A DNA stretch of 64,000 nucleotides, from the NCBI GenBank assembly GCA_900120415.1, contig FQLW01000006.1:310001-374000 (forward strand), in the 5' to 3' direction. The first letter of the stretch is position 1; each line of letters starts with the position of its first letter. A program made the translations under genes and the position numbers. Positions 1 to 64,000 of the stretch are shown here, piece after piece. The notes below the pieces were generated by a model. The model saw only the letters and a list, made by a program, of their open reading frames with translations, searched no databases and was not told where the DNA came from. Origin of the DNA: Urmitella timonensis (GTDB lineage Bacteria; Actinomycetota; Actinomycetes; Actinomycetales; Actinomycetaceae).

Positions 1-1486
1 CTGTCACTTTCCATCCATACAGCCCCTGCTCGCAGCCATAAAGAACCCCCTCCATAACCGCATTTTGGAACGATTGATTTAAATATCCAAGTGAAACTCT
101 GCTTTCATACTGCACTCCGCTTCCAATAGGGAGCGGCTCTATGGACAACCCGACAGAAGCCCAGAAAGGATTTGGCGGGACTTCTATGTGGATGGTATAT
201 TCTGCTTTTCTAAGCGGTCTTTCCATATATATAATAGTAGGCTCTTTTATTTCTGCCTCCACATGATATTTTTCCTCAAGGATGGCACAAATGACTTCCA
301 TCTGCACATTCCCCAAAAAAGAAAGTATAATCTCATGCGTTGTAGTATCCACATAATATTTTAAAAGAGGGTCGCCATCTGAAATTTCTGTAAGTGCCCC
401 AAGCAATATTTCCCGCTGTTCAGATTTCTTTACTGCAATCGTTGTTTGGAGCATAGGGAGAGGATTTTCAATAAATTTTCTCTGCGGCAACAGTATTTCG
501 TTCCCCAAAATACTGTTTAGCTGCAAAACATCATTTGGTAAAATTACAATATCACCAGAGCAGGCTGTATCGGATGAATATAATTCACCGTTTGTCGGAA
601 CACACATCTCTGTGATTTTTATTTTCTCTTTTTCAGATATTCTAATAACATCCCTCAAATGCAATGTTCCGCTATATATACGCACATAAACAAAACGCCG
701 CCTTTTCTCTGAATATTCAATCTTAAAAACCTGCCCGCATAGTTCAGATTGACCTTCAGGCGTTGATGAATAAAATTTACTGGCAATTACTTCTATAAGC
801 TGCCGAATCCCCAGATTGTTTTTAGCGCTTCCGTGATAAACGGGAAATAACGTTCCGTTTTGGAATCTCCTGTTTTCTTCCTGTTCCAGTTCTGACATTT
901 TAAACGGTTTCCCTGACATATATTTCTCTAATAGTTCATCGTTTCCCATAATTACCGCATCCCACTGTTCCATATCGTCATTGTCCGTTACATTTATATG
1001 GGGATGCTGCCCAACCTTTTGCTTCACTATAATTTCCGAAGAAAGCTTTGCTTTCATTTCCCGATATACCATTGGCAAATCAATCCCCTCTTGGTCAATT
1101 TTATTGATGAAAAAAATTGTCGGAATCTTCATTATCTGTAGTGCATGAAACAGTATACGGGTCTGTGCCTGTATGCCATCCTTTGCAGAAACTAATAATA
1201 CTGCTCCGTCTAATACGGATAAAGAACGGTATACTTCCGCCAAAAAATCCATATGGCCTGGCGTATCTATAATGTTGACTTTTACATCCTCCCACTGAAA
1301 AGATGTCACTGCTGTCTGGATAGTGATTCCCCTTTGACGCTCCAAATTCATTGTATCTGTCCTTGTTGTGCCTTCATCTACGCTCCCTAGTTCTGCAATT
1401 GCACCACTGGTATACAATAAACTTTCCGTTAATGTTGTCTTTCCTGCGTCAACGTGAGCCAGAATGCCTAAGTTAATTATTTTCAT
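1..1486 (-). CDS. tet(O): Tetracycline resistance ribosomal protection protein Tet(O), 3' end outside window
   Basis: This is an elongation-factor-like GTPase that releases tetracycline from the ribosome. About 495 N-terminal residues are visible of roughly 639 usual for the family. The start [20 protein letters not shown] carries the P-loop (AHVDAGKT), followed by the switch region RGITIQ, the G3 motif DTPGH and the G4 motif NKID. The sequence as I recall it matches Tet(O) closely and is clearly distinct from Tet(W) and Tet(M). A mosaic 3' part cannot be excluded because the end lies outside the window. The ATG at 1486 is preceded by a strong AGGAGG (1495-1500). Base composition is AT-rich, unlike the actinobacterial genes to the right, so the gene is acquired. 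Expression is probably controlled by the leader upstream. Confidence 0.93.
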
Positions 1487-1522
1487 GTGATTTTCCTCCT
1501 ATCAACACCCAAAAAAGGGCAT

Positions 1523-1558
1523 AAAAATACCCAGTGATAAATACTCCTATCACTGGGT
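1523..1558 (-). terminator. Attenuator hairpin in the tet(O) leader
   Basis: On the minus strand an 11-bp perfect stem (ACCCAGTGATA, 1548-1558, with TATCACTGGGT, 1529-1539) is followed by a T-rich run (1523-1528), forming an intrinsic terminator about 40 nt before the tet(O) start codon. It resembles the attenuator in front of tet(M) in Tn916. A competing inverted repeat lies upstream: CAGTTTATTTAAGAATACCT at 1707-1726 against AGTATTCTTAAACTG at 1621-1635. Confidence 0.8.
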
Positions 1559-1710
1559 AAATAACTCCAATAGCCCCAAAACACTTATATGTTTTCGGGC
1601 ATATAAAATTACATGATAAAAGTATTCTTAAACTGGGTACAAAAAACTAAGCCCCATATTAAAAGTGAAACGGGACTGCTACTTTTTGTTCCCACTATCA
1701 AATTGACAGT

Positions 1711-1734
1711 TTATTTAAGAATACCTTGCCGCAT
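1711..1734 (-). CDS. Leader peptide of tet(O) (MRQGILK)
   Basis: A seven-codon ORF begins at the ATG at 1734 and ends with TAA at 1711. It has its own ribosome binding site (AAGGAG, 9 nt upstream). It overlaps the 1707-1726 arm of the leader inverted repeat, so ribosome position on this peptide could influence which leader hairpin forms. By analogy with tet(M), stalled or slow ribosomes in tetracycline would favour read-through. This role is inferred, not shown. Confidence 0.55.
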   Translation of the reverse strand: MRQGILK

Positions 1735-1766
1735 ATTTATTAACTCCTTGTATAATACTGAATCTA

Positions 1767-1795
1767 ATTATATTCCTTAACCCTTTATTTGTCAA
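1767..1795 (-). promoter_or_regulatory. Promoter of tet(O)
   Basis: A consensus sigma-70-type promoter lies on the minus strand: -35 TTGACA (1790-1795), 17-bp spacer, -10 TATAAT (1767-1772). It lies between tnpV and the tet(O) leader, and the same arrangement is known for tet(M)-type genes. Confidence 0.85.
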
Positions 1796-1852
1796 GCTGA
1801 CAAACTAAAGCAGAAAAAGCGGCAGGATTTCCCCCTGCCACTAATCATCTGT

Positions 1853-2227
1853 TTATGCAAAAATAATTTCCTTTTCCACAATCTCCCTCGCACAAGCCCT
1901 TATGTTATTGAGGCATCCTGTCCATTCTAAGGCGTTTTCTGCCTTTAGCTGTTCCGTTATGCCCTGTGCCTGTTTCATACCCTCTATGAGCCTTTCAAAG
2001 CGTTCCTGTGCCTGTCTGTTGATGTCGGCAAGGTAGGCGTTTAGCCTGCCGCTTGTAAGAAGATTGGTGTATGTAACTTTACGGTACTGTTTTAGATAAT
2101 CTAAATGCCGTTGCCCCCAGATGCCTATTGCCTGTTCTTCTTCGGCGGGTACAGTTAAGCACGGTATCAAATAATCCCCTTGCCTTTCGTATTTGCCGCC
2201 CAGTTCCTCAAATAATGATTTTGCCAT
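1853..2227 (-). CDS. tnpV: TnpV family transposon-encoded protein
   Basis: A 124-residue protein whose N-terminus (MAKSLFEELGGKY) and central block (GIWGQRHLDYLKQYRKVTYT, then NLLTSGRLNAYLADINRQA) match the TnpV family of small accessory proteins carried by Clostridiales mobilizable and conjugative elements. Its molecular function is not established. The start has a good Shine-Dalgarno sequence (GGAGGT, about 8 nt upstream). It is on the same strand as tet(O), about 60 bp before the tet(O) promoter, so the two probably travelled together. No recombinase gene is visible beside it, so the element is either truncated here or extends past the left edge. Confidence 0.85.
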   Translation of the reverse strand: MAKSLFEELGGKYERQGDYLIPCLTVPAEEEQAIGIWGQRHLDYLKQYRKVTYTNLLTSGRLNAYLADINRQAQERFERLIEGMKQAQGITEQLKAENALEWTGCLNNIRACAREIVEKEIIFA

Positions 2228-2282
2228 TGTCTGTTACCTCCACATTCTTTTTTATTTTGAATGTCCGCAAAATCCGTCCTAC

Positions 2283-3245
2283 ATCACTAGCCGGTACGGG
2301 AGCGGTGGAAGCCTATCGTGGGCGAGCTTACTAGTCGCTTTTTCTGGGGTTATAACGCTAGTCGCTATCGGTTTTTTCACTGGACTGGCAATAAAAAGAA
2401 TCTTTATAGCACCGCTGATATCGGTCGCTACTTTTGCCCTAATGGCAATAATTTCCGAACCGATACTGCGTCCTTTGGCTCTGCTATTTCCGGTTCACCA
2501 GGTAGCAGGCTCGGCTCGTTTTGAAACCAATCCGGCAGTAGCTATGTTCTCGCTGATATTTGCCTGCACGCTGCTTTTAGCAGGCTACAGCGTATTAAGT
2601 TTCCCGCTTGCAGGCAAAAACCCAGGTTTGTCAGCGAACCAGAGAAATCTTCTACTCCCCCAAATAGTTCCCGCAGTATGCGTCCTTGCGTTGATCGGAT
2701 GCGCATTTGTATGGCGACCAGAATTGCTAACCGTTCACCGCCCGGTGAAAACCAGTTGCTTTAAGATTCAAGAGCTCCAGGTCTGTCTACATGAACAAAA
2801 CCTGCCAGCACGTGACTCGATACAAAAAAGTATCACCAGGTTGCAAAAGGTGGGAATCAGTTCTCTACTAACCACCATTAGTGACGATGCCGCTGTTGAA
2901 CGGGATTTACCAAGAAACAGCGAGGCTTTCATCATTGTTGATTCCGGTCCTTACGATAGTGAAAACGTTGCAAATAGCCTGGAAGAAAGCATTACTTGGC
3001 AAGTGGTGAGCGCGGCTACCACCGACCGCTGTATCGACAAGACTAAAACTATCGAAAGTCACGACCTCAATTCGGCAATAGCCCATGAGCTGCTTCAGCG
3101 CGCCAAATACCCCAATCTAGCCGAACATATTTCTCCGGAGGTAAACTCCACATTTGCGCACATGAGCGAGAGGGAACTTAACTCATTCCTGCACACCCAA
3201 AATAGGCTCGTCACCTCCTGCTCCCTGGAAAACAAAACGCTATGA
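2283..3245 (+). pseudogene. 5'-truncated multispanning membrane protein, possibly an ABC-2-like permease
   Basis: The reading frame is open from 2193, but its first codons run antisense to tnpV and AT-rich flank. Actinobacterial-like coding begins near 2283-2300, so the native start has been lost at the junction with the tet(O) element. About 320 residues remain: three or four hydrophobic segments, then a soluble region with the string CFKIQELQVCLHE. That string recalls a Cys-x-Glu motif I associate with actinobacterial permeases next to ABC ATPases; this is weak support. The stop overlaps the next start (ATGA), so the two genes were one operon. No functional start with a ribosome site is evident. 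Confidence 0.6.
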
Positions 3246-3868
3246 ACACCGTTAATGGATTCCTACACGCCCGCAACGCCTACGTGGGCGCGTTGTTCCT
3301 GATGGCGTTATCCATACTTTCCCTATCTTTCCCCATGACCTATGTCGGGGTTAGCGTGAAAGCCGGGTTTCCTGCCCGCGCAGTAGGTATCGCAGAGATA
3401 TGTGCACTTATTGCTGCCAGTTTTCTCCCTACAATTACCAAGCCGCATTTCAATAAAGCTGAGCTTAAAGCTCCCCCGTCACGCCGCGCAATCCACAGCA
3501 TTTTTACCGCTTTAGTGATTATTAGCCCTTGTCTACCCGCTATCACCTGGTATTTACGGATTAAATGGAGCGAACTGGGCTATCAGCTTCCCGGCATAAT
3601 CGGTTTTCTCGGCACCCCTATCATTTTGGGATCCCTGTCTATGCTCGCCCTCCTTTTAGCCGGTAGAGCAGTATCTATAGTTACACCTACGTTAGTTTTC
3701 TTTACTATCGTAGTGACGCAGCACCTGTTTCCCCTAGGTATTACCGCGCAAGTATTCGCCACCGCTAAAAATTGGCATAGCAGCTGGTTACTGGTATCGG
3801 CATTATTTATAACCGCCCTATTAGTCTCCTATCCCCTAGCCTCAATTCCTTATCGACAGCAGCGGTGA
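3242..3868 (+). CDS. Membrane protein of unknown function
   Basis: A 208-residue protein dominated by hydrophobic segments, about six predicted membrane spans (for example residues 15-35, 45-65, 85-105 and 185-205). I do not recognise the family. It starts at an ATG overlapping the stop of the truncated upstream gene by 4 bp, so it was translationally coupled to it. With the partner truncated and its promoter displaced, it may now be silent or driven from the acquired element. A permease half or an immunity-type membrane protein is possible but unsupported. Confidence 0.6.
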   Translation: MNTVNGFLHARNAYVGALFLMALSILSLSFPMTYVGVSVKAGFPARAVGIAEICALIAASFLPTITKPHFNKAELKAPPSRRAIHSIFTALVIISPCLPAITWYLRIKWSELGYQLPGIIGFLGTPIILGSLSMLALLLAGRAVSIVTPTLVFFTIVVTQHLFPLGITAQVFATAKNWHSSWLLVSALFITALLVSYPLASIPYRQQR

Positions 3869-3923
3869 TTAGCCCTGACTACCCCTGATTAGCCACTTTT
3901 CCAAAGGGGAAAGGTTCTAAAAT

Positions 3924-3945
3924 AAAAAGCTCAGATAAGCTTTTT
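3924..3945 (+). terminator. Possible weak terminator before glgX
   Basis: Inverted repeat AAAAAGCT (3924-3931) with AGCTTTTT (3938-3945) and a 6-nt loop, ending in a T run. The stem is AT-rich, so the call is tentative. It lies between the membrane-protein pair and glgX. Confidence 0.35.
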
Positions 3946-3992
3946 ACCTGTATAAATAGGTGGACAGACAGTCAAGATATAGGATTCACCTT

Positions 3993-6236
3993 GTGCATTT
4001 AGTGAACGACTCTTTTCAGCCGTCCAGTCCCTCGGTAAACGCTGGTGCAACCCAACCTAGCCGCCTAGGGGTATATCTAGAGGGAGACGGGGTTGATATT
4101 GCTGTCACCGCCCCTAATGCCCAGGCGGTAGAAGTCTGTTTTTTCACTTCCGGAGAACCTACAGCCCAAGAAACGCGCTACCGATTGCTCGGACCAACAG
4201 ATGGTATTTGGCACGGCCACGTTGCCGGGATAACGGCTGGAACTTGCTACGGCTTTCGCGCCTGGGGACCGTGGAATCCGGAACAGGGACATCTTTTTAA
4301 CCCCTATAAGCTCGCCCTCGACCCCTATGCCCGCGCGATTAGTGGAAACGTTGAGCTTTGCAGCCAAACCTACGCCCATAAAACAGATGCGGCGCTCTAC
4401 CCGCTGTATCCTTTCCAATTAGACCCCACCAACTCGGCGCCCTTTACGGCACGCGCAGTGGTAGTAGATAAACAGTTTGAGGTAGTTCCCGGTCCTAAAA
4501 CCTCCTGGGAAAATACCGTAATATACGAAGCTCATGTCAAGGGGCTCACCAAACAGTTACCGGGAATACCCCAGGAACTACAGGGGACCTACGCCGGATT
4601 GGCACACCCGGTAACTATTTCCTATCTAAAAGATCTGGGAATCACCGCGGTTGAACTATTGCCGGTGCACGCTAAACTCTCGGAAGCATTCTTAAACGAG
4701 CGGGGATTAAGTAACTATTGGGGATATTCCACCCTGTCCTATTTCGCTCCGGAACCCTCCTACGCCACCAGTAAGGCTCGCTGTCTAGGACCTACCGCAG
4801 TCCTTGATGAGTTCCGGGGCATGGTTTCGATTCTGCATGAAAATGGGATAGAAGTGCTGCTAGATATGGTCTATAACCACACCTGTGAAGGCAATTCAGA
4901 TGGACAGGCACTTTCATGGCGCGCCCTAGATAACGCTATGTATTACCGCCTGAATTCCCAAGGTGGAAACATTGATTACACCGGTTGCGGAAATACTTTG
5001 GATACTTCCCATCCGCGAGTAGTCCAAATGATTCTTGATTCTTTACGTTACTGGGTTTCCGAGGTAGGGATTGATGGTTTCCGCTTTGACCTGGCGGTTA
5101 CTTGCGCGCGTGGCGAGGAACATTTCACCCGTTTCCATCCTTTCTTCCAAGCCTGCTTAGATGACCCGGTTTTGCGGGACGTTAAAATGATTGCCGAGCC
5201 TTGGGACGTCGGACCAGACGGTTGGAAGACCGGAGATTTTCCGTTACCGTTTTCTACCTGGAATGACCGTTACCGGGACACCGTCCGCGGTTTTTGGGTA
5301 TCCGATGGGCGGGCGCAGTCTCGGGGCGAATCTCGCGGGGCTCCCCCTTTTGAACTGGCATCTCGCCTTTCTGGTTCCCAAGATATTTACGGGGCTGGGC
5401 ATATTCCCGCAGTCCGTTCCCCGCGTTGCTCGGTTAATTTCCTGACTGCTCACGATGGCTTCACTTTGGGGGATTTGGTTAGCTACGACCATAAACATAA
5501 TGAAAATAATTTAGAGAATAACCGAGACGGTTCAGATAACAACCTGTCTTGGAATCATGGTAGTGAAGGACGAGTGTTTATTCCTGGTCATGAAGCCGAG
5601 AAAATATTACAAACCGATTCTCCTTTAGCAGAGTTAGCTGCCGCCAGGATTCGTTCAACGCTAAATATGTTTACCACCCTGTTTATCTCTTCTGGCACCC
5701 CGATGATGCTGGCAGGTGACGAGTTTGCCCGCACGCAAGGTGGCAACAATAACGCATATTGTCAAGACAATGAGACTACCTGGTTGAATTGGGAACTGGC
5801 GGAGTGGCAAAAAGAGCTCTATAGAGCTGTACGAAAATTAATTACTTTGCGACGTGAACACCCGGTTTTCCGCCCTTCAAAGTTTTTGACTGGCAAACCT
5901 CACCCTGGGGACACCATTTCGGATTTGTCATGGTACAACCAGGTGGGACTATTGATGGGCGACCGGGCATGGCATGACCCTGCCAGCCGGGTTTTCCAAA
6001 TGTTACGTTCCGGACGCCCCTATGGCGATCAGGATTTGCTGGCAGTTTTCAATGGGATGCTTTCCCCGAAACACGTGCGCTTAGCTCCGGGTCGCGGAAC
6101 TGCCTACCACGAGGTATGGGATTCTGCGATTACAGAAGCTGACGAGGACGTGCCTTCGCTTAACCTGGCCGGTGACGATATCCTGCTTGAGCCTTTATCT
6201 ATCAAACTTTTCCTAGCCGATTCCCGCGAGGATTAG
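3993..6236 (+). CDS. glgX: Glycogen debranching enzyme GlgX (isoamylase type, GH13)
   Basis: Cleaves alpha-1,6 branches of glycogen or limit dextrin in the cytoplasm. The protein has an N-terminal CBM48-like domain (APNAQAVEVCFF) followed by a GH13 barrel. Visible motifs are DMVYNHT, GFRFDLA (nucleophile Asp near 366), IAEPWDVG (acid/base Glu near 402) and LTAHDGFT (transition-state Asp). The length of about 747 residues fits GlgX. The frame is open from a GTG at 3960, but that codon has no usable ribosome site. The GTG at 3993 has AGGA 8 nt upstream and is preferred; the GTG at 4002 is another option. The gene appears monocistronic, and its 3' end faces the GH110 gene across a terminator. 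Confidence 0.93.
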   Translation: MHLVNDSFQPSSPSVNAGATQPSRLGVYLEGDGVDIAVTAPNAQAVEVCFFTSGEPTAQETRYRLLGPTDGIWHGHVAGITAGTCYGFRAWGPWNPEQGHLFNPYKLALDPYARAISGNVELCSQTYAHKTDAALYPLYPFQLDPTNSAPFTARAVVVDKQFEVVPGPKTSWENTVIYEAHVKGLTKQLPGIPQELQGTYAGLAHPVTISYLKDLGITAVELLPVHAKLSEAFLNERGLSNYWGYSTLSYFAPEPSYATSKARCLGPTAVLDEFRGMVSILHENGIEVLLDMVYNHTCEGNSDGQALSWRALDNAMYYRLNSQGGNIDYTGCGNTLDTSHPRVVQMILDSLRYWVSEVGIDGFRFDLAVTCARGEEHFTRFHPFFQACLDDPVLRDVKMIAEPWDVGPDGWKTGDFPLPFSTWNDRYRDTVRGFWVSDGRAQSRGESRGAPPFELASRLSGSQDIYGAGHIPAVRSPRCSVNFLTAHDGFTLGDLVSYDHKHNENNLENNRDGSDNNLSWNHGSEGRVFIPGHEAEKILQTDSPLAELAAARIRSTLNMFTTLFISSGTPMMLAGDEFARTQGGNNNAYCQDNETTWLNWELAEWQKELYRAVRKLITLRREHPVFRPSKFLTGKPHPGDTISDLSWYNQVGLLMGDRAWHDPASRVFQMLRSGRPYGDQDLLAVFNGMLSPKHVRLAPGRGTAYHEVWDSAITEADEDVPSLNLAGDDILLEPLSIKLFLADSRED

Positions 6237-6250
6237 TCTCTTTTCCCGGC

Positions 6251-6298
6251 TAGCTTCGCCCCAGCAATAACCGGGGCGGAGCTACGCCATGGTTTTTT
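6251..6298 (+). terminator. Intrinsic terminator after glgX
   Basis: TAGCTTCGCCCC (6251-6262) pairs with GGGGCGGAGCTA (6273-6284) with one mismatch, followed 8 nt later by six T. It separates the convergent glgX and GH110 genes. Confidence 0.7.
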
Positions 6299-6321
6299 CT
6301 AGCAGAAAAACTAAATCAAAA

Positions 6322-9300
6322 TCATTTACTCAGCTGAGAGCTTTTACGCTTTCGGATTATTGCGCCCCCACTAACTAGAATGAGTGATGTAAGTGCAAGT
6401 AAAAACACATCTTGCGAACCGCTTTTTGTAAGCCCAGCTACTGAAGGTTTTGAGTTCTTACCACTTTGGGTTTGCCTCGTGGTTCCCTTTTGGGAAGCTA
6501 CGCCCTTGGGGGTAGCTTTGCCCCCGTTAGAAGTATCGGGGGTAGCCCCACCTGTTGTTGGCGGGTTGGTAGTGGGGGTATCGCTCGGAGGAGTGTCTAT
6601 AGGAGGAGTGTCCGGGGAGGAAATAGGGGCGAAGGTTGCATTAAATACGACGTCTCTGTCTGCGACCGTATAGGAAAACTCGGGTTCGGAAGATACTGTC
6701 TTGTCTGCGAGACGCCAACCGGTGAAGCGATACCTTTCGGCGGGAGTGGCTTTCAAAGTAACAGTGTCACCTTTATACAGTTTTGCGCCCTTGATAGTGT
6801 TCGGTTCTATCGCCACTGTCCCCATGTTTGCCTGATCGTTTGGAACCCTAACTTGTACGCTGCGTGAGGCTTCGTTGGTGGCCGGAGTGCTATTCGCGTG
6901 AGTATCCGTGTTTAACATTGTCCAGCGGTAAACCGAATGAGTTATCCCATCTTCTGCGATAACGTCAGCTTTTAAGATATTTGTGCCGGGAGCTAATTGA
7001 ACAGATTTAATTGTTCCATCTGCACCTGGTTTTAGTTCTTTATTATTCAATTGGAGCCGCATAGTTGCTTTCGGACTTGTTTTGAAAGCAGCGTTAATCA
7101 CGGAATGAGCGGCATCAGTAGTAGCGGCGTAGTTAAAAACATTGGGAATCGTAGTTATCTCGCCATCTAATAGCCCCGACACTGAACCGGTAATCCGTGC
7201 TTGAGTGTTTTTTGCGGTTGGAATCTTTCCGCTGGGCGTTATGTCCTGGACAGTTTTCTTCATTCCTACTTTTATCTTTTTACCGTTTAGGGTGATATCC
7301 GTATAGGAAACCGGGGTCTTATTCCCATCGGGCTCAGAACTACTAGCGGAAGCAAAAGCTAGTTTTATATCTTTACCTAGGAAACTAGCATCTGCTTGCC
7401 CGATTTTGTTCCAACTATTTCCGTTATCAACACTGAAATAGGTGGTAACAGTATTCCCCTGTTTTGAAAACTTCATGAGGACGGATTCGGCGTTTTCACC
7501 GGCTCGTACAGTCTCATTTCCGCCGCACCAAGTTTCCTGCGCTTTTGCGGAGCTTTCTCTAACCTGGGCAATCTTTCGGATATTACCATTGCGGTGTTTT
7601 CTTTGAATAGCAAGGTAATTGTTTTGATCCTTATACAGGTAAACTCCGGTATCGGACCACGAAGAACTGGTTAGCCCCTGTTGCCTGACAGTAATTTCAA
7701 AATCACTGGAGCTTTCAGGGTCTATCACCTGACCAACTAAAATGTTTTTTCCTTGTTGTTCTTGGTAAAGACCTCCAGATGAATAGGTCGAGGTGAAGCC
7801 AAATTCCTTAGGTTTTATTTGGTGAGCCGAATCTTCTGTTTCTATACTCCACTTATCAGTAAAGCTGTAGATTTCCTGTGGCACACCGGCTGTGGTCGAA
7901 ACTTGCAGCGTTAAGGGATTAGAGGTGCGTTTAACCGCCTTATCTCCAGTTCCTACAACTTCTGTCATGGTGAGCGTGGCGCTGCCTTCACTTAGCGCAT
8001 AAACTATGCCCTCAGAATCTACTTTTATTACATTCGGATTCGAGGAAACAAAGTAGCGAGTAACGGTCGGCGAGGTCGGGGGGTTAGTTACTACTGCCCC
8101 ATTAGTCTTGGCTAAATCATTACTGATGTTGATATTAGCGGAATCCATCTGGGAAACATCTATGGAAGTATCTATACCTTGCCCATATTTGTTATTGGCA
8201 ATAGTAACGGTTTTGTTTCCTTGCAGACGATATAAAGCGGTATTTGTCATTGGGCCGGCGGAAGTAAGCAGTCGCATACTGCCTCCCACCGACACTATCT
8301 TCTGTTCTGATGTTAAAGTCAAGAGTCCGGGGTCTTGCAGCCAGATTGTGTTATCCGTAAAACTGAGATCTTTTGTGCTTTTAGCATCTAGAACTCGCTG
8401 CGCATCTCGCCCATTGCCCGCCGGATTTTGCGCGCCTGCTCTCAGAATATAGAACTTGTTTCCGGTAATAGTCACATTTGAATGAACAGTATTTGTTTCA
8501 CTGACAGTCGGGTTAGTCGGTTGTATAAATATCGCCTGGGAACTGCCATTCAAAAAAGTATTATTCTTAATCGTTAGGTTTCTGACTGGACCGGATTCGT
8601 ACCAGCCTTGAGCATCGTTAGAAATATATATTCCTGCCATTCCGATTCCGCCAAAGGTGTTATTCTCTATAACCACTTTTTTACGGGTGGTTACCAAAAT
8701 CCCTCTCGTGGGGGTGGCGGTGAAAACATTGTTCGATATTTCCACTTCGGGAGTGTAGGTAATGTTTTCTACTACATGGGTGCCGTTCACCCCAATTTGG
8801 GCAGGAATGTCTTTATCAAAGGTCAAAATAATATCGGTGAGATTTCCAGAGCCTTCACCCTGGATTCCTCCCCTACCGTCTGGACCATCCACTGCGGTCA
8901 CGGTTCGCACAGAATCTGGAACAGTAACCATATTCCCCTTAGTAGAGAACTCAACTTGATCCCCGATGAAGTAATTGGGGAAACCGGCTGTTTCATGATG
9001 TTTGAAACGTACCCTGATTTTATTTGCGACTATTTTTTCGACTACTTCATTAAATGTGCCATGAACATTAATGGGATCGTCATGAGGGTTAGAAAAATAC
9101 GAATTAGTTATCCGTATTGTACCTTTCGTTCCTGACATTTGGATAAAGTCAGCAAATCCAGAGGTAGAACGCCCGGTTTCCGCAGGAGCCTCAAACCGAA
9201 CATTATCAATAGTTATATTTTCACTATGTTGCCCCACAATCCCAAAGCCGTGTAAGAAACCTATCTGAGTCTTTTCAATAGCGACATCTTTAGATTTCCA

Positions 9301-10236
9301 AATAAACATTCCGGGATGGTCTCGGTCTAACAGCCGCATCTGAAAATACATTCCCTTTTTCAACAACTTGTTAAGCGGGCTAGAATAGGTAACTTTTAGA
9401 TGACTGGCATTATCGGTTTTTATTTCTTTAATAGAGGTTACATTAGCAAAGATTGTGCTATTCGGGTTGCCAGCTCTCCAAGTTTGCTGTTTGGAAGCAT
9501 CATATGCCTGCATATAGCTAAATTCTGATTGCTTTGTGATCCAGTATCGTTGGTTACTATAAGGACTGCTATCGGAATACCACGTTATATCATTACCATT
9601 CAAAGAATAGTTGTATTGTTTTGGAACTAGAAAAGTAGCTGTCTTGGTGTCACTATCAACTTTTTCTACCGCAATATCTATAACGGTTGGGGTCGCAAAA
9701 TCGGTAGCTACATTTTGTATTTTTATTTTTTTGGAATTAATGGCTGCGAATTCAGTCATTTTTCCGTGATACATAAAAAGCGAACCGCTACCATCTATAG
9801 TCACGCCATTTAAATCCTCAATTAGGATTCCAATTCGTTTCTTTTTGAATCTTTCACTTGCACCCACCGTGTTGGAAACATACAGGGTGCACTCTGGGGC
9901 TTTATCGGGGTAAAAATCGTATCTTCCCGTAGGAAAACGTAAAACTATTGATTTATCCGGGTGCGCTTTTCGCAGCTCTTTCAGCTTTTCTATCGCTTTT
10001 TCTACCGCAGGGGCAGAATCTGTTTTACCACTGGGGTCAGCACCGAAAGCAGTAGCATTTACCGTTATTGATTCCTTTTCCTTAGCTAGCGCAGTGGTAG
10101 GAGCGGTCAAGGCAAGAGCCGTAATAACTAGACTCAAGATGCCGATAACCGAAATAATTTTATTTAAAGTCTTTGGTTTTTCGGGGGGACACAGGTGACT
10201 AGCAGGGTTTAACCTAGCGAAAACGGTATGCAACAT
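6322..10236 (-). CDS. Surface GH110 alpha-1,3-galactosidase with accessory domains
   Basis: A 1304-residue secreted protein. Residues about 26-47 form a hydrophobic signal segment. Residues about 55-650 are a beta-helix with the GH110-like string DDPINVHGTF near 386-395; GH110 enzymes remove terminal alpha-galactose, including from blood-group B-type glycans. C-terminal parts in order: BIG2-like Ig domain (about 725-790), concanavalin-like sandwich (about 800-970), cadherin-like sandwich (about 1000-1110), InlB-type repeat (about 1140-1195) and a Pro/Thr linker. The end looks like a cell-wall sorting signal: LTKSG, a hydrophobic stretch, then RKRK. LTKSG is not canonical LPxTG. Base composition is more AT-rich than its neighbours, suggesting transfer. 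The exact substrate is inferred. Confidence 0.83.
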   Translation of the reverse strand: MLHTVFARLNPASHLCPPEKPKTLNKIISVIGILSLVITALALTAPTTALAKEKESITVNATAFGADPSGKTDSAPAVEKAIEKLKELRKAHPDKSIVLRFPTGRYDFYPDKAPECTLYVSNTVGASERFKKKRIGILIEDLNGVTIDGSGSLFMYHGKMTEFAAINSKKIKIQNVATDFATPTVIDIAVEKVDSDTKTATFLVPKQYNYSLNGNDITWYSDSSPYSNQRYWITKQSEFSYMQAYDASKQQTWRAGNPNSTIFANVTSIKEIKTDNASHLKVTYSSPLNKLLKKGMYFQMRLLDRDHPGMFIWKSKDVAIEKTQIGFLHGFGIVGQHSENITIDNVRFEAPAETGRSTSGFADFIQMSGTKGTIRITNSYFSNPHDDPINVHGTFNEVVEKIVANKIRVRFKHHETAGFPNYFIGDQVEFSTKGNMVTVPDSVRTVTAVDGPDGRGGIQGEGSGNLTDIILTFDKDIPAQIGVNGTHVVENITYTPEVEISNNVFTATPTRGILVTTRKKVVIENNTFGGIGMAGIYISNDAQGWYESGPVRNLTIKNNTFLNGSSQAIFIQPTNPTVSETNTVHSNVTITGNKFYILRAGAQNPAGNGRDAQRVLDAKSTKDLSFTDNTIWLQDPGLLTLTSEQKIVSVGGSMRLLTSAGPMTNTALYRLQGNKTVTIANNKYGQGIDTSIDVSQMDSANINISNDLAKTNGAVVTNPPTSPTVTRYFVSSNPNVIKVDSEGIVYALSEGSATLTMTEVVGTGDKAVKRTSNPLTLQVSTTAGVPQEIYSFTDKWSIETEDSAHQIKPKEFGFTSTYSSGGLYQEQQGKNILVGQVIDPESSSDFEITVRQQGLTSSSWSDTGVYLYKDQNNYLAIQRKHRNGNIRKIAQVRESSAKAQETWCGGNETVRAGENAESVLMKFSKQGNTVTTYFSVDNGNSWNKIGQADASFLGKDIKLAFASASSSEPDGNKTPVSYTDITLNGKKIKVGMKKTVQDITPSGKIPTAKNTQARITGSVSGLLDGEITTIPNVFNYAATTDAAHSVINAAFKTSPKATMRLQLNNKELKPGADGTIKSVQLAPGTNILKADVIAEDGITHSVYRWTMLNTDTHANSTPATNEASRSVQVRVPNDQANMGTVAIEPNTIKGAKLYKGDTVTLKATPAERYRFTGWRLADKTVSSEPEFSYTVADRDVVFNATFAPISSPDTPPIDTPPSDTPTTNPPTTGGATPDTSNGGKATPKGVASQKGTTRQTQSGKNSKPSVAGLTKSGSQDVFLLALTSLILVSGGAIIRKRKSSQLSK

Positions 10237-10534
10237 CGGATATCTTTCTGTGGCATCATTGCCTACTGGCTTATATAGCGAAAAGCTTGCTGTATATTTG
10301 CCTCGTCCTCCCTAGCAAGCAGGAGCAGATTTCATGGTGGCGGTGATTTCCGCTAGCGCTTCCCTGGCTACCTGGCTAAGCATCTTACATATCCCCCCGC
10401 CCCCACCTAACCCCGAGCTGAAGTTCACCACCAGCAACATGAACCTACTCAACTAGCATTTTTGTCTAACAAATTTTTCTTGGCAGATTCCCGAGAGGAT
10501 TAACGCGCAGCTGTAGCTTAAGAAATCTAAATCG
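10237..10534. other. Intergenic region upstream of the GH110 gene
   Basis: Presumed promoter region of the GH110 gene. A 7-bp inverted repeat, GCTTGCT (10285-10291) and AGCAAGC (10314-10320), flanks a 22-nt loop. No complete gene is seen. The right part contains the glgX remnant listed separately, and from 10535 to 10977 the gap is filled by repeat elements. Confidence 0.5.
10456..10503 (+). pseudogene. Remnant of a second glgX 3' end
   Basis: In frame up to the TAA at 10501-10503 the DNA encodes AFLSNKFFLADSRED. The genuine GlgX ends EPLSIKLFLADSRED. Of the aligned codons several differ only synonymously (CTA/TTG, GCC/GCA, CGC/CGA, TAG/TAA), so this looks like a diverged coding sequence rather than a recent copy. 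Similarity is lost further 5', and a stop in the same frame at 10408-10410 confirms that no gene is left. Confidence 0.6.
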
Positions 10535-10640
10535 CGGGGGAGAGATTTTTCCTCCCGCCCAAGAAATTTGGAAAACGTAGCGGCGTTTTCCAAATTCTTA
10601 TGCCCATCGCACCCACTCGGATAAAACCTAGACTCCGCGC
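10535..10640 (-). repeat. Nested palindromic repeat, copy A
   Basis: The inner stem is AAATTTGGAAAACG against CGTTTTCCAAATT, centred near 10580. Flanking blocks include CCCGCCCAAGAA on the left and TTATGCCCATCGCACCCACT on the right. An imperfect outer stem (GGAGAGATTTTT region, AAAACCTAGACTCC region) encloses it. It lies in reverse orientation to copies B, C and D. The element sits upstream of trpS. Confidence 0.7.
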
Positions 10641-10812
10641 GACACCCCTACACAGCCGGTTAGAGAAACCCGGAGTGCTTTTACCGAGCCAGCCCCGACA
10701 CAGGAGACAACCAATCCCCCGCACCCACAACTTCCAGGCATATAACCAGGCAACCACGCCCACCGGAGCAACATTTCCACCCTCCTGATTCCAGGCATAC
10801 GCGCCGTTTTCA

Positions 10813-10907
10813 CCCTCCCGAGACAAAACCACCCTCCCAATACCGGCAAAACGCCCCAATAACGACCACAATTCCCACCTCGGGAGGGCGCAACTGCACC
10901 GGGAGGG
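10813..10907. repeat. Opposed G-tract repeat element, copy 1
   Basis: Two CCCTCCC blocks (10813-10819 and 10832-10838) face two GGGAGGG blocks (10882-10888 and 10901-10907). Start-to-start spacing is 19 bp on both sides. The outer parts are also complementary (GTTTTCACCCTCCCG against CGGGAGGG plus AAAAC), so the unit can fold as a long hairpin, or as a potential G-quadruplex on each strand. A close copy is at 25905-25999. Confidence 0.65.
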
Positions 10908-10965
10908 TCAAAACGTCACCAAAGAGGCGCAGAGCCTAGGTTTTTCTGGAATATCTCCTCCCACG

Positions 10966-10971
10966 TAGACT
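10966..10971 (+). promoter_or_regulatory. Putative -10 element of leaderless trpS
   Basis: TAGACT ends 6 nt before the trpS ATG and there is no Shine-Dalgarno sequence, which places the expected transcription start at or next to the A of the ATG. No good -35 is visible. Confidence 0.45.
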
Positions 10972-10977
10972 GGGGCT

Positions 10978-12081
10978 ATGAGTGATAGTGGCGAAAAACT
11001 AGAAAATTCTACCGACGCAGCCTCTCTGCAACGAGCGGAGCGGGTATCTCAAGAGATTGAGGCAGCAATAGATAAAGACCCCAGCAAGTTCCGGGTACTC
11101 ACCGGCGATCGCCCGACCGGTGCCCTACATTTAGGGCATTATTTCGGAACAATTAAAAACCGGGTGACGATTCAGCAGCGTGGGGTGGAAACCTGGATTC
11201 TAATTGCCGACTATCAGGTAATCACTGATAGGGAGGGAACCGGTCCGATTCGCGAGCGCGTCCTGAATATGCTCGCTGACTATATTGCTTGTGGACTTGA
11301 CCACGAAAAGACCACTATTTTTACCCATTCAGCAGTGCCAGCTCAAAACCAGTTAATGCTGCCTTTCCTGTCTTTAGTGACCGAGGCGGAGCTGCACCGT
11401 AACCCTACAGTGAAATCGGAACTATTGGCTTCCGAGCGCCCCATGTCGGCACTGCTGCTCACTTATCCGGTGCATCAGGCAGCCGATATTTTGTTCTGTA
11501 AAGCAAATCTGGTTCCAGTAGGTAAAGACCAACTCCCCCACTTGGAGCAGGCACGACTAATTTCGGATCGTTTTGAGCGGGTATTTAGACGTAAATCTTC
11601 CCTGAAACATCGGGTGTTCCCTCGCCCTGAGGGGCTTCTTTCCGGAGATGGCGCCCTGATTTTAGGCTTGGATGGCGAAAAAATGTCGAAGTCGCGTGGT
11701 AACGCGGTCGAGCTGGGAATGACCAGTGACGAGACCGCGAAACTAATCAAACGCGCTAAGACTGATGCGCAGCGTCATATTACTTACGACCCGGATAATC
11801 GCCCTGAAGTGTCTAATCTTTTGCGCCTTGCCGGTCTTGCCAGTGGGCAAGATCCTCGCGTTATTGCTGAAGAAATCGGGGATCAGGGGGCTGGGAAACT
11901 GAAACAGGTACTCACGGAGTCTTTAGATGCCGCTTTATCTCCGATTAGGTCGCGACGGGCAGAGTTGCTAGCTGACCCCGGTTATTTATGGGATGTTTTA
12001 CATCGAGGTAATCAGCGCGCTAACGAGGTCGCAAACGAGACTTTAGGAGAGGTACGTCAAGCAATGAACATGGTTTACTAG
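10978..12081 (+). CDS. trpS: Tryptophanyl-tRNA synthetase
   Basis: Charges tRNA-Trp with tryptophan. This is a class I synthetase of 367 residues. The HIGH-type signature appears as HLGH at about residues 51-54 (context DRPTGALHLGHYFGT) and the KMSKS loop at about 234-238 (GEKMSKSRGN). The N-terminal 30 residues are an extra charged extension relative to short TrpRS forms. The ATG at 10978 has no ribosome binding site but a -10-like hexamer at the right distance for leaderless expression. The YdcF-like gene follows after 4 bp, so the two probably form an operon. Confidence 0.95.
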   Translation: MSDSGEKLENSTDAASLQRAERVSQEIEAAIDKDPSKFRVLTGDRPTGALHLGHYFGTIKNRVTIQQRGVETWILIADYQVITDREGTGPIRERVLNMLADYIACGLDHEKTTIFTHSAVPAQNQLMLPFLSLVTEAELHRNPTVKSELLASERPMSALLLTYPVHQAADILFCKANLVPVGKDQLPHLEQARLISDRFERVFRRKSSLKHRVFPRPEGLLSGDGALILGLDGEKMSKSRGNAVELGMTSDETAKLIKRAKTDAQRHITYDPDNRPEVSNLLRLAGLASGQDPRVIAEEIGDQGAGKLKQVLTESLDAALSPIRSRRAELLADPGYLWDVLHRGNQRANEVANETLGEVRQAMNMVY

Positions 12082-12085
12082 CCCT

Positions 12086-12751
12086 ATGAAACCACTGCGA
12101 ACACTGATAAAACTCCTAATCACCCTAGTGGTGATGGTCGTTATTTGCGTGACCGGAACTAATTTATATGTTTTGCATCGAACTAAGGGGCAGATTGTTT
12201 CCCTTTCCGAGGCAAAAGATAAGGGTGCGCAGGTGATTGTGGTTTTGGGGGCAGCTACCTATCCGGATGGGTCGCCTTCTCCGATTCTGGCTCATCGGTT
12301 GCAAACCGCTTTGAATCTGTATCAGGAGGGGGCTGCGAAAAAGATTCTGATTAGTGGTGACCATGGACAAGTACACTATGACGAGATTAAATCCATGCGG
12401 AACTGGCTGCGACAACACCAGGTAAAAGCTGAGGATATTTACGCCGATCATGCCGGTTTTTCGACCTATGAGTCTGCTTATCGGGCGGATGCTATTTTTT
12501 CGGTGCGCACTGCGATAGTGGTTACTCAGCCCTATCATCTGCCCCGCGCCCTCTACGATTTCCAAAGCCGCGGTATCGAGGCTTGGGGAGTTGGGGCTGC
12601 CGGGAATAGTTACCCAGGTCAGACCGGGAGGACTATTCGCGAGTGGGTGGCACGAACCAAAGATGTTGTTTGGGTAACTACCAAACAGAAACCGACTTAT
12701 CTCGGTCCTAAAATTTCTTTGGAGGAATCAGCTTCCGCTACTAACGATTAA
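12086..12751 (+). CDS. YdcF/SanA-like membrane protein (DUF218)
   Basis: A 221-residue protein with one N-terminal membrane anchor (about residues 7-27) and an extracytoplasmic DUF218 domain. Family marks are VIVVLGAATYPDGSPSPILA, ILISGDHG and VTQPYHLPRAL. E. coli relatives SanA and ElyC affect envelope integrity, but the biochemical activity is unclear. It starts 4 bp after the trpS stop without a clear ribosome site, pointing to translational coupling. Confidence 0.82.
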   Translation: MKPLRTLIKLLITLVVMVVICVTGTNLYVLHRTKGQIVSLSEAKDKGAQVIVVLGAATYPDGSPSPILAHRLQTALNLYQEGAAKKILISGDHGQVHYDEIKSMRNWLRQHQVKAEDIYADHAGFSTYESAYRADAIFSVRTAIVVTQPYHLPRALYDFQSRGIEAWGVGAAGNSYPGQTGRTIREWVARTKDVVWVTTKQKPTYLGPKISLEESASATND

Positions 12752-12895
12752 AAATGACCGATTTTAGCGATTTTTCTACCTGGTTTCGTGCGGGAATGGC
12801 TGATTTTCCCCTTATTTACCAGGATTGAAAAGGCGCGCGAGACAGTTGCACTTGTTAGGCTGGAATAAGCAGAGTCCATCAAATAAGGAGACAGC

Positions 12896-15208
12896 ATGGC
12901 AAGCGACACCTCCAGTTCGCCCACAAAGACTACAGCTACAAAAGCTAAGTCCAGCAAAGCTGCCAGCGCGAAAACAGTTAATCCTAAGTCCACCGGGGTA
13001 AAGCGAAGCGTGCGTCAAGCCAAGACCGCTAAAGCCACAAGCGCAAAGAAAACCACCACGACCTCTACGGTTAAGAAAACAACTGGGGCAAAGAAGACTG
13101 CTAGTAGCTCTACCGCCACCCCCCGCAAGCGCGTTAGTAGAGCGAAATCTTCGCCCTCGTCCTTAGAACCGCAAAACTTAATCCCTGCCGTGGCCCGCCT
13201 AGCTAGGATTCCGGTTACCGAAGTGGAACCGGTTATCGAAGATGGGCTGTGGGCTGCTAAAGCGGTAGAGGGCGAGTCTTTTCCGGTACGTGCCACCGTC
13301 TTTCGGGAAGGTCATGATGCTTTAGGGGCGGAAGCCGTATTGCTTAACCCCGAGGGGACGGAAACAATGCGGGTACGAATGTATGATGTTGCCCCCGGTT
13401 TGGATCGCTTAGAGGCATGGCTAAAACCAACTACCCCCGGCGACTGGAGTTTCCGCATAGACACCTGGTCAGATCCCTATCAAACCTGGAGTAAAGAAGC
13501 CTCAATCAAAATTCAGGCAGGTATTGATGTTGAATTAGAGTTCGAGCAGGGGGCGTTGCTTCTTGAACGGGCTGCCCGTGGGCAGGCACTTAACAATTCC
13601 GCCCAACTGCCTCCTGATAGTGAGCGCGTTACCCGGCTGCATGAGGCCGCTAAAGCAATGCGAGATAAAACCCGTCCGATTCAAGAGCGTTTATCGGTTG
13701 GGCTTCATTCTTCAATCCGCGGTATTTTCCGCACTCACCCTTTGCGTGACCTGCTAGAATCTTCGCGCACCTACCCTTTGCGGGTTGATCGCGAACGCGC
13801 CCTATACGGTTCTTGGTACGAGATTTTTCCGCGTTCTATTGGCGCTTACCAAGATCAAGAGGGACAGTGGCATTCGGGTACCTTGCGTACCGCTACCTCA
13901 GATTTGCCCCGGATTGCTTCCCTGGGGTTTGACGTGGTGTATCTAACTCCTGTGCATCCGATTGGTACTACTTTCCGCAAAGGACGCAATAACGCGTTAG
14001 AGGCTGCCCCCGGTGACCCTGGCTCTCCGTATGGTATCGGTAGCCCTCAGGGAGGTCATGACGCTATTCATCCTGAGCTTGGCACTTTTGATGATTTTGA
14101 TTATTTTGTGAAGAAAGCTAAAGGACTTGGGTTAGAGGTGGCTCTCGATTTAGCGCTGCAGTGTTCCCCCGACCATCCTTGGGTAAAAGAACACCCCCAG
14201 TGGTTCAAGCATCGTCCCGATGGCACGATTGCCTATGCCGAGAACCCCCCAAAGAAGTATCAAGATATTTATCCCCTAAGTTTCGACACTGATTATCGCG
14301 GACTGTATAACGCTGTCCGCGATGTAATCGAAAAATGGATTGAACATGGGGTAACGATTTTCCGGGTTGATAATCCGCATACGAAACCGGTGCAGTTCTG
14401 GCAAGAGATATTAGCGGAGTTCCGCGAAAAACATCCCGAAGTGTTGTTCCTTGCGGAAGCATTTACCCGTCCCGCCATGATGCGCACCTTAGCTCAGGTT
14501 GGTTTCCATCAGTCCTACACCTATTTTGCGTGGCGCAATAATCGCGAGGAGATTGAAAAATACTTACAAGAGGTGTCTTGGGAGTCGTGCTCGTATATGC
14601 GGCCTTCTTTCTGGCCAACCACCCACGATATTCTCACGCAAGTTATGGTTGAGGGCGGAAAACCGGCTTTCAAAATGCGGGCAGTTTTAGCTGCTACTGG
14701 CTCCCCCAATTGGGGGATTTACTCCGGGTATGAACTGATAGAAAATGTGCAGCGACCAGGTTTTGAAGAGCAGATTAATAACGAAAAATACCAGTTCAAA
14801 CCGCGTGATTATTCCGGTCAAACCGCTCAAGAAATACAATCCCTCTTAACCTGCCTAAATGGTATCCGCAGGCGGCATCCAGCTTTACAAAGGCTGCGTA
14901 ATCTGAGTATTCATCCCACCACTCACCCCAGTGTGGTTTGCTTTTCTCGTCATTTAGATGCTTGGGAGTCGCCGACTGGAAGCGCCGATACTGTGATTGT
15001 GCTGGTTAATCTGGATCCGAAAAATACTGCTATTGGTTCTGTCTACCTGGATTTAGCGGATTTGAAGATTAGCGGTTACTCGTCCTCATCATGTTTCAAA
15101 GTTCGTGACGAACTGGACGGACAGGTCTATCAGTGGGGAGCCAGCAACTATTTTGAGCTTAATCCCTATGAGCGGGTAGCCCACGTGTTCGCGGTGGAAT
15201 CCGACTAA
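12896..15208 (+). CDS. glgE: Alpha-1,4-glucan:maltose-1-phosphate maltosyltransferase GlgE
   Basis: Transfers maltose from maltose-1-phosphate to alpha-glucan chains in the cytoplasm. Residues about 95-200 form the N-terminal sandwich domain; the GH13_3 barrel carries FRVDNPHTKP (nucleophile Asp near 491), LFLAEAFTRP (Glu near 520) and TTHDIL (Asp near 577). Unusual: residues 1-85 are a low-complexity Lys/Ala/Thr/Ser extension resembling histone H1 tails, absent from typical GlgE of about 660-700 residues. The ATG has a good AAGGAG, so the extension is probably translated. First gene of the glgE-treS-mak operon. Confidence 0.95.
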   Translation: MASDTSSSPTKTTATKAKSSKAASAKTVNPKSTGVKRSVRQAKTAKATSAKKTTTTSTVKKTTGAKKTASSSTATPRKRVSRAKSSPSSLEPQNLIPAVARLARIPVTEVEPVIEDGLWAAKAVEGESFPVRATVFREGHDALGAEAVLLNPEGTETMRVRMYDVAPGLDRLEAWLKPTTPGDWSFRIDTWSDPYQTWSKEASIKIQAGIDVELEFEQGALLLERAARGQALNNSAQLPPDSERVTRLHEAAKAMRDKTRPIQERLSVGLHSSIRGIFRTHPLRDLLESSRTYPLRVDRERALYGSWYEIFPRSIGAYQDQEGQWHSGTLRTATSDLPRIASLGFDVVYLTPVHPIGTTFRKGRNNALEAAPGDPGSPYGIGSPQGGHDAIHPELGTFDDFDYFVKKAKGLGLEVALDLALQCSPDHPWVKEHPQWFKHRPDGTIAYAENPPKKYQDIYPLSFDTDYRGLYNAVRDVIEKWIEHGVTIFRVDNPHTKPVQFWQEILAEFREKHPEVLFLAEAFTRPAMMRTLAQVGFHQSYTYFAWRNNREEIEKYLQEVSWESCSYMRPSFWPTTHDILTQVMVEGGKPAFKMRAVLAATGSPNWGIYSGYELIENVQRPGFEEQINNEKYQFKPRDYSGQTAQEIQSLLTCLNGIRRRHPALQRLRNLSIHPTTHPSVVCFSRHLDAWESPTGSADTVIVLVNLDPKNTAIGSVYLDLADLKISGYSSSSCFKVRDELDGQVYQWGASNYFELNPYERVAHVFAVESD

Positions 15209-15252
15209 ACGGGTATTGGCACAGTTCTTGGAAATAGTTAAAGGAGTCTTGC

Positions 15253-17157
15253 TTGAGCGAAAGCATATCTGAAGAAACCGAGTCGCGGGGAAACCTGTTG
15301 TTTCCCCGCCCTTGTTCCCGTCCGGTTTCTTCTCCCTCTGAATCTCCCAATTGGTATCGCAGCGCCGTTTTTTACGAGGTGCTAATCCAGGCTTTTTCGG
15401 ATTCTAACGGGGACGGTATCGGGGATTTCCAGGGCTTAATTTCGCGTCTGGATTATCTGGCTTGGCTGGGAGTGGATTGCCTATGGCTTCCCCCTTTCTA
15501 CCCTTCGCCCATGCGCGATGGCGGCTACGATATTAGTGCCTATACGGACGTAAACCCGGCTTTTGGTTCGATGGAAGATTTCACCGCCCTAGTGGAGGCC
15601 GCCCACGAGCGTGGAATTAGGGTATTGGTAGATATCGTAGTCAATCACACCTCTGACCAGCACCCTTGGTTCGAAGCTTCCCGCAAGGATCCGCAGGGGG
15701 AATACGGGGATTTTTATGTTTGGCGCGATAGCGATACCGATTATCAGGACGCGCGGATTATTTTTATCGACACCGAAACCTCAAACTGGACCTATGACGA
15801 GGTACGCGGGCAGTACTATTGGCATCGTTTCTTTTCCCATCAGCCGGATTTGAACTTTGAGAATCCGGCGGTGCAAGCGGCAGTAATGAATGTGGTGCGT
15901 TACTGGTGTCGCACTGGGGTTGATGGTTTCCGTCTGGACGCGATTCCCTACCTGTTTGAAGAAAACGACACCAACTGCGAAAACCTCCCGAAAACTCACT
16001 GGTTTGTGAGCGAACTTCGCAAAATGGTGGATGCGGAGTTCCCGGGAACTTTAATGGTGGCCGAAGCCAATCAGCCTCCCCTTGATGTGATTGACTATTT
16101 CGGGACTGAGAACGACCCGGAGTGTCATATTTGTTTCCACTTCCCCCTAATGCCTCGGCTGTTTGCGGCTTTGCAAACCGGCTCCTCTAAGGGGCTTCGT
16201 CAAATATTGGCAGAGCTTCCCGAGCTACCTGCTGGCGCGCAATGGGGTACTTTCCTGCGTAACCACGATGAACTCACTCTCGAAATGGTGACTGACGAGG
16301 AACGCGAAGATATGTATTCCTGGTATGCCCCGGAATCACGTATGCGCGCTAATGTGGGGATTCGCCGCCGCCTCGCGCCCTTACTGGGAGGTTCGCGGCG
16401 TAAAGTTGAACTGGCGCACGCCCTCTTGCTGTCTATGCCGGGTTCTCCGTTTTTGTATTACGGGGACGAAATCGGCATGGGTGATAACATTTGGCTTCCT
16501 GACCGTTTCGGGGTACGCACCCCCATGCAGTGGGATACTTCTTCTACCGCCGGTTTTTCTACCGCGGATCCGGATTCTTTCTTGGTTCCTTTGATTGACT
16601 CCCCTGGTTGGGATAATCGCACTATTAACGTGCAAGAATCTTTGGGGCGTCCTACTTCCCTATTACATTGGCTGCGGGAAGCGCTTCATTTACGACGTCG
16701 CCTCACCTGTTTTGGTCAAGGTTCGCTTTCACAGGTTAGAACCGACCAGGATTCGGTGTTGGCTTTTATCCGCCGGGATCAATATTCTACCGTCCTTTGT
16801 GTTTACAATCTGGGCGAGGGCGCGCTGGCAGCGAAATTGTTTTTGCCGGGCATGGCTTCTTGGGGTTTGCGTGAGGCGTTCGACGGGGGTTGGTTCCCCA
16901 CGGTGGGCGCAGATGAAACCGTAACCGTAACTATGAATCGCCACGGTTTTTATTGGTTGGAGCTTTTTGCTCCTGACCAGGTTGAAGATATTAAAGAACT
17001 CAGCCTCGAAGTGGCTACAGTCAGCACTTCCCTACCGGTGATTGTGGACACTACCAGCACCATTAATGATTTAGACAGCACGGGTTCTTCCGGCTCTCAG
17101 CTTTCCTATCCGGCGTTAGATTTCTCGTTATTGAAGGAGGACGATAATGAGCGCTGA
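15253..17157 (+). CDS. treS: Trehalose synthase TreS (GH13)
   Basis: Interconverts maltose and trehalose; in this pathway it works with maltokinase to channel trehalose into maltose-1-phosphate. The 634-residue protein contains the TreS opening WYRSAVFYEVLIQAFSDSNG, and catalytic motifs GFRLDAIPYL (nucleophile Asp near 227), VAEANQ (Glu near 272) and LRNHDELTLEM (Asp near 338). No maltokinase domain is fused at the C-terminus. The start is TTG at 15253, with AAGGAG 6 nt upstream. It follows glgE by 44 bp, and its 3' end overlaps mak by 11 bp. Confidence 0.95.
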   Translation: MSESISEETESRGNLLFPRPCSRPVSSPSESPNWYRSAVFYEVLIQAFSDSNGDGIGDFQGLISRLDYLAWLGVDCLWLPPFYPSPMRDGGYDISAYTDVNPAFGSMEDFTALVEAAHERGIRVLVDIVVNHTSDQHPWFEASRKDPQGEYGDFYVWRDSDTDYQDARIIFIDTETSNWTYDEVRGQYYWHRFFSHQPDLNFENPAVQAAVMNVVRYWCRTGVDGFRLDAIPYLFEENDTNCENLPKTHWFVSELRKMVDAEFPGTLMVAEANQPPLDVIDYFGTENDPECHICFHFPLMPRLFAALQTGSSKGLRQILAELPELPAGAQWGTFLRNHDELTLEMVTDEEREDMYSWYAPESRMRANVGIRRRLAPLLGGSRRKVELAHALLLSMPGSPFLYYGDEIGMGDNIWLPDRFGVRTPMQWDTSSTAGFSTADPDSFLVPLIDSPGWDNRTINVQESLGRPTSLLHWLREALHLRRRLTCFGQGSLSQVRTDQDSVLAFIRRDQYSTVLCVYNLGEGALAAKLFLPGMASWGLREAFDGGWFPTVGADETVTVTMNRHGFYWLELFAPDQVEDIKELSLEVATVSTSLPVIVDTTSTINDLDSTGSSGSQLSYPALDFSLLKEDDNER

Positions 17158-18484
17158 TGTAACTAACTTCCGGCTACCTTGGCCAGACCGGGACGCCATT
17201 ATTGATGCCATTTGGGATTATTTGAGTTTGCGGCGTTGGTTTCCTGCTGGTCTTAAACGCTCCCAAGTGCGGGTTTTAGAGTATCGCGAGCTTGATGATT
17301 CGCGTTTCAGGCTACTTATTCTTGAAGCCCAGAATGTGTGGTATCACCTGCCTTTAGCGCTGGTTTCCAATTGGGAGGGTTCCGGTATTGCCGGACGAAC
17401 AATCTGCCCGCAAGACACTCCTTACTACCTGGTAGATGCCCCTTACTACCCTGAATATGTGAAATATTGGCTGAGTTTAGCTCACCAATCCGGGACGCTT
17501 CCGCTACTGCCCGAGCCGGAAGACTTTATTCCTCGTCTGTTGGAAGCCAGCGAAACCAGTACGGTTCTTACCGGGGAACAGTCCAATACTTCCGTCCTCA
17601 TCCGGGGGAAATATCCTACAATTATCAAGTTTTTCCGAGTGCTAGTTTCGGGGCTAAATCCCGAGGTCAGCACCCCTAACGCCTTAGCCCAGACCGGATG
17701 GGAGGGTATTCCCAAGCCTATTGGTTATTCGTTACTAAACCTCTGGAATCAAGATGGTAAGCCCCAAGAGGTGACTACCGCCTGCGCAGCTACCCTCCTT
17801 GACGAGGCGAAAGATGGTTTCAAACTGGTGTGCTCCCTGGCACGCAGTGGCGAGAATCCCGAAACCCTTGCCCGCGAGCTTGGAGAATTCACAGCGGATA
17901 TGCACCGCCATCTATTAGCGGCTTTTGGAGCTGGTGAGAATCCATCCTCGGGAACTATGCTTGCCAGCCGTTTACGTTACCAGTACGAGCAGGCTAAAGC
18001 GTCTTATCCTGCTCTTTCTAGCCACCCTCAGATTGGCAACGAAATCGAGCATTTAGCGCAGGCTCTGACCGCACTGGGAGCGCTGCCTCCCACTCAACGA
18101 GTTCACGGCGACTATCACCTGGGGCAATGCCTCTATAGCGGTGGGCGCTGGTATGTAACCGATTTTGAGGGCGAGCCTCTGCGTCCTCTAGAGGAGCGAA
18201 CTGCCCCTGACCAGGTAGAGCGGGATATTGCGGGAATGTTGCGATCGTTTGACTATGCCCGGGTAGAGGGCAATCAAAACGGCGATTGGCTGAACCGCGC
18301 TCGTCTAGCATTCCTGGAGGGATATTTCGCAGATCAGCAACTGCCTGCCCCGGCCTTGGCGGTGCTTAGAGCATTTGAAGTAGAAAAAGCACTTTACGAA
18401 TTACGCTACGAGGCGGCGCAACGCCCTGACTGGGTACATATCCCCTTAGAGGCGCTAATGCTACTTCTGCCACAATCAAGTTAA
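17147..18484 (+). CDS. mak: Maltokinase
   Basis: Phosphorylates maltose with ATP to maltose-1-phosphate, the GlgE donor. The 445-residue protein has an aminoglycoside-phosphotransferase-like fold: HGDYHLGQ (catalytic loop, about 319-326), TDFEGEP (metal-binding Asp, about 338-344) and the typical PLEERTAPDQVERDIAGMLR segment. The ATG lies inside the 3' end of treS, preceded by GGAGG, so translation is coupled. This completes the glgE-treS-mak cluster; glgB is 8 kb downstream. Confidence 0.93.
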   Translation: MSADVTNFRLPWPDRDAIIDAIWDYLSLRRWFPAGLKRSQVRVLEYRELDDSRFRLLILEAQNVWYHLPLALVSNWEGSGIAGRTICPQDTPYYLVDAPYYPEYVKYWLSLAHQSGTLPLLPEPEDFIPRLLEASETSTVLTGEQSNTSVLIRGKYPTIIKFFRVLVSGLNPEVSTPNALAQTGWEGIPKPIGYSLLNLWNQDGKPQEVTTACAATLLDEAKDGFKLVCSLARSGENPETLARELGEFTADMHRHLLAAFGAGENPSSGTMLASRLRYQYEQAKASYPALSSHPQIGNEIEHLAQALTALGALPPTQRVHGDYHLGQCLYSGGRWYVTDFEGEPLRPLEERTAPDQVERDIAGMLRSFDYARVEGNQNGDWLNRARLAFLEGYFADQQLPAPALAVLRAFEVEKALYELRYEAAQRPDWVHIPLEALMLLLPQSS

Positions 18485-18600
18485 GCTGCAAGAACAGTCG
18501 TTTTTACAGAGTAAACACACTAGCGCACCAACCCCTAAATCTGGTAAAGTTGTTACAGAATTGTAATCTTTTTAACTTTTGAAAATCAGCAGGAGTTTCG

Positions 18601-21600
18601 ATGCGCAATCCCATAGCAGAGCGCCCCACAGCGCTAGTGCTCGTCCTATCCCTGGTCGGATATATGATTGCCCTACTCGGGCCGGCTCTAGCGGTAGGTA
18701 TCGCCAATGCCGCTAACGGGCAGGTAATCAAGAACTGGAACGAACTAGGTACCCAGGTCAGCAAGGATATTGATTTAAGCGATGCCAACTTACCAGCCGA
18801 TGCTAACGGTCGCAGCATTAGCATTGCTGGCAATGTCACCATCACCGGCTCAGCTAACAAGACTTTCAAAGGTTTAACTTTTGTGGTGAGCGAGGGTCAC
18901 TCCCTGACTGTAAACAACTTGCAGATTGACAATACCGCTTACCCTGATAAAGCTATCGTGGTTGCCGGGGATAAGAACCCGCAAAACCGGCTCGCTTTCA
19001 AGGGCGACAACACCTTTACTCGCAGCAAGGCCTCCTCTGAAAATGCTACTAAGGACAACCCCTCACCTCTGCCGTTAGTGCAGGTTAAAGCCGATACCCA
19101 GCTGACTATTGGCAGTGAAGATTCTTCCGTATTGAATCTTTCCAACCCCACTTCCCCACTTTCGCAAGCTGCCCTCATCGGTACTCAGCATTTCTCTACT
19201 TTCGGCACTATCAATATCGCTGGTGGCACGTTGAATTTGCAGGCTTCCTCGCAAAGCGCAGCCATGATTGGTTCCGGTGGCGCTTTCTACGAGGTTAAAT
19301 CGGGAACTAACCCCTCGTGGCTCAACAACTATGACGAAACCCCCTGGAGCGCTGGGGGAACTATTAACATCACTGGTGGCACTATTAACCTAGACAAGAC
19401 TGGCGACGGCTCCTATGGTGGCGCATTTATCGGTGCTGGTCGCGGCGCAGTTAAAATGCCTACCTCTGCCGATATTTCTTGGGCAAAAACCGGAGCTGCG
19501 GTAGCTATTAACGTCAGTGGCGGGCAGATTAACGCCCACGGAAATCACACTGCTTTAGGTGCGGGCAGTTTCACCACCCCCATGAAGGGCAAAGATGGCG
19601 CTGCGCAGGGTGTTTACACCCAGGCATATGCAAAGGTAAACATTAGTGGTGGCTTGGTACAGGTGACTCCTAGCGCTTCCGACACCGGTAACAGCGCTAT
19701 GAATATCGGTTGCCGCGGCGTGGGTAACTGGAACGAAAACTTTGCTGACTTTGGATGGCCGCTCACTCCCGGCTGCGAAGTAGCAATCAGCGGCGGAAAA
19801 GTGAGCGTAGGGACTGCCGACTCCACCCTCGCGGCCACTGGTGACATTGCCGCTATTGGCTCTGGTCCTGACAGCGCCAGCGTAAACGTGAAAATTTCCG
19901 GCAATGCGCAAGTTGCTGCCTATTCCAATGGGCGAGGAGCAGCTATCGGCGGAGGCTTTGCTTCCGGAGCTTCCACCGTTTCTATTTCCGATAACGCCGA
20001 AGTAAAAGCGCTCGGGGTGGTGCGCGAATCCCCAGCTATCGGAGCGGGTGGGCTTCCCCCAGCAGAGCAGTTCGAGGGGAACTCTCGCCTCGACGAGGAC
20101 ACCGCGCGTGGACAGTCCCAAAATCAGGTTCGTATCTTCGGAAATGCCCAGGTGACCGCGGAAACTGATACCGATTCTTTAGAGGACGATGAAGCACCAA
20201 ATGGCGCAATCGGAGCAGCCACTAACCGTTCTGGTCAGGTGAGTATTAGCGACCAAGCAAAGGTTACAGCCAAGGTATTTGGGCTTCGGCACGGGGCGGT
20301 AATTGGCAGCGCTGGTTACATCAAACCTTACGTAGCTGATCCCTTTAAGGTCACTATCTCTGGCTCCCCCACCGTGAAAGCCTATGTCCAGCCAGTTCGC
20401 CTACCTAAGAAGCAACAGTTAGGCTACGGTTTCGGTGCTGCAATTGGTTCTGGTTTACAAACCCAAGTACCAGCCCAAGTCACTCTTTCCGGTAGCCCCA
20501 ACCTGGATTTGATTGGCGGGCAAGCCAGCTCGGGCGTAGGGCTCGGCTTTAAGAGCAACGGATCTGGTAACTCCGTTACCGCAAACTTGGACGCAGGTGC
20601 GAAAATCCAGGTCACTTCCCCGGTTGGTTCTCCTCGCACTGACGGCAGCACTAATCGCGGCAAGTTCGCCCTAGCCAATGGAGTTAATATGCCGCTTGAT
20701 GCCGTCAAGGGCAAGGCGCAGGTATTAAACCTACGTTTTGCAGACGGCAGCGTTGATGGCAGCGGTTCGCCCTTAACTTTGGGACTCACGACGGCGGTCA
20801 GCAAGCTAGCTCAAAACCAACAGGCTATACCTTTCTCCCTGGTTACCCCCGAGGGCGAAACCGTGCTTTCCTCGGCTCTTACCAGCACCCTTTATAACGG
20901 ATTGGCATTTTCGGTTCCCAAAACTGGCAACTACTATCTGCAATCTGGGGTGACTCCGCGGCTCTTCGCCTATCACGGCGACCAGCAAGCAGAGGGCGCG
21001 TTCACCTTCCCAGTCACCTCTCAGCTATATACTCAGGACGGATTGCTGTGGGCGCAGGGTTACTCGTTGAAGTACCAGGTAGCTGGCGAGGGTGGAAACC
21101 TTCCGCAGGCTTACACCACCGAGCGTTATCTGCCCCCGAACTCCTCTTTGGGCGCGCTACCGGCAGTAACTTTGCCTACGGTTTCCGGCAAGACCTGTTC
21201 GATTGATCATTGGGAGCTGAACGGAAGTCGCCTAAGCGAGACCGATCTTTCCCAAGCGAAACTCACCGCTGATACCACCGTGACAGCGGTTACCAAATGT
21301 GAAGATACAGTCGCTCCTCCCCAGCCACAGCCGGAAAAAACTACTTTCAGCTGGCAGCTGCAAGACGGTCAGGGTAAAGCCTTAAGCGGCGGACAGTTCA
21401 CCCTGACTGAAAAGGGCGGGGCGGCAGTAAACGTACCAGATTCTACCTCCGGTACTTTCACAGTAAATAATCTTGATCCTGCCAAGACCTATGTACTTAC
21501 CCAGACGCAGGCTCCGCAAGGATACGAGCTACCTGCCCAGAGCTCCTATACGGTAACTTTCGAGAAAACTTCTCAGGGATACCAGGCAAAGGTAAATAAT

Positions 21601-23706
21601 ACGGCGGTGAGCGCGGCAGCATTTGTTATTACTAATGCCAAGACGCCACTTCCTCCCCAGCCGGTAGACTTCAATTGGAAGCTACAAGACACCAAGCAGA
21701 ACTTGCTACCAGGGGGCACTTTCAAGCTGGTTTGCGCAGGTAAATCGGTTGAGATTCCTGCCGCCGGTACTACCTCGGGAACTTACAGCGTTACCTTAGA
21801 CCCGACTAAGGGCAGCTGTACCCTCACTCAAAGCAGTGCCCCTAAAGGTTACAAGCTAGGTGAGACTACCTCCTATAGCATCAGTTTTGTAGAAAAAGAC
21901 CAGGCTAACGGCATTTGGGCTGCCAAGGTGAACGGTAAAGAAGTAAGCACCCTAACTTTCACCAATAGTGAGCTACCCAAACCCCCGGCTACTACCTCTT
22001 TCACTTGGAAACTTACCGACACTGCCGGTAAGGAGCTAAATGGAGGTACTTTCAAATTGACCGGTGGGAAAGATCCGCTCACGGTAACTTCTCAAGATGC
22101 GGCAGATCCGGGGGTATATATGGCCTCGAATCTTGATCCGACCAAGACCTACACTTTGTCACAGATTACCGCTCCTAACGGTTACTCGGCGGATAGCTCC
22201 AGCTACCAAGTCACTTTTGTTAAAAGCGGTGAAAGCTATAAGGCTCAAGTAGGTGGAAACGACCTACCCACTGCTGGTCTGGTAATAAAGAACACCAAGT
22301 TACCTACTAAAGCCCAAATTCGTTGGGAAGTGGTTTCTTCTGCCGATAAAGCGCAGTATGTTCCCGGCACTTCCTTTAGGGTTACTCCTTTCTTAGCGGA
22401 CGGGAAAACCTTGGACGCGGCGAAGTCTTTTATCGTCACCGATTCCACTACCTCAGTTGGCACTGATTTGAATAAAGCAGTGGGACAATACCGGGTAGTA
22501 GTTCCCGATGGCTCCTTGAAATACCAGGTGCAACAGCTCACTACCAGCCCTGATTTCGGGCTTAAAACCCCGGCACAAACCGTGAGTTTCTCCGCTTCTT
22601 CCGATGGTAGCTACAGCCAGATTGTTGAAGGTAGCGGTCTAAAGTTTGAGAACACTCCAGTTATCAAGACCAAGGCTTTCACTTGGAAATTGGTGGATGG
22701 AGAATCGAATCCGTTATCGGGGGGAACTTTCTCCCTCACAAATGGGCAAGAGGTAGTGCCGGTCGCTGAAAATAAGGCAGATTCCTCTTTCCAAGCAACC
22801 TTGTATTTAGCTAAGACCTACACCTTAAAACAGACTGACACACCTGCCGGATTTGTTAAAGACAACCGCGTCTACACCATTAGTTTTGAGGGTGGCAATC
22901 CTCAAGTTGCCGTTGGCGACACCGGGGTTGATTTAATGAACGGCATTTTGGTTATTAAGAACCAGAAGGTTCCAACACCCCCACCAACCACTGATCCAAA
23001 ACCGGTCAGCGGGTTACTCACCTGGAAGGTGCTTGATTCTAAAGGTCAGGCAGTAGCCGGAACCTCTTTCCAGGTCACTCCCCTGGGCAAGGATGGTAAA
23101 CCCGCCGGGGATGCCTTTACGGTCACGGATTTTGTCGGTGGCACTACCACCTTCGCGGTTCCCACTGACCCTACTGACCTAGATGCTGCTACCGGCGCCT
23201 ATAAAGTTAAGGTTGACGACGTAACCTTGCAGTACCAGCTGAAACAGCTTACTACTGCCAAGGGTCTGCAAATAGCGAAGCCACAGGTTCTATCCTTTAG
23301 CCAGGGAGAAAACGGCGAGTGGGTACAAAACTCGACTGTTCCTTTCATGAACCAGGCTAAGCCAGCTGAAAAGCCCACTACTGACCCCACCAAGCCAACT
23401 GAGCCGACCTCTAAGCCCAGCGAACCCAGCGGAAAGCCCTCCGGACCGACCGCCGACCCCAGCACGAAGCCGAATCCGGCTGAAACTGGCGGGGCAACTG
23501 CGGCACCATCTGGTAATCAAAATGGCGGAGCTACCGAGGCTCCAAATGGGAAAGACAGAATGGGCAGTTCCTCCACATCTAGTTCCGCCCCCTCCTCCCT
23601 GCCGATAACCGGACCTAACGGCGCAACTTTGGCTTTAGTTTCGGTAATCTTCGCGATTATAGGTGCAGGGCTGCTTGCGGCTCGCAAACTGCGGGAAGAA
23701 CGTTAG
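18601..23706 (+). CDS. LPXTG-anchored surface protein with beta-solenoid and six SpaA-like domains
   Basis: A 1701-residue cell-wall protein. A signal peptide (about residues 1-40, ending ANAANG) is followed at about 55-700 by a repetitive Gly/Ser-rich solenoid-like region in which INISGG-type strands alternate with AAIGSG or GAAIGGG turns; this type occurs in carbohydrate-binding adhesins. Six prealbumin-like SpaA domains start near residues 911, 1021, 1131, 1237, 1358 and 1468. A Pro/Thr/Ser linker leads to the sorting signal LPITG (about 1666-1670), a hydrophobic span and a basic tail. The usual isopeptide Lys and Glu appear replaced in all six domains. AGGAG precedes the ATG. Role inferred: adhesion or structural stalk. 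No sortase gene lies nearby. Confidence 0.85.
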   Translation: MRNPIAERPTALVLVLSLVGYMIALLGPALAVGIANAANGQVIKNWNELGTQVSKDIDLSDANLPADANGRSISIAGNVTITGSANKTFKGLTFVVSEGHSLTVNNLQIDNTAYPDKAIVVAGDKNPQNRLAFKGDNTFTRSKASSENATKDNPSPLPLVQVKADTQLTIGSEDSSVLNLSNPTSPLSQAALIGTQHFSTFGTINIAGGTLNLQASSQSAAMIGSGGAFYEVKSGTNPSWLNNYDETPWSAGGTINITGGTINLDKTGDGSYGGAFIGAGRGAVKMPTSADISWAKTGAAVAINVSGGQINAHGNHTALGAGSFTTPMKGKDGAAQGVYTQAYAKVNISGGLVQVTPSASDTGNSAMNIGCRGVGNWNENFADFGWPLTPGCEVAISGGKVSVGTADSTLAATGDIAAIGSGPDSASVNVKISGNAQVAAYSNGRGAAIGGGFASGASTVSISDNAEVKALGVVRESPAIGAGGLPPAEQFEGNSRLDEDTARGQSQNQVRIFGNAQVTAETDTDSLEDDEAPNGAIGAATNRSGQVSISDQAKVTAKVFGLRHGAVIGSAGYIKPYVADPFKVTISGSPTVKAYVQPVRLPKKQQLGYGFGAAIGSGLQTQVPAQVTLSGSPNLDLIGGQASSGVGLGFKSNGSGNSVTANLDAGAKIQVTSPVGSPRTDGSTNRGKFALANGVNMPLDAVKGKAQVLNLRFADGSVDGSGSPLTLGLTTAVSKLAQNQQAIPFSLVTPEGETVLSSALTSTLYNGLAFSVPKTGNYYLQSGVTPRLFAYHGDQQAEGAFTFPVTSQLYTQDGLLWAQGYSLKYQVAGEGGNLPQAYTTERYLPPNSSLGALPAVTLPTVSGKTCSIDHWELNGSRLSETDLSQAKLTADTTVTAVTKCEDTVAPPQPQPEKTTFSWQLQDGQGKALSGGQFTLTEKGGAAVNVPDSTSGTFTVNNLDPAKTYVLTQTQAPQGYELPAQSSYTVTFEKTSQGYQAKVNNTAVSAAAFVITNAKTPLPPQPVDFNWKLQDTKQNLLPGGTFKLVCAGKSVEIPAAGTTSGTYSVTLDPTKGSCTLTQSSAPKGYKLGETTSYSISFVEKDQANGIWAAKVNGKEVSTLTFTNSELPKPPATTSFTWKLTDTAGKELNGGTFKLTGGKDPLTVTSQDAADPGVYMASNLDPTKTYTLSQITAPNGYSADSSSYQVTFVKSGESYKAQVGGNDLPTAGLVIKNTKLPTKAQIRWEVVSSADKAQYVPGTSFRVTPFLADGKTLDAAKSFIVTDSTTSVGTDLNKAVGQYRVVVPDGSLKYQVQQLTTSPDFGLKTPAQTVSFSASSDGSYSQIVEGSGLKFENTPVIKTKAFTWKLVDGESNPLSGGTFSLTNGQEVVPVAENKADSSFQATLYLAKTYTLKQTDTPAGFVKDNRVYTISFEGGNPQVAVGDTGVDLMNGILVIKNQKVPTPPPTTDPKPVSGLLTWKVLDSKGQAVAGTSFQVTPLGKDGKPAGDAFTVTDFVGGTTTFAVPTDPTDLDAATGAYKVKVDDVTLQYQLKQLTTAKGLQIAKPQVLSFSQGENGEWVQNSTVPFMNQAKPAEKPTTDPTKPTEPTSKPSEPSGKPSGPTADPSTKPNPAETGGATAAPSGNQNGGATEAPNGKDRMGSSSTSSSAPSSLPITGPNGATLALVSVIFAIIGAGLLAARKLREER

Positions 23707-23733
23707 GGATTCCCATTTTCAACACCTCCTATT

Positions 23734-23790
23734 AGCTGCCTGGGTAGCAAGGTCATCACACTTGACTCCTTGTTTCCCAGGCAGCTTTGC
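23734..23790 (+). terminator. Terminator after the LPITG surface protein gene
   Basis: AGCTGCCTGGG (23734-23744) pairs perfectly with CCCAGGCAGCT (23776-23786); an inner CAAGG/CCTTG pair extends the hairpin. A short T-containing tail follows. Confidence 0.7.
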
Positions 23791-23950
23791 TATTCGGTTG
23801 GTATTGCATTATCCCTGGTTGCCCTCGCTACGATTCGGTCGAGAGTCGCAAACACCTGGAATATGAGTTACAGACTTTCAAAATCGCCCCTGTAGTAGGC
23901 GGATATTGACTCCCCATTTTTTCATTCTTATTTATTACTCATATCACCTA

Positions 23951-23979
23951 TTGCCTTGGACTTACGTCCTAGATAAAAT
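23951..23979 (+). promoter_or_regulatory. Putative promoter of gdhA
   Basis: TTGCCT (23951-23956), 17-bp spacer, TAAAAT (23974-23979). It would give an untranslated leader of about 125 nt. The rest of the 400-bp gap 23707-24113 holds the terminator above and the inverted repeat below. Confidence 0.45.
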
Positions 23980-24023
23980 GTGATTGCCGCCGCTTAACAG
24001 TGGAAGTGGCTGCGAGGGTACTG

Positions 24024-24068
24024 GGTATTACCCGCCCCCACCGCCCGCGGCAAAAAGCCGGTAATACC
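24024..24068 (+). promoter_or_regulatory. Inverted repeat in the gdhA leader
   Basis: GGTATTACC (24024-24032) and GGTAATACC (24060-24068) are exact reverse complements, 27 nt apart, 31 nt before the gdhA ribosome site. It could be an RNA hairpin or a regulator site; no known motif is recognised. Confidence 0.35.
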
Positions 24069-24113
24069 GTCTCCAGGCACACCATAAATAAAACCTAAAG
24101 GAGATAACTATTT

Positions 24114-25370
24114 ATGTCCGAGGATTACAAACCGAATCCCTATGAGGACGCGAAGAATCAGCTGCGGGAAGCTCAGAAAATCCTGGGATTTTCCGAGGGC
24201 GACTACGAGATGCTCGCTTCGCCGCGCCGCGAAATGAGCGTTTCTATTCCGATTCGTCGCGACGACGGCACCCATCAAGTGCTGCACGGCTACCGGGTAC
24301 AACACAACTTGACGCGCGGACCGGCCAAAGGCGGCATCCGTTACAACGAAAACGTCGATATTGACGAAGTTCGCGCCCTATCCATGTGGATGACCTGGAA
24401 ATGCGCCCTAGTGAATCTGCCTTACGGCGGAGCTAAAGGCGGGGTGACTATTGACCCCAGCAAGTATTCGCAGGCAGAACTAGAGCGGGTAACTCGCCGC
24501 TACATTTCCGAGATTCTGCCGATTATCGGCCCAGAAAAGGATGTGCCCGCCCCGGACGTGGGAACTAACGAACAGACCATGGCCTGTATTATGGACACCT
24601 ATTCGCAGTTCCAAGGCTACACCGTCCCCGGTATTTGTACTGGTAAACCCGTTTCTCTCGGCGGATCACTCGGACGCGCGGAAGCAACCTCCCTGGGCGT
24701 AGTAATCATGGTAGAAGCCGCTCTAAAGAAAAATGGCATCAAATTCGAGGACGCCTCCCTGGCCATCCAAGGCTTCGGTAAAGTAGGGCGCGGAGCTGCC
24801 GAAATCGCGCAGCGTCGCGGCGGCAAAGTAGTCGCCATCTCCGACATCTTCGGCGCCATCTACAACGCCGAGGGTATCGACACTAAAGCTCTCGGCGAAT
24901 ACGTGGACGAAAAAGGCAAAGTCGTAGGCTTCCCCGGTGCCGAACCCATGGATGCTGCCCAGCTGCTGCTACTCGATGTAGACGTAGTGATACCGGCCGC
25001 CATTGAAGGGGTGCTCACCAAGGAAAATGCTCCCGATGTGAAAGCCAAGATTATTGTCGAGGGCGCCAATGGCCCCACCGATTCCGCTGCCGACAAGATT
25101 TTGAACGAAAAGGGAGTAATGATTGTCCCCGATATTTTAGCGAACTCCGGTGGCGTAATCGTGTCCTACTACGAATGGGTACAAGGACGCGATAACTTCT
25201 TCTGGCCGCTAGAGCGGGTACAAAAGGAAGAAGAACAGCGGATTACCGCCGCCTGGAAAGATGTAGAGGCTTACGCCGAAGAAAAAGGCGTGACCTTGCG
25301 GGTCGCAGCTACCGTATTGGCGGTGGAACGCGTCTTGCAGGCACACAAACGGCGCGGTCTTTACCCGTGA
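24114..25370 (+). CDS. gdhA: Glutamate dehydrogenase
   Basis: Interconverts glutamate and 2-oxoglutarate plus ammonia. At 418 residues it resembles the shorter RocG/GudB-type, usually NAD-linked, enzymes. The family signature LPYGGAKGG lies near residues 101-109, with the catalytic DVGTNEQ region near 145 and the nucleotide-binding glycine motif GFGKVGRG near 220-227. Coenzyme choice cannot be settled by eye. AAAGGAG stands about 10 nt before the ATG. The gene is flanked by a terminator upstream and a 1.3-kb repeat region downstream, so it is probably monocistronic. Its codon use looks more GC-rich and optimised than its neighbours, as in a strongly expressed gene. Confidence 0.92.
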   Translation: MSEDYKPNPYEDAKNQLREAQKILGFSEGDYEMLASPRREMSVSIPIRRDDGTHQVLHGYRVQHNLTRGPAKGGIRYNENVDIDEVRALSMWMTWKCALVNLPYGGAKGGVTIDPSKYSQAELERVTRRYISEILPIIGPEKDVPAPDVGTNEQTMACIMDTYSQFQGYTVPGICTGKPVSLGGSLGRAEATSLGVVIMVEAALKKNGIKFEDASLAIQGFGKVGRGAAEIAQRRGGKVVAISDIFGAIYNAEGIDTKALGEYVDEKGKVVGFPGAEPMDAAQLLLLDVDVVIPAAIEGVLTKENAPDVKAKIIVEGANGPTDSAADKILNEKGVMIVPDILANSGGVIVSYYEWVQGRDNFFWPLERVQKEEEQRITAAWKDVEAYAEEKGVTLRVAATVLAVERVLQAHKRRGLYP

Positions 25371-25464
25371 TTACTGCCGGCAAAATATCTACCCGTTACT
25401 GCCCCCCTTAGCTTTCCTAGCCGCCATTTGCCGCTCGGGATAGGGTTTCTCTTTGTCCCCTATC

Positions 25465-25490
25465 GGGAGGGCGCAACTGCACCGGGAGGG
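25465..25490 (+). repeat. G-tract half element
   Basis: GGGAGGG at 25465-25471 and 25484-25490, again 19 bp start to start. It corresponds to the right half of the complete elements at 10813-10907 and 25905-25999; the CCCTCCC half is absent. Confidence 0.6.
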
Positions 25491-25684
25491 CGAAAACGTC
25501 ACCAAAAAGGGGTTAATACCCAAAAAGGGGCGCGGTCGGTAAATATGCGTAAGTAATGACAGAAGGGCGGGGAAAAAATTTCGTTCAAGCAGACGCAGGT
25601 AGCAGTTTTATGCCGAGGAGCAGGATTTCGGAACATCATTGAGCGCGGCCGGTAAAAGATACGGGACTATTGGCAGAAGGGCGC

Positions 25685-25811
25685 GGGGAAAGTTTGATCC
25701 GAGTAGGCGCGGGGACTGGGGGGGTAATCCGAGTAGGTGCGGTGGGCATAAGAATTTGGAAAACGCCGCCACGTTTTCCAAATTACTTGGGCAGGAGGTC
25801 AAACTTTCCCC
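25685..25811 (+). repeat. Nested palindromic repeat, copy B
   Basis: Outer stem GGGGAAAGTTTGA (25685-25697) with TCAAACTTTCCCC (25799-25811), 13 bp perfect. The inner stem is built on AATTTGGAAAACG/ACGTTTTCCAAATT (about 25752-25785). This copy carries an internal duplication of the ATCCGAGTAGG block, at 25698 and 25727. Confidence 0.75.
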
Positions 25812-25904
25812 CGCACCCACAACTTCCAGGCGTATAACCAGGCAAGCACACACACCAGGGCAACATTTTCACCCTCCTGATTTCAGGCATATGCGTCGTT
25901 TTCA

Positions 25905-25999
25905 CCCTCCCGAGACAAAATCACCCTCCCAATACCGGCAAAACGCCCCAATAACGACCACAATTCCCATCTCGGGAGGGCGCAACCGCACCGGGAGGG
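25905..25999. repeat. Opposed G-tract repeat element, copy 2
   Basis: CCCTCCC at 25905-25911 and 25924-25930 faces GGGAGGG at 25974-25980 and 25993-25999, with the same 19-bp period and almost the same spacer (AATACCGGCAAAACGCCCCA) as copy 1 at 10813-10907. Confidence 0.65.
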
Positions 26000-26179
26000 C
26001 GAAAACGTCACTAAAAAAGAGGCGCGGTCGGTAAATGTACGGAAGTAATGACAGAGGGGCGGGGGAAAGTTTCGTCCAGGCAGATGCGGGGGCGGTTTTA
26101 TTCCGAGGGGTAGGATTTCGGAACATCAAGGGGCGTGGCGGGTAATAAATATGAGAGAGACACCCTAATTAACGATAGC

Positions 26180-26282
26180 AGGGGGAAAGTTTGATCCGAG
26201 TAGGTGCGGTGGGCATAAGAATTTGGAAAACGCCGCCACGTTTTCCAAATTCTTGAGCAGGAGGCAAAAACCTTCTCCTCGC
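26180..26282 (+). repeat. Nested palindromic repeat, copy C
   Basis: The inner stem AAGAATTTGGAAAACG/CGTTTTCCAAATTCTT (about 26217-26253) and left block GATCCGAGTAGGTGCGGTGG are intact. The outer stem is degraded: GGGGGAAAGTTTGATCC faces CAAAAACCTTCTCC, with only partial pairing. Confidence 0.7.
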
Positions 26283-26357
26283 ATCGCCCCTACAGTTTTC
26301 AGACAGGCAAGGGCACGGCGGGTAAAAGATGTGAGAGAGCCACGCTAACTAGATACA

Positions 26358-26461
26358 GCGGGGAGGAGGATTTATGCCGATTAGGCAGGTGGGCGTAAGA
26401 GTTAGAAAAGACTAGAGTCTTTTCTAACTCTTTGGGCAGGAGGCAAAATCCTCCTCCCCGC
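26358..26461 (+). repeat. Nested palindromic repeat, copy D, with a different stem sequence
   Basis: Outer stem GCGGGGAGGAGGATTT (26358-26373) with AAATCCTCCTCCCCGC (26446-26461), 16 bp perfect. Inner arms AAGAGTTAGAAAAGACT and AGTCTTTTCTAACTCTT, 17 bp perfect. Both stems differ in sequence from the other copies while pairing and flanks (GGTGGGCGTAAGA, TTGGGCAGGAGG) are kept. Confidence 0.8.
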
Positions 26462-26681
26462 GCCCCCCCACAAAGCCGACCGCAGAATCTCGGAGTGCTT
26501 TTACCGAGCCAGCCCCGACACGGAAGAGAACCGACACTAACCGCACCCGACGCGCTGACCTCAACCCTGGGTAACCTTCATATGATTTCAATGCACGCTT
26601 GGTGACGGTGGGGATTAAAAAATCTGGAAATCGGGGCGCTATTCCAAAGAATTTTTGGGCGATTCGTGACACTCTAGAACC

Positions 26682-28865
26682 ATGAACGCAAAACCTGTAG
26701 CAGTAGACCCAGAAGTACTAACTAACGTTGCCCATGGACGCTATTTTGATCCACATTCAGTACTGGGAACCCACATCGGAGAGGATTCGGTCACTATCCG
26801 AACGGTCGCCCACTTAGCTGACGCGGTAGAGATAGTCACTTCCTCAGGCACTTATCCCGCAACCCATGAACAAGACGGCATTTGGGTTGCAGTTTTAGAG
26901 GGGACTGATATTCCCGACTACCGGGTGCGAACCACCTACGGAGAGGACACTAAAGAGACCGATGATGGCTACCGGTACTTACCTACTGTAGGGGAACTTG
27001 ACCTGCACCTAATCGGTGAAGGGCGACACGAGAAACTATGGGACGCTCTAGGCGCTCATCTGCGTACTTACGATACCGAAATGGGACAAACCAAAGGGGC
27101 ATCCTTTGCGGTTTGGGCACCAAATGCCCAGGCAGTGCGGGTAGTAGGTGACTTCAACTATTGGGACGGAGAAGCGTCCTCCATGCGTTCGTTAGGTTCC
27201 TCCGGGGTTTGGGAGTTATTTATTCCAGGGGTAGAAATCGGAGCCCGTTACAAGTTCGAGATTTTAGGTCCGGACGGAAACTGGCGACAAAAAGCCGACC
27301 CTATGGCTAGAGCTTGTGAAGTTCCCCCTTTAACCGCCTCGGTAGTTACCGACAAACATCACCAATGGGAAGATGACGAATGGATGAAGAAGCGGGCAAA
27401 CACGAATCCGCATACCTCCCCTATGTCGGTGTATGAACTCCATATCGGTTCTTGGTCTTATGACACTGCCTACCGCGATTTGGCAGAGGATTTGGTTTCC
27501 TACGTGAAAGATTTAGGCTTCACCCACGTTGAGCTGATGCCGGTATCCGAACACCCATTCTATGGTTCTTGGGGATACCAGCAGAGCGGATACTACGCGC
27601 CCTCTGCCCGCTATGGTACTCCCGACGATTTCCGCTACCTGATTGATAAACTTCACCAAGCGGGAATCGGGGTGATTATGGACTGGGTTCCCGGTCACTT
27701 CCCTAAAGACCAGTTCGCTCTCGCAGAATTTGATGGCACAAAGCTGTATGAACACCCTGATCCGATGCGCGGAGAACAACCTGACTGGGGAACCCTGATA
27801 TTTAACTACGGACGTACCGAGGTACGTAACTTCCTGGTTGCCAATGCTTTGTATTGGCTTGATGAGTTCCATATTGACGGGTTACGGGTTGATGCGGTGG
27901 CATCGATGCTGTATTTGGATTATTCACGTGAGGATGGGCAATGGCGTCCTAACCAATACGGCGGACGTGAAAATCTGGAAGCAATTTCTTTCTTACAAGA
28001 AACTAATGCTTGCTGTTATCGCCTGCATCCTGGGATTTGCATGATTGCCGAGGAATCAACGGCTTGGCCTGGGGTTACTGCCCCGACCGATGCCGGGGGT
28101 CTAGGCTTCGGTTTGAAGTGGAATATGGGTTGGATGAACGATACTTTACGGTATCTACGTGAAGATCCGGTAAATCGTTCCTGGCATCACGGCGAATTGA
28201 CGTTCTCCCTGGTGTACGCGTTTTCTGAGCATTACATTTTACCTCTCTCCCATGATGAGGTCGTCTACGGCAAGGGCTCGATTCTGGCAAAGCAGCCCGG
28301 CGATTATTGGCGGCAGTTAGCGGGAGTGCGTTCCCTGTTCGCCTACCAGTGGTCTCACCCAGGCAAACAGTTAATTTTTATGGGCTCCGAGTTCGCTCAA
28401 GGAGCCGAGTGGGATGCGGATCGGTCACTGGACTGGTTCTTGCTAGATGATAACCGCAATCAGGGAATTCAATCCTTGGTACGCGATTTGAACCACATTT
28501 ACACTAGCGAGCCGGCACTTTGGGACGATGACCATACCGGTTTTGAATGGATTGAGGTAAACGATTCTGAACATAACGTAATTTCTTATGTCCGTAAGTC
28601 TCGTGATGACCATGGGCGCGAACGTAAGCTAGTGTGCGTATGCAACTTTGCTGGTAACCCGCACGAAGGCTACCGTATTGGTCTGCCGGATGGTGGGGAA
28701 TGGGAAGAAATCCTCAATACCGATGACCAAAAATATGGTGGCTCGGGGGTTACTAATCTCGGTGAGGTTAGTGCCGAGGAAATGGAATGGAATGGTCGCC
28801 CCTACTCGGTTGAGCTGCGAGTACCCCCACTAGGTTGCCTGTGGCTGCGCCCTAAAGAAAGCTAA
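26682..28865 (+). CDS. glgB: 1,4-alpha-glucan branching enzyme GlgB
   Basis: Forms alpha-1,6 branches in glycogen and in GlgE-made glucan. The 727-residue protein has an N-terminal sandwich and CBM48 (FAVWAPNAQAVRVVGDFN) before the GH13_9 barrel. Motifs: ELHIGSW, HPFYGSWGYQ, GLRVDAVASMLYLDY (nucleophile Asp near 404), IAEESTAW (Glu near 457) and LPLSHDEVVYGK (Asp near 524). No Shine-Dalgarno sequence precedes the ATG, so initiation may be leaderless. It is separated from glgE-treS-mak by a surface-protein gene, gdhA and the repeat region, whereas glgB is often adjacent in other actinobacteria. Confidence 0.95.
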   Translation: MNAKPVAVDPEVLTNVAHGRYFDPHSVLGTHIGEDSVTIRTVAHLADAVEIVTSSGTYPATHEQDGIWVAVLEGTDIPDYRVRTTYGEDTKETDDGYRYLPTVGELDLHLIGEGRHEKLWDALGAHLRTYDTEMGQTKGASFAVWAPNAQAVRVVGDFNYWDGEASSMRSLGSSGVWELFIPGVEIGARYKFEILGPDGNWRQKADPMARACEVPPLTASVVTDKHHQWEDDEWMKKRANTNPHTSPMSVYELHIGSWSYDTAYRDLAEDLVSYVKDLGFTHVELMPVSEHPFYGSWGYQQSGYYAPSARYGTPDDFRYLIDKLHQAGIGVIMDWVPGHFPKDQFALAEFDGTKLYEHPDPMRGEQPDWGTLIFNYGRTEVRNFLVANALYWLDEFHIDGLRVDAVASMLYLDYSREDGQWRPNQYGGRENLEAISFLQETNACCYRLHPGICMIAEESTAWPGVTAPTDAGGLGFGLKWNMGWMNDTLRYLREDPVNRSWHHGELTFSLVYAFSEHYILPLSHDEVVYGKGSILAKQPGDYWRQLAGVRSLFAYQWSHPGKQLIFMGSEFAQGAEWDADRSLDWFLLDDNRNQGIQSLVRDLNHIYTSEPALWDDDHTGFEWIEVNDSEHNVISYVRKSRDDHGRERKLVCVCNFAGNPHEGYRIGLPDGGEWEEILNTDDQKYGGSGVTNLGEVSAEEMEWNGRPYSVELRVPPLGCLWLRPKES

Positions 28866-28895
28866 GGATAGCAGGAAGGTTTAGGAATCTAGCAC

Positions 28896-28946
28896 TTAGC
28901 GCCCTCGTAAACGAAAATATCGTTTCGAGGGCGCTAACTGATTTTT
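28896..28946. terminator. Strong, possibly bidirectional terminator between glgB and mntH
   Basis: TTAGCGCCCTCG (28896-28907) pairs with CGAGGGCGCTAA (28926-28937) and an inner AAACGA/TCGTTT extends the stem. Six T follow at 28942. It separates convergent genes. Confidence 0.85.
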
Positions 28947-28989
28947 TATATTTCTTCGTCCACCCCCACGGCTTCGCGGAAATGAGTAC

Positions 28990-30255
28990 TTAAATCTCGA
29001 CTCCGATAAAAGTCAGCACCACCAGCAGCAGGTTAAGCGCAATCACCAGGGCAACAATAATCCCCATTACTAGGCGCATTCCTCGCGAATCCTGGTAAAC
29101 GCCCATCAGTTCGAGTTTGCGGGTATAACTAGCTAATGGAACTAACGCCAGGGGAATCCCAAAAGACAGCGCTACCTGCGAAATAACTAAAGCCCAGGTG
29201 GGGTTGGGATAGAGGGCGAGAATCAATAACGCGGGGATTAGGGTGATTAGCCGACGCGCAAACAAGGGGATTTGCACGTGTAACAGCCCGCCCATGATTT
29301 CTGAACCCGCATAGGCTCCTACCGAGGTAGAGGCCAACCCGGAGGCTAACAGTCCAATGGCGAAAATAACCCCAATGGTCGTCCCTAATGCGGATTCGAT
29401 AGCGTGATGTGCGCCCTCGATGCTGTCTGTCCCGCTTTTGCCAGCTAGCGCCGATGCCGCTAGGAGCAACAGGGCAACATTTACCGCTCCTGCCACTATC
29501 AGCGCATACCCGACATCATGTTTAGAGGCTCGTAGCAGCCGGGGCAGCTCACTGAGTTTGCGCTGGGGAAACCGGTGATTGACCAGTGAAGAATGCAGGT
29601 AAATAGCGTGGGGCATCACGGTTGCTCCCAGCATAGAGGCCGCGATAAGCACCGTATCGGCACCTGCAAAGCGCGGCAGCAGCCCCCCAAGCATTCCCGC
29701 CGGATCAGGCGGGCTGATCAGCAGACCGGACAGGAAACCGGCGGTGATTACTGCCAGTAAAGCAATTACGATAGTTTCAAACTGTTTTTGGCGGCGCTCG
29801 TTTTGAAAAATAAGTAACCCCAGGGAGATTGAACCTACGATTGCCCCTCCCACTAGCAGGGGGAGGTTAAACAATAGCTGCAGGGCGATTGCGCCCCCCA
29901 CGATTTCAGCCAAGTCGGTTGCGGCCGCGATTATTTCGGCTTGTATCCAAAAAGCGATTCGTTTGGTTTTCGGTAGACGTTGCCCTAAGAGCTGCGGTAG
30001 GGATTTTCCGGTTACTAACCCCAGTTTGGCGCTTTGATATTGGATGATAACCGCCATCAGGTTGGCCAGTACTAATACCCACACTAGGAGGTAACCGTAG
30101 CGAGCACCGGCGGTGATATTCGCCGCCACGTTTCCGGGATCCACATAGGCTACTGCTGCCACGAAAGCGGGCCCGAGTAAAGGCAAAATTCCTTTTTTAG
30201 CGGTCTGCTCAGCTCGGGGCAGTTTTTGAGAATCTGGGGTTAGTTGCCTTTTCAT
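28990..30255 (-). CDS. mntH: Nramp-family divalent metal transporter MntH
   Basis: Proton-coupled Mn(II)/Fe(II) importer in the cytoplasmic membrane. The 421-residue protein has about 11 hydrophobic spans. The metal-binding signature of span 1 is DPGN (context AAVAYVDPGNVAANI, near residue 40) and of span 6 MPHA (ATVMPHAIYLHSS). The ATG at 30255 has no clear ribosome site. The upstream gap (30256-30431) holds a small inverted repeat TTTCG/CGAAA around 30355-30370, but I recognise no MntR, DtxR or yybP-ykoY motif. Confidence 0.92.
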   Translation of the reverse strand: MKRQLTPDSQKLPRAEQTAKKGILPLLGPAFVAAVAYVDPGNVAANITAGARYGYLLVWVLVLANLMAVIIQYQSAKLGLVTGKSLPQLLGQRLPKTKRIAFWIQAEIIAAATDLAEIVGGAIALQLLFNLPLLVGGAIVGSISLGLLIFQNERRQKQFETIVIALLAVITAGFLSGLLISPPDPAGMLGGLLPRFAGADTVLIAASMLGATVMPHAIYLHSSLVNHRFPQRKLSELPRLLRASKHDVGYALIVAGAVNVALLLLAASALAGKSGTDSIEGAHHAIESALGTTIGVIFAIGLLASGLASTSVGAYAGSEIMGGLLHVQIPLFARRLITLIPALLILALYPNPTWALVISQVALSFGIPLALVPLASYTRKLELMGVYQDSRGMRLVMGIIVALVIALNLLLVVLTFIGVEI

Positions 30256-30431
30256 CGGTGAAGCTCATTCGTCCTTAGTTGGGAAAACTATTTCGGTTGC
30301 CAAGGCTTTCCCTTTCCCATCAAAGCATTTTTCGGCTCTTCTGTATCTAGATTTCGTACACCCGAAACTTTACTCTGTTTTCCATAAAGACGAAAACTGC
30401 CGCCACGACAGTTATAACCGAGATGCTCTTT

Positions 30432-30917
30432 TTAAGGACGAGCGATTTGACCTCTTAAAGCATGGGATATTTCTTGCAGATTTATCGGAGAAACCAACAT
30501 CTGATAGCCCCGTTTACCAGCCGATACATAAATCTGTTCGTAAGCAAACGCCGACTCATCAATCACGGTCGGTAAATCTTTCTTCATTCCCAAGGGCGAA
30601 CACGCTCCTTTTAAATAACCGGTGAGCGGGGTTAGCTTTTTCAAAGGCAACATTGCCAGGTGTTTTACCCCAAAACACTTGGCCGCAGCTTTCAAATCTA
30701 ACTCGTGAGTAGCGGGCACTACCGCTACAAAGTGCTGCCCCGGCTCACCCTCGAGAACTAGAGTTTTAAACACTAAATTCGCACCTACCCCTAGCTCTTG
30801 TGCAATCGTGAGGGCATCCAAAAACTCGCCCTTTGAAGAAACCTGCGTCATTTGCACAGTAATCCCCGCATTTTCGAGGATACGCAGGGCGTTAGTTTTC
30901 ACGTGTTTCTTCCCCAT
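30432..30917 (-). CDS. ybaK: YbaK/EbsC family Cys-tRNA(Pro) deacylase
   Basis: A 161-residue cytoplasmic protein that by family hydrolyses mischarged Cys-tRNA(Pro). Family features are FKTLV with the conserved Lys near residue 51, the VPATHELDLKAAAK block, and GYLKGACSPLGMKKDLP followed by the VSAGKRGYQ turn. Length and motif order match YbaK. It is upstream of mntH on the same strand with a gap of about 175 bp, so co-transcription is uncertain. Confidence 0.9.
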   Translation of the reverse strand: MGKKHVKTNALRILENAGITVQMTQVSSKGEFLDALTIAQELGVGANLVFKTLVLEGEPGQHFVAVVPATHELDLKAAAKCFGVKHLAMLPLKKLTPLTGYLKGACSPLGMKKDLPTVIDESAFAYEQIYVSAGKRGYQMLVSPINLQEISHALRGQIARP

Positions 30918-31038
30918 TGGCTCACCTATCCTTGAACCTGCACTCTCTTACCAGTGTACCCACCCGGTGGTTTAACCACTTATATGCCATGATTTTCCGA
31001 GTGCGCCACCGAGTCTAAATAATCGGCGTGTGTGAGCG

Positions 31039-31138
31039 CGGGAGTAGATTTTTCCTCCTGCCCAAGAATTTGGAAAACGTAGCGACGTTTTCCAAATTCT
31101 TATGCCCACCGCGCCCGCTCGGATAAAATCTACTCCCG
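31039..31138 (-). repeat. Nested palindromic repeat, copy E
   Basis: Outer arms CGGGAGTAGATTTT (31039-31052) and AAAATCTACTCCCG (31125-31138), 14 bp perfect. Inner arms AAGAATTTGGAAAACGT (31064-31080) and ACGTTTTCCAAATTCTT (31085-31101), 17 bp perfect with loop AGCG. It has the same orientation as copy A and is the best preserved copy. Confidence 0.8.
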
Positions 31139-31180
31139 TGCTTTTGGTAATCGCTTATCTTGCACTGCTAATCAATCAAC

Positions 31181-31783
31181 CTAAAGCAAATCGGCGAGGA
31201 TTAGCACTCCTAGTAGGATAAGTACACTGGGGAAAATAATCGCTTCAAAACGTTCCAGGATCTCTGCCAGCCCCATACGTCCAGTGATGAAACGGGCAAG
31301 AGCAAGCAGAACGCCAGCAAGCACTAAGAACACTGCGCTAAACAGCGCGATTTGCCACCAGGTGGAGAGGGCAAAAACTGGTAGATAGGCTGCGATTTCA
31401 TCGCCCCCATTAGCCATAGTAACCAGAGCAACTGCGCCTACGCTAACCTTTTTCCCCTTTAGTTGTGCCTCGTCCTCGTCCTCGAAGTCCCTAGACCCAA
31501 CACGCTCCCGGATTTCTCCGATTGCAGCTTTTACCCCTAATGCCAGGGGTATCAGCCCCAGGAAACGCAGGTACTCCTGCGGGATCACCAAACCAGAAAT
31601 TGTGCTTAAGACTATGGCGGTCGCCAGGATAACCCCGAAACCTACATATTGACCGGCGCAGATACGCGCAGTAGTTCCCGGACGATTCTGTCCGTGAACA
31701 AACCACAAAGCCAGTAACGCCAAGTGGTCAATATTGGTGGCTACAAATAGCACTACCGCTTGCACGAGGGTCGAAAAAATCAA
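31181..31783 (-). CDS. CadD-like cadmium/cation transporter
   Basis: A membrane protein of about 200 residues with five or six spans, similar to the CadD family (LysE superfamily) linked to cadmium resistance. Marks are ATNIDHLALLALWF near the N-terminus and TMANGGDEIAAYLPVF in the middle. The frame is open to 32146, but that part is antisense to the ACT-domain gene and lacks membrane character. The TTG at 31783 is chosen: it yields the family length and has GGGGTGA 8 nt upstream. A GTG at 31795 is an alternative. It is divergent from UPF0237 with about 100 bp between. Substrate uncertain. Confidence 0.72.
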   Translation of the reverse strand: MIFSTLVQAVVLFVATNIDHLALLALWFVHGQNRPGTTARICAGQYVGFGVILATAIVLSTISGLVIPQEYLRFLGLIPLALGVKAAIGEIRERVGSRDFEDEDEAQLKGKKVSVGAVALVTMANGGDEIAAYLPVFALSTWWQIALFSAVFLVLAGVLLALARFITGRMGLAEILERFEAIIFPSVLILLGVLILADLL

Positions 31784-31883
31784 ACTAGAGGTCACCCCTC
31801 CATTATTGCGAAAGAGTTCAGAAGTGAAGAAAACAGGGGCGAGGAATCGCAAAAAAGCCATAGAAGAACGTAAGCTGAAGCAC

Positions 31884-32153
31884 GTGAAAGCAATTATGAC
31901 AGTTACCGGCATTGACCACACCGGGATTATCGCGGCGGTATCCCAAACGCTCGCCCAAAACCAGGTGAACATCATCAATGTGTCGCAGACCTTGATGGAT
32001 GAATATTTCACCATGATTATGCAGCTGGAATTCGATGAGGAACAGATAGGGTTAGCGCAGGTGCAGGCAGCTATGAAGCCAGTAGAGGAAGCCGAAGGGC
32101 TGGTTGTTAAAGTGCAGGCGGAAGCTCTCTTCAACGCCATGCACAAACTCTAA
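31884..32153 (+). CDS. UPF0237 ACT-domain protein
   Basis: An 89-residue single ACT domain: MKAIMTVTGIDHTGIIAAVS, then NVSQTLMDEYFTMIM and the C-terminal FNAMHKL, all typical of UPF0237. The start is taken as the GTG at 31884, where family similarity begins; an upstream open frame to 31734 is unlikely to be coding. Proposed regulatory or amino-acid-sensing roles are not established. UPF0210 follows after 49 bp; the two families are often adjacent in other genomes, which supports a shared function. Confidence 0.85.
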   Translation: MKAIMTVTGIDHTGIIAAVSQTLAQNQVNIINVSQTLMDEYFTMIMQLEFDEEQIGLAQVQAAMKPVEEAEGLVVKVQAEALFNAMHKL

Positions 32154-32202
32154 GCTACTTACCGTAAACCTACGCGGGCAGCCTTAATCGCAAGGGAGAA
32201 TA

Positions 32203-33567
32203 ATGGGACTGGATACCACCGGGGAAATCCTGGAAACCATACAGATGATTGCCGAGGATAACCTCGATGTACGCACCGTAACTTTGGGACTATCCCTACT
32301 GGACTGTGCGGATACTGATATTGAGCGAGCCTGCGCGCGGATTGAAGAACGGATTTTAAGCGCCGCCTCCCGCCTGGTTGCTACTGCCGAGGAAGTCGCG
32401 GGCGAGTTCGGGGTGCCGATTATTAACAAGCGCCTTTCGGTAACCCCAATCTCCCTGGTGGCAGCGGCTTGCCGCACCGATAATCCCCTCCCCTTCGCTC
32501 AGACACTCAATCGTGCCGGCAAAGCCGTAGGAGTAGATTTTGTGGGTGGCTACTCCGCGTTGGTACAGGCCGGTGCCACCCGCAGCGATTTAGCGTTGAT
32601 GGAGTCCATTCCCGAGGCCTTAGCTACTACCGATATCGTATGTTCCTCGGTAAATATCGGTTCTACTCGCAGCGGCATAAATATGAGCGCGACCACAAAA
32701 ATGGGTGAGCAAGTTCTCGCCGCCGCCCATAAAACTGCCGATAAAGACGGAATCGGAGCCGCAAAACTGGTGGTGTTTGCCAACGCGGTAGAAGATAACC
32801 CCTTTATGGCGGGCGCTTTTCATGGCGTGAGCCAACCCGATGCGGTGGTATCGGTAGGGATTTCGGGCCCGGGAGTAATCGAGAGGGCGCTCGCGGGAGT
32901 AAAGGGGCGTCCTTTTGAAGAATGCGCAGAGGCCATTAAGAAATCAGCTTTCAAGATTACCCGCATGGGGCAGCTGGTGGGGCAAACCGTAGCTAAACGT
33001 CTAGGGGTAAATTTTGGGATTGTAGATTTATCGCTCGCCCCTACCCCGGCAGTAGGAGATTCGGTGGCAGCAATTTTAGAAGAGCTGGGCGTAGAAGCGG
33101 TCGGAGCGCCCGGCACTACTGCGGCTTTGGCTTTGCTCAACGATGCGGTTAAAAAGGGCGGCCTGATGGCGTGTTCACTGGTAGGGGGACTTTCCGGCTC
33201 CTTTATTCCGGTTTCCGAGGACGCGAATATGATTCAAGCAGTCCAGCGCGGTTCTTTGAGTCTGGCGAAACTGGAAGCCATGACCGCTATCTGTTCAGTA
33301 GGTCTGGATATGATCGCGATTCCCGGTGACACTCCTGCCGCTACTATTACCGGTTTGATTGCTGATGAAGCCGCTATCGGGGTTGCCAACGGGAAAACTA
33401 CTGCGGTGCGCGTGATTCCAGTACCGGGTAAAGGGGTAGGCGAAAAAGCGAATTTTGGAGGCTTGCTGGGCTGGGCACCAATTATGGAAGTAACCTCGCT
33501 GTCTTCAGAAAGGTTTGCGGCTCGCGGAGGACGTATCCCCGCCCCCGTACATTCCTTTAAGAACTAG
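32203..33567 (+). CDS. UPF0210 (PFL) family protein
   Basis: A 454-residue cytoplasmic protein of the PFL/UPF0210 family, whose structure recalls pyruvate-formate-lyase-like barrels but which has no established activity here. Family marks include [44 protein letters not shown] and [19 protein letters not shown] ribosome site precedes the ATG. It lies downstream of the ACT-domain gene in a two-gene operon. Confidence 0.88.
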
Positions 33568-33744
33568 AGGCCCCGAAAGAACTCCCCTAGAATCCGCCTG
33601 CGAAAAGCGCTATCTTCGGGAACAACTTCTATAGGGTCACCCTGAGAGATTTTTAATACGGTAGTCGAGTGTTTAACAGGGAGACTACAGCCCAATTCGT
33701 GGCTACAACCCGAAAGCGTCAAGGCGGAAACAAAAAGCAATATG

Positions 33745-34368
33745 CTAATTGGCTACAATTTGAATCGTTTCTGCATGTTTCAGCATTCTCTTTCCCCATT
33801 GCGAATAGATTGCAGAAAATGGTAACGCAAGTTCTGGTAAGTAACATCGGGTCATGGGAAAAAGTATCGCTCCAGATGCTAGAAGAGTATTCCGCTTACC
33901 CTTGCAAGAATACATAATCGTTGAGACTTGGGTAACCGGGAGGGCGTGGTTTATTATTTTTGACTCGCTGAGTTTTTCGAGAGTAATTCTGCTTTTTCCC
34001 TTAGGTATATTCGCCTTAACTGAATAAGGCTTACACGAAACAGTGAGCTCCGTTACGACGCAGTTAGCTATTCGTTTTAGAGTTTCTCCCAGACACAAGA
34101 AAATGGCGCTAAATGGGATGGGATAATCGCTGTCACAAAGCAGGTCGAGATGTAAGCCTCTAGCTAAAAAATCACCCTCAAGAAGAGAATAATCATCGTA
34201 GACGAACTGGGTAGCCCATAAACCTGCATAAATACCTGACTCCCCCTCAAACCCCAACGATTGAGATAGATGGGAAAACTGGTCAGCAATATCTAACTCT
34301 TGTTCATTAGCAGAAAAAAGTCCTTCGACGCTTCCTTGGATTTTGAACTGTAAAGAATGAAAATACAC
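33745..34368 (-). CDS. Hypothetical protein
   Basis: A 207-residue soluble protein of no family I recognise. The GTG at 34368 has AGGA 6 nt upstream, which supports translation on this strand over the short frames opposite. It is more AT-rich than its neighbours and has no signal peptide or membrane span. It stands alone between UPF0210 (convergent) and the DivIVA-like gene (upstream, same strand, separated by a strong hairpin). Acquired origin is possible. Confidence 0.55.
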   Translation of the reverse strand: MYFHSLQFKIQGSVEGLFSANEQELDIADQFSHLSQSLGFEGESGIYAGLWATQFVYDDYSLLEGDFLARGLHLDLLCDSDYPIPFSAIFLCLGETLKRIANCVVTELTVSCKPYSVKANIPKGKSRITLEKLSESKIINHALPVTQVSTIMYSCKGKRNTLLASGAILFPMTRCYLPELALPFSAIYSQWGKRMLKHAETIQIVAN

Positions 34369-34423
34369 TGTCCATCCTACTATTCAATCTAAGCACGCTG
34401 GCGGGAAAGGTATACACGCAGTT

Positions 34424-34457
34424 AGGGTGTGCCTTTGATTTTTCAAAGGCACACCCT
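34424..34457. terminator. Strong terminator after the DivIVA-like gene
   Basis: A perfect 15-bp stem, AGGGTGTGCCTTTGA (34424-34438) with TCAAAGGCACACCCT (34443-34457), and a 4-nt loop. It lies just past the stop of the minus-strand gene ending at 34484. Confidence 0.8.
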
Positions 34458-34483
34458 AAAAGTTCAGCTAAGTAAAATGTTGA

Positions 34484-35866
34484 TTAATTCTCGCTGGTGA
34501 ACAAATCGGTAGCTGCCGATTCTTCATCAGGAGTGACCGGAGATACCGCAGGTTCCACCGGAGCCGGCTGTTCGCCCTCGCTCTGCGATTCCGGTTGTGC
34601 TAGCACCGCCGGAAGCTGCTGCATGGGAGTCAGCCCCTCTAAACCGGTAGCGGTCTCAGAGCCGAGCAAACCCCGCATTTCTTCCAGGTAAGCGGCGATG
34701 GATTCGCGCTGACGCTCCAAGCGCTCCACCGTGCGTTGCGCGGCAGCGCGCTCTGCCTGAGCTTCGATACGAGCAGCTTCACGCACCTGCTCGGCTTCGC
34801 CCTCGGCAGCCGCAATCGTAGCTTCCGCCGCGCGACGCGCATCTTCCTGGCGGCGACGTACGACCGCATCAGTATCGGTCAGCAAGCGCTCTGCCCGCTG
34901 CAAGGTTTCACCCAAGTGCTTCTCGGCGTCTGCCACCTGAGCTTTAGCAGCAGCCACCATCGCGGAAGTCTCGGAACGAGACTGCTCATGAGCCTGAGCA
35001 TCAGCCTCGCGAGCAGCTGCCCGTGCTGCCGCAATCTCAGTTTCTGCCTCTTGACGCATCTGCTGAATCTCGGCACGGATACTATCGGCGCTTTCCCGCG
35101 CCTCTTTCAAAATGCTTTCAGACTGTTTGCGAGCATCAGCCAAAGTCTTTTCTGCCTGTTCTTTAGCTTCTTCCCGAGTCTTGGTAGCCTCGGTCAAAGA
35201 GGACTCGCGCAACGCCTGTGCCTCCGCAGTAGCATCATTACGCAGCTGAGAAGCCTCTTGCTCTGCCTTTACCCGCATCTCTACATAGTCTTTTTCGGCC
35301 TGAGCACGCTGCAATTCGGTTTCCCGATCAACAGTTGCTTTCAAATCAGAAACCTGGGTGTTAGTCTCTGCCCGCAGCGAGGAGGCTTCCCGCTCTGCCG
35401 CGGCAACCAGTTCATCAGCACGATGCTGGGCATTAGTTAGAACCGTCTCGGATTCAGTGGCAGCAGTGGTGGTGCGCTCTTCAGCCTCGCGCCGCGCCTC
35501 TGAAATTAAGGAAGCCGCTTCCGCCTCTGCTCGCTCTGACATATCCTGAGCGTTCTTGCGAGTCTTCTCCATCAGCTGCTCCGCCTCGGCATTAGCCTTG
35601 TTAATGACGGCAGTAGACTGTTCTTCCGCGCTGCGCAGGAGCTGTTCTATCCGAGCACCAATCCCCGTATAGGAACTGCGATCAGAAGAACGCAGCTGCT
35701 TTTGCGCTTCTGCGAGCTGTTCACCTAAATCTACATTGCGCTGATCAACCGTATCGAGTCGCTGTTGCAACTCGCTAATCTGGTTGTTCAAAGTCTGAAT
35801 CTGTAAATCGACCTGAACGCGATCATAACCGCGCATTACGATCGGGAAATCGGTTTGTTCTTCCAC
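34484..35866 (-). CDS. DivIVA/Scy-like coiled-coil protein
   Basis: A 460-residue protein. Residues about 5-35 (FPIVMRGYDRVQVDLQIQTL) match the DivIVA-type N-terminal membrane-targeting motif. Residues about 40-410 are almost continuous Glu/Ala/Arg/Gln-rich heptads predicted as a long coiled coil. The tail is acidic and Pro-rich. Actinobacterial relatives organise polar growth or division; which one applies here is unknown. The start is GTG at 35866 with GGGAGG upstream. It is divergent from the membrane-protein operon at 36100. Confidence 0.78.
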   Translation of the reverse strand: MEEQTDFPIVMRGYDRVQVDLQIQTLNNQISELQQRLDTVDQRNVDLGEQLAEAQKQLRSSDRSSYTGIGARIEQLLRSAEEQSTAVINKANAEAEQLMEKTRKNAQDMSERAEAEAASLISEARREAEERTTTAATESETVLTNAQHRADELVAAAEREASSLRAETNTQVSDLKATVDRETELQRAQAEKDYVEMRVKAEQEASQLRNDATAEAQALRESSLTEATKTREEAKEQAEKTLADARKQSESILKEARESADSIRAEIQQMRQEAETEIAAARAAAREADAQAHEQSRSETSAMVAAAKAQVADAEKHLGETLQRAERLLTDTDAVVRRRQEDARRAAEATIAAAEGEAEQVREAARIEAQAERAAAQRTVERLERQRESIAAYLEEMRGLLGSETATGLEGLTPMQQLPAVLAQPESQSEGEQPAPVEPAVSPVTPDEESAATDLFTSEN

Positions 35867-36099
35867 CTGGTCCTCCCTGAAGATTAGCTGCTGAGATTGG
35901 GCACTACCTGGAACATTTTAGTCCATTGTTTCAATAGCGCGAAACCCCGTATCATTGCCTAGTCTTTCACTTATTAAGGCTTCAAACCAAACATTAATCT
36001 AAAATTGACCCTAGTCACACCCTGGACGAGCTGTAAGCATCATGGGCATAAAGAAAGTACAGTTATAAATAGTTGGTAAATGACAGTTGGGGGAAACTG

Positions 36100-37737
36100 G
36101 TGAACACTTTCTTACGTAGATATTGGCTTCCACTGCTACTGGTAATCGTAGGTTCAATAGTTGCGCTTTGCGGGGTGGGCACTGCCACTGTTTGGAAACC
36201 CTCCCCACAGGTATCGGCTTCTTTACCCTCCAGCTCCCAAAAGCAAAACCTAGCTATTACCAGACCGGGAATGTTTGAACTGTACAATTCTGCCACCAAA
36301 ATTACGGTATCCGGTCAGGGAAAAGTGGCGCTCGCAATTGGGCGTTCTGCCGATGTTAGCGCCTGGGCAGCTGATTTGAATTATGTGGAAGTGACCGGGC
36401 AAAAAGATAAAACCACTCTTTTAACCGAGCCTCACCGCGGAAAAGCAGATTCGCGCCAGCCCGGAGAAGCCGCTGGTAGGGATATGTGGCTGAAATACAA
36501 AGAGGCAGACGGCGGTCAAATTAGCGAAACTTGGAATCGTTCCGAGGGCGCGTGGTCAGTAATTGCATGGTCAGAGGAAGGTAATGTGCAACTGACTATG
36601 CAATGGACTCAGGCAGTCTCCACCCCTTGGTTCTGGCCACTGCTAGTTGCGGGAGTGCTGTTAATACTTGTCGGCGCGATAGTTGCCGTGGTTATTTTCC
36701 GTTTCGCGAAAGCTGCTGCTAAAGAGGAAGAGCAGGTGCGCGAGCAACGTAAATTGCGGGCTGAACAGGCTCCAGACAGTCAAACGGAGCAAACTGTACA
36801 GATGCCGTCTTTGCAAACAGTCGCTCATCCTCCCTCCCGTAGTGATTTGCGGAAGGCACGTGAACGCGGGGAGGAAACAATCGAGGTTGAGGGAGTCAAG
36901 TTCCCGACGGGCTTGGTTCCGGTGGTGCGTACCGATGAGGACGGAAACCCGATTAACCCTCTCGCGGCTACTTCAGCAGAACCCGAAATTTCCGTACCCA
37001 AAATAGCTGCCCCGGTTATGGTTGCTGACGATTCGTCCTCGTCAGAGCCGATGGCTACCGAAACGCGACCTGTAAACCAAGTTGGCGCAGATAAACTGAG
37101 TTCCGCGTCAGCGAGCCAACTGCCAGCGGAATCTTTTGCGTATACACAGGGAGCACAACCAGTGATTTCTGATAACTCGGCGCAGTCCTACCAGCCAGAA
37201 CAATCGTTACAACCGGAAGCTTCCTTTAATCCGGCACAGTCATATCAACCGGAACAATCGTTCCAACCAGACGCTTCCTATAACCCCGCTCAATCCTATG
37301 AACCGGCGCAACCTTACGAACCCGCGCAATCAATCGAGCCAGCCCAGCCCTACCCGGTTGAACAAGCAGCGCAGTCCTACCAGCCGGAAGCCTCCTTTAA
37401 CCCAGCACACTCCTATCAACCAGAACAGTCACACCAGCCCGAGCAGTCATACCAGCCCGAAGCGTCCTATAACCCAGCACAGTCCTACCAACCGGAACAA
37501 TCCTTCCAACCAGACGCTTCCTATAACCCCGCTCAATCCTATGAACCGGCGCAACCTTACGAACCCACGCAATCAATCGAGCCAGCCCAGCCTTACGAAG
37601 CTACTTCCTCCCCGATAAACACGGGTGAATGGTTTGAAGACGATAACTTTGATTTAGACGGGCTAGGCGAAGGCCCTGATATTGACGATTTCGAGGGCGA
37701 ATCAACATTCGAGCAAAGCCAAGGAGGTAGCAACTAA
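36100..37737 (+). CDS. Membrane protein with repetitive Pro/Gln/Ser/Tyr-rich tail
   Basis: About 545 residues. The first span is near residues 9-27 and the second near 180-205 (FWPLLVAGVLLILVGAIVAV), with an extracytoplasmic domain between. The cytoplasmic tail holds charged sequence and then about 145 residues of YQPEQS, FNPAQS and YEPAQP repeats, ending acidic. No known domain is recognised. The frame opens at a TTG (36073); the GTG at 36100 next to GGGGGAAACTG and just before the first span is preferred. The stop overlaps the following lipoprotein start (TAATG), so they form an operon with the thioredoxin gene. Confidence 0.7.
   Translation: MNTFLRRYWLPLLLVIVGSIVALCGVGTATVWKPSPQVSASLPSSSQKQNLAITRPGMFELYNSATKITVSGQGKVALAIGRSADVSAWAADLNYVEVTGQKDKTTLLTEPHRGKADSRQPGEAAGRDMWLKYKEADGGQISETWNRSEGAWSVIAWSEEGNVQLTMQWTQAVSTPWFWPLLVAGVLLILVGAIVAVVIFRFAKAAAKEEEQVREQRKLRAEQAPDSQTEQTVQMPSLQTVAHPPSRSDLRKARERGEETIEVEGVKFPTGLVPVVRTDEDGNPINPLAATSAEPEISVPKIAAPVMVADDSSSSEPMATETRPVNQVGADKLSSASASQLPAESFAYTQGAQPVISDNSAQSYQPEQSLQPEASFNPAQSYQPEQSFQPDASYNPAQSYEPAQPYEPAQSIEPAQPYPVEQAAQSYQPEASFNPAHSYQPEQSHQPEQSYQPEASYNPAQSYQPEQSFQPDASYNPAQSYEPAQPYEPTQSIEPAQPYEATSSPINTGEWFEDDNFDLDGLGEGPDIDDFEGESTFEQSQGGSN
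37249..37593 (+). repeat. Intragenic direct repeat coding the YQPEQS tail
   Basis: A block of about 100 bp beginning CCGGAACAATCGTTCCAACC at 37249 recurs nearly unchanged at 37492, an offset of 243 bp (81 codons), within a longer array of degenerate 5- to 8-residue repeats. The offset keeps the reading frame. Confidence 0.75.
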
Positions 37738-38744
37738 TGAGAAGCACGCGAACACTGTTATCCCTAACCACAGCCAGCTGCCTGACGATTGCGAGCCTCG
37801 CAGGCTGCACCTCTACTGCCCAACGTAAAGAAGTACCCAAAGCCACCCAAACCGAGAGCTATCCGGCGCTACAAATCGAACAGGTAACCCCCATCCTCAA
37901 AGCGGTAAATGCCGCTCTAGCGGCAGGTGACTCAAAATTTGATGCCGGAAAACTCGCTCCGCGAGTAGGCGGACCGGCACTAGCAATGCGCAGTGCCCAA
38001 TATAAAATGCATCAAAAGAACAGCCAAGTAACCCCCACCACTCTGCCCACCAGCTCAGAGCTAGCCACCGTTACCTCTTCAAACAGCTGGCCACGTTCCC
38101 TGATAAATGTAACTGGCGCAGATAAAAACGGTGCAAAATATGTGCAAGTAATCAGACAAAGTAAGGCAACGAACCCCTACCAACTGTGGCAGTGGATGCA
38201 ACTACTACCGAAAGCGGCGCTACCTGAAACTGATGTGGTTGCCCGAGGTTCAAAAACCTTAGATGTCAAGAATGACTCCAACTTGTTACTCTCCCCAGAA
38301 GCAGCCGTAACCGCTTGGGCACAGACCGTGTTCGATCAGAAAGCGAAAAATGCCGATAAGATTTTTGTAGACCCCCTCATGGAGGGAAAACGTCAAGAGC
38401 TAAAGGCGCTAACCGATGGGGTAGGTAATGCTGGTAAAGTTGCTTCCACCATCACTCCTAGCGACTTTAAAAACAACACTTTAGCGATTAATCTCCCCGC
38501 GAAAAATGGCGCGCTAGTGGCAACTACCTACACTCAGGAAGTTAAGCTGACCGATGTAAAGCAAGATAAGCCCATCACCCTTAGCGGAGATGTGGTTAAT
38601 CTGCTAGATAATGGCAAAGTCACAGAAAAGGCAACTTGGAGTCGGGTTATCTGCCTAATGATACAGATACCCCCCAAGAACACTAAGGATGCAAAAGTAC
38701 GGGTGATTGCGGCGTCTGAGGTTTTGACGTCAGCATCTAAGTAA
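37737..38744 (+). CDS. Lipoprotein of unknown function
   Basis: A 335-residue protein. A signal peptide with lipobox LAGC ends at Cys 24 (ASLAGCTS). The mature part has mixed alpha/beta character without a recognisable domain. The ATG overlaps the upstream stop, with AAGGAGG before it. It is the second gene of the membrane protein/lipoprotein/thioredoxin operon, suggesting an envelope function for the unit. Confidence 0.72.
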   Translation: MRSTRTLLSLTTASCLTIASLAGCTSTAQRKEVPKATQTESYPALQIEQVTPILKAVNAALAAGDSKFDAGKLAPRVGGPALAMRSAQYKMHQKNSQVTPTTLPTSSELATVTSSNSWPRSLINVTGADKNGAKYVQVIRQSKATNPYQLWQWMQLLPKAALPETDVVARGSKTLDVKNDSNLLLSPEAAVTAWAQTVFDQKAKNADKIFVDPLMEGKRQELKALTDGVGNAGKVASTITPSDFKNNTLAINLPAKNGALVATTYTQEVKLTDVKQDKPITLSGDVVNLLDNGKVTEKATWSRVICLMIQIPPKNTKDAKVRVIAASEVLTSASK

Positions 38745-38756
38745 GGAAGGTTCAAA

Positions 38757-39686
38757 ATGGCGCAAACCCATGGAGCGGTAGATTTATCTCAGTTCGCTGC
38801 TAATAACTCGTCAAAGCCTGCGCACTCCGCTCCTACTACTGGTCTTACCCCAGATTCCACCTATATGAACAGTTCGAGCGGCAATCCCCAAGACGCAGGA
38901 GAGCTTATTCCCGGACCGTTTATCCGGGACGCCGGTGACGACACTTTTGAAGAAGTCGCCGAAACTTCCCTCAAAGTACCGGTTATTCTGGATTTATGGG
39001 CGCCATGGTGTAGCCCCTGTAAACAGCTAGGTCCAATCCTTGAAGAACTCGCCCGCGAGTATCAAGGGCGTTTCCAATTAGTGAAAATAAATGTGGATGA
39101 AGCCCCACAAATAGCACAGGCTTTCCAAGCACAATCTATCCCTATGGTGATGGCTTTGATTGGCGCCCGGCCTGCACCCCTATTCACTGGCGCACAACCA
39201 AAATCTCAAATAAAACCGCTTATTGACCAGGTTCTCCAAATTGCTGCCCAAACGGGACTGCACGCAAAAATGGCAGGAGATAACGACCTCGAACAGCAAG
39301 ATCTGCGCACAGAAGAAGAAAAAGCCGTAGATGCACTATTAGAGGACGGAAAATACGATGATGCCCTAGCACAGGCGCAAAAACTGCTTCGCAATTCCCC
39401 CGAACAGGCCTCGCGATATCAGGCATTAGTGGACAAAGTTTCTATGGCGCAGCGACTAAATTCCCAAAAAGGGCAGGATGATTCCAATCCCCTAGTGTTG
39501 GCCGATCGTTTCTTTGAAGCCGGAAATGAGCCTCAGGCTTTCGATTTACTGCTATCTTTAATCGCAGATTCAGCTGATGAACAACAGGACTCCTATCGCC
39601 AACGCTTACTGGAACTATTCCGCCTTTCCCGTAACCCCGACGCGGTAAAAATGGCACGGCAACGCCTATCTAGGCTACTTTTTTAG
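38757..39686 (+). CDS. Thioredoxin-domain protein with C-terminal helical repeats (CnoX/YbbN-like)
   Basis: A 309-residue cytoplasmic protein. Residues about 1-55 are a disordered extension; the thioredoxin fold (about 60-165) carries the active-site motif WCSPCK near 83-88 with the cis-Pro region SIPMVMAL. The C-terminal half (about 185-305) has TPR-like helices (DALLEDGKYDDALAQAQKLL). This order matches the YbbN/CnoX group, which combine chaperone and redox roles. It lies 12 bp after the lipoprotein stop, with AAGGAAGG before the ATG. Confidence 0.85.
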   Translation: MAQTHGAVDLSQFAANNSSKPAHSAPTTGLTPDSTYMNSSSGNPQDAGELIPGPFIRDAGDDTFEEVAETSLKVPVILDLWAPWCSPCKQLGPILEELAREYQGRFQLVKINVDEAPQIAQAFQAQSIPMVMALIGARPAPLFTGAQPKSQIKPLIDQVLQIAAQTGLHAKMAGDNDLEQQDLRTEEEKAVDALLEDGKYDDALAQAQKLLRNSPEQASRYQALVDKVSMAQRLNSQKGQDDSNPLVLADRFFEAGNEPQAFDLLLSLIADSADEQQDSYRQRLLELFRLSRNPDAVKMARQRLSRLLF

Positions 39687-39769
39687 GCAACCCGCAGTTT
39701 TTACGCTAATCGGTTTGTAAAATCTAAAGTTCCTCTAGCTAAAAAGCTCAAGTGCGCCCTTAGTCCAAA

Positions 39770-39795
39770 TAGTCTAGTTAGACTGAAATAGACTA
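39770..39795 (+). promoter_or_regulatory. Palindromic operator-like site before galK
   Basis: TAGTCTA (39770-39776) and TAGACTA (39789-39795) are inverted copies, and AGTCTAGTTAGACT (39771-39784) is a near-complete palindrome overlapping them. They end about 20 bp before the galK ATG. A repressor site is plausible but no known motif is recognised. Confidence 0.4.
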
Positions 39796-39816
39796 CTGCT
39801 ATTAAGAGGGGGGATC

Positions 39817-41124
39817 ATGGAAATAAAACCCGATTTCGTAGACGCTTACGACCCGCAAGAGGGCGCACACAAAGCTAAGGCTCTTTTTGAAGAGACTTTC
39901 GCGACCTCCCCGGTAGGGGTGTGGCGAGCTCCTGGTCGGGTGAATGTGATTGGGGAACATACTGACTATAACGGCGGGAAAGCGCTGCCCCTAGCTCTCC
40001 CCCACGCCGTATATGTAGCGCTTAGACCGCGCGAGGACGATCAGGTAAAAATCATTTCCGAAGATTTCCCTGAGCTAAACTGTCTAAAGCTATCTGATTT
40101 AGCAGAAAACTATCCCAGCAGCGGTCCGGGAGCCTTTATCGGAGGGGTGATTCTCGGGTTAGCTGAGGTGCTTAAAACGCGCGGCCTACCCCAAAAAGCT
40201 GAGCAACTGGCACAAAAAATCCCAGGACTGGAAGTAGCGGTAGCTTCTAGCGTTCCTTTAAGTGCCGGACTGTCATCTTCGGCAGCTTTGGAGTGTGCAA
40301 TTGCAGTGGGGATTGATGAGCTAGCTTCACTAGGGCTTTCTGAAACTCCAGAAGGACGAAAACTACTGGTAGAGGCGGGTAAACTAGCAGAAAATCGCTA
40401 TGTGGGCGCGCCCACTGGAGGTTTGGATCAATCGGCATCAATGCTCTGCGAAAAAGATCAGGTACTAGAGCTGGACTGTGCCAGCTGGAACACCCGTCTA
40501 CGCCCCTTTGATTTACCGGCTCGAGGATTATCGCTACTGGTAATTGATACCCGTACCTCACATAATCTTGCAGATGGTCAGTATGGTCTGCGCAGGGCAG
40601 CGTGTGAGAAAGCCGCTGAACTTCTAGGGGTACAGGAACTAGGAGAACTGGTGCCAACCACTATTTCGGAGCGTGACAATCTAACCAATCTGGATACGCC
40701 AGATTATCCTCCCCTCTGGGTTAGGGAACAGCTAGATAAGCTCTCTGATGCTAGCTTGCGCCCTCGCGTTTGTCACGTCCTCACCGAGATTGCCCGCTGC
40801 CAGCGTCTGTGCGAGCTGTTAGAAACTGGAGCAGATATAGCGAAGTGGCGCGACCTACTTGATGCTTCTCACGAGTCCTTACGTCGTGACTACGAGGTTT
40901 CTTGTGAAGAATTAGATTTAGCAGTACAGACTGCTCGCAATATGGGCGCTTACGGGGCGAGAATGACTGGAGGAGGCTTCGGAGGGTGCGCGATTACCTT
41001 GGTCGGCGCTGACCAGGTGGAAGCCACTGCCAAAGCGGTAGTACAGACATTTAAGGATTCTGGCTTTAACCAGCCACGATTCCTGTCCGTTTCACCTGGT
41101 GAAGCCGCTGCAAAAGTGGAATAG
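39817..41124 (+). CDS. galK: Galactokinase
   Basis: Phosphorylates galactose to galactose-1-phosphate. The 435-residue GHMP kinase has the galactokinase signature GRVNVIGEHTDYNGG near residues 38-52, the ATP-binding VPLSAGLSSSAALE near 146-159 and the C-terminal GGGFGGCAITL. AGAGGGGGGATC provides the ribosome site. galT and galE are not adjacent. It would handle galactose released by the surface GH110 enzyme, though the genes are 30 kb apart. Confidence 0.94.
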   Translation: MEIKPDFVDAYDPQEGAHKAKALFEETFATSPVGVWRAPGRVNVIGEHTDYNGGKALPLALPHAVYVALRPREDDQVKIISEDFPELNCLKLSDLAENYPSSGPGAFIGGVILGLAEVLKTRGLPQKAEQLAQKIPGLEVAVASSVPLSAGLSSSAALECAIAVGIDELASLGLSETPEGRKLLVEAGKLAENRYVGAPTGGLDQSASMLCEKDQVLELDCASWNTRLRPFDLPARGLSLLVIDTRTSHNLADGQYGLRRAACEKAAELLGVQELGELVPTTISERDNLTNLDTPDYPPLWVREQLDKLSDASLRPRVCHVLTEIARCQRLCELLETGADIAKWRDLLDASHESLRRDYEVSCEELDLAVQTARNMGAYGARMTGGGFGGCAITLVGADQVEATAKAVVQTFKDSGFNQPRFLSVSPGEAAAKVE

Positions 41125-41133
41125 AACTTTTGC

Positions 41134-41160
41134 CCGCACCAGAAGTTTCCTCTGGTGCGG
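41134..41160 (+). terminator. Hairpin after galK
   Basis: CCGCACCAGA (41134-41143) pairs perfectly with TCTGGTGCGG (41151-41160), loop of 7 nt. A T run (TTTTT) follows only about 15 nt later, so it is a moderate terminator candidate. Confidence 0.55.
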
Positions 41161-41325
41161 ACGCCAGCGGAGAGTTTTTAAGATAATCGAACTCTTTTCT
41201 TTACCTCACCAGGTTTTATAGGTACGCTCACCCATTTCTTTCGGGAATAATGTAGTATTATTTCTGCTGCTTATTCGTTACTTACGAAATACCAGGTCTA
41301 AAATAACTGTCCCTAAGGGAGTAAG

Positions 41326-42369
41326 ATGGATATAACCGTTTCCCGGAAGATTAACCTATATAGATGGCTATTTACCTTGGGAATAGTAATTTATCATTCA
41401 AAATCTTTGGCGGCATTCACCAGTCCGGAAACTAAAATCGGTATCATAGCAAAAACCTATGTAATCTTAGCAAATCAGCTAGGTTTTACCTCAATGAATT
41501 TTTTCTTTTTTACTTCCGGTTTTTTACTCTATTTCAATGCCAGCCCCCCCTCAATAGGGCGGAAAATGAAATCCCGAGTTAAATCACTGCTGCTGCCATT
41601 TTTATTATGGCAAGTTACAGTTCTTATTTTAATGACGCTGACCCGTCCCTCAGAAGCAAGACTCCATCTCAACCCGATAGATTCATTTTTCTGTTCACCA
41701 GTTGCGGGACCACTTTGGTATTGCCTTGCCCTTTTAATCCTGATGTTGCCCGCTCCCCTAATAGTGCGGATTAAGCACAAATCAGTGCTAACCGTACTGA
41801 CAATCGCTATCTTCACCTATTTAATTGCTCGCCATTTAGGCTACTTCCCAGAACCTTTATCATTTAAACGGTGGTGGTGGTATGGCAATATGATTAGCTA
41901 TCTTCCGAGCTATATTTTAGGGGCATACATCGGAATAGTTCGACCAAATCTAATTGTTAAACCAAAAACTAACAATAACTTCTGGGTACTATTTGGTATT
42001 TTCCTTACTGTAATCGTAACAGTGCTGTGGCACTATTCCCCCGGAATGCTCTCAGATGTAAATTTTGGATTGCTGCAATTAATTGGGATGTGGCTACTAT
42101 TAAAATCCACTTGGCTTACGAAAGATATGCCCAAATTTTTTGATTGCGCTTTTTACGTATTTGCCCTGCACAATCCGATATTAATTCCAGAATTTGAGCT
42201 GCTGATACTTCCGCTATTCAGCATCTTCGTTCCCTTTAACGATTTAGAAATTCTTACCCTAAAACTATTGGAGATTGTTTCTATAGTATTGGCAAGCTGG
42301 GCTCTAAAGCTACTATTTGACCGGATATTTCCAGCTAAATTCTCAAAGATGTTTACTGGTGGCAGATAA
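41326..42369 (+). CDS. Acyltransferase 3 family membrane protein
   Basis: A 347-residue protein with about ten hydrophobic spans. The opening RKINLYRWLFTLGIVIYHSK has the basic-aromatic start and membrane His typical of acyltransferase family 3 (OafA-like), which acylate surface sugars. The substrate is unknown. AAGGGAG lies before the ATG. The gene is clearly more AT-rich than galK and the genes to its right and ends 30 bp before a tRNA-Ser gene, so recent acquisition is possible. Confidence 0.75.
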   Translation: MDITVSRKINLYRWLFTLGIVIYHSKSLAAFTSPETKIGIIAKTYVILANQLGFTSMNFFFFTSGFLLYFNASPPSIGRKMKSRVKSLLLPFLLWQVTVLILMTLTRPSEARLHLNPIDSFFCSPVAGPLWYCLALLILMLPAPLIVRIKHKSVLTVLTIAIFTYLIARHLGYFPEPLSFKRWWWYGNMISYLPSYILGAYIGIVRPNLIVKPKTNNNFWVLFGIFLTVIVTVLWHYSPGMLSDVNFGLLQLIGMWLLLKSTWLTKDMPKFFDCAFYVFALHNPILIPEFELLILPLFSIFVPFNDLEILTLKLLEIVSIVLASWALKLLFDRIFPAKFSKMFTGGR

Positions 42370-42398
42370 CCGGAACAATATAGATATCTGCCAATCTG

Positions 42399-42485
42399 CG
42401 GAGAGTAAGGGATTCGAACCCTTGATACCCTTGCGGGTATAACGGTTTTCAAGACCGTCTCCTTCGGCCACTCGGACAACTCTCC
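42399..42485 (-). tRNA. tRNA-Ser (anticodon UGA)
   Basis: Minus strand, 87 nt. The acceptor stem is GGAGAGT with ACTCTCC plus discriminator G. The D-arm is GTCCGAGTGGCC, the anticodon loop CTTGAAA (anticodon TGA) with stem ACGGT/ACCGT, a long variable arm TACCCGCAAGGGTA typical of tRNA-Ser, and the T-loop GGTTCGAATCC. CCA is not encoded. Confidence 0.95.
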
Positions 42486-42540
42486 TATCCGTGCCTAGAA
42501 CACTAGGTATCCCCTATGTTACAGGGGATACCCGCGCGCC

Positions 42541-43866
42541 CTAAAATCCGCCAAAGATTTTCCTCTTGGCAGATTCTGGTGGCAACGGTTTATCTAACTG
42601 TCCGTGAGCTAGCGCTACCGCAAATGCCGGAGCTAACGGCAAACGCGGTAACAATAACGCCTGCACCGCGTGATAAACACTGTCACGCAGCTTTTGATTC
42701 TCTAAATCCAAAGGCTGATTCTCCGGGGAAAGCCGGTGGACAATCCGTCCCCCGCGCACCAGGAAATACTCATAGGCGAAATCAATCCAGGAGCGGTAGC
42801 AATGCTCATAATGCTCGCCGTCCTCTACATCTGCCCCCTCTTGCTGGGCTACCCTAAGCAAAGTAACTGCCGCCCCTATAGCCTCAAACTGCACCCAAGC
42901 TTGGCGGTCACGAATAAGAGGCTTCCCCGACCAATCCACAGTAAACACGAAACCGGGGGCACCATCCCTGCGCCAAGCGTCCTCGCGGGCACGCTCAAAC
43001 AATCCAGTTGCAGCCTCAATCATCCAGTCAGGAACTTCTTTACCGGAAGTCTTAAGCATCGCCCTGGCCTCTAAAATTAGGCGCGAAAACATGAAAGAAT
43101 GCCCGATATCGGATCCATAGGCACGGTGGGTTTCCTGAGGATTGTCAAGATTGTAGTCCAGCAGCGGGTTCCATTCGGAATCAAAATGTTCCGGAAGTCG
43201 CCAGTTATACTCCCGAGATACCCGAGCTACCCGCTGTAGAATCCGCATAGTTCGCTCTAACCATTGGCTGTCGTTAGTTACCTGCGCTAAAAGCATATAG
43301 GCCTCTGCCATATGCATATTTGAGTTAATACCCCGATAGTCCTCACAAACCGAGTAGTCACGGTTATAGCTTTCACGAACCATGCCAGCATCTTCATCCC
43401 ACCAGTGAAGATTATTCTCGCGAATAGCTTCTTGCATTAGCTCATTTGCGCCAATCCGATCCGCGGCAGTCGCCGAAGCCGCCCCCAAAAGCAAAAAAGC
43501 ATTCGAGTAAGAATGTTTATCATCACGACCCGGATAGGCGACCGCACGTCCTTGTTCATCCAGTTCATGGTCAATCGCATCAAACCAGCCACCATTTTCT
43601 TCATCCCGGAAATACTGGTTAAGGCAGCGAATACCGTGTTCTACCAGGCGGCGACAACCAGGAATCCCGAGCAGCACCCCCAGAGAAAACACATGCACCA
43701 TTCTGGCGGTTAAATAGAGTTGAATAGGCTGATCCAAATCGACTTCACCGTTACGATCGAGGCAGGCGAATCCGGTTTTTACCTCCGATTTACGTCCGTA
43801 ATCCAAAAGATCTTGCAAACGCGCAGACAGCCAGCGATTATGCTCGATTGAGTCGAACCAAAACAT
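42541..43866 (-). CDS. AGE-family sugar epimerase/isomerase
   Basis: A 441-residue (alpha/alpha)6-barrel protein of the N-acylglucosamine 2-epimerase superfamily. It has the conserved His-rich strings DDKHSYSNAFLLLG, NSNMHMAEAYMLL and GHSFMFSRLIL, and AWVQFEAIGAAVTLL near the C-terminus. The pattern is closer to YihS-like aldose/ketose isomerases (mannose, glucose or sulfoquinovose) than to RnBP epimerases, but substrate cannot be assigned. AAGGAG precedes the ATG. It lies 59 bp after the NadC homologue on the same strand. Confidence 0.82.
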   Translation of the reverse strand: MFWFDSIEHNRWLSARLQDLLDYGRKSEVKTGFACLDRNGEVDLDQPIQLYLTARMVHVFSLGVLLGIPGCRRLVEHGIRCLNQYFRDEENGGWFDAIDHELDEQGRAVAYPGRDDKHSYSNAFLLLGAASATAADRIGANELMQEAIRENNLHWWDEDAGMVRESYNRDYSVCEDYRGINSNMHMAEAYMLLAQVTNDSQWLERTMRILQRVARVSREYNWRLPEHFDSEWNPLLDYNLDNPQETHRAYGSDIGHSFMFSRLILEARAMLKTSGKEVPDWMIEAATGLFERAREDAWRRDGAPGFVFTVDWSGKPLIRDRQAWVQFEAIGAAVTLLRVAQQEGADVEDGEHYEHCYRSWIDFAYEYFLVRGGRIVHRLSPENQPLDLENQKLRDSVYHAVQALLLPRLPLAPAFAVALAHGQLDKPLPPESAKRKIFGGF

Positions 43867-43925
43867 CTTTCAGCTCCTTTATAGGTAAGTTATATTCAGA
43901 GGTAGCAGGTTAAGCTGCACAAGTA

Positions 43926-44786
43926 TTAACGAAATTCCATGTTGATACCAAGTGGAGATACCTTGTCGGTTAAAGAATCCACAGCTAGATAATCGACTCC
44001 GCTCTCGGCATAGGAGGGCGCGTCCTCGATATCTAGATTCCCACTGACTTCCAGCAAAGTTCCGGGATTAATAGTTGCCCGATGCTCGGCTGCCAAAGTT
44101 GCTTGCTCAGGGCTAAATCCCCGTAGACGCAACAAATCTACCTGCATCTTTAATAAGGGATCTAGGTATTTGGTTGCCTCGATTTCTACTTCGATAGGTT
44201 TACCTGAAGCGCTGGTTCGCACATGATTCATCACATCCCCCAGCCCCGTCCCCAGCTGCAAGTGTGCTGCTCTTACCAGTGGGAATGAGCCTATTCCTAG
44301 ACGGGAAGTCATTCCCCCTCCTGCTCGCACCGCATATTTTTCAAGTTCACCTAAGCCCGGAGTAACCGAGAGGGTATCTCGCACCACTAATTTGGTCTGC
44401 GAGAGTGCCTGCGCCCACTGCGCCGTCTTGGTAGCAATCCCCGACAGGTGAGAAAGAAACCATAGACATAAATCTCCCGCTTCCAACAATCCACGAGTAT
44501 TGCCACTAAGTTCAAGCACGGTGGTTCCCGAAGTGACCTCGGTTCCATCGGCTACGCGCAGGTGTAACTGGTAATCCCCTAGTACCTGAGAAAGAATCTC
44601 GCGAGCGAGTGGAATTCCGCAGATAACGCCATCTTCACCAGCATTAAACCGCACTCGATTGCGGGTATTCTCGGGGATAGCAGCCCGGGTTGCAATATCG
44701 GGACCGTATCTGCGTGCTTCCTCAAGAGCGCGCGCAACTAGCTTAGGTACGTAATCCCCCTGGGGGTATTGCAGGAAATCAACCAT
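43926..44786 (-). CDS. NadC-like quinolinate phosphoribosyltransferase homologue with altered active site
   Basis: A 286-residue protein with the overall NadC fold: FLSHLSGIATKT, PGLGELEKYAVRAGGG and the C-terminal SGVDYLAVDSLT line up with NadC. Key positions differ: the TRKT loop reads LSVT, the NHR motif reads TSR, the KDNH motif reads RAAH, and the ERT motif reads GDL. These normally bind quinolinate and PRPP, so classical NadC activity is doubtful. No nadA or nadB is nearby. A GGAG ribosome site precedes the ATG. Whether this is a different phosphoribosyltransferase or an inactive homologue is open. Confidence 0.7.
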   Translation of the reverse strand: MVDFLQYPQGDYVPKLVARALEEARRYGPDIATRAAIPENTRNRVRFNAGEDGVICGIPLAREILSQVLGDYQLHLRVADGTEVTSGTTVLELSGNTRGLLEAGDLCLWFLSHLSGIATKTAQWAQALSQTKLVVRDTLSVTPGLGELEKYAVRAGGGMTSRLGIGSFPLVRAAHLQLGTGLGDVMNHVRTSASGKPIEVEIEATKYLDPLLKMQVDLLRLRGFSPEQATLAAEHRATINPGTLLEVSGNLDIEDAPSYAESGVDYLAVDSLTDKVSPLGINMEFR

Positions 44787-44867
44787 TGATTCTCTCCATC
44801 CTATCGGCGGCTACTGTGGATGCCCGTGGACGCCCTCCCCCAATCCTTTCATGCTTTGCGCTGAATT

Positions 44868-46151
44868 TTATGGTTTTACTACTGGCTCTAGTAGCTCTTT
44901 GCCCCCTAGGTAAGGACGCAACGCCTGCGGTACATATACGGAGCCATCGGCTTGCTGATGGTTTTCCAGGATAGCTACCAGCCAACGAGTACAGGCTAAG
45001 GTACCGTTCAAAGTAGCGACCGGCTGAGTTTTTCCGTTCTCGTCCCGGTAGCGAATCCCCAGGCGGCGCGCCTGATAGGTAGTGCAGTTCGAGGTAGAGG
45101 TTAGCTCTAGGTAGCGTTCTTGGCTGGGCAGCCAGGCTTCACAGTCGAACTTGCGGGCTGCTGAAGTTCCCAAGTCCCCAGCAGCGGTATCGATTACCCG
45201 ATACGGCAGTTCAACTTTTTGCAACATTTCCTCTTCCAACGCCAATAGGCGCTGGTGTTCTGCTTCAGATATTTCTGGACGGCAGTAAGAGAACATTTCT
45301 ACCTTGTTGAACTGGTGTACCCGAATAATTCCGCGCACATCTTTTCCATGGGAACCGGACTCCCGGCGGTAACAGGCTGACCAGCCGGAATAACGTAGAG
45401 GTTCTTCTCCTAGTTCCAGGATTTCCCCGCCATGGTAACCACCGAGGGCGACCTCGGAGGTACCTACCAGGTAGAGGTCATCGGCGGGTAGGTAGTAGAT
45501 TTCTTCGGAATGCTCGGTTAAGAAACCGGTTCCGCGCATCGTATCGGGAGTGACCAAGGTGGGAGTGGTCATGGGGATAAATCCATGCTGCTCTGCCAAA
45601 TCCCAGGCGCAGGTAAGTAGCGCCAGTTCCAGACGTGCCCCGATGCCTCGTAGATAGTAGAAACGGGAGCCAGAGACTTTAGCGCCTCGCTTAACGTCGA
45701 TTGCCTGCAGCATCTCCCCGATTTCCAGGTGGTCGCGAACTTTGATTCCCTCCGCTGCGAAGTCTCGAATCGGCTGACCGCGGTGAGCAAGTACTACATA
45801 GTCGTCCTCACCACCGGTAGGAGTTCCCGCCATAATAATATTGGGCAGCTTTTCGAGGAGCTGGCGAGATTTTTCTTCTGCTTCCCCCGCCTGTAGCTCA
45901 GCTGCTTTAACCTTGGCGGATAGCTCTTTTGCTTTCGCCAGTATTTCTGCGCGCTCATCGGGAGAGGCTTTCCCGATGGTTTTAGAAAGTGCTTTTTGTT
46001 CGGCTCGTATTGCTTCGAACTGTTGCTGTTTGTTCAGCCGCTCCGCATCTGCAGCAAGAACCGCATCAATGCGGCAGGGATCATCCCCGCGAGCGATAAG
46101 GGATTCTTTAGCTATCTGTGGGTTCTCGCGCAACTGTCGAATATCAATCAT
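44868..46151 (-). CDS. serS: Seryl-tRNA synthetase
   Basis: Charges tRNA-Ser. The class II synthetase of 427 residues starts with the typical [11 protein letters not shown] and a long helical arm (about 25-105). Motif 2 ([20 protein letters not shown]) and motif 3 ([19 protein letters not shown]) are complete. The ATG at 46151 lacks a ribosome site but has TATGAT 6 nt upstream, as in leaderless genes. It is divergent from the lipid-kinase-like gene. A tRNA-Ser gene is 2.4 kb away on the same strand. Confidence 0.95.
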
Positions 46152-46157
46152 GGGTTT

Positions 46158-46163
46158 ATCATA
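46158..46163 (-). promoter_or_regulatory. Putative -10 element of leaderless serS
   Basis: Minus-strand TATGAT ends 6 nt before the serS ATG; no Shine-Dalgarno sequence is present. The -35 region is not obvious. Confidence 0.45.
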
Positions 46164-46267
46164 TCGTCATCTATTGGCGATTCTCATCTTGCTTCACCTC
46201 TCGGTGTCGCTAATAGACCGAGCACCAGTAATCGATTGCTTTAGCATCAATCATTCAGCGAATTGTT

Positions 46268-46273
46268 TAGACT
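46268..46273 (+). promoter_or_regulatory. Putative -10 element of leaderless lipid-kinase-like gene
   Basis: TAGACT ends 7 nt before the ATG at 46281 with no ribosome binding site between them. Confidence 0.4.
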
Positions 46274-46280
46274 TGAGTCT

Positions 46281-47366
46281 ATGACTACTGCGCTCTGGAT
46301 TTTGGTGATTGTAGCTGTACTTTTAGGAATCATTTCTTTAGTTTCAACTATTAACGCCCGTCATCTCGCTAATCGCGCCATGAAACTAGCGATTAAGCAA
46401 GGGTTTTCAGCTCCCGCAGCTACCTGTGCAAATGACTCTTCCAAACGGGTAGCGATTATTTATAACCCTACAAAGATTTCTAACCTGGATGATTTCCGGC
46501 GCACTGTAACCCAACGCGCCCAAGCCACCGGGTATGACGAACCTATTTTTCTCGAAACGGACGAGGAATCCTTAGGAAAAAATCAGGCAAAACAAGCAAT
46601 TGAGCAACAGGTGGGACTGGTTATTTCAGCTGGTGGAGATGGCACGTTACGGATTATTGCGGCAACCCTGGCCGAAAGCCGAATTCCGCTCGGAATTTTG
46701 CCACTAGGAACCGGAAATCTTTTGGCCAGAAACCTTAATATCCCGGTTGATTCTTTGCGACGAGCCTGCGAAATTGCTTTTACAGGTAAAAATACCGAAG
46801 TCGATTTAGGGCATCTAAAAACTGAAACTGGAGAAGATTTTCCTTTCCTGGTGATGGCGGGTATCGGATATGACGCGGAAGTTATGGATAAGGTATCGAC
46901 TAAATTAAAAGCCTCAATCGGATGGGGAGCCTATGTCGTGTCGGGTATCGCCGCCTCTAACAATCCTCCTATCACTATGGATATTTCCTTTGGAGACCAG
47001 TCCCATACCCGTACTCGTAAAGTAAATACCCTGCTCTTTGCGTCTTGTGGGGAACTGGTTGGCGGGATTCCTTTACTCCCAGAAGCTAATCCTCATGATG
47101 GTTGGCTTGAGGTACTAATGCTGAGCGTGCGGGGAGGCCTAATCGGTTTACTAGAAGTCACCACTAGAGTATTTCGTGACACTTTGGGGTTGAAAAGACT
47201 AACCGCAGGATTGGTTTCAAAAACCGATGTGACCCGTACTCGCCGAGCTAGCGCCAAGGTACATGGCGAGGCGCGAATGATTCAGGTTGATGGGGACCCG
47301 GTGGGCAGCTATCGTGAAATCTCTGCTTGGCTTGACCACGGGGCAATAGTCGTGCGCGTCCCCTAG
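46281..47366 (+). CDS. Diacylglycerol kinase catalytic-domain protein
   Basis: A protein of about 361 residues with one N-terminal membrane span (residues 4-24) and a DAGK/NAD-kinase-like catalytic domain. Motifs: VAIIYNPTK, SAGGDGTLRIIA and LPLGTGNLLARNL. Relatives phosphorylate diacylglycerol or related lipids, such as DgkB or YegS types. The open frame begins at a TTG (46263), but the ATG at 46281 fits the membrane anchor and a leaderless -10. Divergent from serS. Confidence 0.85.
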   Translation: MTTALWILVIVAVLLGIISLVSTINARHLANRAMKLAIKQGFSAPAATCANDSSKRVAIIYNPTKISNLDDFRRTVTQRAQATGYDEPIFLETDEESLGKNQAKQAIEQQVGLVISAGGDGTLRIIAATLAESRIPLGILPLGTGNLLARNLNIPVDSLRRACEIAFTGKNTEVDLGHLKTETGEDFPFLVMAGIGYDAEVMDKVSTKLKASIGWGAYVVSGIAASNNPPITMDISFGDQSHTRTRKVNTLLFASCGELVGGIPLLPEANPHDGWLEVLMLSVRGGLIGLLEVTTRVFRDTLGLKRLTAGLVSKTDVTRTRRASAKVHGEARMIQVDGDPVGSYREISAWLDHGAIVVRVP

Positions 47367-47395
47367 CCCCCTTAGCTTCCACCCAATTTGCTCGC

Positions 47396-48331
47396 CTATT
47401 TACGTAAAATCGAGTCTACCCAGCCTCTTGCCCGCCTAAAATCAGTGTCCCCCGTGCGCGGGGCATGATCATTTCGCATCTGATCGGCGCGAGCGTATGA
47501 ACCCAAGAAACGTAAATCCTCACTAATGCGATATAAACCGCGTAACGCCGACTGTACGCGTTCTTCCCTAATATGTCCGTCAAGGTCGATACTGAAAACA
47601 TAACGCCCAGCTTGCCCCGCTAAGGGACGGGATTCAATCCGGCTAAGGTTAATTCCTCGCGCCGAGAATTGTTGCAACATTTCGAGGAGGGCGCCAGAAC
47701 GATAGTCATTAGGTAAACGCACTTGAATCGTAGTTTTATCCGCTCCACAAGGATCGGGGACGTGACCGGGATTGGCTAGTTCCACAAATCTGGTTACCGC
47801 CCCATGATTGTCGGCCACGTCCTCGAATAGAGCAGTTAGCCCATAGGAGAGGACGGCCGCGGAGGAAGCTAAAACCGCTTGGAAGGAGGCGGTTTCCTCC
47901 TCGGCAAGTATCCGGGCTGATTCTGCGGTAGAGGTGGTGGCTACGTGAACCACGTTCGGCAAGTTATCGGCAACCCAGTTTCGACACTGCGCCCAAGCAT
48001 GGGAGTGGGTGCCAATCCGTCTAATTTCGCTCAGCTGGGTACCGGGACGCACCCCTAATGTGAACCCGACCGGGACTATCATTTCTGCCACAATCTGCAA
48101 ACGTTTGTCCCAACCCAGGGAATCAAGAGTGGCGCTTACTCCCCCTTCGATGGAGTTTTCAATCGGAACCACTGCCCGCTGCGCTTTACCGTCGCGCACC
48201 ATATCCATGGCTAGGCGCTCCCCAGCGCAGGGAAACAGCTGGGCATTGTCTGGCGCTACTTGCAGTAACGCCTGGTGGCAGAAAGTTCCTACTGGCCCTA
48301 AGAACGCATAGCTTGTTACTGAAGCACTCAT
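47396..48331 (-). CDS. pheA: Prephenate dehydratase
   Basis: Converts prephenate to phenylpyruvate for phenylalanine synthesis. About 311 residues. The catalytic domain begins YAFLGPVGTFCHQA, contains the VPIENSIEGGV motif and the catalytic TRF motif (GAVTRFVEL), and is followed by an ACT domain with the ESRP motif (NLSRIESRPL), which usually gives feedback inhibition by phenylalanine. The ATG at 48331 is chosen over 48358 because AGGAAG lies just before it. No chorismate mutase domain is fused. Confidence 0.93.
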   Translation of the reverse strand: MSASVTSYAFLGPVGTFCHQALLQVAPDNAQLFPCAGERLAMDMVRDGKAQRAVVPIENSIEGGVSATLDSLGWDKRLQIVAEMIVPVGFTLGVRPGTQLSEIRRIGTHSHAWAQCRNWVADNLPNVVHVATTSTAESARILAEEETASFQAVLASSAAVLSYGLTALFEDVADNHGAVTRFVELANPGHVPDPCGADKTTIQVRLPNDYRSGALLEMLQQFSARGINLSRIESRPLAGQAGRYVFSIDLDGHIREERVQSALRGLYRISEDLRFLGSYARADQMRNDHAPRTGDTDFRRARGWVDSILRK

Positions 48332-48447
48332 CTCCACTTCCTTTTTCACTGCTATCACGATACTAGGAAAATGTTACTCACCCTTAGCGAGCCAAAAGAA
48401 TATGCCTGCGCAAAACGCGGCGCGCAGCGAGCCGCCCTGGCATATTG

Positions 48448-49284
48448 TCATAGTGTCTTTTCGGACTCGGGTATCTGCTCACGGTGAGCGACCCGATAAA
48501 CCATTCCTGGTTTTTGGTTTAGCGCCGCTTCCAAAAACTTGCGGCGTTTAATATGAACCCGGCGGGCCCGGAGCTTTAGCACTGCTTTCAACACGTCAAT
48601 AAACTGGTGCAGGCGGTGCATTTGGGATTTAAAATCTCGCCGACTAACGCGGTGGGTAAAGTTTACGGGAACTTCTTTAACCGCAAACCCGGCTGTGATT
48701 AAGCTGATGGTCATGTCGGTTTCTACTCCCCACCCTGCTGCCAGGGGTACAGCAGCTTGGAAAGCAGCGCTGGTTAGGCAACGTTGTCCAGAGAGAGGAG
48801 CTTGCGGATTCCAGCCAGTAGTGCGCCTAATAGCCCACTTAGATAGCCCCAGCACAAATCCGTGACCGCCCGCACCTGCCGGCTTGGGTAAAACCGCAAT
48901 CGTACAATCTGCCTCGCCTTTAACTACTGGCTCTATCAGTGGGGCTGCCTCGGCAGCACTTTCCCCTAAATCAGCGTCAAGGAAGAGTAGTAACGGAGGA
49001 GTTTTCCCCCTAATAGCCCGCATGGCAACCACTTTCGCCCCAGTTTCCATTGAAGAGGCTTTACCTCTGGTGACGGTATGACGGACAGTAACTGCACCCG
49101 CTTGGCGAGCAATCTCACGAGTGTCATCAGCTGAACCGTCATCTACTACTACGATTAGTTCCAGATTAACGAAAGGCAGGGCTTTTACCGCCCGAACAGT
49201 CATCCCAATCCGCTCGGCTTCGTCCTTGGCGGGAATAATTACCGCTACCCGCGGGGTTACCTGTTTACCTGGATTTTCATGCAT
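48448..49284 (-). CDS. Family 2 glycosyltransferase
   Basis: A protein of about 278 residues of the GT-A fold. VAVIIPAKDEAERIG opens the nucleotide-binding domain, followed by VVVDDGSADDT and the metal-binding region LLFLDADLGES. The C-terminal VNFTHRVSRRDFKSQMHR region resembles polyprenyl-phosphate-sugar-type enzymes and GpgS-like synthases. Donor and acceptor are unknown. The ATG at 49284 with GAGG 6 nt upstream is preferred over the GTG at 49302. Monocistronic, next to pheA. Confidence 0.82.
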   Translation of the reverse strand: MHENPGKQVTPRVAVIIPAKDEAERIGMTVRAVKALPFVNLELIVVVDDGSADDTREIARQAGAVTVRHTVTRGKASSMETGAKVVAMRAIRGKTPPLLLFLDADLGESAAEAAPLIEPVVKGEADCTIAVLPKPAGAGGHGFVLGLSKWAIRRTTGWNPQAPLSGQRCLTSAAFQAAVPLAAGWGVETDMTISLITAGFAVKEVPVNFTHRVSRRDFKSQMHRLHQFIDVLKAVLKLRARRVHIKRRKFLEAALNQKPGMVYRVAHREQIPESEKTL

Positions 49285-49579
49285 ATGTTGCCTCAGTTGC
49301 ACCTAGTCTTTAGGCTCAAACTTTATGGTTACATTCTAACCATAAATAGGCTACTTCTGAATCGCTTTACCCCTGCTTGAATTAAAAAACAGGTTTATAT
49401 TTTCGCGGTGCACGTCGTAACTTTGAAACCCGTTAGATAACTATGCCATATCTTATTTTCTTTCTTGTTTTTCACTCGTTTAGTTCCTCAAACCCTATCC
49501 TCTGCTGCTAGTGTCGATAAAGAACAGCAGCGGGTTAAACTTAACTAAGTTAGATTTCACTTAGAGGAGGGAGGATTGG

Positions 49580-51289
49580 GTGGCTAGCTCTGGGCGCATA
49601 AAACGTAGACTGTTTCGGCTAGTCGTAACGATTCTTACTCTGACGCTAGTGGCAATCATCAGTGGAGCAGCTTTTTTGTGGTTCCGTTATTCTGCTCGCC
49701 AGGCGGCTGCTACCGGTTATTTCAAAACGAAACCGGCATTAGAGGAAGACTTTCAAGCCAATGCCTATGGAATCAGCGCCTTTGTTCCCCTCCTTGGTCA
49801 GCAAACCCCACTAGAACCCGTAACTTACGGTGAATACCGCGTTATGGCTGGGGTTACCAAAACTGGCAGTGGAGCCATTGTACAACTGGCAGAAAACGGC
49901 ACTTCTAGCTGGTCAGTTGATTTGAACGCCCCCTTAACTGCCTGTGCCCGCCAACCCATCGGAGGAAAATCAGGAGATAATCGTTTCCTACCCTGTCTTT
50001 ACCGCTCTGGAAATGGTTCCGGTATCGCCATGGTTGATTTAAAAATGGGTACTGCCAAGTGGATTTGGGAATCTAGCGACTATTACGTAAATATCGCCAC
50101 CGAAGGCACTCAAATAGTGTTGGTTGGTGACGATCTTTCTCTGCTGCGTCTATCTGAGCAAGGTGAACAATTAACCGAGGGTCTGACTTCCCAAAAGCCC
50201 TCTGACCCGCAGTTCCAACCTGATGTTGGCGGATGTAGCCTCGATGGCAACCCTACACGGGAAGCTCCCGAAAGTTTTGAAACTTTCTCGCAAACACTTT
50301 GGGTTATCGGCCATAAAGGAATCAATTACCTGGTAGACCCGGAAACTAATCAGATTCAAGTGGCAAGCCCCGGAAGAATCATCCGAAATGCTGACGATAC
50401 TGCCTGGGCACTCAGCCCTAAGGACGGTTGTGTCCGCTCCTTCTTTATTCAGCCTCAACGCGGTCATGTGAGCGTCCTACCCGAGGGAACAACCGTGCCA
50501 GCTGACAACTCGGGTCACTTGACAGAGATGGTTCAAAAGGGCGGAAAGCTCTTCAAAATGGATTGGACGACGCTTCGATCCCTGCGGGCGGTTTTTAACG
50601 ATAGCGAGATGAAGCTTCAGACCGGCAGCCAAGTTTTACAGACCCCAAACGCCCTATATATTGCGAGCAACAAAGAATTGGAATGCTATTCCCGCAAAAA
50701 TGGCGCGCAACTGTGGTCTTTTAGCGAAAATGTTAAAGATTTACGAATACATCAAGACATTTTGCTTTATACCACCGAAAACGGGCAGTTAAAGGCAGTT
50801 TCTACCGCCGATGGCATTGAGTTATGGAGTCAGGAAATCTCCGAGAATTCTCGTCTAGAACCCATAAAAGACACTAAACAAATACGCACCCTCAGCCCCC
50901 AGGGATTACGGGCTTGGGGAGTGCACTCCCAGGAAAACTATTCAATTGCTAAAGGCGCTGCAAATCCGATTACCCCAGCAGAACCAGGTCTAACCTTCCC
51001 AGTTGATTCCTGTATCCGGGTCAGTAACGTAGATGGTTCCGGCAGCTCCTACCAGGTGAACTTTTCTCGTGTTTCCTGCAAATTAGAGGGAGCAGAAAAG
51101 ATTGTCCGGGTTATTGATACCGGGCAGATTGAACGAGGCAAAACGGCGAAAGATTACATCAGCAAATGCCTGGAAGATTCTAAGGCTACCAGCGCTATCA
51201 CGGTAACCAGCGCAATTGCTGACCCGAAAATATCTGCCTTGTGTACCGGTCAAGTCGCCACGGGCACTACACAGGTTCCATCACGGTAA
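49580..51289 (+). CDS. Membrane-anchored PQQ-like beta-propeller protein
   Basis: A 569-residue protein with an N-terminal anchor (about residues 12-35) and an extracytoplasmic domain of repeated strands ending in W or LW (for example GTAKWIWES, GAQLWSFSE, GIELWSQEI), typical of PQQ-like or YVTN-type propellers. No enzymatic residues are recognised; such proteins often act as envelope scaffolds. GTG start with GGAGGGAGG upstream. Its last 40 bp overlap the 3' end of thiQ on the opposite strand. Confidence 0.72.
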   Translation: MASSGRIKRRLFRLVVTILTLTLVAIISGAAFLWFRYSARQAAATGYFKTKPALEEDFQANAYGISAFVPLLGQQTPLEPVTYGEYRVMAGVTKTGSGAIVQLAENGTSSWSVDLNAPLTACARQPIGGKSGDNRFLPCLYRSGNGSGIAMVDLKMGTAKWIWESSDYYVNIATEGTQIVLVGDDLSLLRLSEQGEQLTEGLTSQKPSDPQFQPDVGGCSLDGNPTREAPESFETFSQTLWVIGHKGINYLVDPETNQIQVASPGRIIRNADDTAWALSPKDGCVRSFFIQPQRGHVSVLPEGTTVPADNSGHLTEMVQKGGKLFKMDWTTLRSLRAVFNDSEMKLQTGSQVLQTPNALYIASNKELECYSRKNGAQLWSFSENVKDLRIHQDILLYTTENGQLKAVSTADGIELWSQEISENSRLEPIKDTKQIRTLSPQGLRAWGVHSQENYSIAKGAANPITPAEPGLTFPVDSCIRVSNVDGSGSSYQVNFSRVSCKLEGAEKIVRVIDTGQIERGKTAKDYISKCLEDSKATSAITVTSAIADPKISALCTGQVATGTTQVPSR

Positions 51290-52260
51290 ATCTGCAGAGT
51301 GACCTCTTGATGGGCTTGTTTTTTGGACAGCTGCATCTCGAGTCCCGCCTCTGCCTGTCCCCTGTATTCTTCGTTTCCGTGATGCCAAGCCACTTCCGCT
51401 AAATACTTCCCGCGTCTTACCCGTAAATTATTGGCTCTAGCCGGTATCCCCTGCCCATCAGTACCCATCCTTAAAGCCCCTGGGGCTAAACCAAGCTCTG
51501 TACCGTCCTCGATTACAATCCCGAAATCTTTTGCTGCTGCCGGGCTTAAAAACGGGCGGTATCCCAGGAAAGATGCGGCTGTTTTAGAGCCCGGGTGTGT
51601 CCAAATCTGTTCGGAGGCATTGGAAACTAGAATCTGTCCTTTGTCCATGATTACGATTTGGTCAGCCAGCGAGAATGCTTCATCTTGATCATGGGTTACA
51701 TAGATAACCGTTAGTTTCAGGTCACCAATTATTTGACGCAAAACTATCAAAAGTTCCTCACGCAGGGCTCTATCGAGGGCGGACAATGGTTCATCAAGCA
51801 GCAACAGTTCTGGCTGGGGAGCTAGGCAACGCGCCAAAGCCACTCTTTGCGCCTGTCCCCCCGAAAGAGTATCAATCGCCCGATCCTCATACCCCGCAAG
51901 CCCTACAGTTTCCAGCAGTTCTCGAACTTTCCTGCGCCTTTGGGTTTTAGGAAGCTGCGACAGTCCATAGGCTACATTTCCGTAAACATTGCGATTGGGG
52001 AAAAGCTGCCCATCTTGAAACATCATCCCGAAGTGACGTTTATGTACCGCCACTTGCGCCAGGTTGCGTCCTTGCCACAAAATACTGCCCCCAGCCAAAG
52101 GTTCTAATCCCGCAATCGCGCGCAGCAATGAAGATTTACCGCATCCTGACGGACCTAGTAGCGCCGTGACCGTGCCTAACCGAACGCTTAGACTAACCCC
52201 TTTTACCGCTTCTACCAGCCCATATTCGATTCTTGCTTGGGAAATAGTTAAACCGTCCAT
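51250..52260 (-). CDS. thiQ: Thiamine ABC transporter ATP-binding protein
   Basis: ATPase of the thiamine importer. In 336 residues: Walker A GPSGCGKS near 36-43, Q-loop MMFQD, signature LSGGQAQR, Walker B LLLLDEP and the H-loop VTHDQ. A C-terminal TOBE-like domain (about 240-336) extends it beyond short ThiQ of about 230 residues. Its assignment to thiamine rests on the operon with thiP and thiB and the TPP riboswitch upstream. The ATG overlaps the thiP stop by 1 nt. Confidence 0.88.
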   Translation of the reverse strand: MDGLTISQARIEYGLVEAVKGVSLSVRLGTVTALLGPSGCGKSSLLRAIAGLEPLAGGSILWQGRNLAQVAVHKRHFGMMFQDGQLFPNRNVYGNVAYGLSQLPKTQRRRKVRELLETVGLAGYEDRAIDTLSGGQAQRVALARCLAPQPELLLLDEPLSALDRALREELLIVLRQIIGDLKLTVIYVTHDQDEAFSLADQIVIMDKGQILVSNASEQIWTHPGSKTAASFLGYRPFLSPAAAKDFGIVIEDGTELGLAPGALRMGTDGQGIPARANNLRVRRGKYLAEVAWHHGNEEYRGQAEAGLEMQLSKKQAHQEVTLQIYRDGTCVVPVAT

Positions 52261-53933
52261 CAGTGTTCACCAACTTTTCGCTTTCGCAGTGCTTCCACCG
52301 CGCTCATTATTACCGAACAGGTCAGACACAGAATTACCGCTGCTGCCATTGCCATTCCGTTTTCGGCTGGCCCCGCACTGCCGGAAAGTTTATAAATCAT
52401 CACCGGCAAGGTTAAAGACTCGGGAAGTACCAAGAAAGAGGCCGCCCCGAACTCGCCAAAACATACCGCGAAAGCAAATCCGAAAGCTACTACCAGGGCA
52501 CTCCAAATATAGGGACCATCAATAGTTAAGAAAACCCGGAAAGGTCGCGCCCCCAAGGTGGCAGCGGCTTCCCGCAGGCGGGGATTTACGGTTTGCAAAA
52601 TAGGACGCATAAGCCGAATTACCAATGGGGAGGCTCCCAGGGCTTGTGCTATCGGTAACAGGAAGGGGCTTTCTGCCAGATTCCAAGGGGGAGCTGCCAA
52701 GGTAATAAGGAAACCTAAACCAATAACTACGCTGGAAACCCCCAGAGGCAGCATATTTAGCGAGTCGAATATTTCGGCTGCTTTTTGCAGACGTCGGTTG
52801 CGGTAGTGGCGACTGGTTACTGCCGCCACTAAAGCTCCTAGCAGGGTGGACACTATTGCCCCGATAAATGCCGCCCGCAGTGAAACCCCCAGAGAATTGA
52901 TTACCGGTTGTTCTATCAAAACGGAGGCATCTGCGCGCGTGAGATCGAGATAGTTTTGCACGGTCCATTGACCGCGACGACGAAATGAACGAGTAATTAC
53001 CTGAGCCATGGGCATCACTATTAGTAGCATTATCACCGCGCCAGCTACGGCAATTGCTAAATAATGCCACCCTTTTGCGGTGCGAACAATTTCAACAGTT
53101 TTAAGTCTTGCGCTAGTGCGAGCCTTGTTTTGGTAATACTGGGAAACACTCAGCGCCAGCACCACCATGATTACTTGCAAAAGGGCTAATACCGCTGCGG
53201 AAGCTAAATCTAAATCAATTGAGGTTGTTTGATAGATTTGGCTCTCCAAAGTCGATACTCCGATACCTCCCAGTATCATTACCAGCGAATAGGACGAGCA
53301 GCAGTAAAGAAACACCAGGGAGGCTCCGGAGGCGATTGCCCCTAGTAGTTGCGGAAAAGTTACGGTAAAAAAAGCTCTAGTTGGGCTCGCTCCCAGAGTG
53401 CGGGCTGCTTGCTGGGCGCGTCCCGTAAGACGTGCCCACACTGGACCCACAGTGCGCACTATCAGAGAAACGTTGTAAAAGACCATCGCTAAGATAACGG
53501 CTCCTTTAGTGCCGTCCAGCTCTAAGAACGCTATCCAGCCTCCCTCAGAGAGTAAAGCTTTAAAAGCTGCTGCAACCCCGATAGTGGGCAGGACAAATGG
53601 GATAGTTACCAGTGCCCGCAAAATGGTTCTAAAAGGAAAATCAAGACAGTAAAGCACCCAGGAAAGAGGTAATCCAACCAGCACCGAGATTACAGTTCCC
53701 CCTATCGCCATGAACAGGGTGTCAGCGATGGCTCGCCAAGTGAGCGAATCCGAGATTACCCGCCACCAGGTTGTGAGGTAGCCACTTTCTTCCGCCTGAC
53801 CAACCCCCAACCATAGGAGTGCCAGTACCGGATAGAAGAAGCAAAACGCCAAAAATAGGGCGGGAATAACGGTCGCCAGGACGAGCATTGCTCGTCCTGG
53901 CGTGACCGATAAGGTGCTGGGTTTTATCGACAA
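52260..53933 (-). CDS. thiP: Thiamine ABC transporter permease
   Basis: A 557-residue fused permease with about 12 spans in two homologous halves, each with an EAA-type loop (for example QQAARTLGASPTRAFFTVTFP in the first and REAAATLGARPFRVFLT in the second), as in ThiP and FbpB. The start is TTG at 53933, just 4 bp after the thiB stop. It forms the membrane channel for ThiB-delivered substrate. Confidence 0.9.
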   Translation of the reverse strand: MSIKPSTLSVTPGRAMLVLATVIPALFLAFCFFYPVLALLWLGVGQAEESGYLTTWWRVISDSLTWRAIADTLFMAIGGTVISVLVGLPLSWVLYCLDFPFRTILRALVTIPFVLPTIGVAAAFKALLSEGGWIAFLELDGTKGAVILAMVFYNVSLIVRTVGPVWARLTGRAQQAARTLGASPTRAFFTVTFPQLLGAIASGASLVFLYCCSSYSLVMILGGIGVSTLESQIYQTTSIDLDLASAAVLALLQVIMVVLALSVSQYYQNKARTSARLKTVEIVRTAKGWHYLAIAVAGAVIMLLIVMPMAQVITRSFRRRGQWTVQNYLDLTRADASVLIEQPVINSLGVSLRAAFIGAIVSTLLGALVAAVTSRHYRNRRLQKAAEIFDSLNMLPLGVSSVVIGLGFLITLAAPPWNLAESPFLLPIAQALGASPLVIRLMRPILQTVNPRLREAAATLGARPFRVFLTIDGPYIWSALVVAFGFAFAVCFGEFGAASFLVLPESLTLPVMIYKLSGSAGPAENGMAMAAAVILCLTCSVIMSAVEALRKRKVGEH

Positions 53934-53937
53934 TCCG

Positions 53938-54993
53938 CTATCCTAGTACCGCCTGTACCTGGCGAATCCATTCAGCACGGTTACGTTCGACTTCCAGCAC
54001 ATCCAAGTGCTGTTCATTGCGAGGACGAGGCGCAAACTTTTCTAGCTTCGGATCTAGTTTCACCTGTTCATCAATGGGATAGGTGATATTTTCGGTCATA
54101 ATAGCATTCTGACCTTCCTGGCTATATAGCCAGGTCAATACTTTTTCAGCTCCCGAAGCGTTCTTCGCTCCTTTTAGCACTGCCCCGTATTCGACTGCCG
54201 GGTAACAGGTTCCCTCGATATTGGCAGTCGGAGCAGATTTACCGTCCTCAGATACGGACCAGTAGGGAGAAGAAGAATAGGACATGACAATTGGGTATTT
54301 ACCTTTACCCTCCCCCTGGGTGAATTCTTGATTATAGGCTTCGTCCCAGGTGTTTACGGCTTTAGCTCCATTAGCTACCAGGTTCTTCCAGTATTGTAGG
54401 AACCCATCGGCTCCTTTTTGTTGCACGGTTGCCAGCAGCATCCCCAACCCGGTGTCAGATTTGGCGGGATTCTCTACCACCGTCAATCCCTTATATTCAG
54501 GTTTTAGCAGGTCATCATAGTTTTGGGGAACTTTTAAATTGTGGGTCTTGAAATAGTCAATATCGTAGTTGGCGCACACATCGGAGCGGTCTAGTGGAAG
54601 CGCTCCCTCAGCCTGCTTAACCAGGTATTTTTCTGCTGAAGCGGGAACTCTCACCTTATTGGGTGCTACTACCCCTGCTTTCGCAACTTTCACAATGTTA
54701 TTGGCAGTTAGACCAACTGCCATATCCCCGAGCGGTGAATCTTTCCGCAGAATCAGTTTGGAATCAAGCGTTCCGGACTCCTCGCCATTTAATAGTTTAA
54801 TGTCTTGCCCGGTTGCCGCTTTTGCTTTGGCTAATGCCTCTTTACCCAGCGTCCAGCTGCCATTGGTAACAATAGTTACAGTGCCGCTATCACTTTTAGC
54901 TTCGCTAGAGTTTTTTTCACTCCCGCAGCCACTTAATCCCAGAGCTAGTGCCCCGGCTGCCAGTACTGATGCAAATTGCGCTAGTTTGCGCAT
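53938..54993 (-). CDS. thiB: Thiamine-binding lipoprotein
   Basis: Substrate-binding protein of about 351 residues. Signal peptide with lipobox LSGC (Cys near 22), then a periplasmic-binding fold with ThiB-like features such as PQNYDDLLKPEYKG, SYSSSPYWS and FAPRPRNEQ. It should be tethered outside the membrane and pass thiamine or its phosphates to ThiP/ThiQ. The ATG at 54993 is used because GGAGGG lies 6 nt before it; an in-frame ATG at 55011 lacks this. The riboswitch controls the operon. Confidence 0.9.
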   Translation of the reverse strand: MRKLAQFASVLAAGALALGLSGCGSEKNSSEAKSDSGTVTIVTNGSWTLGKEALAKAKAATGQDIKLLNGEESGTLDSKLILRKDSPLGDMAVGLTANNIVKVAKAGVVAPNKVRVPASAEKYLVKQAEGALPLDRSDVCANYDIDYFKTHNLKVPQNYDDLLKPEYKGLTVVENPAKSDTGLGMLLATVQQKGADGFLQYWKNLVANGAKAVNTWDEAYNQEFTQGEGKGKYPIVMSYSSSPYWSVSEDGKSAPTANIEGTCYPAVEYGAVLKGAKNASGAEKVLTWLYSQEGQNAIMTENITYPIDEQVKLDPKLEKFAPRPRNEQHLDVLEVERNRAEWIRQVQAVLG

Positions 54994-54999
54994 GGTTCT

Positions 55000-55021
55000 C
55001 CCTCCATTCAATTAGGAGGGG
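55000..55021 (-). promoter_or_regulatory. SD-sequestering hairpin of the thiB leader
   Basis: The thiB Shine-Dalgarno GGAGGG (55000-55005 on the minus strand) is complementary to CCCCTCC at 55015-55021, loop of 9 nt. It lies just downstream of the TPP aptamer and is a likely expression platform acting on translation. A second small hairpin (ACTTGC/GCAAGT, 55022-55037) lies between the two. Confidence 0.6.
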
Positions 55022-55045
55022 ACTTGCCTATGCAAGTAAGAGACT

Positions 55046-55127
55046 CGACTCCCTGCGCCAGCATTACCTGGTTCAGGTGCGAGGGTCTGTCCACCTGGAC
55101 ACTCTCAGCCTTTCGGCTCCCCTGTCG
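55046..55127 (-). ncRNA. TPP riboswitch (THI element)
   Basis: On the minus strand the conserved core GGGGAGCC, GGCTGAGAGT (CTGAGA at 55103-55108), ACCCTCGCACCTGAACCAGG and TAATGCTGGCGCAGGGA is present in the right order, closed by a P1 pair CGAC (55124-55127) with GTCG (55046-55049). Thiamine pyrophosphate binding should repress thiBPQ. Confidence 0.95.
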
Positions 55128-55212
55128 TTACTGTCAGGTAGAAGCCTATCACCAGTAGGGTTTTCCCCTTAAAAGGTGAGCATTACTGGCTTTCGTCCCA
55201 GTTGGTTAAACC

Positions 55213-55482
55213 CTAATTGCCGAGTTCTAAAGGATCTTTATCGCGTCCTCCGTACCAGCTGTTTGCCCGCCGCATAGCCGCACGTTGAATCAAGGTAACC
55301 GCTACCCCCGAGATAGCAGCAAAAATAACGACTTCCAGCACAGAGGCTTGAGCAGCCTCTTCACCGTCCTGGGGTGGCTTATGTCCGGTAACCAGTTTCC
55401 ATGCAGAATTAATAATCAGGTTAGCGACCAGTCCGGCTCCTGCCAGGCTCACGGCGCTTGCTGCTTTCCACCCAATATCCAT
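55213..55482 (-). CDS. DUF4235 membrane protein
   Basis: An 89-residue protein with two spans (about residues 5-25 and 48-66) and the family pattern WKLVTGHKPPQ, then VIFAAISGVAVTLIQRAAMRRA. This small family is common in actinobacteria and has no known function. AGGAAAGG precedes the ATG. It lies between the MFS gene and the thi operon on the same strand. Confidence 0.85.
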   Translation of the reverse strand: MDIGWKAASAVSLAGAGLVANLIINSAWKLVTGHKPPQDGEEAAQASVLEVVIFAAISGVAVTLIQRAAMRRANSWYGGRDKDPLELGN

Positions 55483-55533
55483 TATTTACCTTTCCTGGAA
55501 GTTCACTATCTATAAACTTACCTCATGAGGCTC

Positions 55534-57252
55534 TTACGCTTGAAAATCCGCCTCGCCCTCGCCTTGAGTTTTCCTAGTGACCGAATCTGAATCAGGACTA
55601 GCGTTTTTTGCAGCCTTACGAACCTTATTGCGTACCCATCTAGACAGCTCGTGACTAACTTTATCTTTTTCGAGGGCGCGGCGCACTAACTCGCGTTCTT
55701 TCTCGCTTGCCTGGTGACTTTGGGGATTCTCGGCGTATTCAGAAATCAGCTCGCTCCCTTTCATCAAGGATACGCAAACCAAACCTATCAGGGACAGCAG
55801 CAGTAAAGGCACAAAAATATCCCCGAGAGCGCCCGCATAGGCATCGCGGACAACCTGTTGTTGCGCAGCTGGCAGTTTATCCAGTTCCAGGGTAGATAGG
55901 TCTGCCATTGCGGCACCTTTATCCCCTAGTTTCGCCATCGCAGAGCTGACCGCACGCGCAATCTCCCAAGTGAACACAAAACCGCAAATTTGTATCCCGA
56001 TTGCGCCCCCCATAGAGCGACAGAAAGTAACCGTAGAGGTAGCCGCCCCCATATCGCGCAGTTTCACTCCGTTTTGTACCGCTAACACCAGGTTTTGCAT
56101 ACTGGCACCTTGCCCAGCTCCCAGCAGGAACATACCTAGGGCGATAAACCAGTAGGGGGTGTTTTTATCAATCAGGGTGATAAAGAAAATCCCCACACAC
56201 ATCACTACGAAACCACCGACCACAAACCGTTTCCAACGCCCTATTCGCGAAACCAATAACCCGATTAAAGTGGAGGCGATAAAGGTACCGACCATACCCG
56301 GAAGCAGTGCCATCCCCGCGAGAGCCGGATTCATACCTTTAGCAATTTGGAAGAACTGGGTGAAGAACAGCGGCGGGGCATTAAGCGCAGTTCCCACCGA
56401 GATTGACCCCAGAATTGCCAGCAAGGTGGTGCGCTTGGTAAACATCCACATCGGTATCACCGGTTCTGGAAAATGCAGCTCCCAAAACACAAACAACACC
56501 ACAAACAGCCCCGATAGGGCGAGCATCACCCCGGTTTGCCAAGAATTGAATTCAAAGAATTTACCAGCTAACGAGAGCCAAATCAGACAGGTCGATACGG
56601 CAGCAGTTATCAGACCAGTCCCCACAAAATCGATACGTGGTTTCGAGATTTGCGCAGCCGGAACTTTCAAGAAACGCCAAAGCACCGCCATCGCAGCCAG
56701 GGAAAACGGAACCGAAACCCATAAACACCAGCGCCACCCTAACCAAGGGGTAGCCACAATAAAACCTCCCACCAACGGACCAGAGATATTGGAGATGGCC
56801 ATGACTGCCCCAAAATAACCGTTATAGCGTCCGCGTTCGCGCGGGGGAACAATCAGCGCCATAACCACTTGGGTGAGCGACATAATCGCCCCCATGCCTA
56901 TCCCCTGCACAATGCGGGTGAAAATCAGTTGCCAAGCCTCGGTAACCGCGCCTGAAAGCAAAGACCCTAAAGTAAACAGCCCGATTGCCCCCATCAAGAG
57001 TTTCTTCGAGTCATACATATCTGCCAGTTTTCCCGAAACCGGGGTTGCCACCGTAGAGGCCAGCATCATGGCCGTTACTATCCAGGTGTATTGAGATTCG
57101 GTGCCATGCAGCGCCGCCATCATAGTCGGCAATGCAGTCCCGATGATAGTTACTGACATTACTGCCACAAACAGCACCATTAAAAGGCCTGACAGTACTT
57201 GTAGAACCTCTGAAGAGTTACCGGGGGAAGCTGCCTTATTTTTCGAAAACAT
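55534..57252 (-). CDS. MFS transporter, DHA2 (14-span) drug exporter family
   Basis: A 572-residue membrane protein with about 14 spans. The antiporter motif C appears as ISGPLVGGFI, motif A-like GKLADMYDSKK follows span 2, and RIVQGIGMGAIMSL matches motif B. Such transporters export drugs or metabolites in exchange for protons; substrate unknown. The charged C-terminal tail of about 65 residues is longer than usual. GAGGTG before the ATG. No adjacent regulator is seen. Confidence 0.87.
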   Translation of the reverse strand: MFSKNKAASPGNSSEVLQVLSGLLMVLFVAVMSVTIIGTALPTMMAALHGTESQYTWIVTAMMLASTVATPVSGKLADMYDSKKLLMGAIGLFTLGSLLSGAVTEAWQLIFTRIVQGIGMGAIMSLTQVVMALIVPPRERGRYNGYFGAVMAISNISGPLVGGFIVATPWLGWRWCLWVSVPFSLAAMAVLWRFLKVPAAQISKPRIDFVGTGLITAAVSTCLIWLSLAGKFFEFNSWQTGVMLALSGLFVVLFVFWELHFPEPVIPMWMFTKRTTLLAILGSISVGTALNAPPLFFTQFFQIAKGMNPALAGMALLPGMVGTFIASTLIGLLVSRIGRWKRFVVGGFVVMCVGIFFITLIDKNTPYWFIALGMFLLGAGQGASMQNLVLAVQNGVKLRDMGAATSTVTFCRSMGGAIGIQICGFVFTWEIARAVSSAMAKLGDKGAAMADLSTLELDKLPAAQQQVVRDAYAGALGDIFVPLLLLSLIGLVCVSLMKGSELISEYAENPQSHQASEKERELVRRALEKDKVSHELSRWVRNKVRKAAKNASPDSDSVTRKTQGEGEADFQA

Positions 57253-57393
57253 TTAACACCTCAGCTAGCACAATTACCGCTAAAGTCTAGTCCTATCAGG
57301 CATTATTTCGCTAGTTTGTCAGCTACTTGGACACCGGATGATGCCGGAAGCTATCTTTAAACGTCGGCGCTAGTCCCCATGAGGCAGAAGTTT

Positions 57394-58545
57394 CTAAGTC
57401 CAGGTGATTAAGAATGAGTCGTCATCGACTACGCTACCGTCACTAATGCGTGCTAGTAGGCGAGCCGCGTCCTCAAAAGCATTAATTACCTTTAGACGCG
57501 CTACCCGTTCTATGCGGCTCAGACGTCTACGCCCCATAGGTTCACTAAGCCATTGTAGCTGGTAGCTAGCAAAAGGCTGCCCCTGGTGCGGATGGAAACG
57601 CAAAGATGAGGGTAGCTGCAGGCTGGTTTGAACACCAACGCAAAAATCTGCGCCCTTCCCCACAGAACCATAGAGGGCATAGGCTTCGCTGTTTCTTAAA
57701 TCAAAACCAACTTCCTTATCGAAAGCTGCTGCTTCTGCCGCTATCCGCTGGAGTTCTTTCTCACCCAGTTGGGCTTTAACCAGTTCTTCAGCTTCCCGAT
57801 TCGCTCGCTCGACACGGCGAGTAGGTTCTTTGAGCTGCTCCCCGTCCAAGCTAAGCTCCCCCAACACTGGATTTAACAGCGACTTTAACTGTTCAATCTC
57901 TATCCAATAGGGCGAATAGACCGTTAGATTTACCGCCGAATCCGGGTCTGGTGAAAGTAGCTCGGCTGAAGAATCTTTCGCCCGATTACCCGGCCCAATC
58001 CGCAAACTTCCCCCGAGGCGGCGGCAAATTGCCAATAGACCACTGAGTACTTCATATTCCAAACCAATCGGCTCACTGGCAGCGAAAGCATCGGTCAGGG
58101 AATCAGCTCCCTGTAACTCGGGGGCAAGAGCGCCTGCCCGTTGGCGCGGACAGTCAAGACGAAACGCGATTCCACAGCCGGAGGGTAGCTGCAAAATTTT
58201 GCGATTTTCCTGATTCAAACTGAAAGGACCACACAGCTGTGCCTGCCCGCTAAGACGCAACCTACCGGGAGCAATCCAAGCTGCGTCCTCCCAAAGAGAA
58301 ACCGCGAGTGCTTCGACTTCTTCACCGCCAACCCCAGCGGGAAAAACTACCAGCTGGCTGCACCCCACCTCGGTAAATTCAGTTGTCGGAAGCGCTCCCT
58401 GGCTGAGCATCAACGATGCACCTGGGTTAATCGCTGCCACTTGGTTTTGTGACTGTACCCCTTGCTTGGTTACCCGTAGCGCAGGGATTTTACCGGTCTC
58501 AACCCGCGCAAAGGTAGAGGTATCGGTAAGGGGATTATCACTCAC
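57394..58545 (-). CDS. Conserved-looking protein of unknown function downstream of dcd
   Basis: About 383 residues, soluble, no recognised domain. Residues about 235-280 are Glu/Ala-rich and may form a coiled coil; the rest looks like mixed alpha/beta. The frame is open to 58638 inside dcd, but the GTG at 58545 is chosen because it overlaps the dcd stop (GTGAGTGA), a standard coupling arrangement. Co-expression with dcd is likely; the function is unknown. Confidence 0.65.
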
Positions 58546-59137
58546 TGCCGTTTTCCATCTCCGGCACTTGGGTACGGTCAAATCGCAGGTAGGAGCGTGA
58601 GGCAGTCGGTCCGCGCTGCCCCTGGTAGCGAGAACCACGTTCAGCTGACCCGTAGGGTATTTCTGCCGGTAAGGATAGTTGGAAGAAACAGAGCTGACCG
58701 ATTTTCATCCCTGGGTAAAGCAAAATCGGCATCGTGGCAGTGTTCGATAGCTCCAAGGTGACGTGACCGTTAAAACCAGGGTCGATAAATCCGGCAGTGG
58801 AATGGGTCAGCAACCCCAGGCGTCCTAGGGATGATTTGCCCTCTAGGCGGGCGGCCACATCATCTGGTAAATGAACCCGTTCAAGAGTAGAGCCGAGCAC
58901 AAATTCTCCCGGGTGGAGCACGAATGGGTCATCACCGCCCACATCCACCAGGTGGGTGAGGTCGTCTTGGGGCAGAGCCGGGTCGATTACCGAGTATTTG
59001 TGGTTATCAAATAGACGGAAATAGCGATCCAGACGCACATCAATAGAGGCCGGCTGAATCATTGCCGAATCATAAGGATCAATTTCGACTTTCCCGGATG
59101 CACATAGCCGGGAGATATCGCGGTCAGATAAAAGCAT
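58538..59137 (-). CDS. dcd: dCTP deaminase, bifunctional dUMP-forming type
   Basis: Converts dCTP to dUMP or dUTP for thymidylate synthesis. The 199-residue trimeric enzyme has the motif [19 protein letters not shown] with the catalytic Glu in [12 protein letters not shown] and the C-terminal SKYQGQ-like segment ([15 protein letters not shown]). The pattern is that of the mycobacterial bifunctional DCD-DUT enzyme. The ATG has no ribosome site but has TAAACT 6 nt upstream, as for leaderless genes. Confidence 0.93.
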
Positions 59138-59143
59138 GGTTTT

Positions 59144-59149
59144 AGTTTA
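59144..59149 (-). promoter_or_regulatory. Putative -10 element of leaderless dcd
   Basis: Minus-strand TAAACT ends 6 nt before the dcd ATG, without a Shine-Dalgarno sequence. Confidence 0.45.
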
Positions 59150-59220
59150 ACTCAGGGTGATTAGCTGTTTGGATTCTGCCGTATTCTCACTTCCTATACC
59201 CCTGAAAAACTTGAAAACTA

Positions 59221-59380
59221 AGGTACAGGTTTTTGAGAGGACGTGTACCTGCGTCAAGCGCGGGCGTGAATATGTGCAAACTGAGCACTATCCGGGAAAG
59301 AAAAAGACTCGCGATATACGCTGAAAAAGTCGCAGGAAGAAATCTGAGGCAATCATTTGAAGCGTGGCAGCGAAGCCACG
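59221..59380 (+). promoter_or_regulatory. Inverted repeats in the glpA upstream region
   Basis: AGGTACA (59221-59227) and TGTACCT (59244-59250) are inverted copies and may be an operator. CGTGGC/GCCACG (59363-59368 and 59375-59380) forms a small hairpin 9 nt before the glpA ribosome site. Roles are not known. Confidence 0.3.
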
Positions 59381-59400
59381 GTCATTTCTGGAGGCATAGG

Positions 59401-61047
59401 GTGAGAAAACTAGAAGTCGATGTGGTGGTGATTGGTGGCGGAGCCACCGGGAGCGCCGTAGTACGCGACGTGGCTATGCGAGGATTCAAAGCTGCACTGG
59501 TAGACAGGGTGGATTTAGCCCAGGGCACTACCGCCAGGTTTCACGGTTTACTCCATTCCGGGGGACGCTACGTAAAATCAGATCCCGAATCTGCTAGTGA
59601 ATGTGCACAGGAGAACGCGGTTTTACGCACCATAGTCCCGCATTCAATCGAAGATACCGGTGGACTGTTCGTTACTACCTCGAAAGATAGTGAAGAGCAC
59701 GCGGATATTTTTCTAGAGTGCGCTAATAAAACCAAGGTTCCAGCCTACGAGATTTCGCCTGCCGAAGCCTTGAAACGCGAACCTCGCCTTGACCCCAAGT
59801 TAAAAAGAGCATTCGTGGTAGAAGATGGAACCATTGATGGTTGGAAAATGGTTTGGGGATTTGCCCACTCCGCTAAAGAATATGGAGCCGAAATCCTCCC
59901 CTACCACTGGGTTACCGGTATTGAAGTTACCAATGGGGCAGTCAGTGCCGTAAGATGCGAAGACCACAAGCACGGCGGCGAAGAAGTAGTAATAGACTGC
60001 AAGTTTGTTATTAACTGTGGCGGCCCATGGGCTGGTGAAATCGCCGCTCTGGCCGGTTGCCATGATGTGAACGTGGTTCCCGGTGCCGGGATTATGATCG
60101 CTATGAATCACCGCATCTGTCAGCATGTAATTAATCGTTGTATCTATCCCTCAGATGGAGACTTGATTGTTCCTGCCCATCAGGTCGCGATTATTGGCAC
60201 CACCGACCAGGTGGCACCCAGTGCTGACTTCCTACAGATAAGGGACCAGGAAGTCCAACAAATGCTAGATGCCGGGGATGCTCTCCTGCCAGGGTTCCGT
60301 CATTCTCGTCCTCTGCACGTATGGGTAGGGGCTCGCCCGCTGGTTAAAGACAACCGGGTGGCGGCCACGGATTCACGCCATATGTCCCGCGGAATGTCAG
60401 TTATGGATCATGAGGAACGCGATGGGGTCAAGGGGATGCTTACCGTGGCGGGTGGCAAACTAACTACCTGTCGCTTAATGGCCGAACGCACCGTAAACAT
60501 TATGTGCGACCTTATGAAGGATGAGCGTGCTTGTCGCACCGCCCAGGAAGCGGTTCCCGGGCAAGAGAACTCCCGGCAACATCGGCTGACTGACCGATTA
60601 GAGGCGCGAGAACAGCATTGGAACAAGGATCAGATTATTTGCGAATGCGAACTGGTATCCCGGCGAATGGTGGAAGAAACCATTCAGGAATTCCCGAATG
60701 CCTCTCTCGATGACCTGCGCCGGCAACTGCGCATTGGGATGGGACCGTGCCAAGGCGGATTCTGCTCCATGCGTTGCGCCGGCATCGTTAATGAGCAGGG
60801 CGCAGCCTCGGTTGAGCGGGCAACCAACATGATTTCCCTATTTATGAAGAATCGTTGGATTGGAATTAAACCGATTCTTTTCGGAGAATCTGCTCGCGAA
60901 GCCGCCCTAGATAACTGGATTATGCAGGGCATTTTCGACTTGGAGCATGCACCTGGCAAAGGCCAACTGAGCGAGGTTGCTCTCAATCCGGTCGAGCAAG
61001 AACGCGATAAACATGAACGTGAAGCCGTAAAGGAGGCACTAGCGTGA
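59401..61047 (+). CDS. glpA: Anaerobic glycerol-3-phosphate dehydrogenase subunit A
   Basis: FAD subunit oxidising glycerol-3-phosphate to dihydroxyacetone phosphate at the membrane. About 548 residues. N-terminal FAD motif VVIGGGATGSAVVRD; substrate region TTARFHGLLHSGGRY; a C-terminal BFD-like iron-sulfur domain with CECE and GPCQGGFCSMRC cysteines. The frame is open further upstream to 59233, but the GTG at 59401 has GGAGG 6 nt before it and begins where family similarity starts. glpB overlaps by 4 bp. Confidence 0.93.
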   Translation: MRKLEVDVVVIGGGATGSAVVRDVAMRGFKAALVDRVDLAQGTTARFHGLLHSGGRYVKSDPESASECAQENAVLRTIVPHSIEDTGGLFVTTSKDSEEHADIFLECANKTKVPAYEISPAEALKREPRLDPKLKRAFVVEDGTIDGWKMVWGFAHSAKEYGAEILPYHWVTGIEVTNGAVSAVRCEDHKHGGEEVVIDCKFVINCGGPWAGEIAALAGCHDVNVVPGAGIMIAMNHRICQHVINRCIYPSDGDLIVPAHQVAIIGTTDQVAPSADFLQIRDQEVQQMLDAGDALLPGFRHSRPLHVWVGARPLVKDNRVAATDSRHMSRGMSVMDHEERDGVKGMLTVAGGKLTTCRLMAERTVNIMCDLMKDERACRTAQEAVPGQENSRQHRLTDRLEAREQHWNKDQIICECELVSRRMVEETIQEFPNASLDDLRRQLRIGMGPCQGGFCSMRCAGIVNEQGAASVERATNMISLFMKNRWIGIKPILFGESAREAALDNWIMQGIFDLEHAPGKGQLSEVALNPVEQERDKHEREAVKEALA

Positions 61048-62291
61048 GAGACGTAGTAGTAATCGGGGCTGGTCTTTCCGGTCTTAGCGCTGCGCTTCGG
61101 CTGCTTAAGGCGGGGCGGGAAGTTGATTTAATAACCAAGGGGATTGGGGGCATCCAGCTCGGTCAAGGCACTATTGACCTGTATGGATACGGTTCAGAGC
61201 GGGTAGATAATCCTCTCGCGGCGATCGAAAAGTTACCCCAGTCCCACCCTTACGGGAAACTGGGCTCGCAGGCAGTAACCGATTCTGCTAACTGGCTGAA
61301 AGAGCAGCTAGGGGCAGATTTGCTGACCGGCAGCCCTGATAAGAACATATTCTTGCCTACCTGTCTGGGTGCTTGGCGTCCCACCTGCCTATCCCAACCG
61401 TCAATGCTGGCGGGCGCTCCCGAGGACGGAAAGAGGTACGTAATCGTGGGACTGCGCCGCCTCAAGGATTTTTATCCCCAATTGGTAGCTGAAAATCTGG
61501 AAAAGGAAGAGATTCCCGGCGGGGGTAAGGTTTCGGCTCGCCATATCTGGATAGATATCCCGGTACGCCCGGGCGAAGCCGACACTTCCGGTTTGAACTT
61601 CGCGCGCGCCCTCGACACCGAAGATTTCCGCGCCAAATTCTGTGACCAGGTTAAACGCTATTTGAAAGACGGGGAGGTAGTTGGTTTCCCCGCGGTGTTG
61701 GGTTTGAAGAATCATAGCGCCTGGAAGGACATCTCTCGCCGCCTGGGACATGAGGTATTTGAAATCCCGATTCTTCCGCCCTCGATTCCGGGAATGCGTA
61801 TCAATGAGACTCTCACCCAAATGGTACGAGACCTGGGAGTACGCTACATTATCGGCAGTGAAGTGACGGGGCTAAACGTTAGTGATGGCCGGGTTGAATC
61901 CGTGACCTTTGATTCTGCCGGTTCAGAGACCACCCTTAAAGCTAACCACTTCATCTACGCTGGTGGCGGCTTTGAATCCGGTACTTTAAAGGTAGATTCT
62001 TACTGGAATGTGTCTGAACGCGCCTTTAATTTACCGCTCGCAATCCCGAGCGGACCGCTGGTACACGAGGACTATTGGGGGCCAGACCAGCCCCTGTTCG
62101 AAGTGGGGGTTGAGGTCGATTCGCAGATGCGAGTACTGGACGCCTCCGGGAATCCGCTATATCAGAACCTTTATGCCGCTGGCGGTTTGCTCGCGGGAGC
62201 CACTCGTTGGCGGGAAAAGTCCGGCGACGGCATTGCTTTAGCTTCCGCTTTTAGGGCTTGTGAGACGATTTTGGGGGATACCAATGACTAA
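61044..62291 (+). CDS. glpB: Anaerobic glycerol-3-phosphate dehydrogenase subunit B
   Basis: A 415-residue flavoprotein subunit of the GlpABC complex. Begins RDVVVIGAGLSGLSAALRLL (FAD-binding motif) and ends with a second FAD-contacting string YAAGGLLAGATRWREKSGDG. The substrate-like central region PRLKDFYPQ-type strand follows GlpB. GGAGG before the GTG start overlapping glpA; its stop overlaps glpC by 8 bp, so the three subunits are translationally coupled. Confidence 0.92.
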   Translation: MRDVVVIGAGLSGLSAALRLLKAGREVDLITKGIGGIQLGQGTIDLYGYGSERVDNPLAAIEKLPQSHPYGKLGSQAVTDSANWLKEQLGADLLTGSPDKNIFLPTCLGAWRPTCLSQPSMLAGAPEDGKRYVIVGLRRLKDFYPQLVAENLEKEEIPGGGKVSARHIWIDIPVRPGEADTSGLNFARALDTEDFRAKFCDQVKRYLKDGEVVGFPAVLGLKNHSAWKDISRRLGHEVFEIPILPPSIPGMRINETLTQMVRDLGVRYIIGSEVTGLNVSDGRVESVTFDSAGSETTLKANHFIYAGGGFESGTLKVDSYWNVSERAFNLPLAIPSGPLVHEDYWGPDQPLFEVGVEVDSQMRVLDASGNPLYQNLYAAGGLLAGATRWREKSGDGIALASAFRACETILGDTND

Positions 62292-63531
62292 GGATTTACG
62301 TAATAAACCCGAGTTTAATCCGTTAATGCGCGCCAGTTTAGATGCTTGCGTCAAATGCACGATTTGTGAAACTCAATGCCCGGTAGCAGCGGTCACTCCC
62401 CTTTTTCCGGGACCAAAATATGTAGGACCGCAGGCGGAGCGTTTCCGCAAGGGAATGTCGGTTGATCACACTATTGATTACTGCTCCAGCTGCGGGACTT
62501 GTACCTTGGTCTGTCCGCAGGGCGTGAAGGTTGCAGAGCTCAACAACGTGGCTCGCGCCGCGATGAAGCAACAAAATGGACGTCCTCTGCGCGACGTGCT
62601 CATCTCCAACACCATGTTCATGGGCAAGGCAATGACCCCGGTGGCTCCCCTGGCGAACTGGGCGCTGCGGCAAAAACCGATTCGCCAGATTGTAGAGAAA
62701 ACTTTCGGGATTCACCATGAAGCGCCAATGCCGGTGGCTGACGGGTTCAGTTTTGAAAAATGGTTCAAGAAGCATACCCGCACCGCTCCTGCTCCTACCA
62801 AGGGCAAGATCGTGTTTTTCCACGGTTGTGCAGGTGAATTCTTTGAAACTACTACCTCTATTCGTTCAGTGCAGATTCTCGAGCACCTGGGATACGAGGT
62901 ACTGGTACCGCCTCACGGTTGTTGCGGATTGGCGCAACAGTCTAATGGCCTCTATGACGGCGCTAAAAAGCTCATTCGTAAACTGGCATATGATTTGAAT
63001 GTCCCCGGGGATGACCTAACGATAGTTGGTTCTTCTGGTTCTTGCGTGGGCATGGTCAAGCATGAAGCGCGCGAGATTCTGGGTATCCAAGACGAAGAAC
63101 TCACGCAGGTATCGCGGCGCATCTGGGATATTTCGGAGTTCCTGCTAGATTTGTATGACCGCGGTGAGCTGGATTTGGATAACTTGGAGCCGATGAACCT
63201 CACGGTTACCTATCACGCGCCTTGTCAGCTCAAATCCACGGGGATTGGCACTCCCGGCAAGCAGTTACTGGATAAGATTCCGGGGCTTACCGTCCATGAA
63301 TCGGGAGCTACCTGCTGCGGGATTGCCGGCACTTACGGTTTGAAGCGGGAAAAGTACGACATTGCACAGGCCGTAGGCAAGACCGCATTCGATAAGATTA
63401 AGGGCACCAACTCTGACCTGGTAGTTTCGGACACCGAGACGTGTCGCTGGCAGTTAGAGAAGGGCGGCGGCAAGCCCGCTGTCCACCCGATCTACCTATT
63501 GTTTGAGGCCATGGGGCTAAAAGATAGCTAA
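62284..63531 (+). CDS. glpC: Anaerobic glycerol-3-phosphate dehydrogenase subunit C
   Basis: Iron-sulfur membrane-anchoring subunit that passes electrons to the quinone pool. About 415 residues. Two 4Fe-4S motifs (CVKCTICETQCP near 20-31 and CSSCGTCTLVCP near 69-80) and two CCG domains (PPHGCCGL and GATCCGIAGTYG). The ATG at 62284, inside the glpB end, is preferred; a longer frame to 62260 would put an unrelated MRRFWGIP ahead of the family start. Confidence 0.92.
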   Translation: MTKDLRNKPEFNPLMRASLDACVKCTICETQCPVAAVTPLFPGPKYVGPQAERFRKGMSVDHTIDYCSSCGTCTLVCPQGVKVAELNNVARAAMKQQNGRPLRDVLISNTMFMGKAMTPVAPLANWALRQKPIRQIVEKTFGIHHEAPMPVADGFSFEKWFKKHTRTAPAPTKGKIVFFHGCAGEFFETTTSIRSVQILEHLGYEVLVPPHGCCGLAQQSNGLYDGAKKLIRKLAYDLNVPGDDLTIVGSSGSCVGMVKHEAREILGIQDEELTQVSRRIWDISEFLLDLYDRGELDLDNLEPMNLTVTYHAPCQLKSTGIGTPGKQLLDKIPGLTVHESGATCCGIAGTYGLKREKYDIAQAVGKTAFDKIKGTNSDLVVSDTETCRWQLEKGGGKPAVHPIYLLFEAMGLKDS

Positions 63532-63571
63532 TGCTGGGTTAGCTGGAGTCTAGGCTCCGCTGGCTTGGTAC

Positions 63572-64000
63572 CTATTTTTGAGGACGCAGCTGGGCTGGTT
63601 TTTTCAGGATACGACTTATAGCTTCGGCGATGGGTAAGTCGGGTTCTAACCAGTCTAGCTGCGTTACTTTTTCTGCCGGACTCCACTGCAAGCTGAGATG
63701 CGAATCCCCTACTTGCAGTATCGGTAGCTGACGAGGACGATAAAGGATTACCCGCATTTGCGCGCCTTTTAGTAGCGGCCAGTTCCCCGCCGGGAGCGGA
63801 CCGGGCAAGATTTGTTTCAGCTGCGAAGGTGGAATCTCCCAATCGAGCTCTTCTTTTATTTCCCTAACTAACGCCGCTACCGGTTCTTCGCCCTCACGCA
63901 CTTTCCCGCCTGGTAGTTCCCATTTGCCGCGTAGTTTTTCCGGGTAGGAGCGCTGCGCGCATAGTAGTTTGCTATCGCAAATGACCGCTAACGCTACCAC
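63572..64000 (-). CDS. NUDIX hydrolase, MutT-like, 5' end at or beyond the window edge
   Basis: About 142 residues visible. The Nudix box G-x5-E-x7-REIKEEL is complete (residues about 31-53), in the context WELPGGKVREGEEPVAALV, which is like MutT 8-oxo-dGTP pyrophosphatases. A GTG at 64000 could be the start, but one or a few upstream codons may lie outside the window. It converges on glpC with a gap of 40 bp. Confidence 0.85.
   Translation of the reverse strand: MVALAVICDSKLLCAQRSYPEKLRGKWELPGGKVREGEEPVAALVREIKEELDWEIPPSQLKQILPGPLPAGNWPLLKGAQMRVILYRPRQLPILQVGDSHLSLQWSPAEKVTQLDWLEPDLPIAEAISRILKKPAQLRPQK

Follow-up and report, generated by a model that had tools for sequence, protein, structure and literature searches.

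GH110 enzymes comprise classes that act on the blood group B antigen only, on B antigen plus linear substrates, or on linear substrates only (PMC7939477). PdGH110B of Pseudoalteromonas distincta (7jw4 and 7jwf) acts on linear alpha-1,3-Gal and not on B antigen (PMC7939477). AgaBb of Bifidobacterium bifidum (8yk1, 8yk2, and 8yk3), on the other hand, is a large multidomain enzyme of 1289 amino acids (aa) whose CBM51 is said to bind B antigen (PMC11858185). AgaBb has been in print since 2013, as cited in passages of PMC7232152 and PMC8603203, and appears in the GH110 phylogeny of PMC7939477; its PDB codes had no match in the open-licence literature. As AgaBb was already known, a large actinobacterial GH110 enzyme of such a type is not new. 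We found no print record of a GH110 galactosidase in Actinomycetaceae among the listed matches from the open-licence literature.

Here, we describe a GH110 gene between glgX and trpS in a 64,000-nucleotide stretch of actinobacterial DNA, referred to in its entirety as the window (Table 1). The gene most likely encodes an AgaBb-like, cell-surface enzyme that clips the blood group B sugar from host mucus. With a probability of roughly 0.78, we regard the product as a secreted, cell-surface, exo-acting, inverting GH110 enzyme of the AgaBb type, encoded by a gene that was inserted between glgX and trpS. The assignments of family and fold given below, the catalytic residues, and the relatives, slot, and scar come from computation; the substrate, the anchoring, the role in vivo, and the way in which the gene was inserted are inferred from them.

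Table 1. Features of the GH110 locus in window coordinates
Feature	Position	Strand	Basis or remark
glgX, full length, left slot border	3960..6236	+	Profile search, congener comparison
GH110 alpha-1,3-galactosidase gene	6322..10236	-	ATG start, 1304 aa; sequence and fold comparison
Sorting-signal-like C-terminal tail: LTKSG, hydrophobic stretch, RKRK	6322..6432	-	Sequence, Pfam, genome tails
InlB B-repeat-type module, aa 1149-1205	6622..6792	-	Pfam
Cadherin-like module, aa 1031-1104	6925..7146	-	At Pfam cutoff; faint counterpart in AgaBb chain 8yk1, 754-817
Concanavalin-like module (GH43_C2/DUF1349), aa 840-983	7288..7719	-	Pfam; fold of region poorly predicted
Ig-like Big_2 region, aa 729-768	7933..8052	-	Below Pfam cutoff; also matched in Buchananella homologs
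GH110 catalytic beta-helix part, aa 59-712	8101..10062	-	Pfam, sequence and fold comparison
D386 (PdGH110B D344, likely acid) and D387 (PdGH110B D345, putative base)	9076..9081	-	Alignment; PMC7939477
D363, counterpart of PdGH110B D321 (putative base)	9148..9150	-	Alignment; roles from PMC7939477
Putative N-terminal secretion signal, ~aa 1-51	10084..10236	-	Read by eye: hydrophobic stretch ending in TALA
Scar: 3' end of an older glgX, final 15 codons including the stop, FLSNKFFLADSRED*	10459..10503	+	Direct alignment
DNA past scar, first part colinear with glgX downstream sequence in congeners L102 and L103	10504..10977	+	Alignment
trpS, right slot border	10978..12081	+	Same order in 5/5 congeners

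The open reading frame (ORF), whose extent and length had been predicted exactly, is a genuine GH110 alpha-1,3-galactosidase gene, as the original prediction held. A phmmer search of the PDB returned nine distinct sequences at E ≤ 1, and the name of each of the nine identifies it as GH110 or as an alpha-(1,3-)galactosidase. The best matches were the three AgaBb entries (E = 5e-225 to 4e-218), which are 54 to 56% identical to the window protein over the catalytic part. This relation to characterized enzymes places the protein in GH110. NCBIfam had nothing matching the protein at E ≤ 0.1. The original prediction had named two outcomes that would count against it, namely, the lack of a GH110 profile match and other beta-helix enzymes as the closest characterized homologs; neither occurred, and the top ranks by both sequence and fold were of the GH110 type.

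For the fold, we used a structure model of aa 50 to 775 (mean pLDDT, 83.3). Foldseek placed GH110-type galactosidases at ranks 1 to 15, followed by a GH28 enzyme at 9e-08. In the VIA fold comparison, the model aligned to 8yk2_A (AgaBb) with a Z of 51.8 and 2.2 Å over 624 residues; the 10 GH110-type rows had Z values of 38.6 to 51.8, and the best row of any other type had a Z of 30.0. The model contains a parallel beta-helix and two small beta-barrels, of which barrel II also exceeds its Pfam cutoff and barrel I, having no Pfam match of its own, rests on the fold alignment. PdGH110B has the same fold and catalytic triad. The DDPINVHG stretch, which had been proposed for alignment with characterized enzymes, matches the catalytic D344/D345 of PdGH110B, and the triad of D363, D386, and D387 is intact, with Asp in all 14 chosen rows of the residue alignment (the structure alignment had 21 rows). 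Six of the seven noncatalytic −1 subsite residues (N85, R265, N348, R453, W486, and E488 in PdGH110B) are also kept in 14/14 rows. The seventh, E480, varies among these rows and corresponds to Ser539 in the window protein and to Ser in AgaBb as well; similarly, the +1 residue Arg451 is replaced by Pro509, a change common to AgaBb. These two changes set the window/AgaBb clade apart from PdGH110B, the enzyme underlying the subsite model. In the proposed mechanism, an unmodified galactose at the glycan terminus would sit in the −1 pocket of the beta-helix; D386 would give a proton to the glycosidic oxygen, and D363 and/or D387 would activate a water molecule, releasing beta-galactose.

The residue pattern does no more than suggest that the enzyme prefers B antigen to linear alpha-Gal. 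An NPCBM match was found neither in the whole protein (Pfam, E ≤ 0.1) nor in the tail (E ≤ 0.01). NPCBM corresponds to CBM51, the type of module said to bind B antigen in AgaBb. Linear Gal-alpha-1,3-Gal or a different alpha-1,3-galactoside could instead be the main substrate, and B antigen could be used little or not at all, as would be in keeping with the existence of linear-only and B-plus-linear classes beside the B-only one (PMC7939477) and with the lack of a match to the B-antigen-binding CBM51 of AgaBb (PMC11858185). Yet AgaBb, the enzyme nearest by sequence, fold, and tree, is described in its PDB deposition as acting on blood group B, and the window protein has Ser and Tyr where the linear-specific PdGH110B has Lys207 and Arg208. 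We consider a mainly linear substrate unlikely. Conservation is poor and gaps are frequent around the +1′ columns, which makes the fucose-pocket reading soft.

To place the protein among its relatives, we collected 79 loci, of which 77 gave a protein and 75 exceeded 400 aa; with the window protein and AgaBb added, the tree had 77 rows, 24 of which were chosen by hand for a more careful tree. The window protein grouped with AgaBb (98/96 in the 24-row tree and 97 in the 77-row tree) and then with Buchananella (100/100 and 99), not with Bacteroidota, in trees that hold few close relatives, lack the other actinobacterial GH110 enzymes of Nonomuraea and Streptomyces (SaGal110A) (PMC7939477), and lack Bifidobacterium homologs other than the PDB AgaBb, as the contig search patterns excluded AgaBb-like wording. 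Bacteroidota account for 60 of the 75 rows from named genomes, in agreement with the predicted predominance of Bacteroidetes, but the implied contrast with an actinobacterium weakens in that the nearest relative is itself actinobacterial. The window GH110 is a new member of the AgaBb type, from Actinomycetaceae.

The same GH110 family occurs in Buchananella hordeovulneris at L017 (= L005) and L018 (= L007) and in a third genome with the same genus label (L006). L017 and L018 are 36 to 37% identical to the window protein in the catalytic part, and their modules follow one another as in that protein (GH110, Big_2, concanavalin-like, and cadherin-like, some below cutoff); L017 ends in CWB2 repeats, and L018 stops just past LPRTGR. 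Another genus of the family (G180) carries a broken GH110 gene, split across different frames with internal stops, unlike the intact window gene. In a comparison with five queries, its pieces were nearest to AgaBb (53.6% over 220 aa) and to the window protein (47.0% over 151 aa). Among viral contigs, nine stretches matched the search pattern, none of them a relative (a single-sequence query that reaches close relatives only). The eight plasmid and four phage records retrieved were all below 60% identity, so neither source is indicated. One of the eight plasmid-search records is an 11.9-Mb Nonomuraea record.

Within the genus, GH110 is present in one of six genomes. The glgX-trpS slots of the five congeners hold other sequence, including hsdS in four of them, and the gap is thus a variable slot. 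A gene-order search of 248 drawn genomes, a sparse sample without Buchananella genomes, matched only the window's own genome. The predicted glgX scar is real: the older glgX end is followed by native downstream DNA as in the congeners, which supports reading it as the mark of an insertion. The GH110 gene would have entered between glgX and trpS, with part of the glgX end that it displaced remaining behind. The glgX identity profile had no clear break marking a recombined 3′ part, and a repeat search of positions 5900 to 11000 found no repeats flanking the insert. The scar, absent from that repeat listing, emerged by direct alignment. Rfam gave no family at gathering score in positions 1 to 12000, the single tRNA, a tRNA-Ser at 42398 to 42485, is far from the insert, and the number of promoter- and terminator-like sites was below the mean obtained after shuffling.

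Alternatively, GH110 may be ancestral to the genus at this slot, with a loss in the last ancestor that the five congeners share. In glgX, the window species has nucleotide identities of 0.767 to 0.776 to these five, which average 0.856 among themselves; this places it outside their group, so a single loss would suffice, and Buchananella (intact) and G180 (broken) of the same family also have GH110 genes. However, the older glgX end and native downstream DNA beyond the GH110 gene are what an insertion would leave, and the GC content of the gene is below the window mean; we hold the ancestral history to be improbable. The predicted "recent" transfer is not established: it has no date, no mobile gene was seen at the insert, the scar has already diverged, and the compositional shift is mild. 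In a test using 38 of the 58 window ORFs, the gene was lower in GC, as predicted, but not to an extreme degree (GC, 0.441 versus a mean of 0.511 [SD, 0.034] for the 37 others, which were chosen by hand; z = −2.07; z for GC3, −1.90); two of these 37 are lower still (0.418 and 0.392).

The predicted Ig, lectin-like, cadherin-like, and InlB-type tail consists of real modules, several of them weakly assigned. Matches over the Pfam curated cutoff were Beta_helix, the InlB B-repeat (Flg_new_2), GLAA-B beta-barrel II, and NosD. The concanavalin-like GH43_C2 match scored 22.8 (cutoff, 22.7) and the cadherin-like match 24.1 (cutoff, 24.2; 25.6 in a scan of the tail alone), while DUF1349 (18.1 versus 32.4) and Big_2 (13.3 versus 22.8) fell below. 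The model of the C-terminal half (mean pLDDT, 44.9) was too poor for structure search. Compared with AgaBb, known here from PDB chains, the window protein is of similar length and has no NPCBM/CBM51 match, but it carries an InlB repeat as well as a concanavalin-like module. The modules would hold the enzyme at a distance from the wall and might also have glycan-binding roles.

Judging from its two termini, the enzyme is probably secreted and wall anchored, with a sortase probably attaching it through the noncanonical LTKSG signal. The predicted wall anchor is plausible but not certain: it resembles a sorting signal in its complete order and in its likeness to other tails of the genome, although the match scores only 12.6 bits, under the Pfam cutoff of 20. 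That low score and the departure of LTKSG from LPXTG at two positions would also fit a plain membrane anchor or failed sorting signal without sortase attachment, but the order of motif, hydrophobic stretch, and basic end is complete, comparable tails with noncanonical motifs occur in the same genome, LPLSG and LSRSG among them also having Ser for Thr, the genome has three sortase matches, and [LIV][SAP]XTG is the presumed recognition motif of the B. bifidum class E sortase (PMC8603203). We consider attachment without a sortase unlikely.

From the cell surface, the enzyme probably grazes host mucosal glycans, as originally proposed. This is supported by the mucin-type enzymes encoded in the same genome (a GH101, a sialidase-type/GH20 fusion, and further GH20s), for which it may uncap mucin glycans. 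Overall, the finding is well supported and ordinary in kind, with B-antigen specificity as a point that we infer. On a broader and more doubtful level, AgaBb-type GH110 might be a mobile accessory gene of host-mucus Actinomycetales that, in this genus, entered the glgX-trpS slot by recombination in glgX and in which a concanavalin-like module, maybe a new B-antigen- or mucin-binding one, replaces CBM51. With the window gene, the known range of AgaBb-type GH110 enzymes, so far Bifidobacterium, grows to include Actinomycetaceae, and the genome concerned also encodes surface mucin-type enzymes. For studies of B-to-O conversion, the product offers a natural variant with ~55% identity. The variable slot between glgX and trpS, in turn, allows a comparison of acquired genes across species.

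The ORF product was matched over residues 59 to 712 by the GH110 catalytic domain, as the original prediction had proposed, and its N terminus reads by eye as secretion signal-like. In a PDB sequence search, all nine distinct sequences at an E value of ≤1 were named GH110 or alpha-(1,3-)galactosidase, led by three constructs of AgaBb from Bifidobacterium bifidum and followed by PpaGal, the Akkermansia enzyme 8pvs, PdGH110B (Pseudoalteromonas distincta), and GH110A. With a structure model of residues 50 to 775 (built from 21 related sequences; mean pLDDT, 83.3), the top 15 Foldseek chains were GH110-type galactosidases of the PDB search. A second aligner placed the model on AgaBb with a Z score of 51.8 (2.2 Å over 624 residues; 55% identity), against 30.0 for the best row outside these GH110-type enzymes. 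The product is thus a genuine AgaBb-type GH110, here from Actinomycetaceae, which adds a member to a kind already known.

Features of the window and of other loci (L numbers) of the same genome
Feature	Location	Strand	Remarks
GH110 gene	6322-10236	-	ORF, 1,304 aa
Ig-like Big_2	C-terminal of catalytic part		Weak Pfam match
Concanavalin-like module, GH43_C2/DUF1349	C-terminal of catalytic part		Pfam
Cadherin-like module	C-terminal of catalytic part		Pfam, at cutoff
InlB-type repeat	C-terminal of catalytic part		Pfam
glgX scar	10459-10503		15 codons of glgX 3' end, FLSNKFFLADSRED*, beyond GH110
AT-rich left end	1-2227		GC of 0.39 in 1-2000; TnpV gene at 1853-2227
SpaA-type protein	18601-23706		1,701 aa, three SpaA prealbumin-like stretches
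ORF adjoining tRNA-Ser	41326-42485		GC of 0.39
GH101 + NPCBM protein	L136:11325-15449
BNR sialidase-type part + GH20 + NPCBM protein	L134, within 2380-10977
Beta-galactosidase accessory-domain protein	L134, within 2380-10977		ORF truncated at stretch end; no catalytic part within stretch
GH20 with F5/8 modules	L137:4486-8664
Beta-helix match with sorting-like tail	L138:11420-14839		1,139 aa, adjoins GH20 protein

We aligned 14 chosen sequences using PdGH110B numbering and the residue roles described in PMC7939477. D321, D344, and D345 are Asp in all 14 rows and correspond to D363 (within FADF) and to D386 and D387 (within HDDPIN) of the window protein; N85, R265, N348, R453, W486, and E488 are likewise kept throughout. 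E480 is replaced by Ser here and in AgaBb. Arg451 of the +1 subsite, termed conserved in PMC7939477, is Pro509 in the window protein and Pro also in AgaBb and in both Buchananella and both Paenibacillus rows. Where PdGH110B has Lys207 and Arg208, on its closed +1/+1' side, the window protein has Ser240 and Tyr241 (Pro and Tyr in AgaBb). These replacements favor predicted space for fucose, in columns that are gapped and poorly conserved.

All four tail modules that had been read from the sequence were recovered by Pfam, Big_2 weakly and the cadherin-like module at the cutoff. The order Big_2, concanavalin-like, cadherin-like is common to the window protein and two GH110 proteins of Buchananella hordeovulneris, while the C-terminal ends differ. 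The CBM51 of AgaBb, reported to bind B antigen (PMC11858185), had no counterpart in the window protein in the Pfam scan. The tail carries LTKSG, a hydrophobic stretch, and RKRK, scoring 12.6 bits for PF00746 (cutoff, 20); it is among 22 genome matches at an E value of ≤1, 7 of which exceed the cutoff. As tails elsewhere in the genome carry LPXTG-type motifs as well as LSNTG, LEKTG, LVNTG, LPLSG, and LSRSG, three sortase matches are present, and the B. bifidum class E sortase presumably takes [LIV][SAP]XTG (PMC8603203), the enzyme is likely anchored at the surface. The SpaA-type protein of the window is likely a pilus tip or adhesin.

GH110 occurs in one of the six genomes of the genus. Across the family, 10 of 213 genomes had some match to the window protein; by matched range, five were GH110 (the window gene itself, three from a single genus, and one broken copy) and five covered tail modules only. 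A sparse draw of 248 genomes of the order returned the window's own genome alone. Scanning named genomes yielded 79 GH110 loci, 75 of which entered the tree (among them 60 Bacteroidota, 7 Bacillota, and 2 Actinomycetota). The window enzyme paired with AgaBb, joined next by Buchananella, in both the 77-row tree (supports of 97 and 99) and a careful 24-row tree (98/96 and 100/100). It therefore shares a branch with the sampled actinobacterial enzymes; a Nonomuraea record (34.8%) and SaGal110A of Streptomyces avermitilis (PMC7939477) stood outside the trees and are not among them. This grouping weakens the contrast with Bacteroidetes originally drawn, although Bacteroidota still make up most of the tree loci. 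The window enzyme is nearer to AgaBb than to the enzymes of Buchananella, a genus of the same family, and vertical descent alone is therefore insufficient; paralogy and loss are possible accounts. The broken copy, in another genus of the family (L014 and L016), is AgaBb-like, with its pieces in different frames; among five queries, pieces of it were closest to AgaBb and the window protein.

The order of glgX and trpS is the same in all five congeners, with other material in between. L102 to L105 carry type I specificity subunits (hsdS), L103 also a ribbon-helix-helix/ParE pair, and L104 and L106 unassigned proteins of 171 to 178 aa; in L106 the gap measures just 0.76 kb and holds a single ORF of this unassigned kind. 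The interval, filled in the window by GH110, thus varies across the genus as a slot for hsdS, a ParE-type toxin-antitoxin pair, or unassigned ORFs. The predicted glgX scar proved real. Over its last 36 bases it shares 29 with the present glgX end, and by manual count five of the seven mismatches are synonymous; a short-motif scan of the five congener gaps showed no second glgX-end piece. Single matches in L102 (168 bases, 82%, including the last 29 bases of glgX) and L103 (70 bases, 79%) run from the glgX end into downstream DNA and correspond to the scar and the DNA following it. The best reading of the scar is therefore the former glgX end, still in its native surroundings, in front of which the present end and GH110 were placed. 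The route that would fit best is recombination inside glgX involving a related donor. The window ORFs at the insert included no integrase or IS ORF, and the repeat search gave no flanking repeat. The transfer cannot be called recent, as had been proposed, given an ORF GC content of 0.441 against a mean of 0.511 (z = −2.07) and a glgX identity profile with no break. Elsewhere in the window, the left end is probably a mobile element, and the ORF adjoining tRNA-Ser is a possible small island.

By gene content, the genome encodes enzymes suited to mucin O-glycans. Those at L136, L134, and L137 lie on one strand within ∼22 kb, and the incomplete beta-galactosidase ORF at L134 is putatively GH35-type. 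Elsewhere, L133 encodes another anchored BNR protein and L138 a GH20; a third BNR match (L135; 502 aa, without an anchor) was left out of the count. GH101 is present in two of the six genomes of the genus. PMC10154618 assigns to GH110 the removal of mucin-borne blood group B and describes GH101 as an endo-enzyme for core 1. This enzyme set supports the reading that U. timonensis may graze on host mucus glycans.
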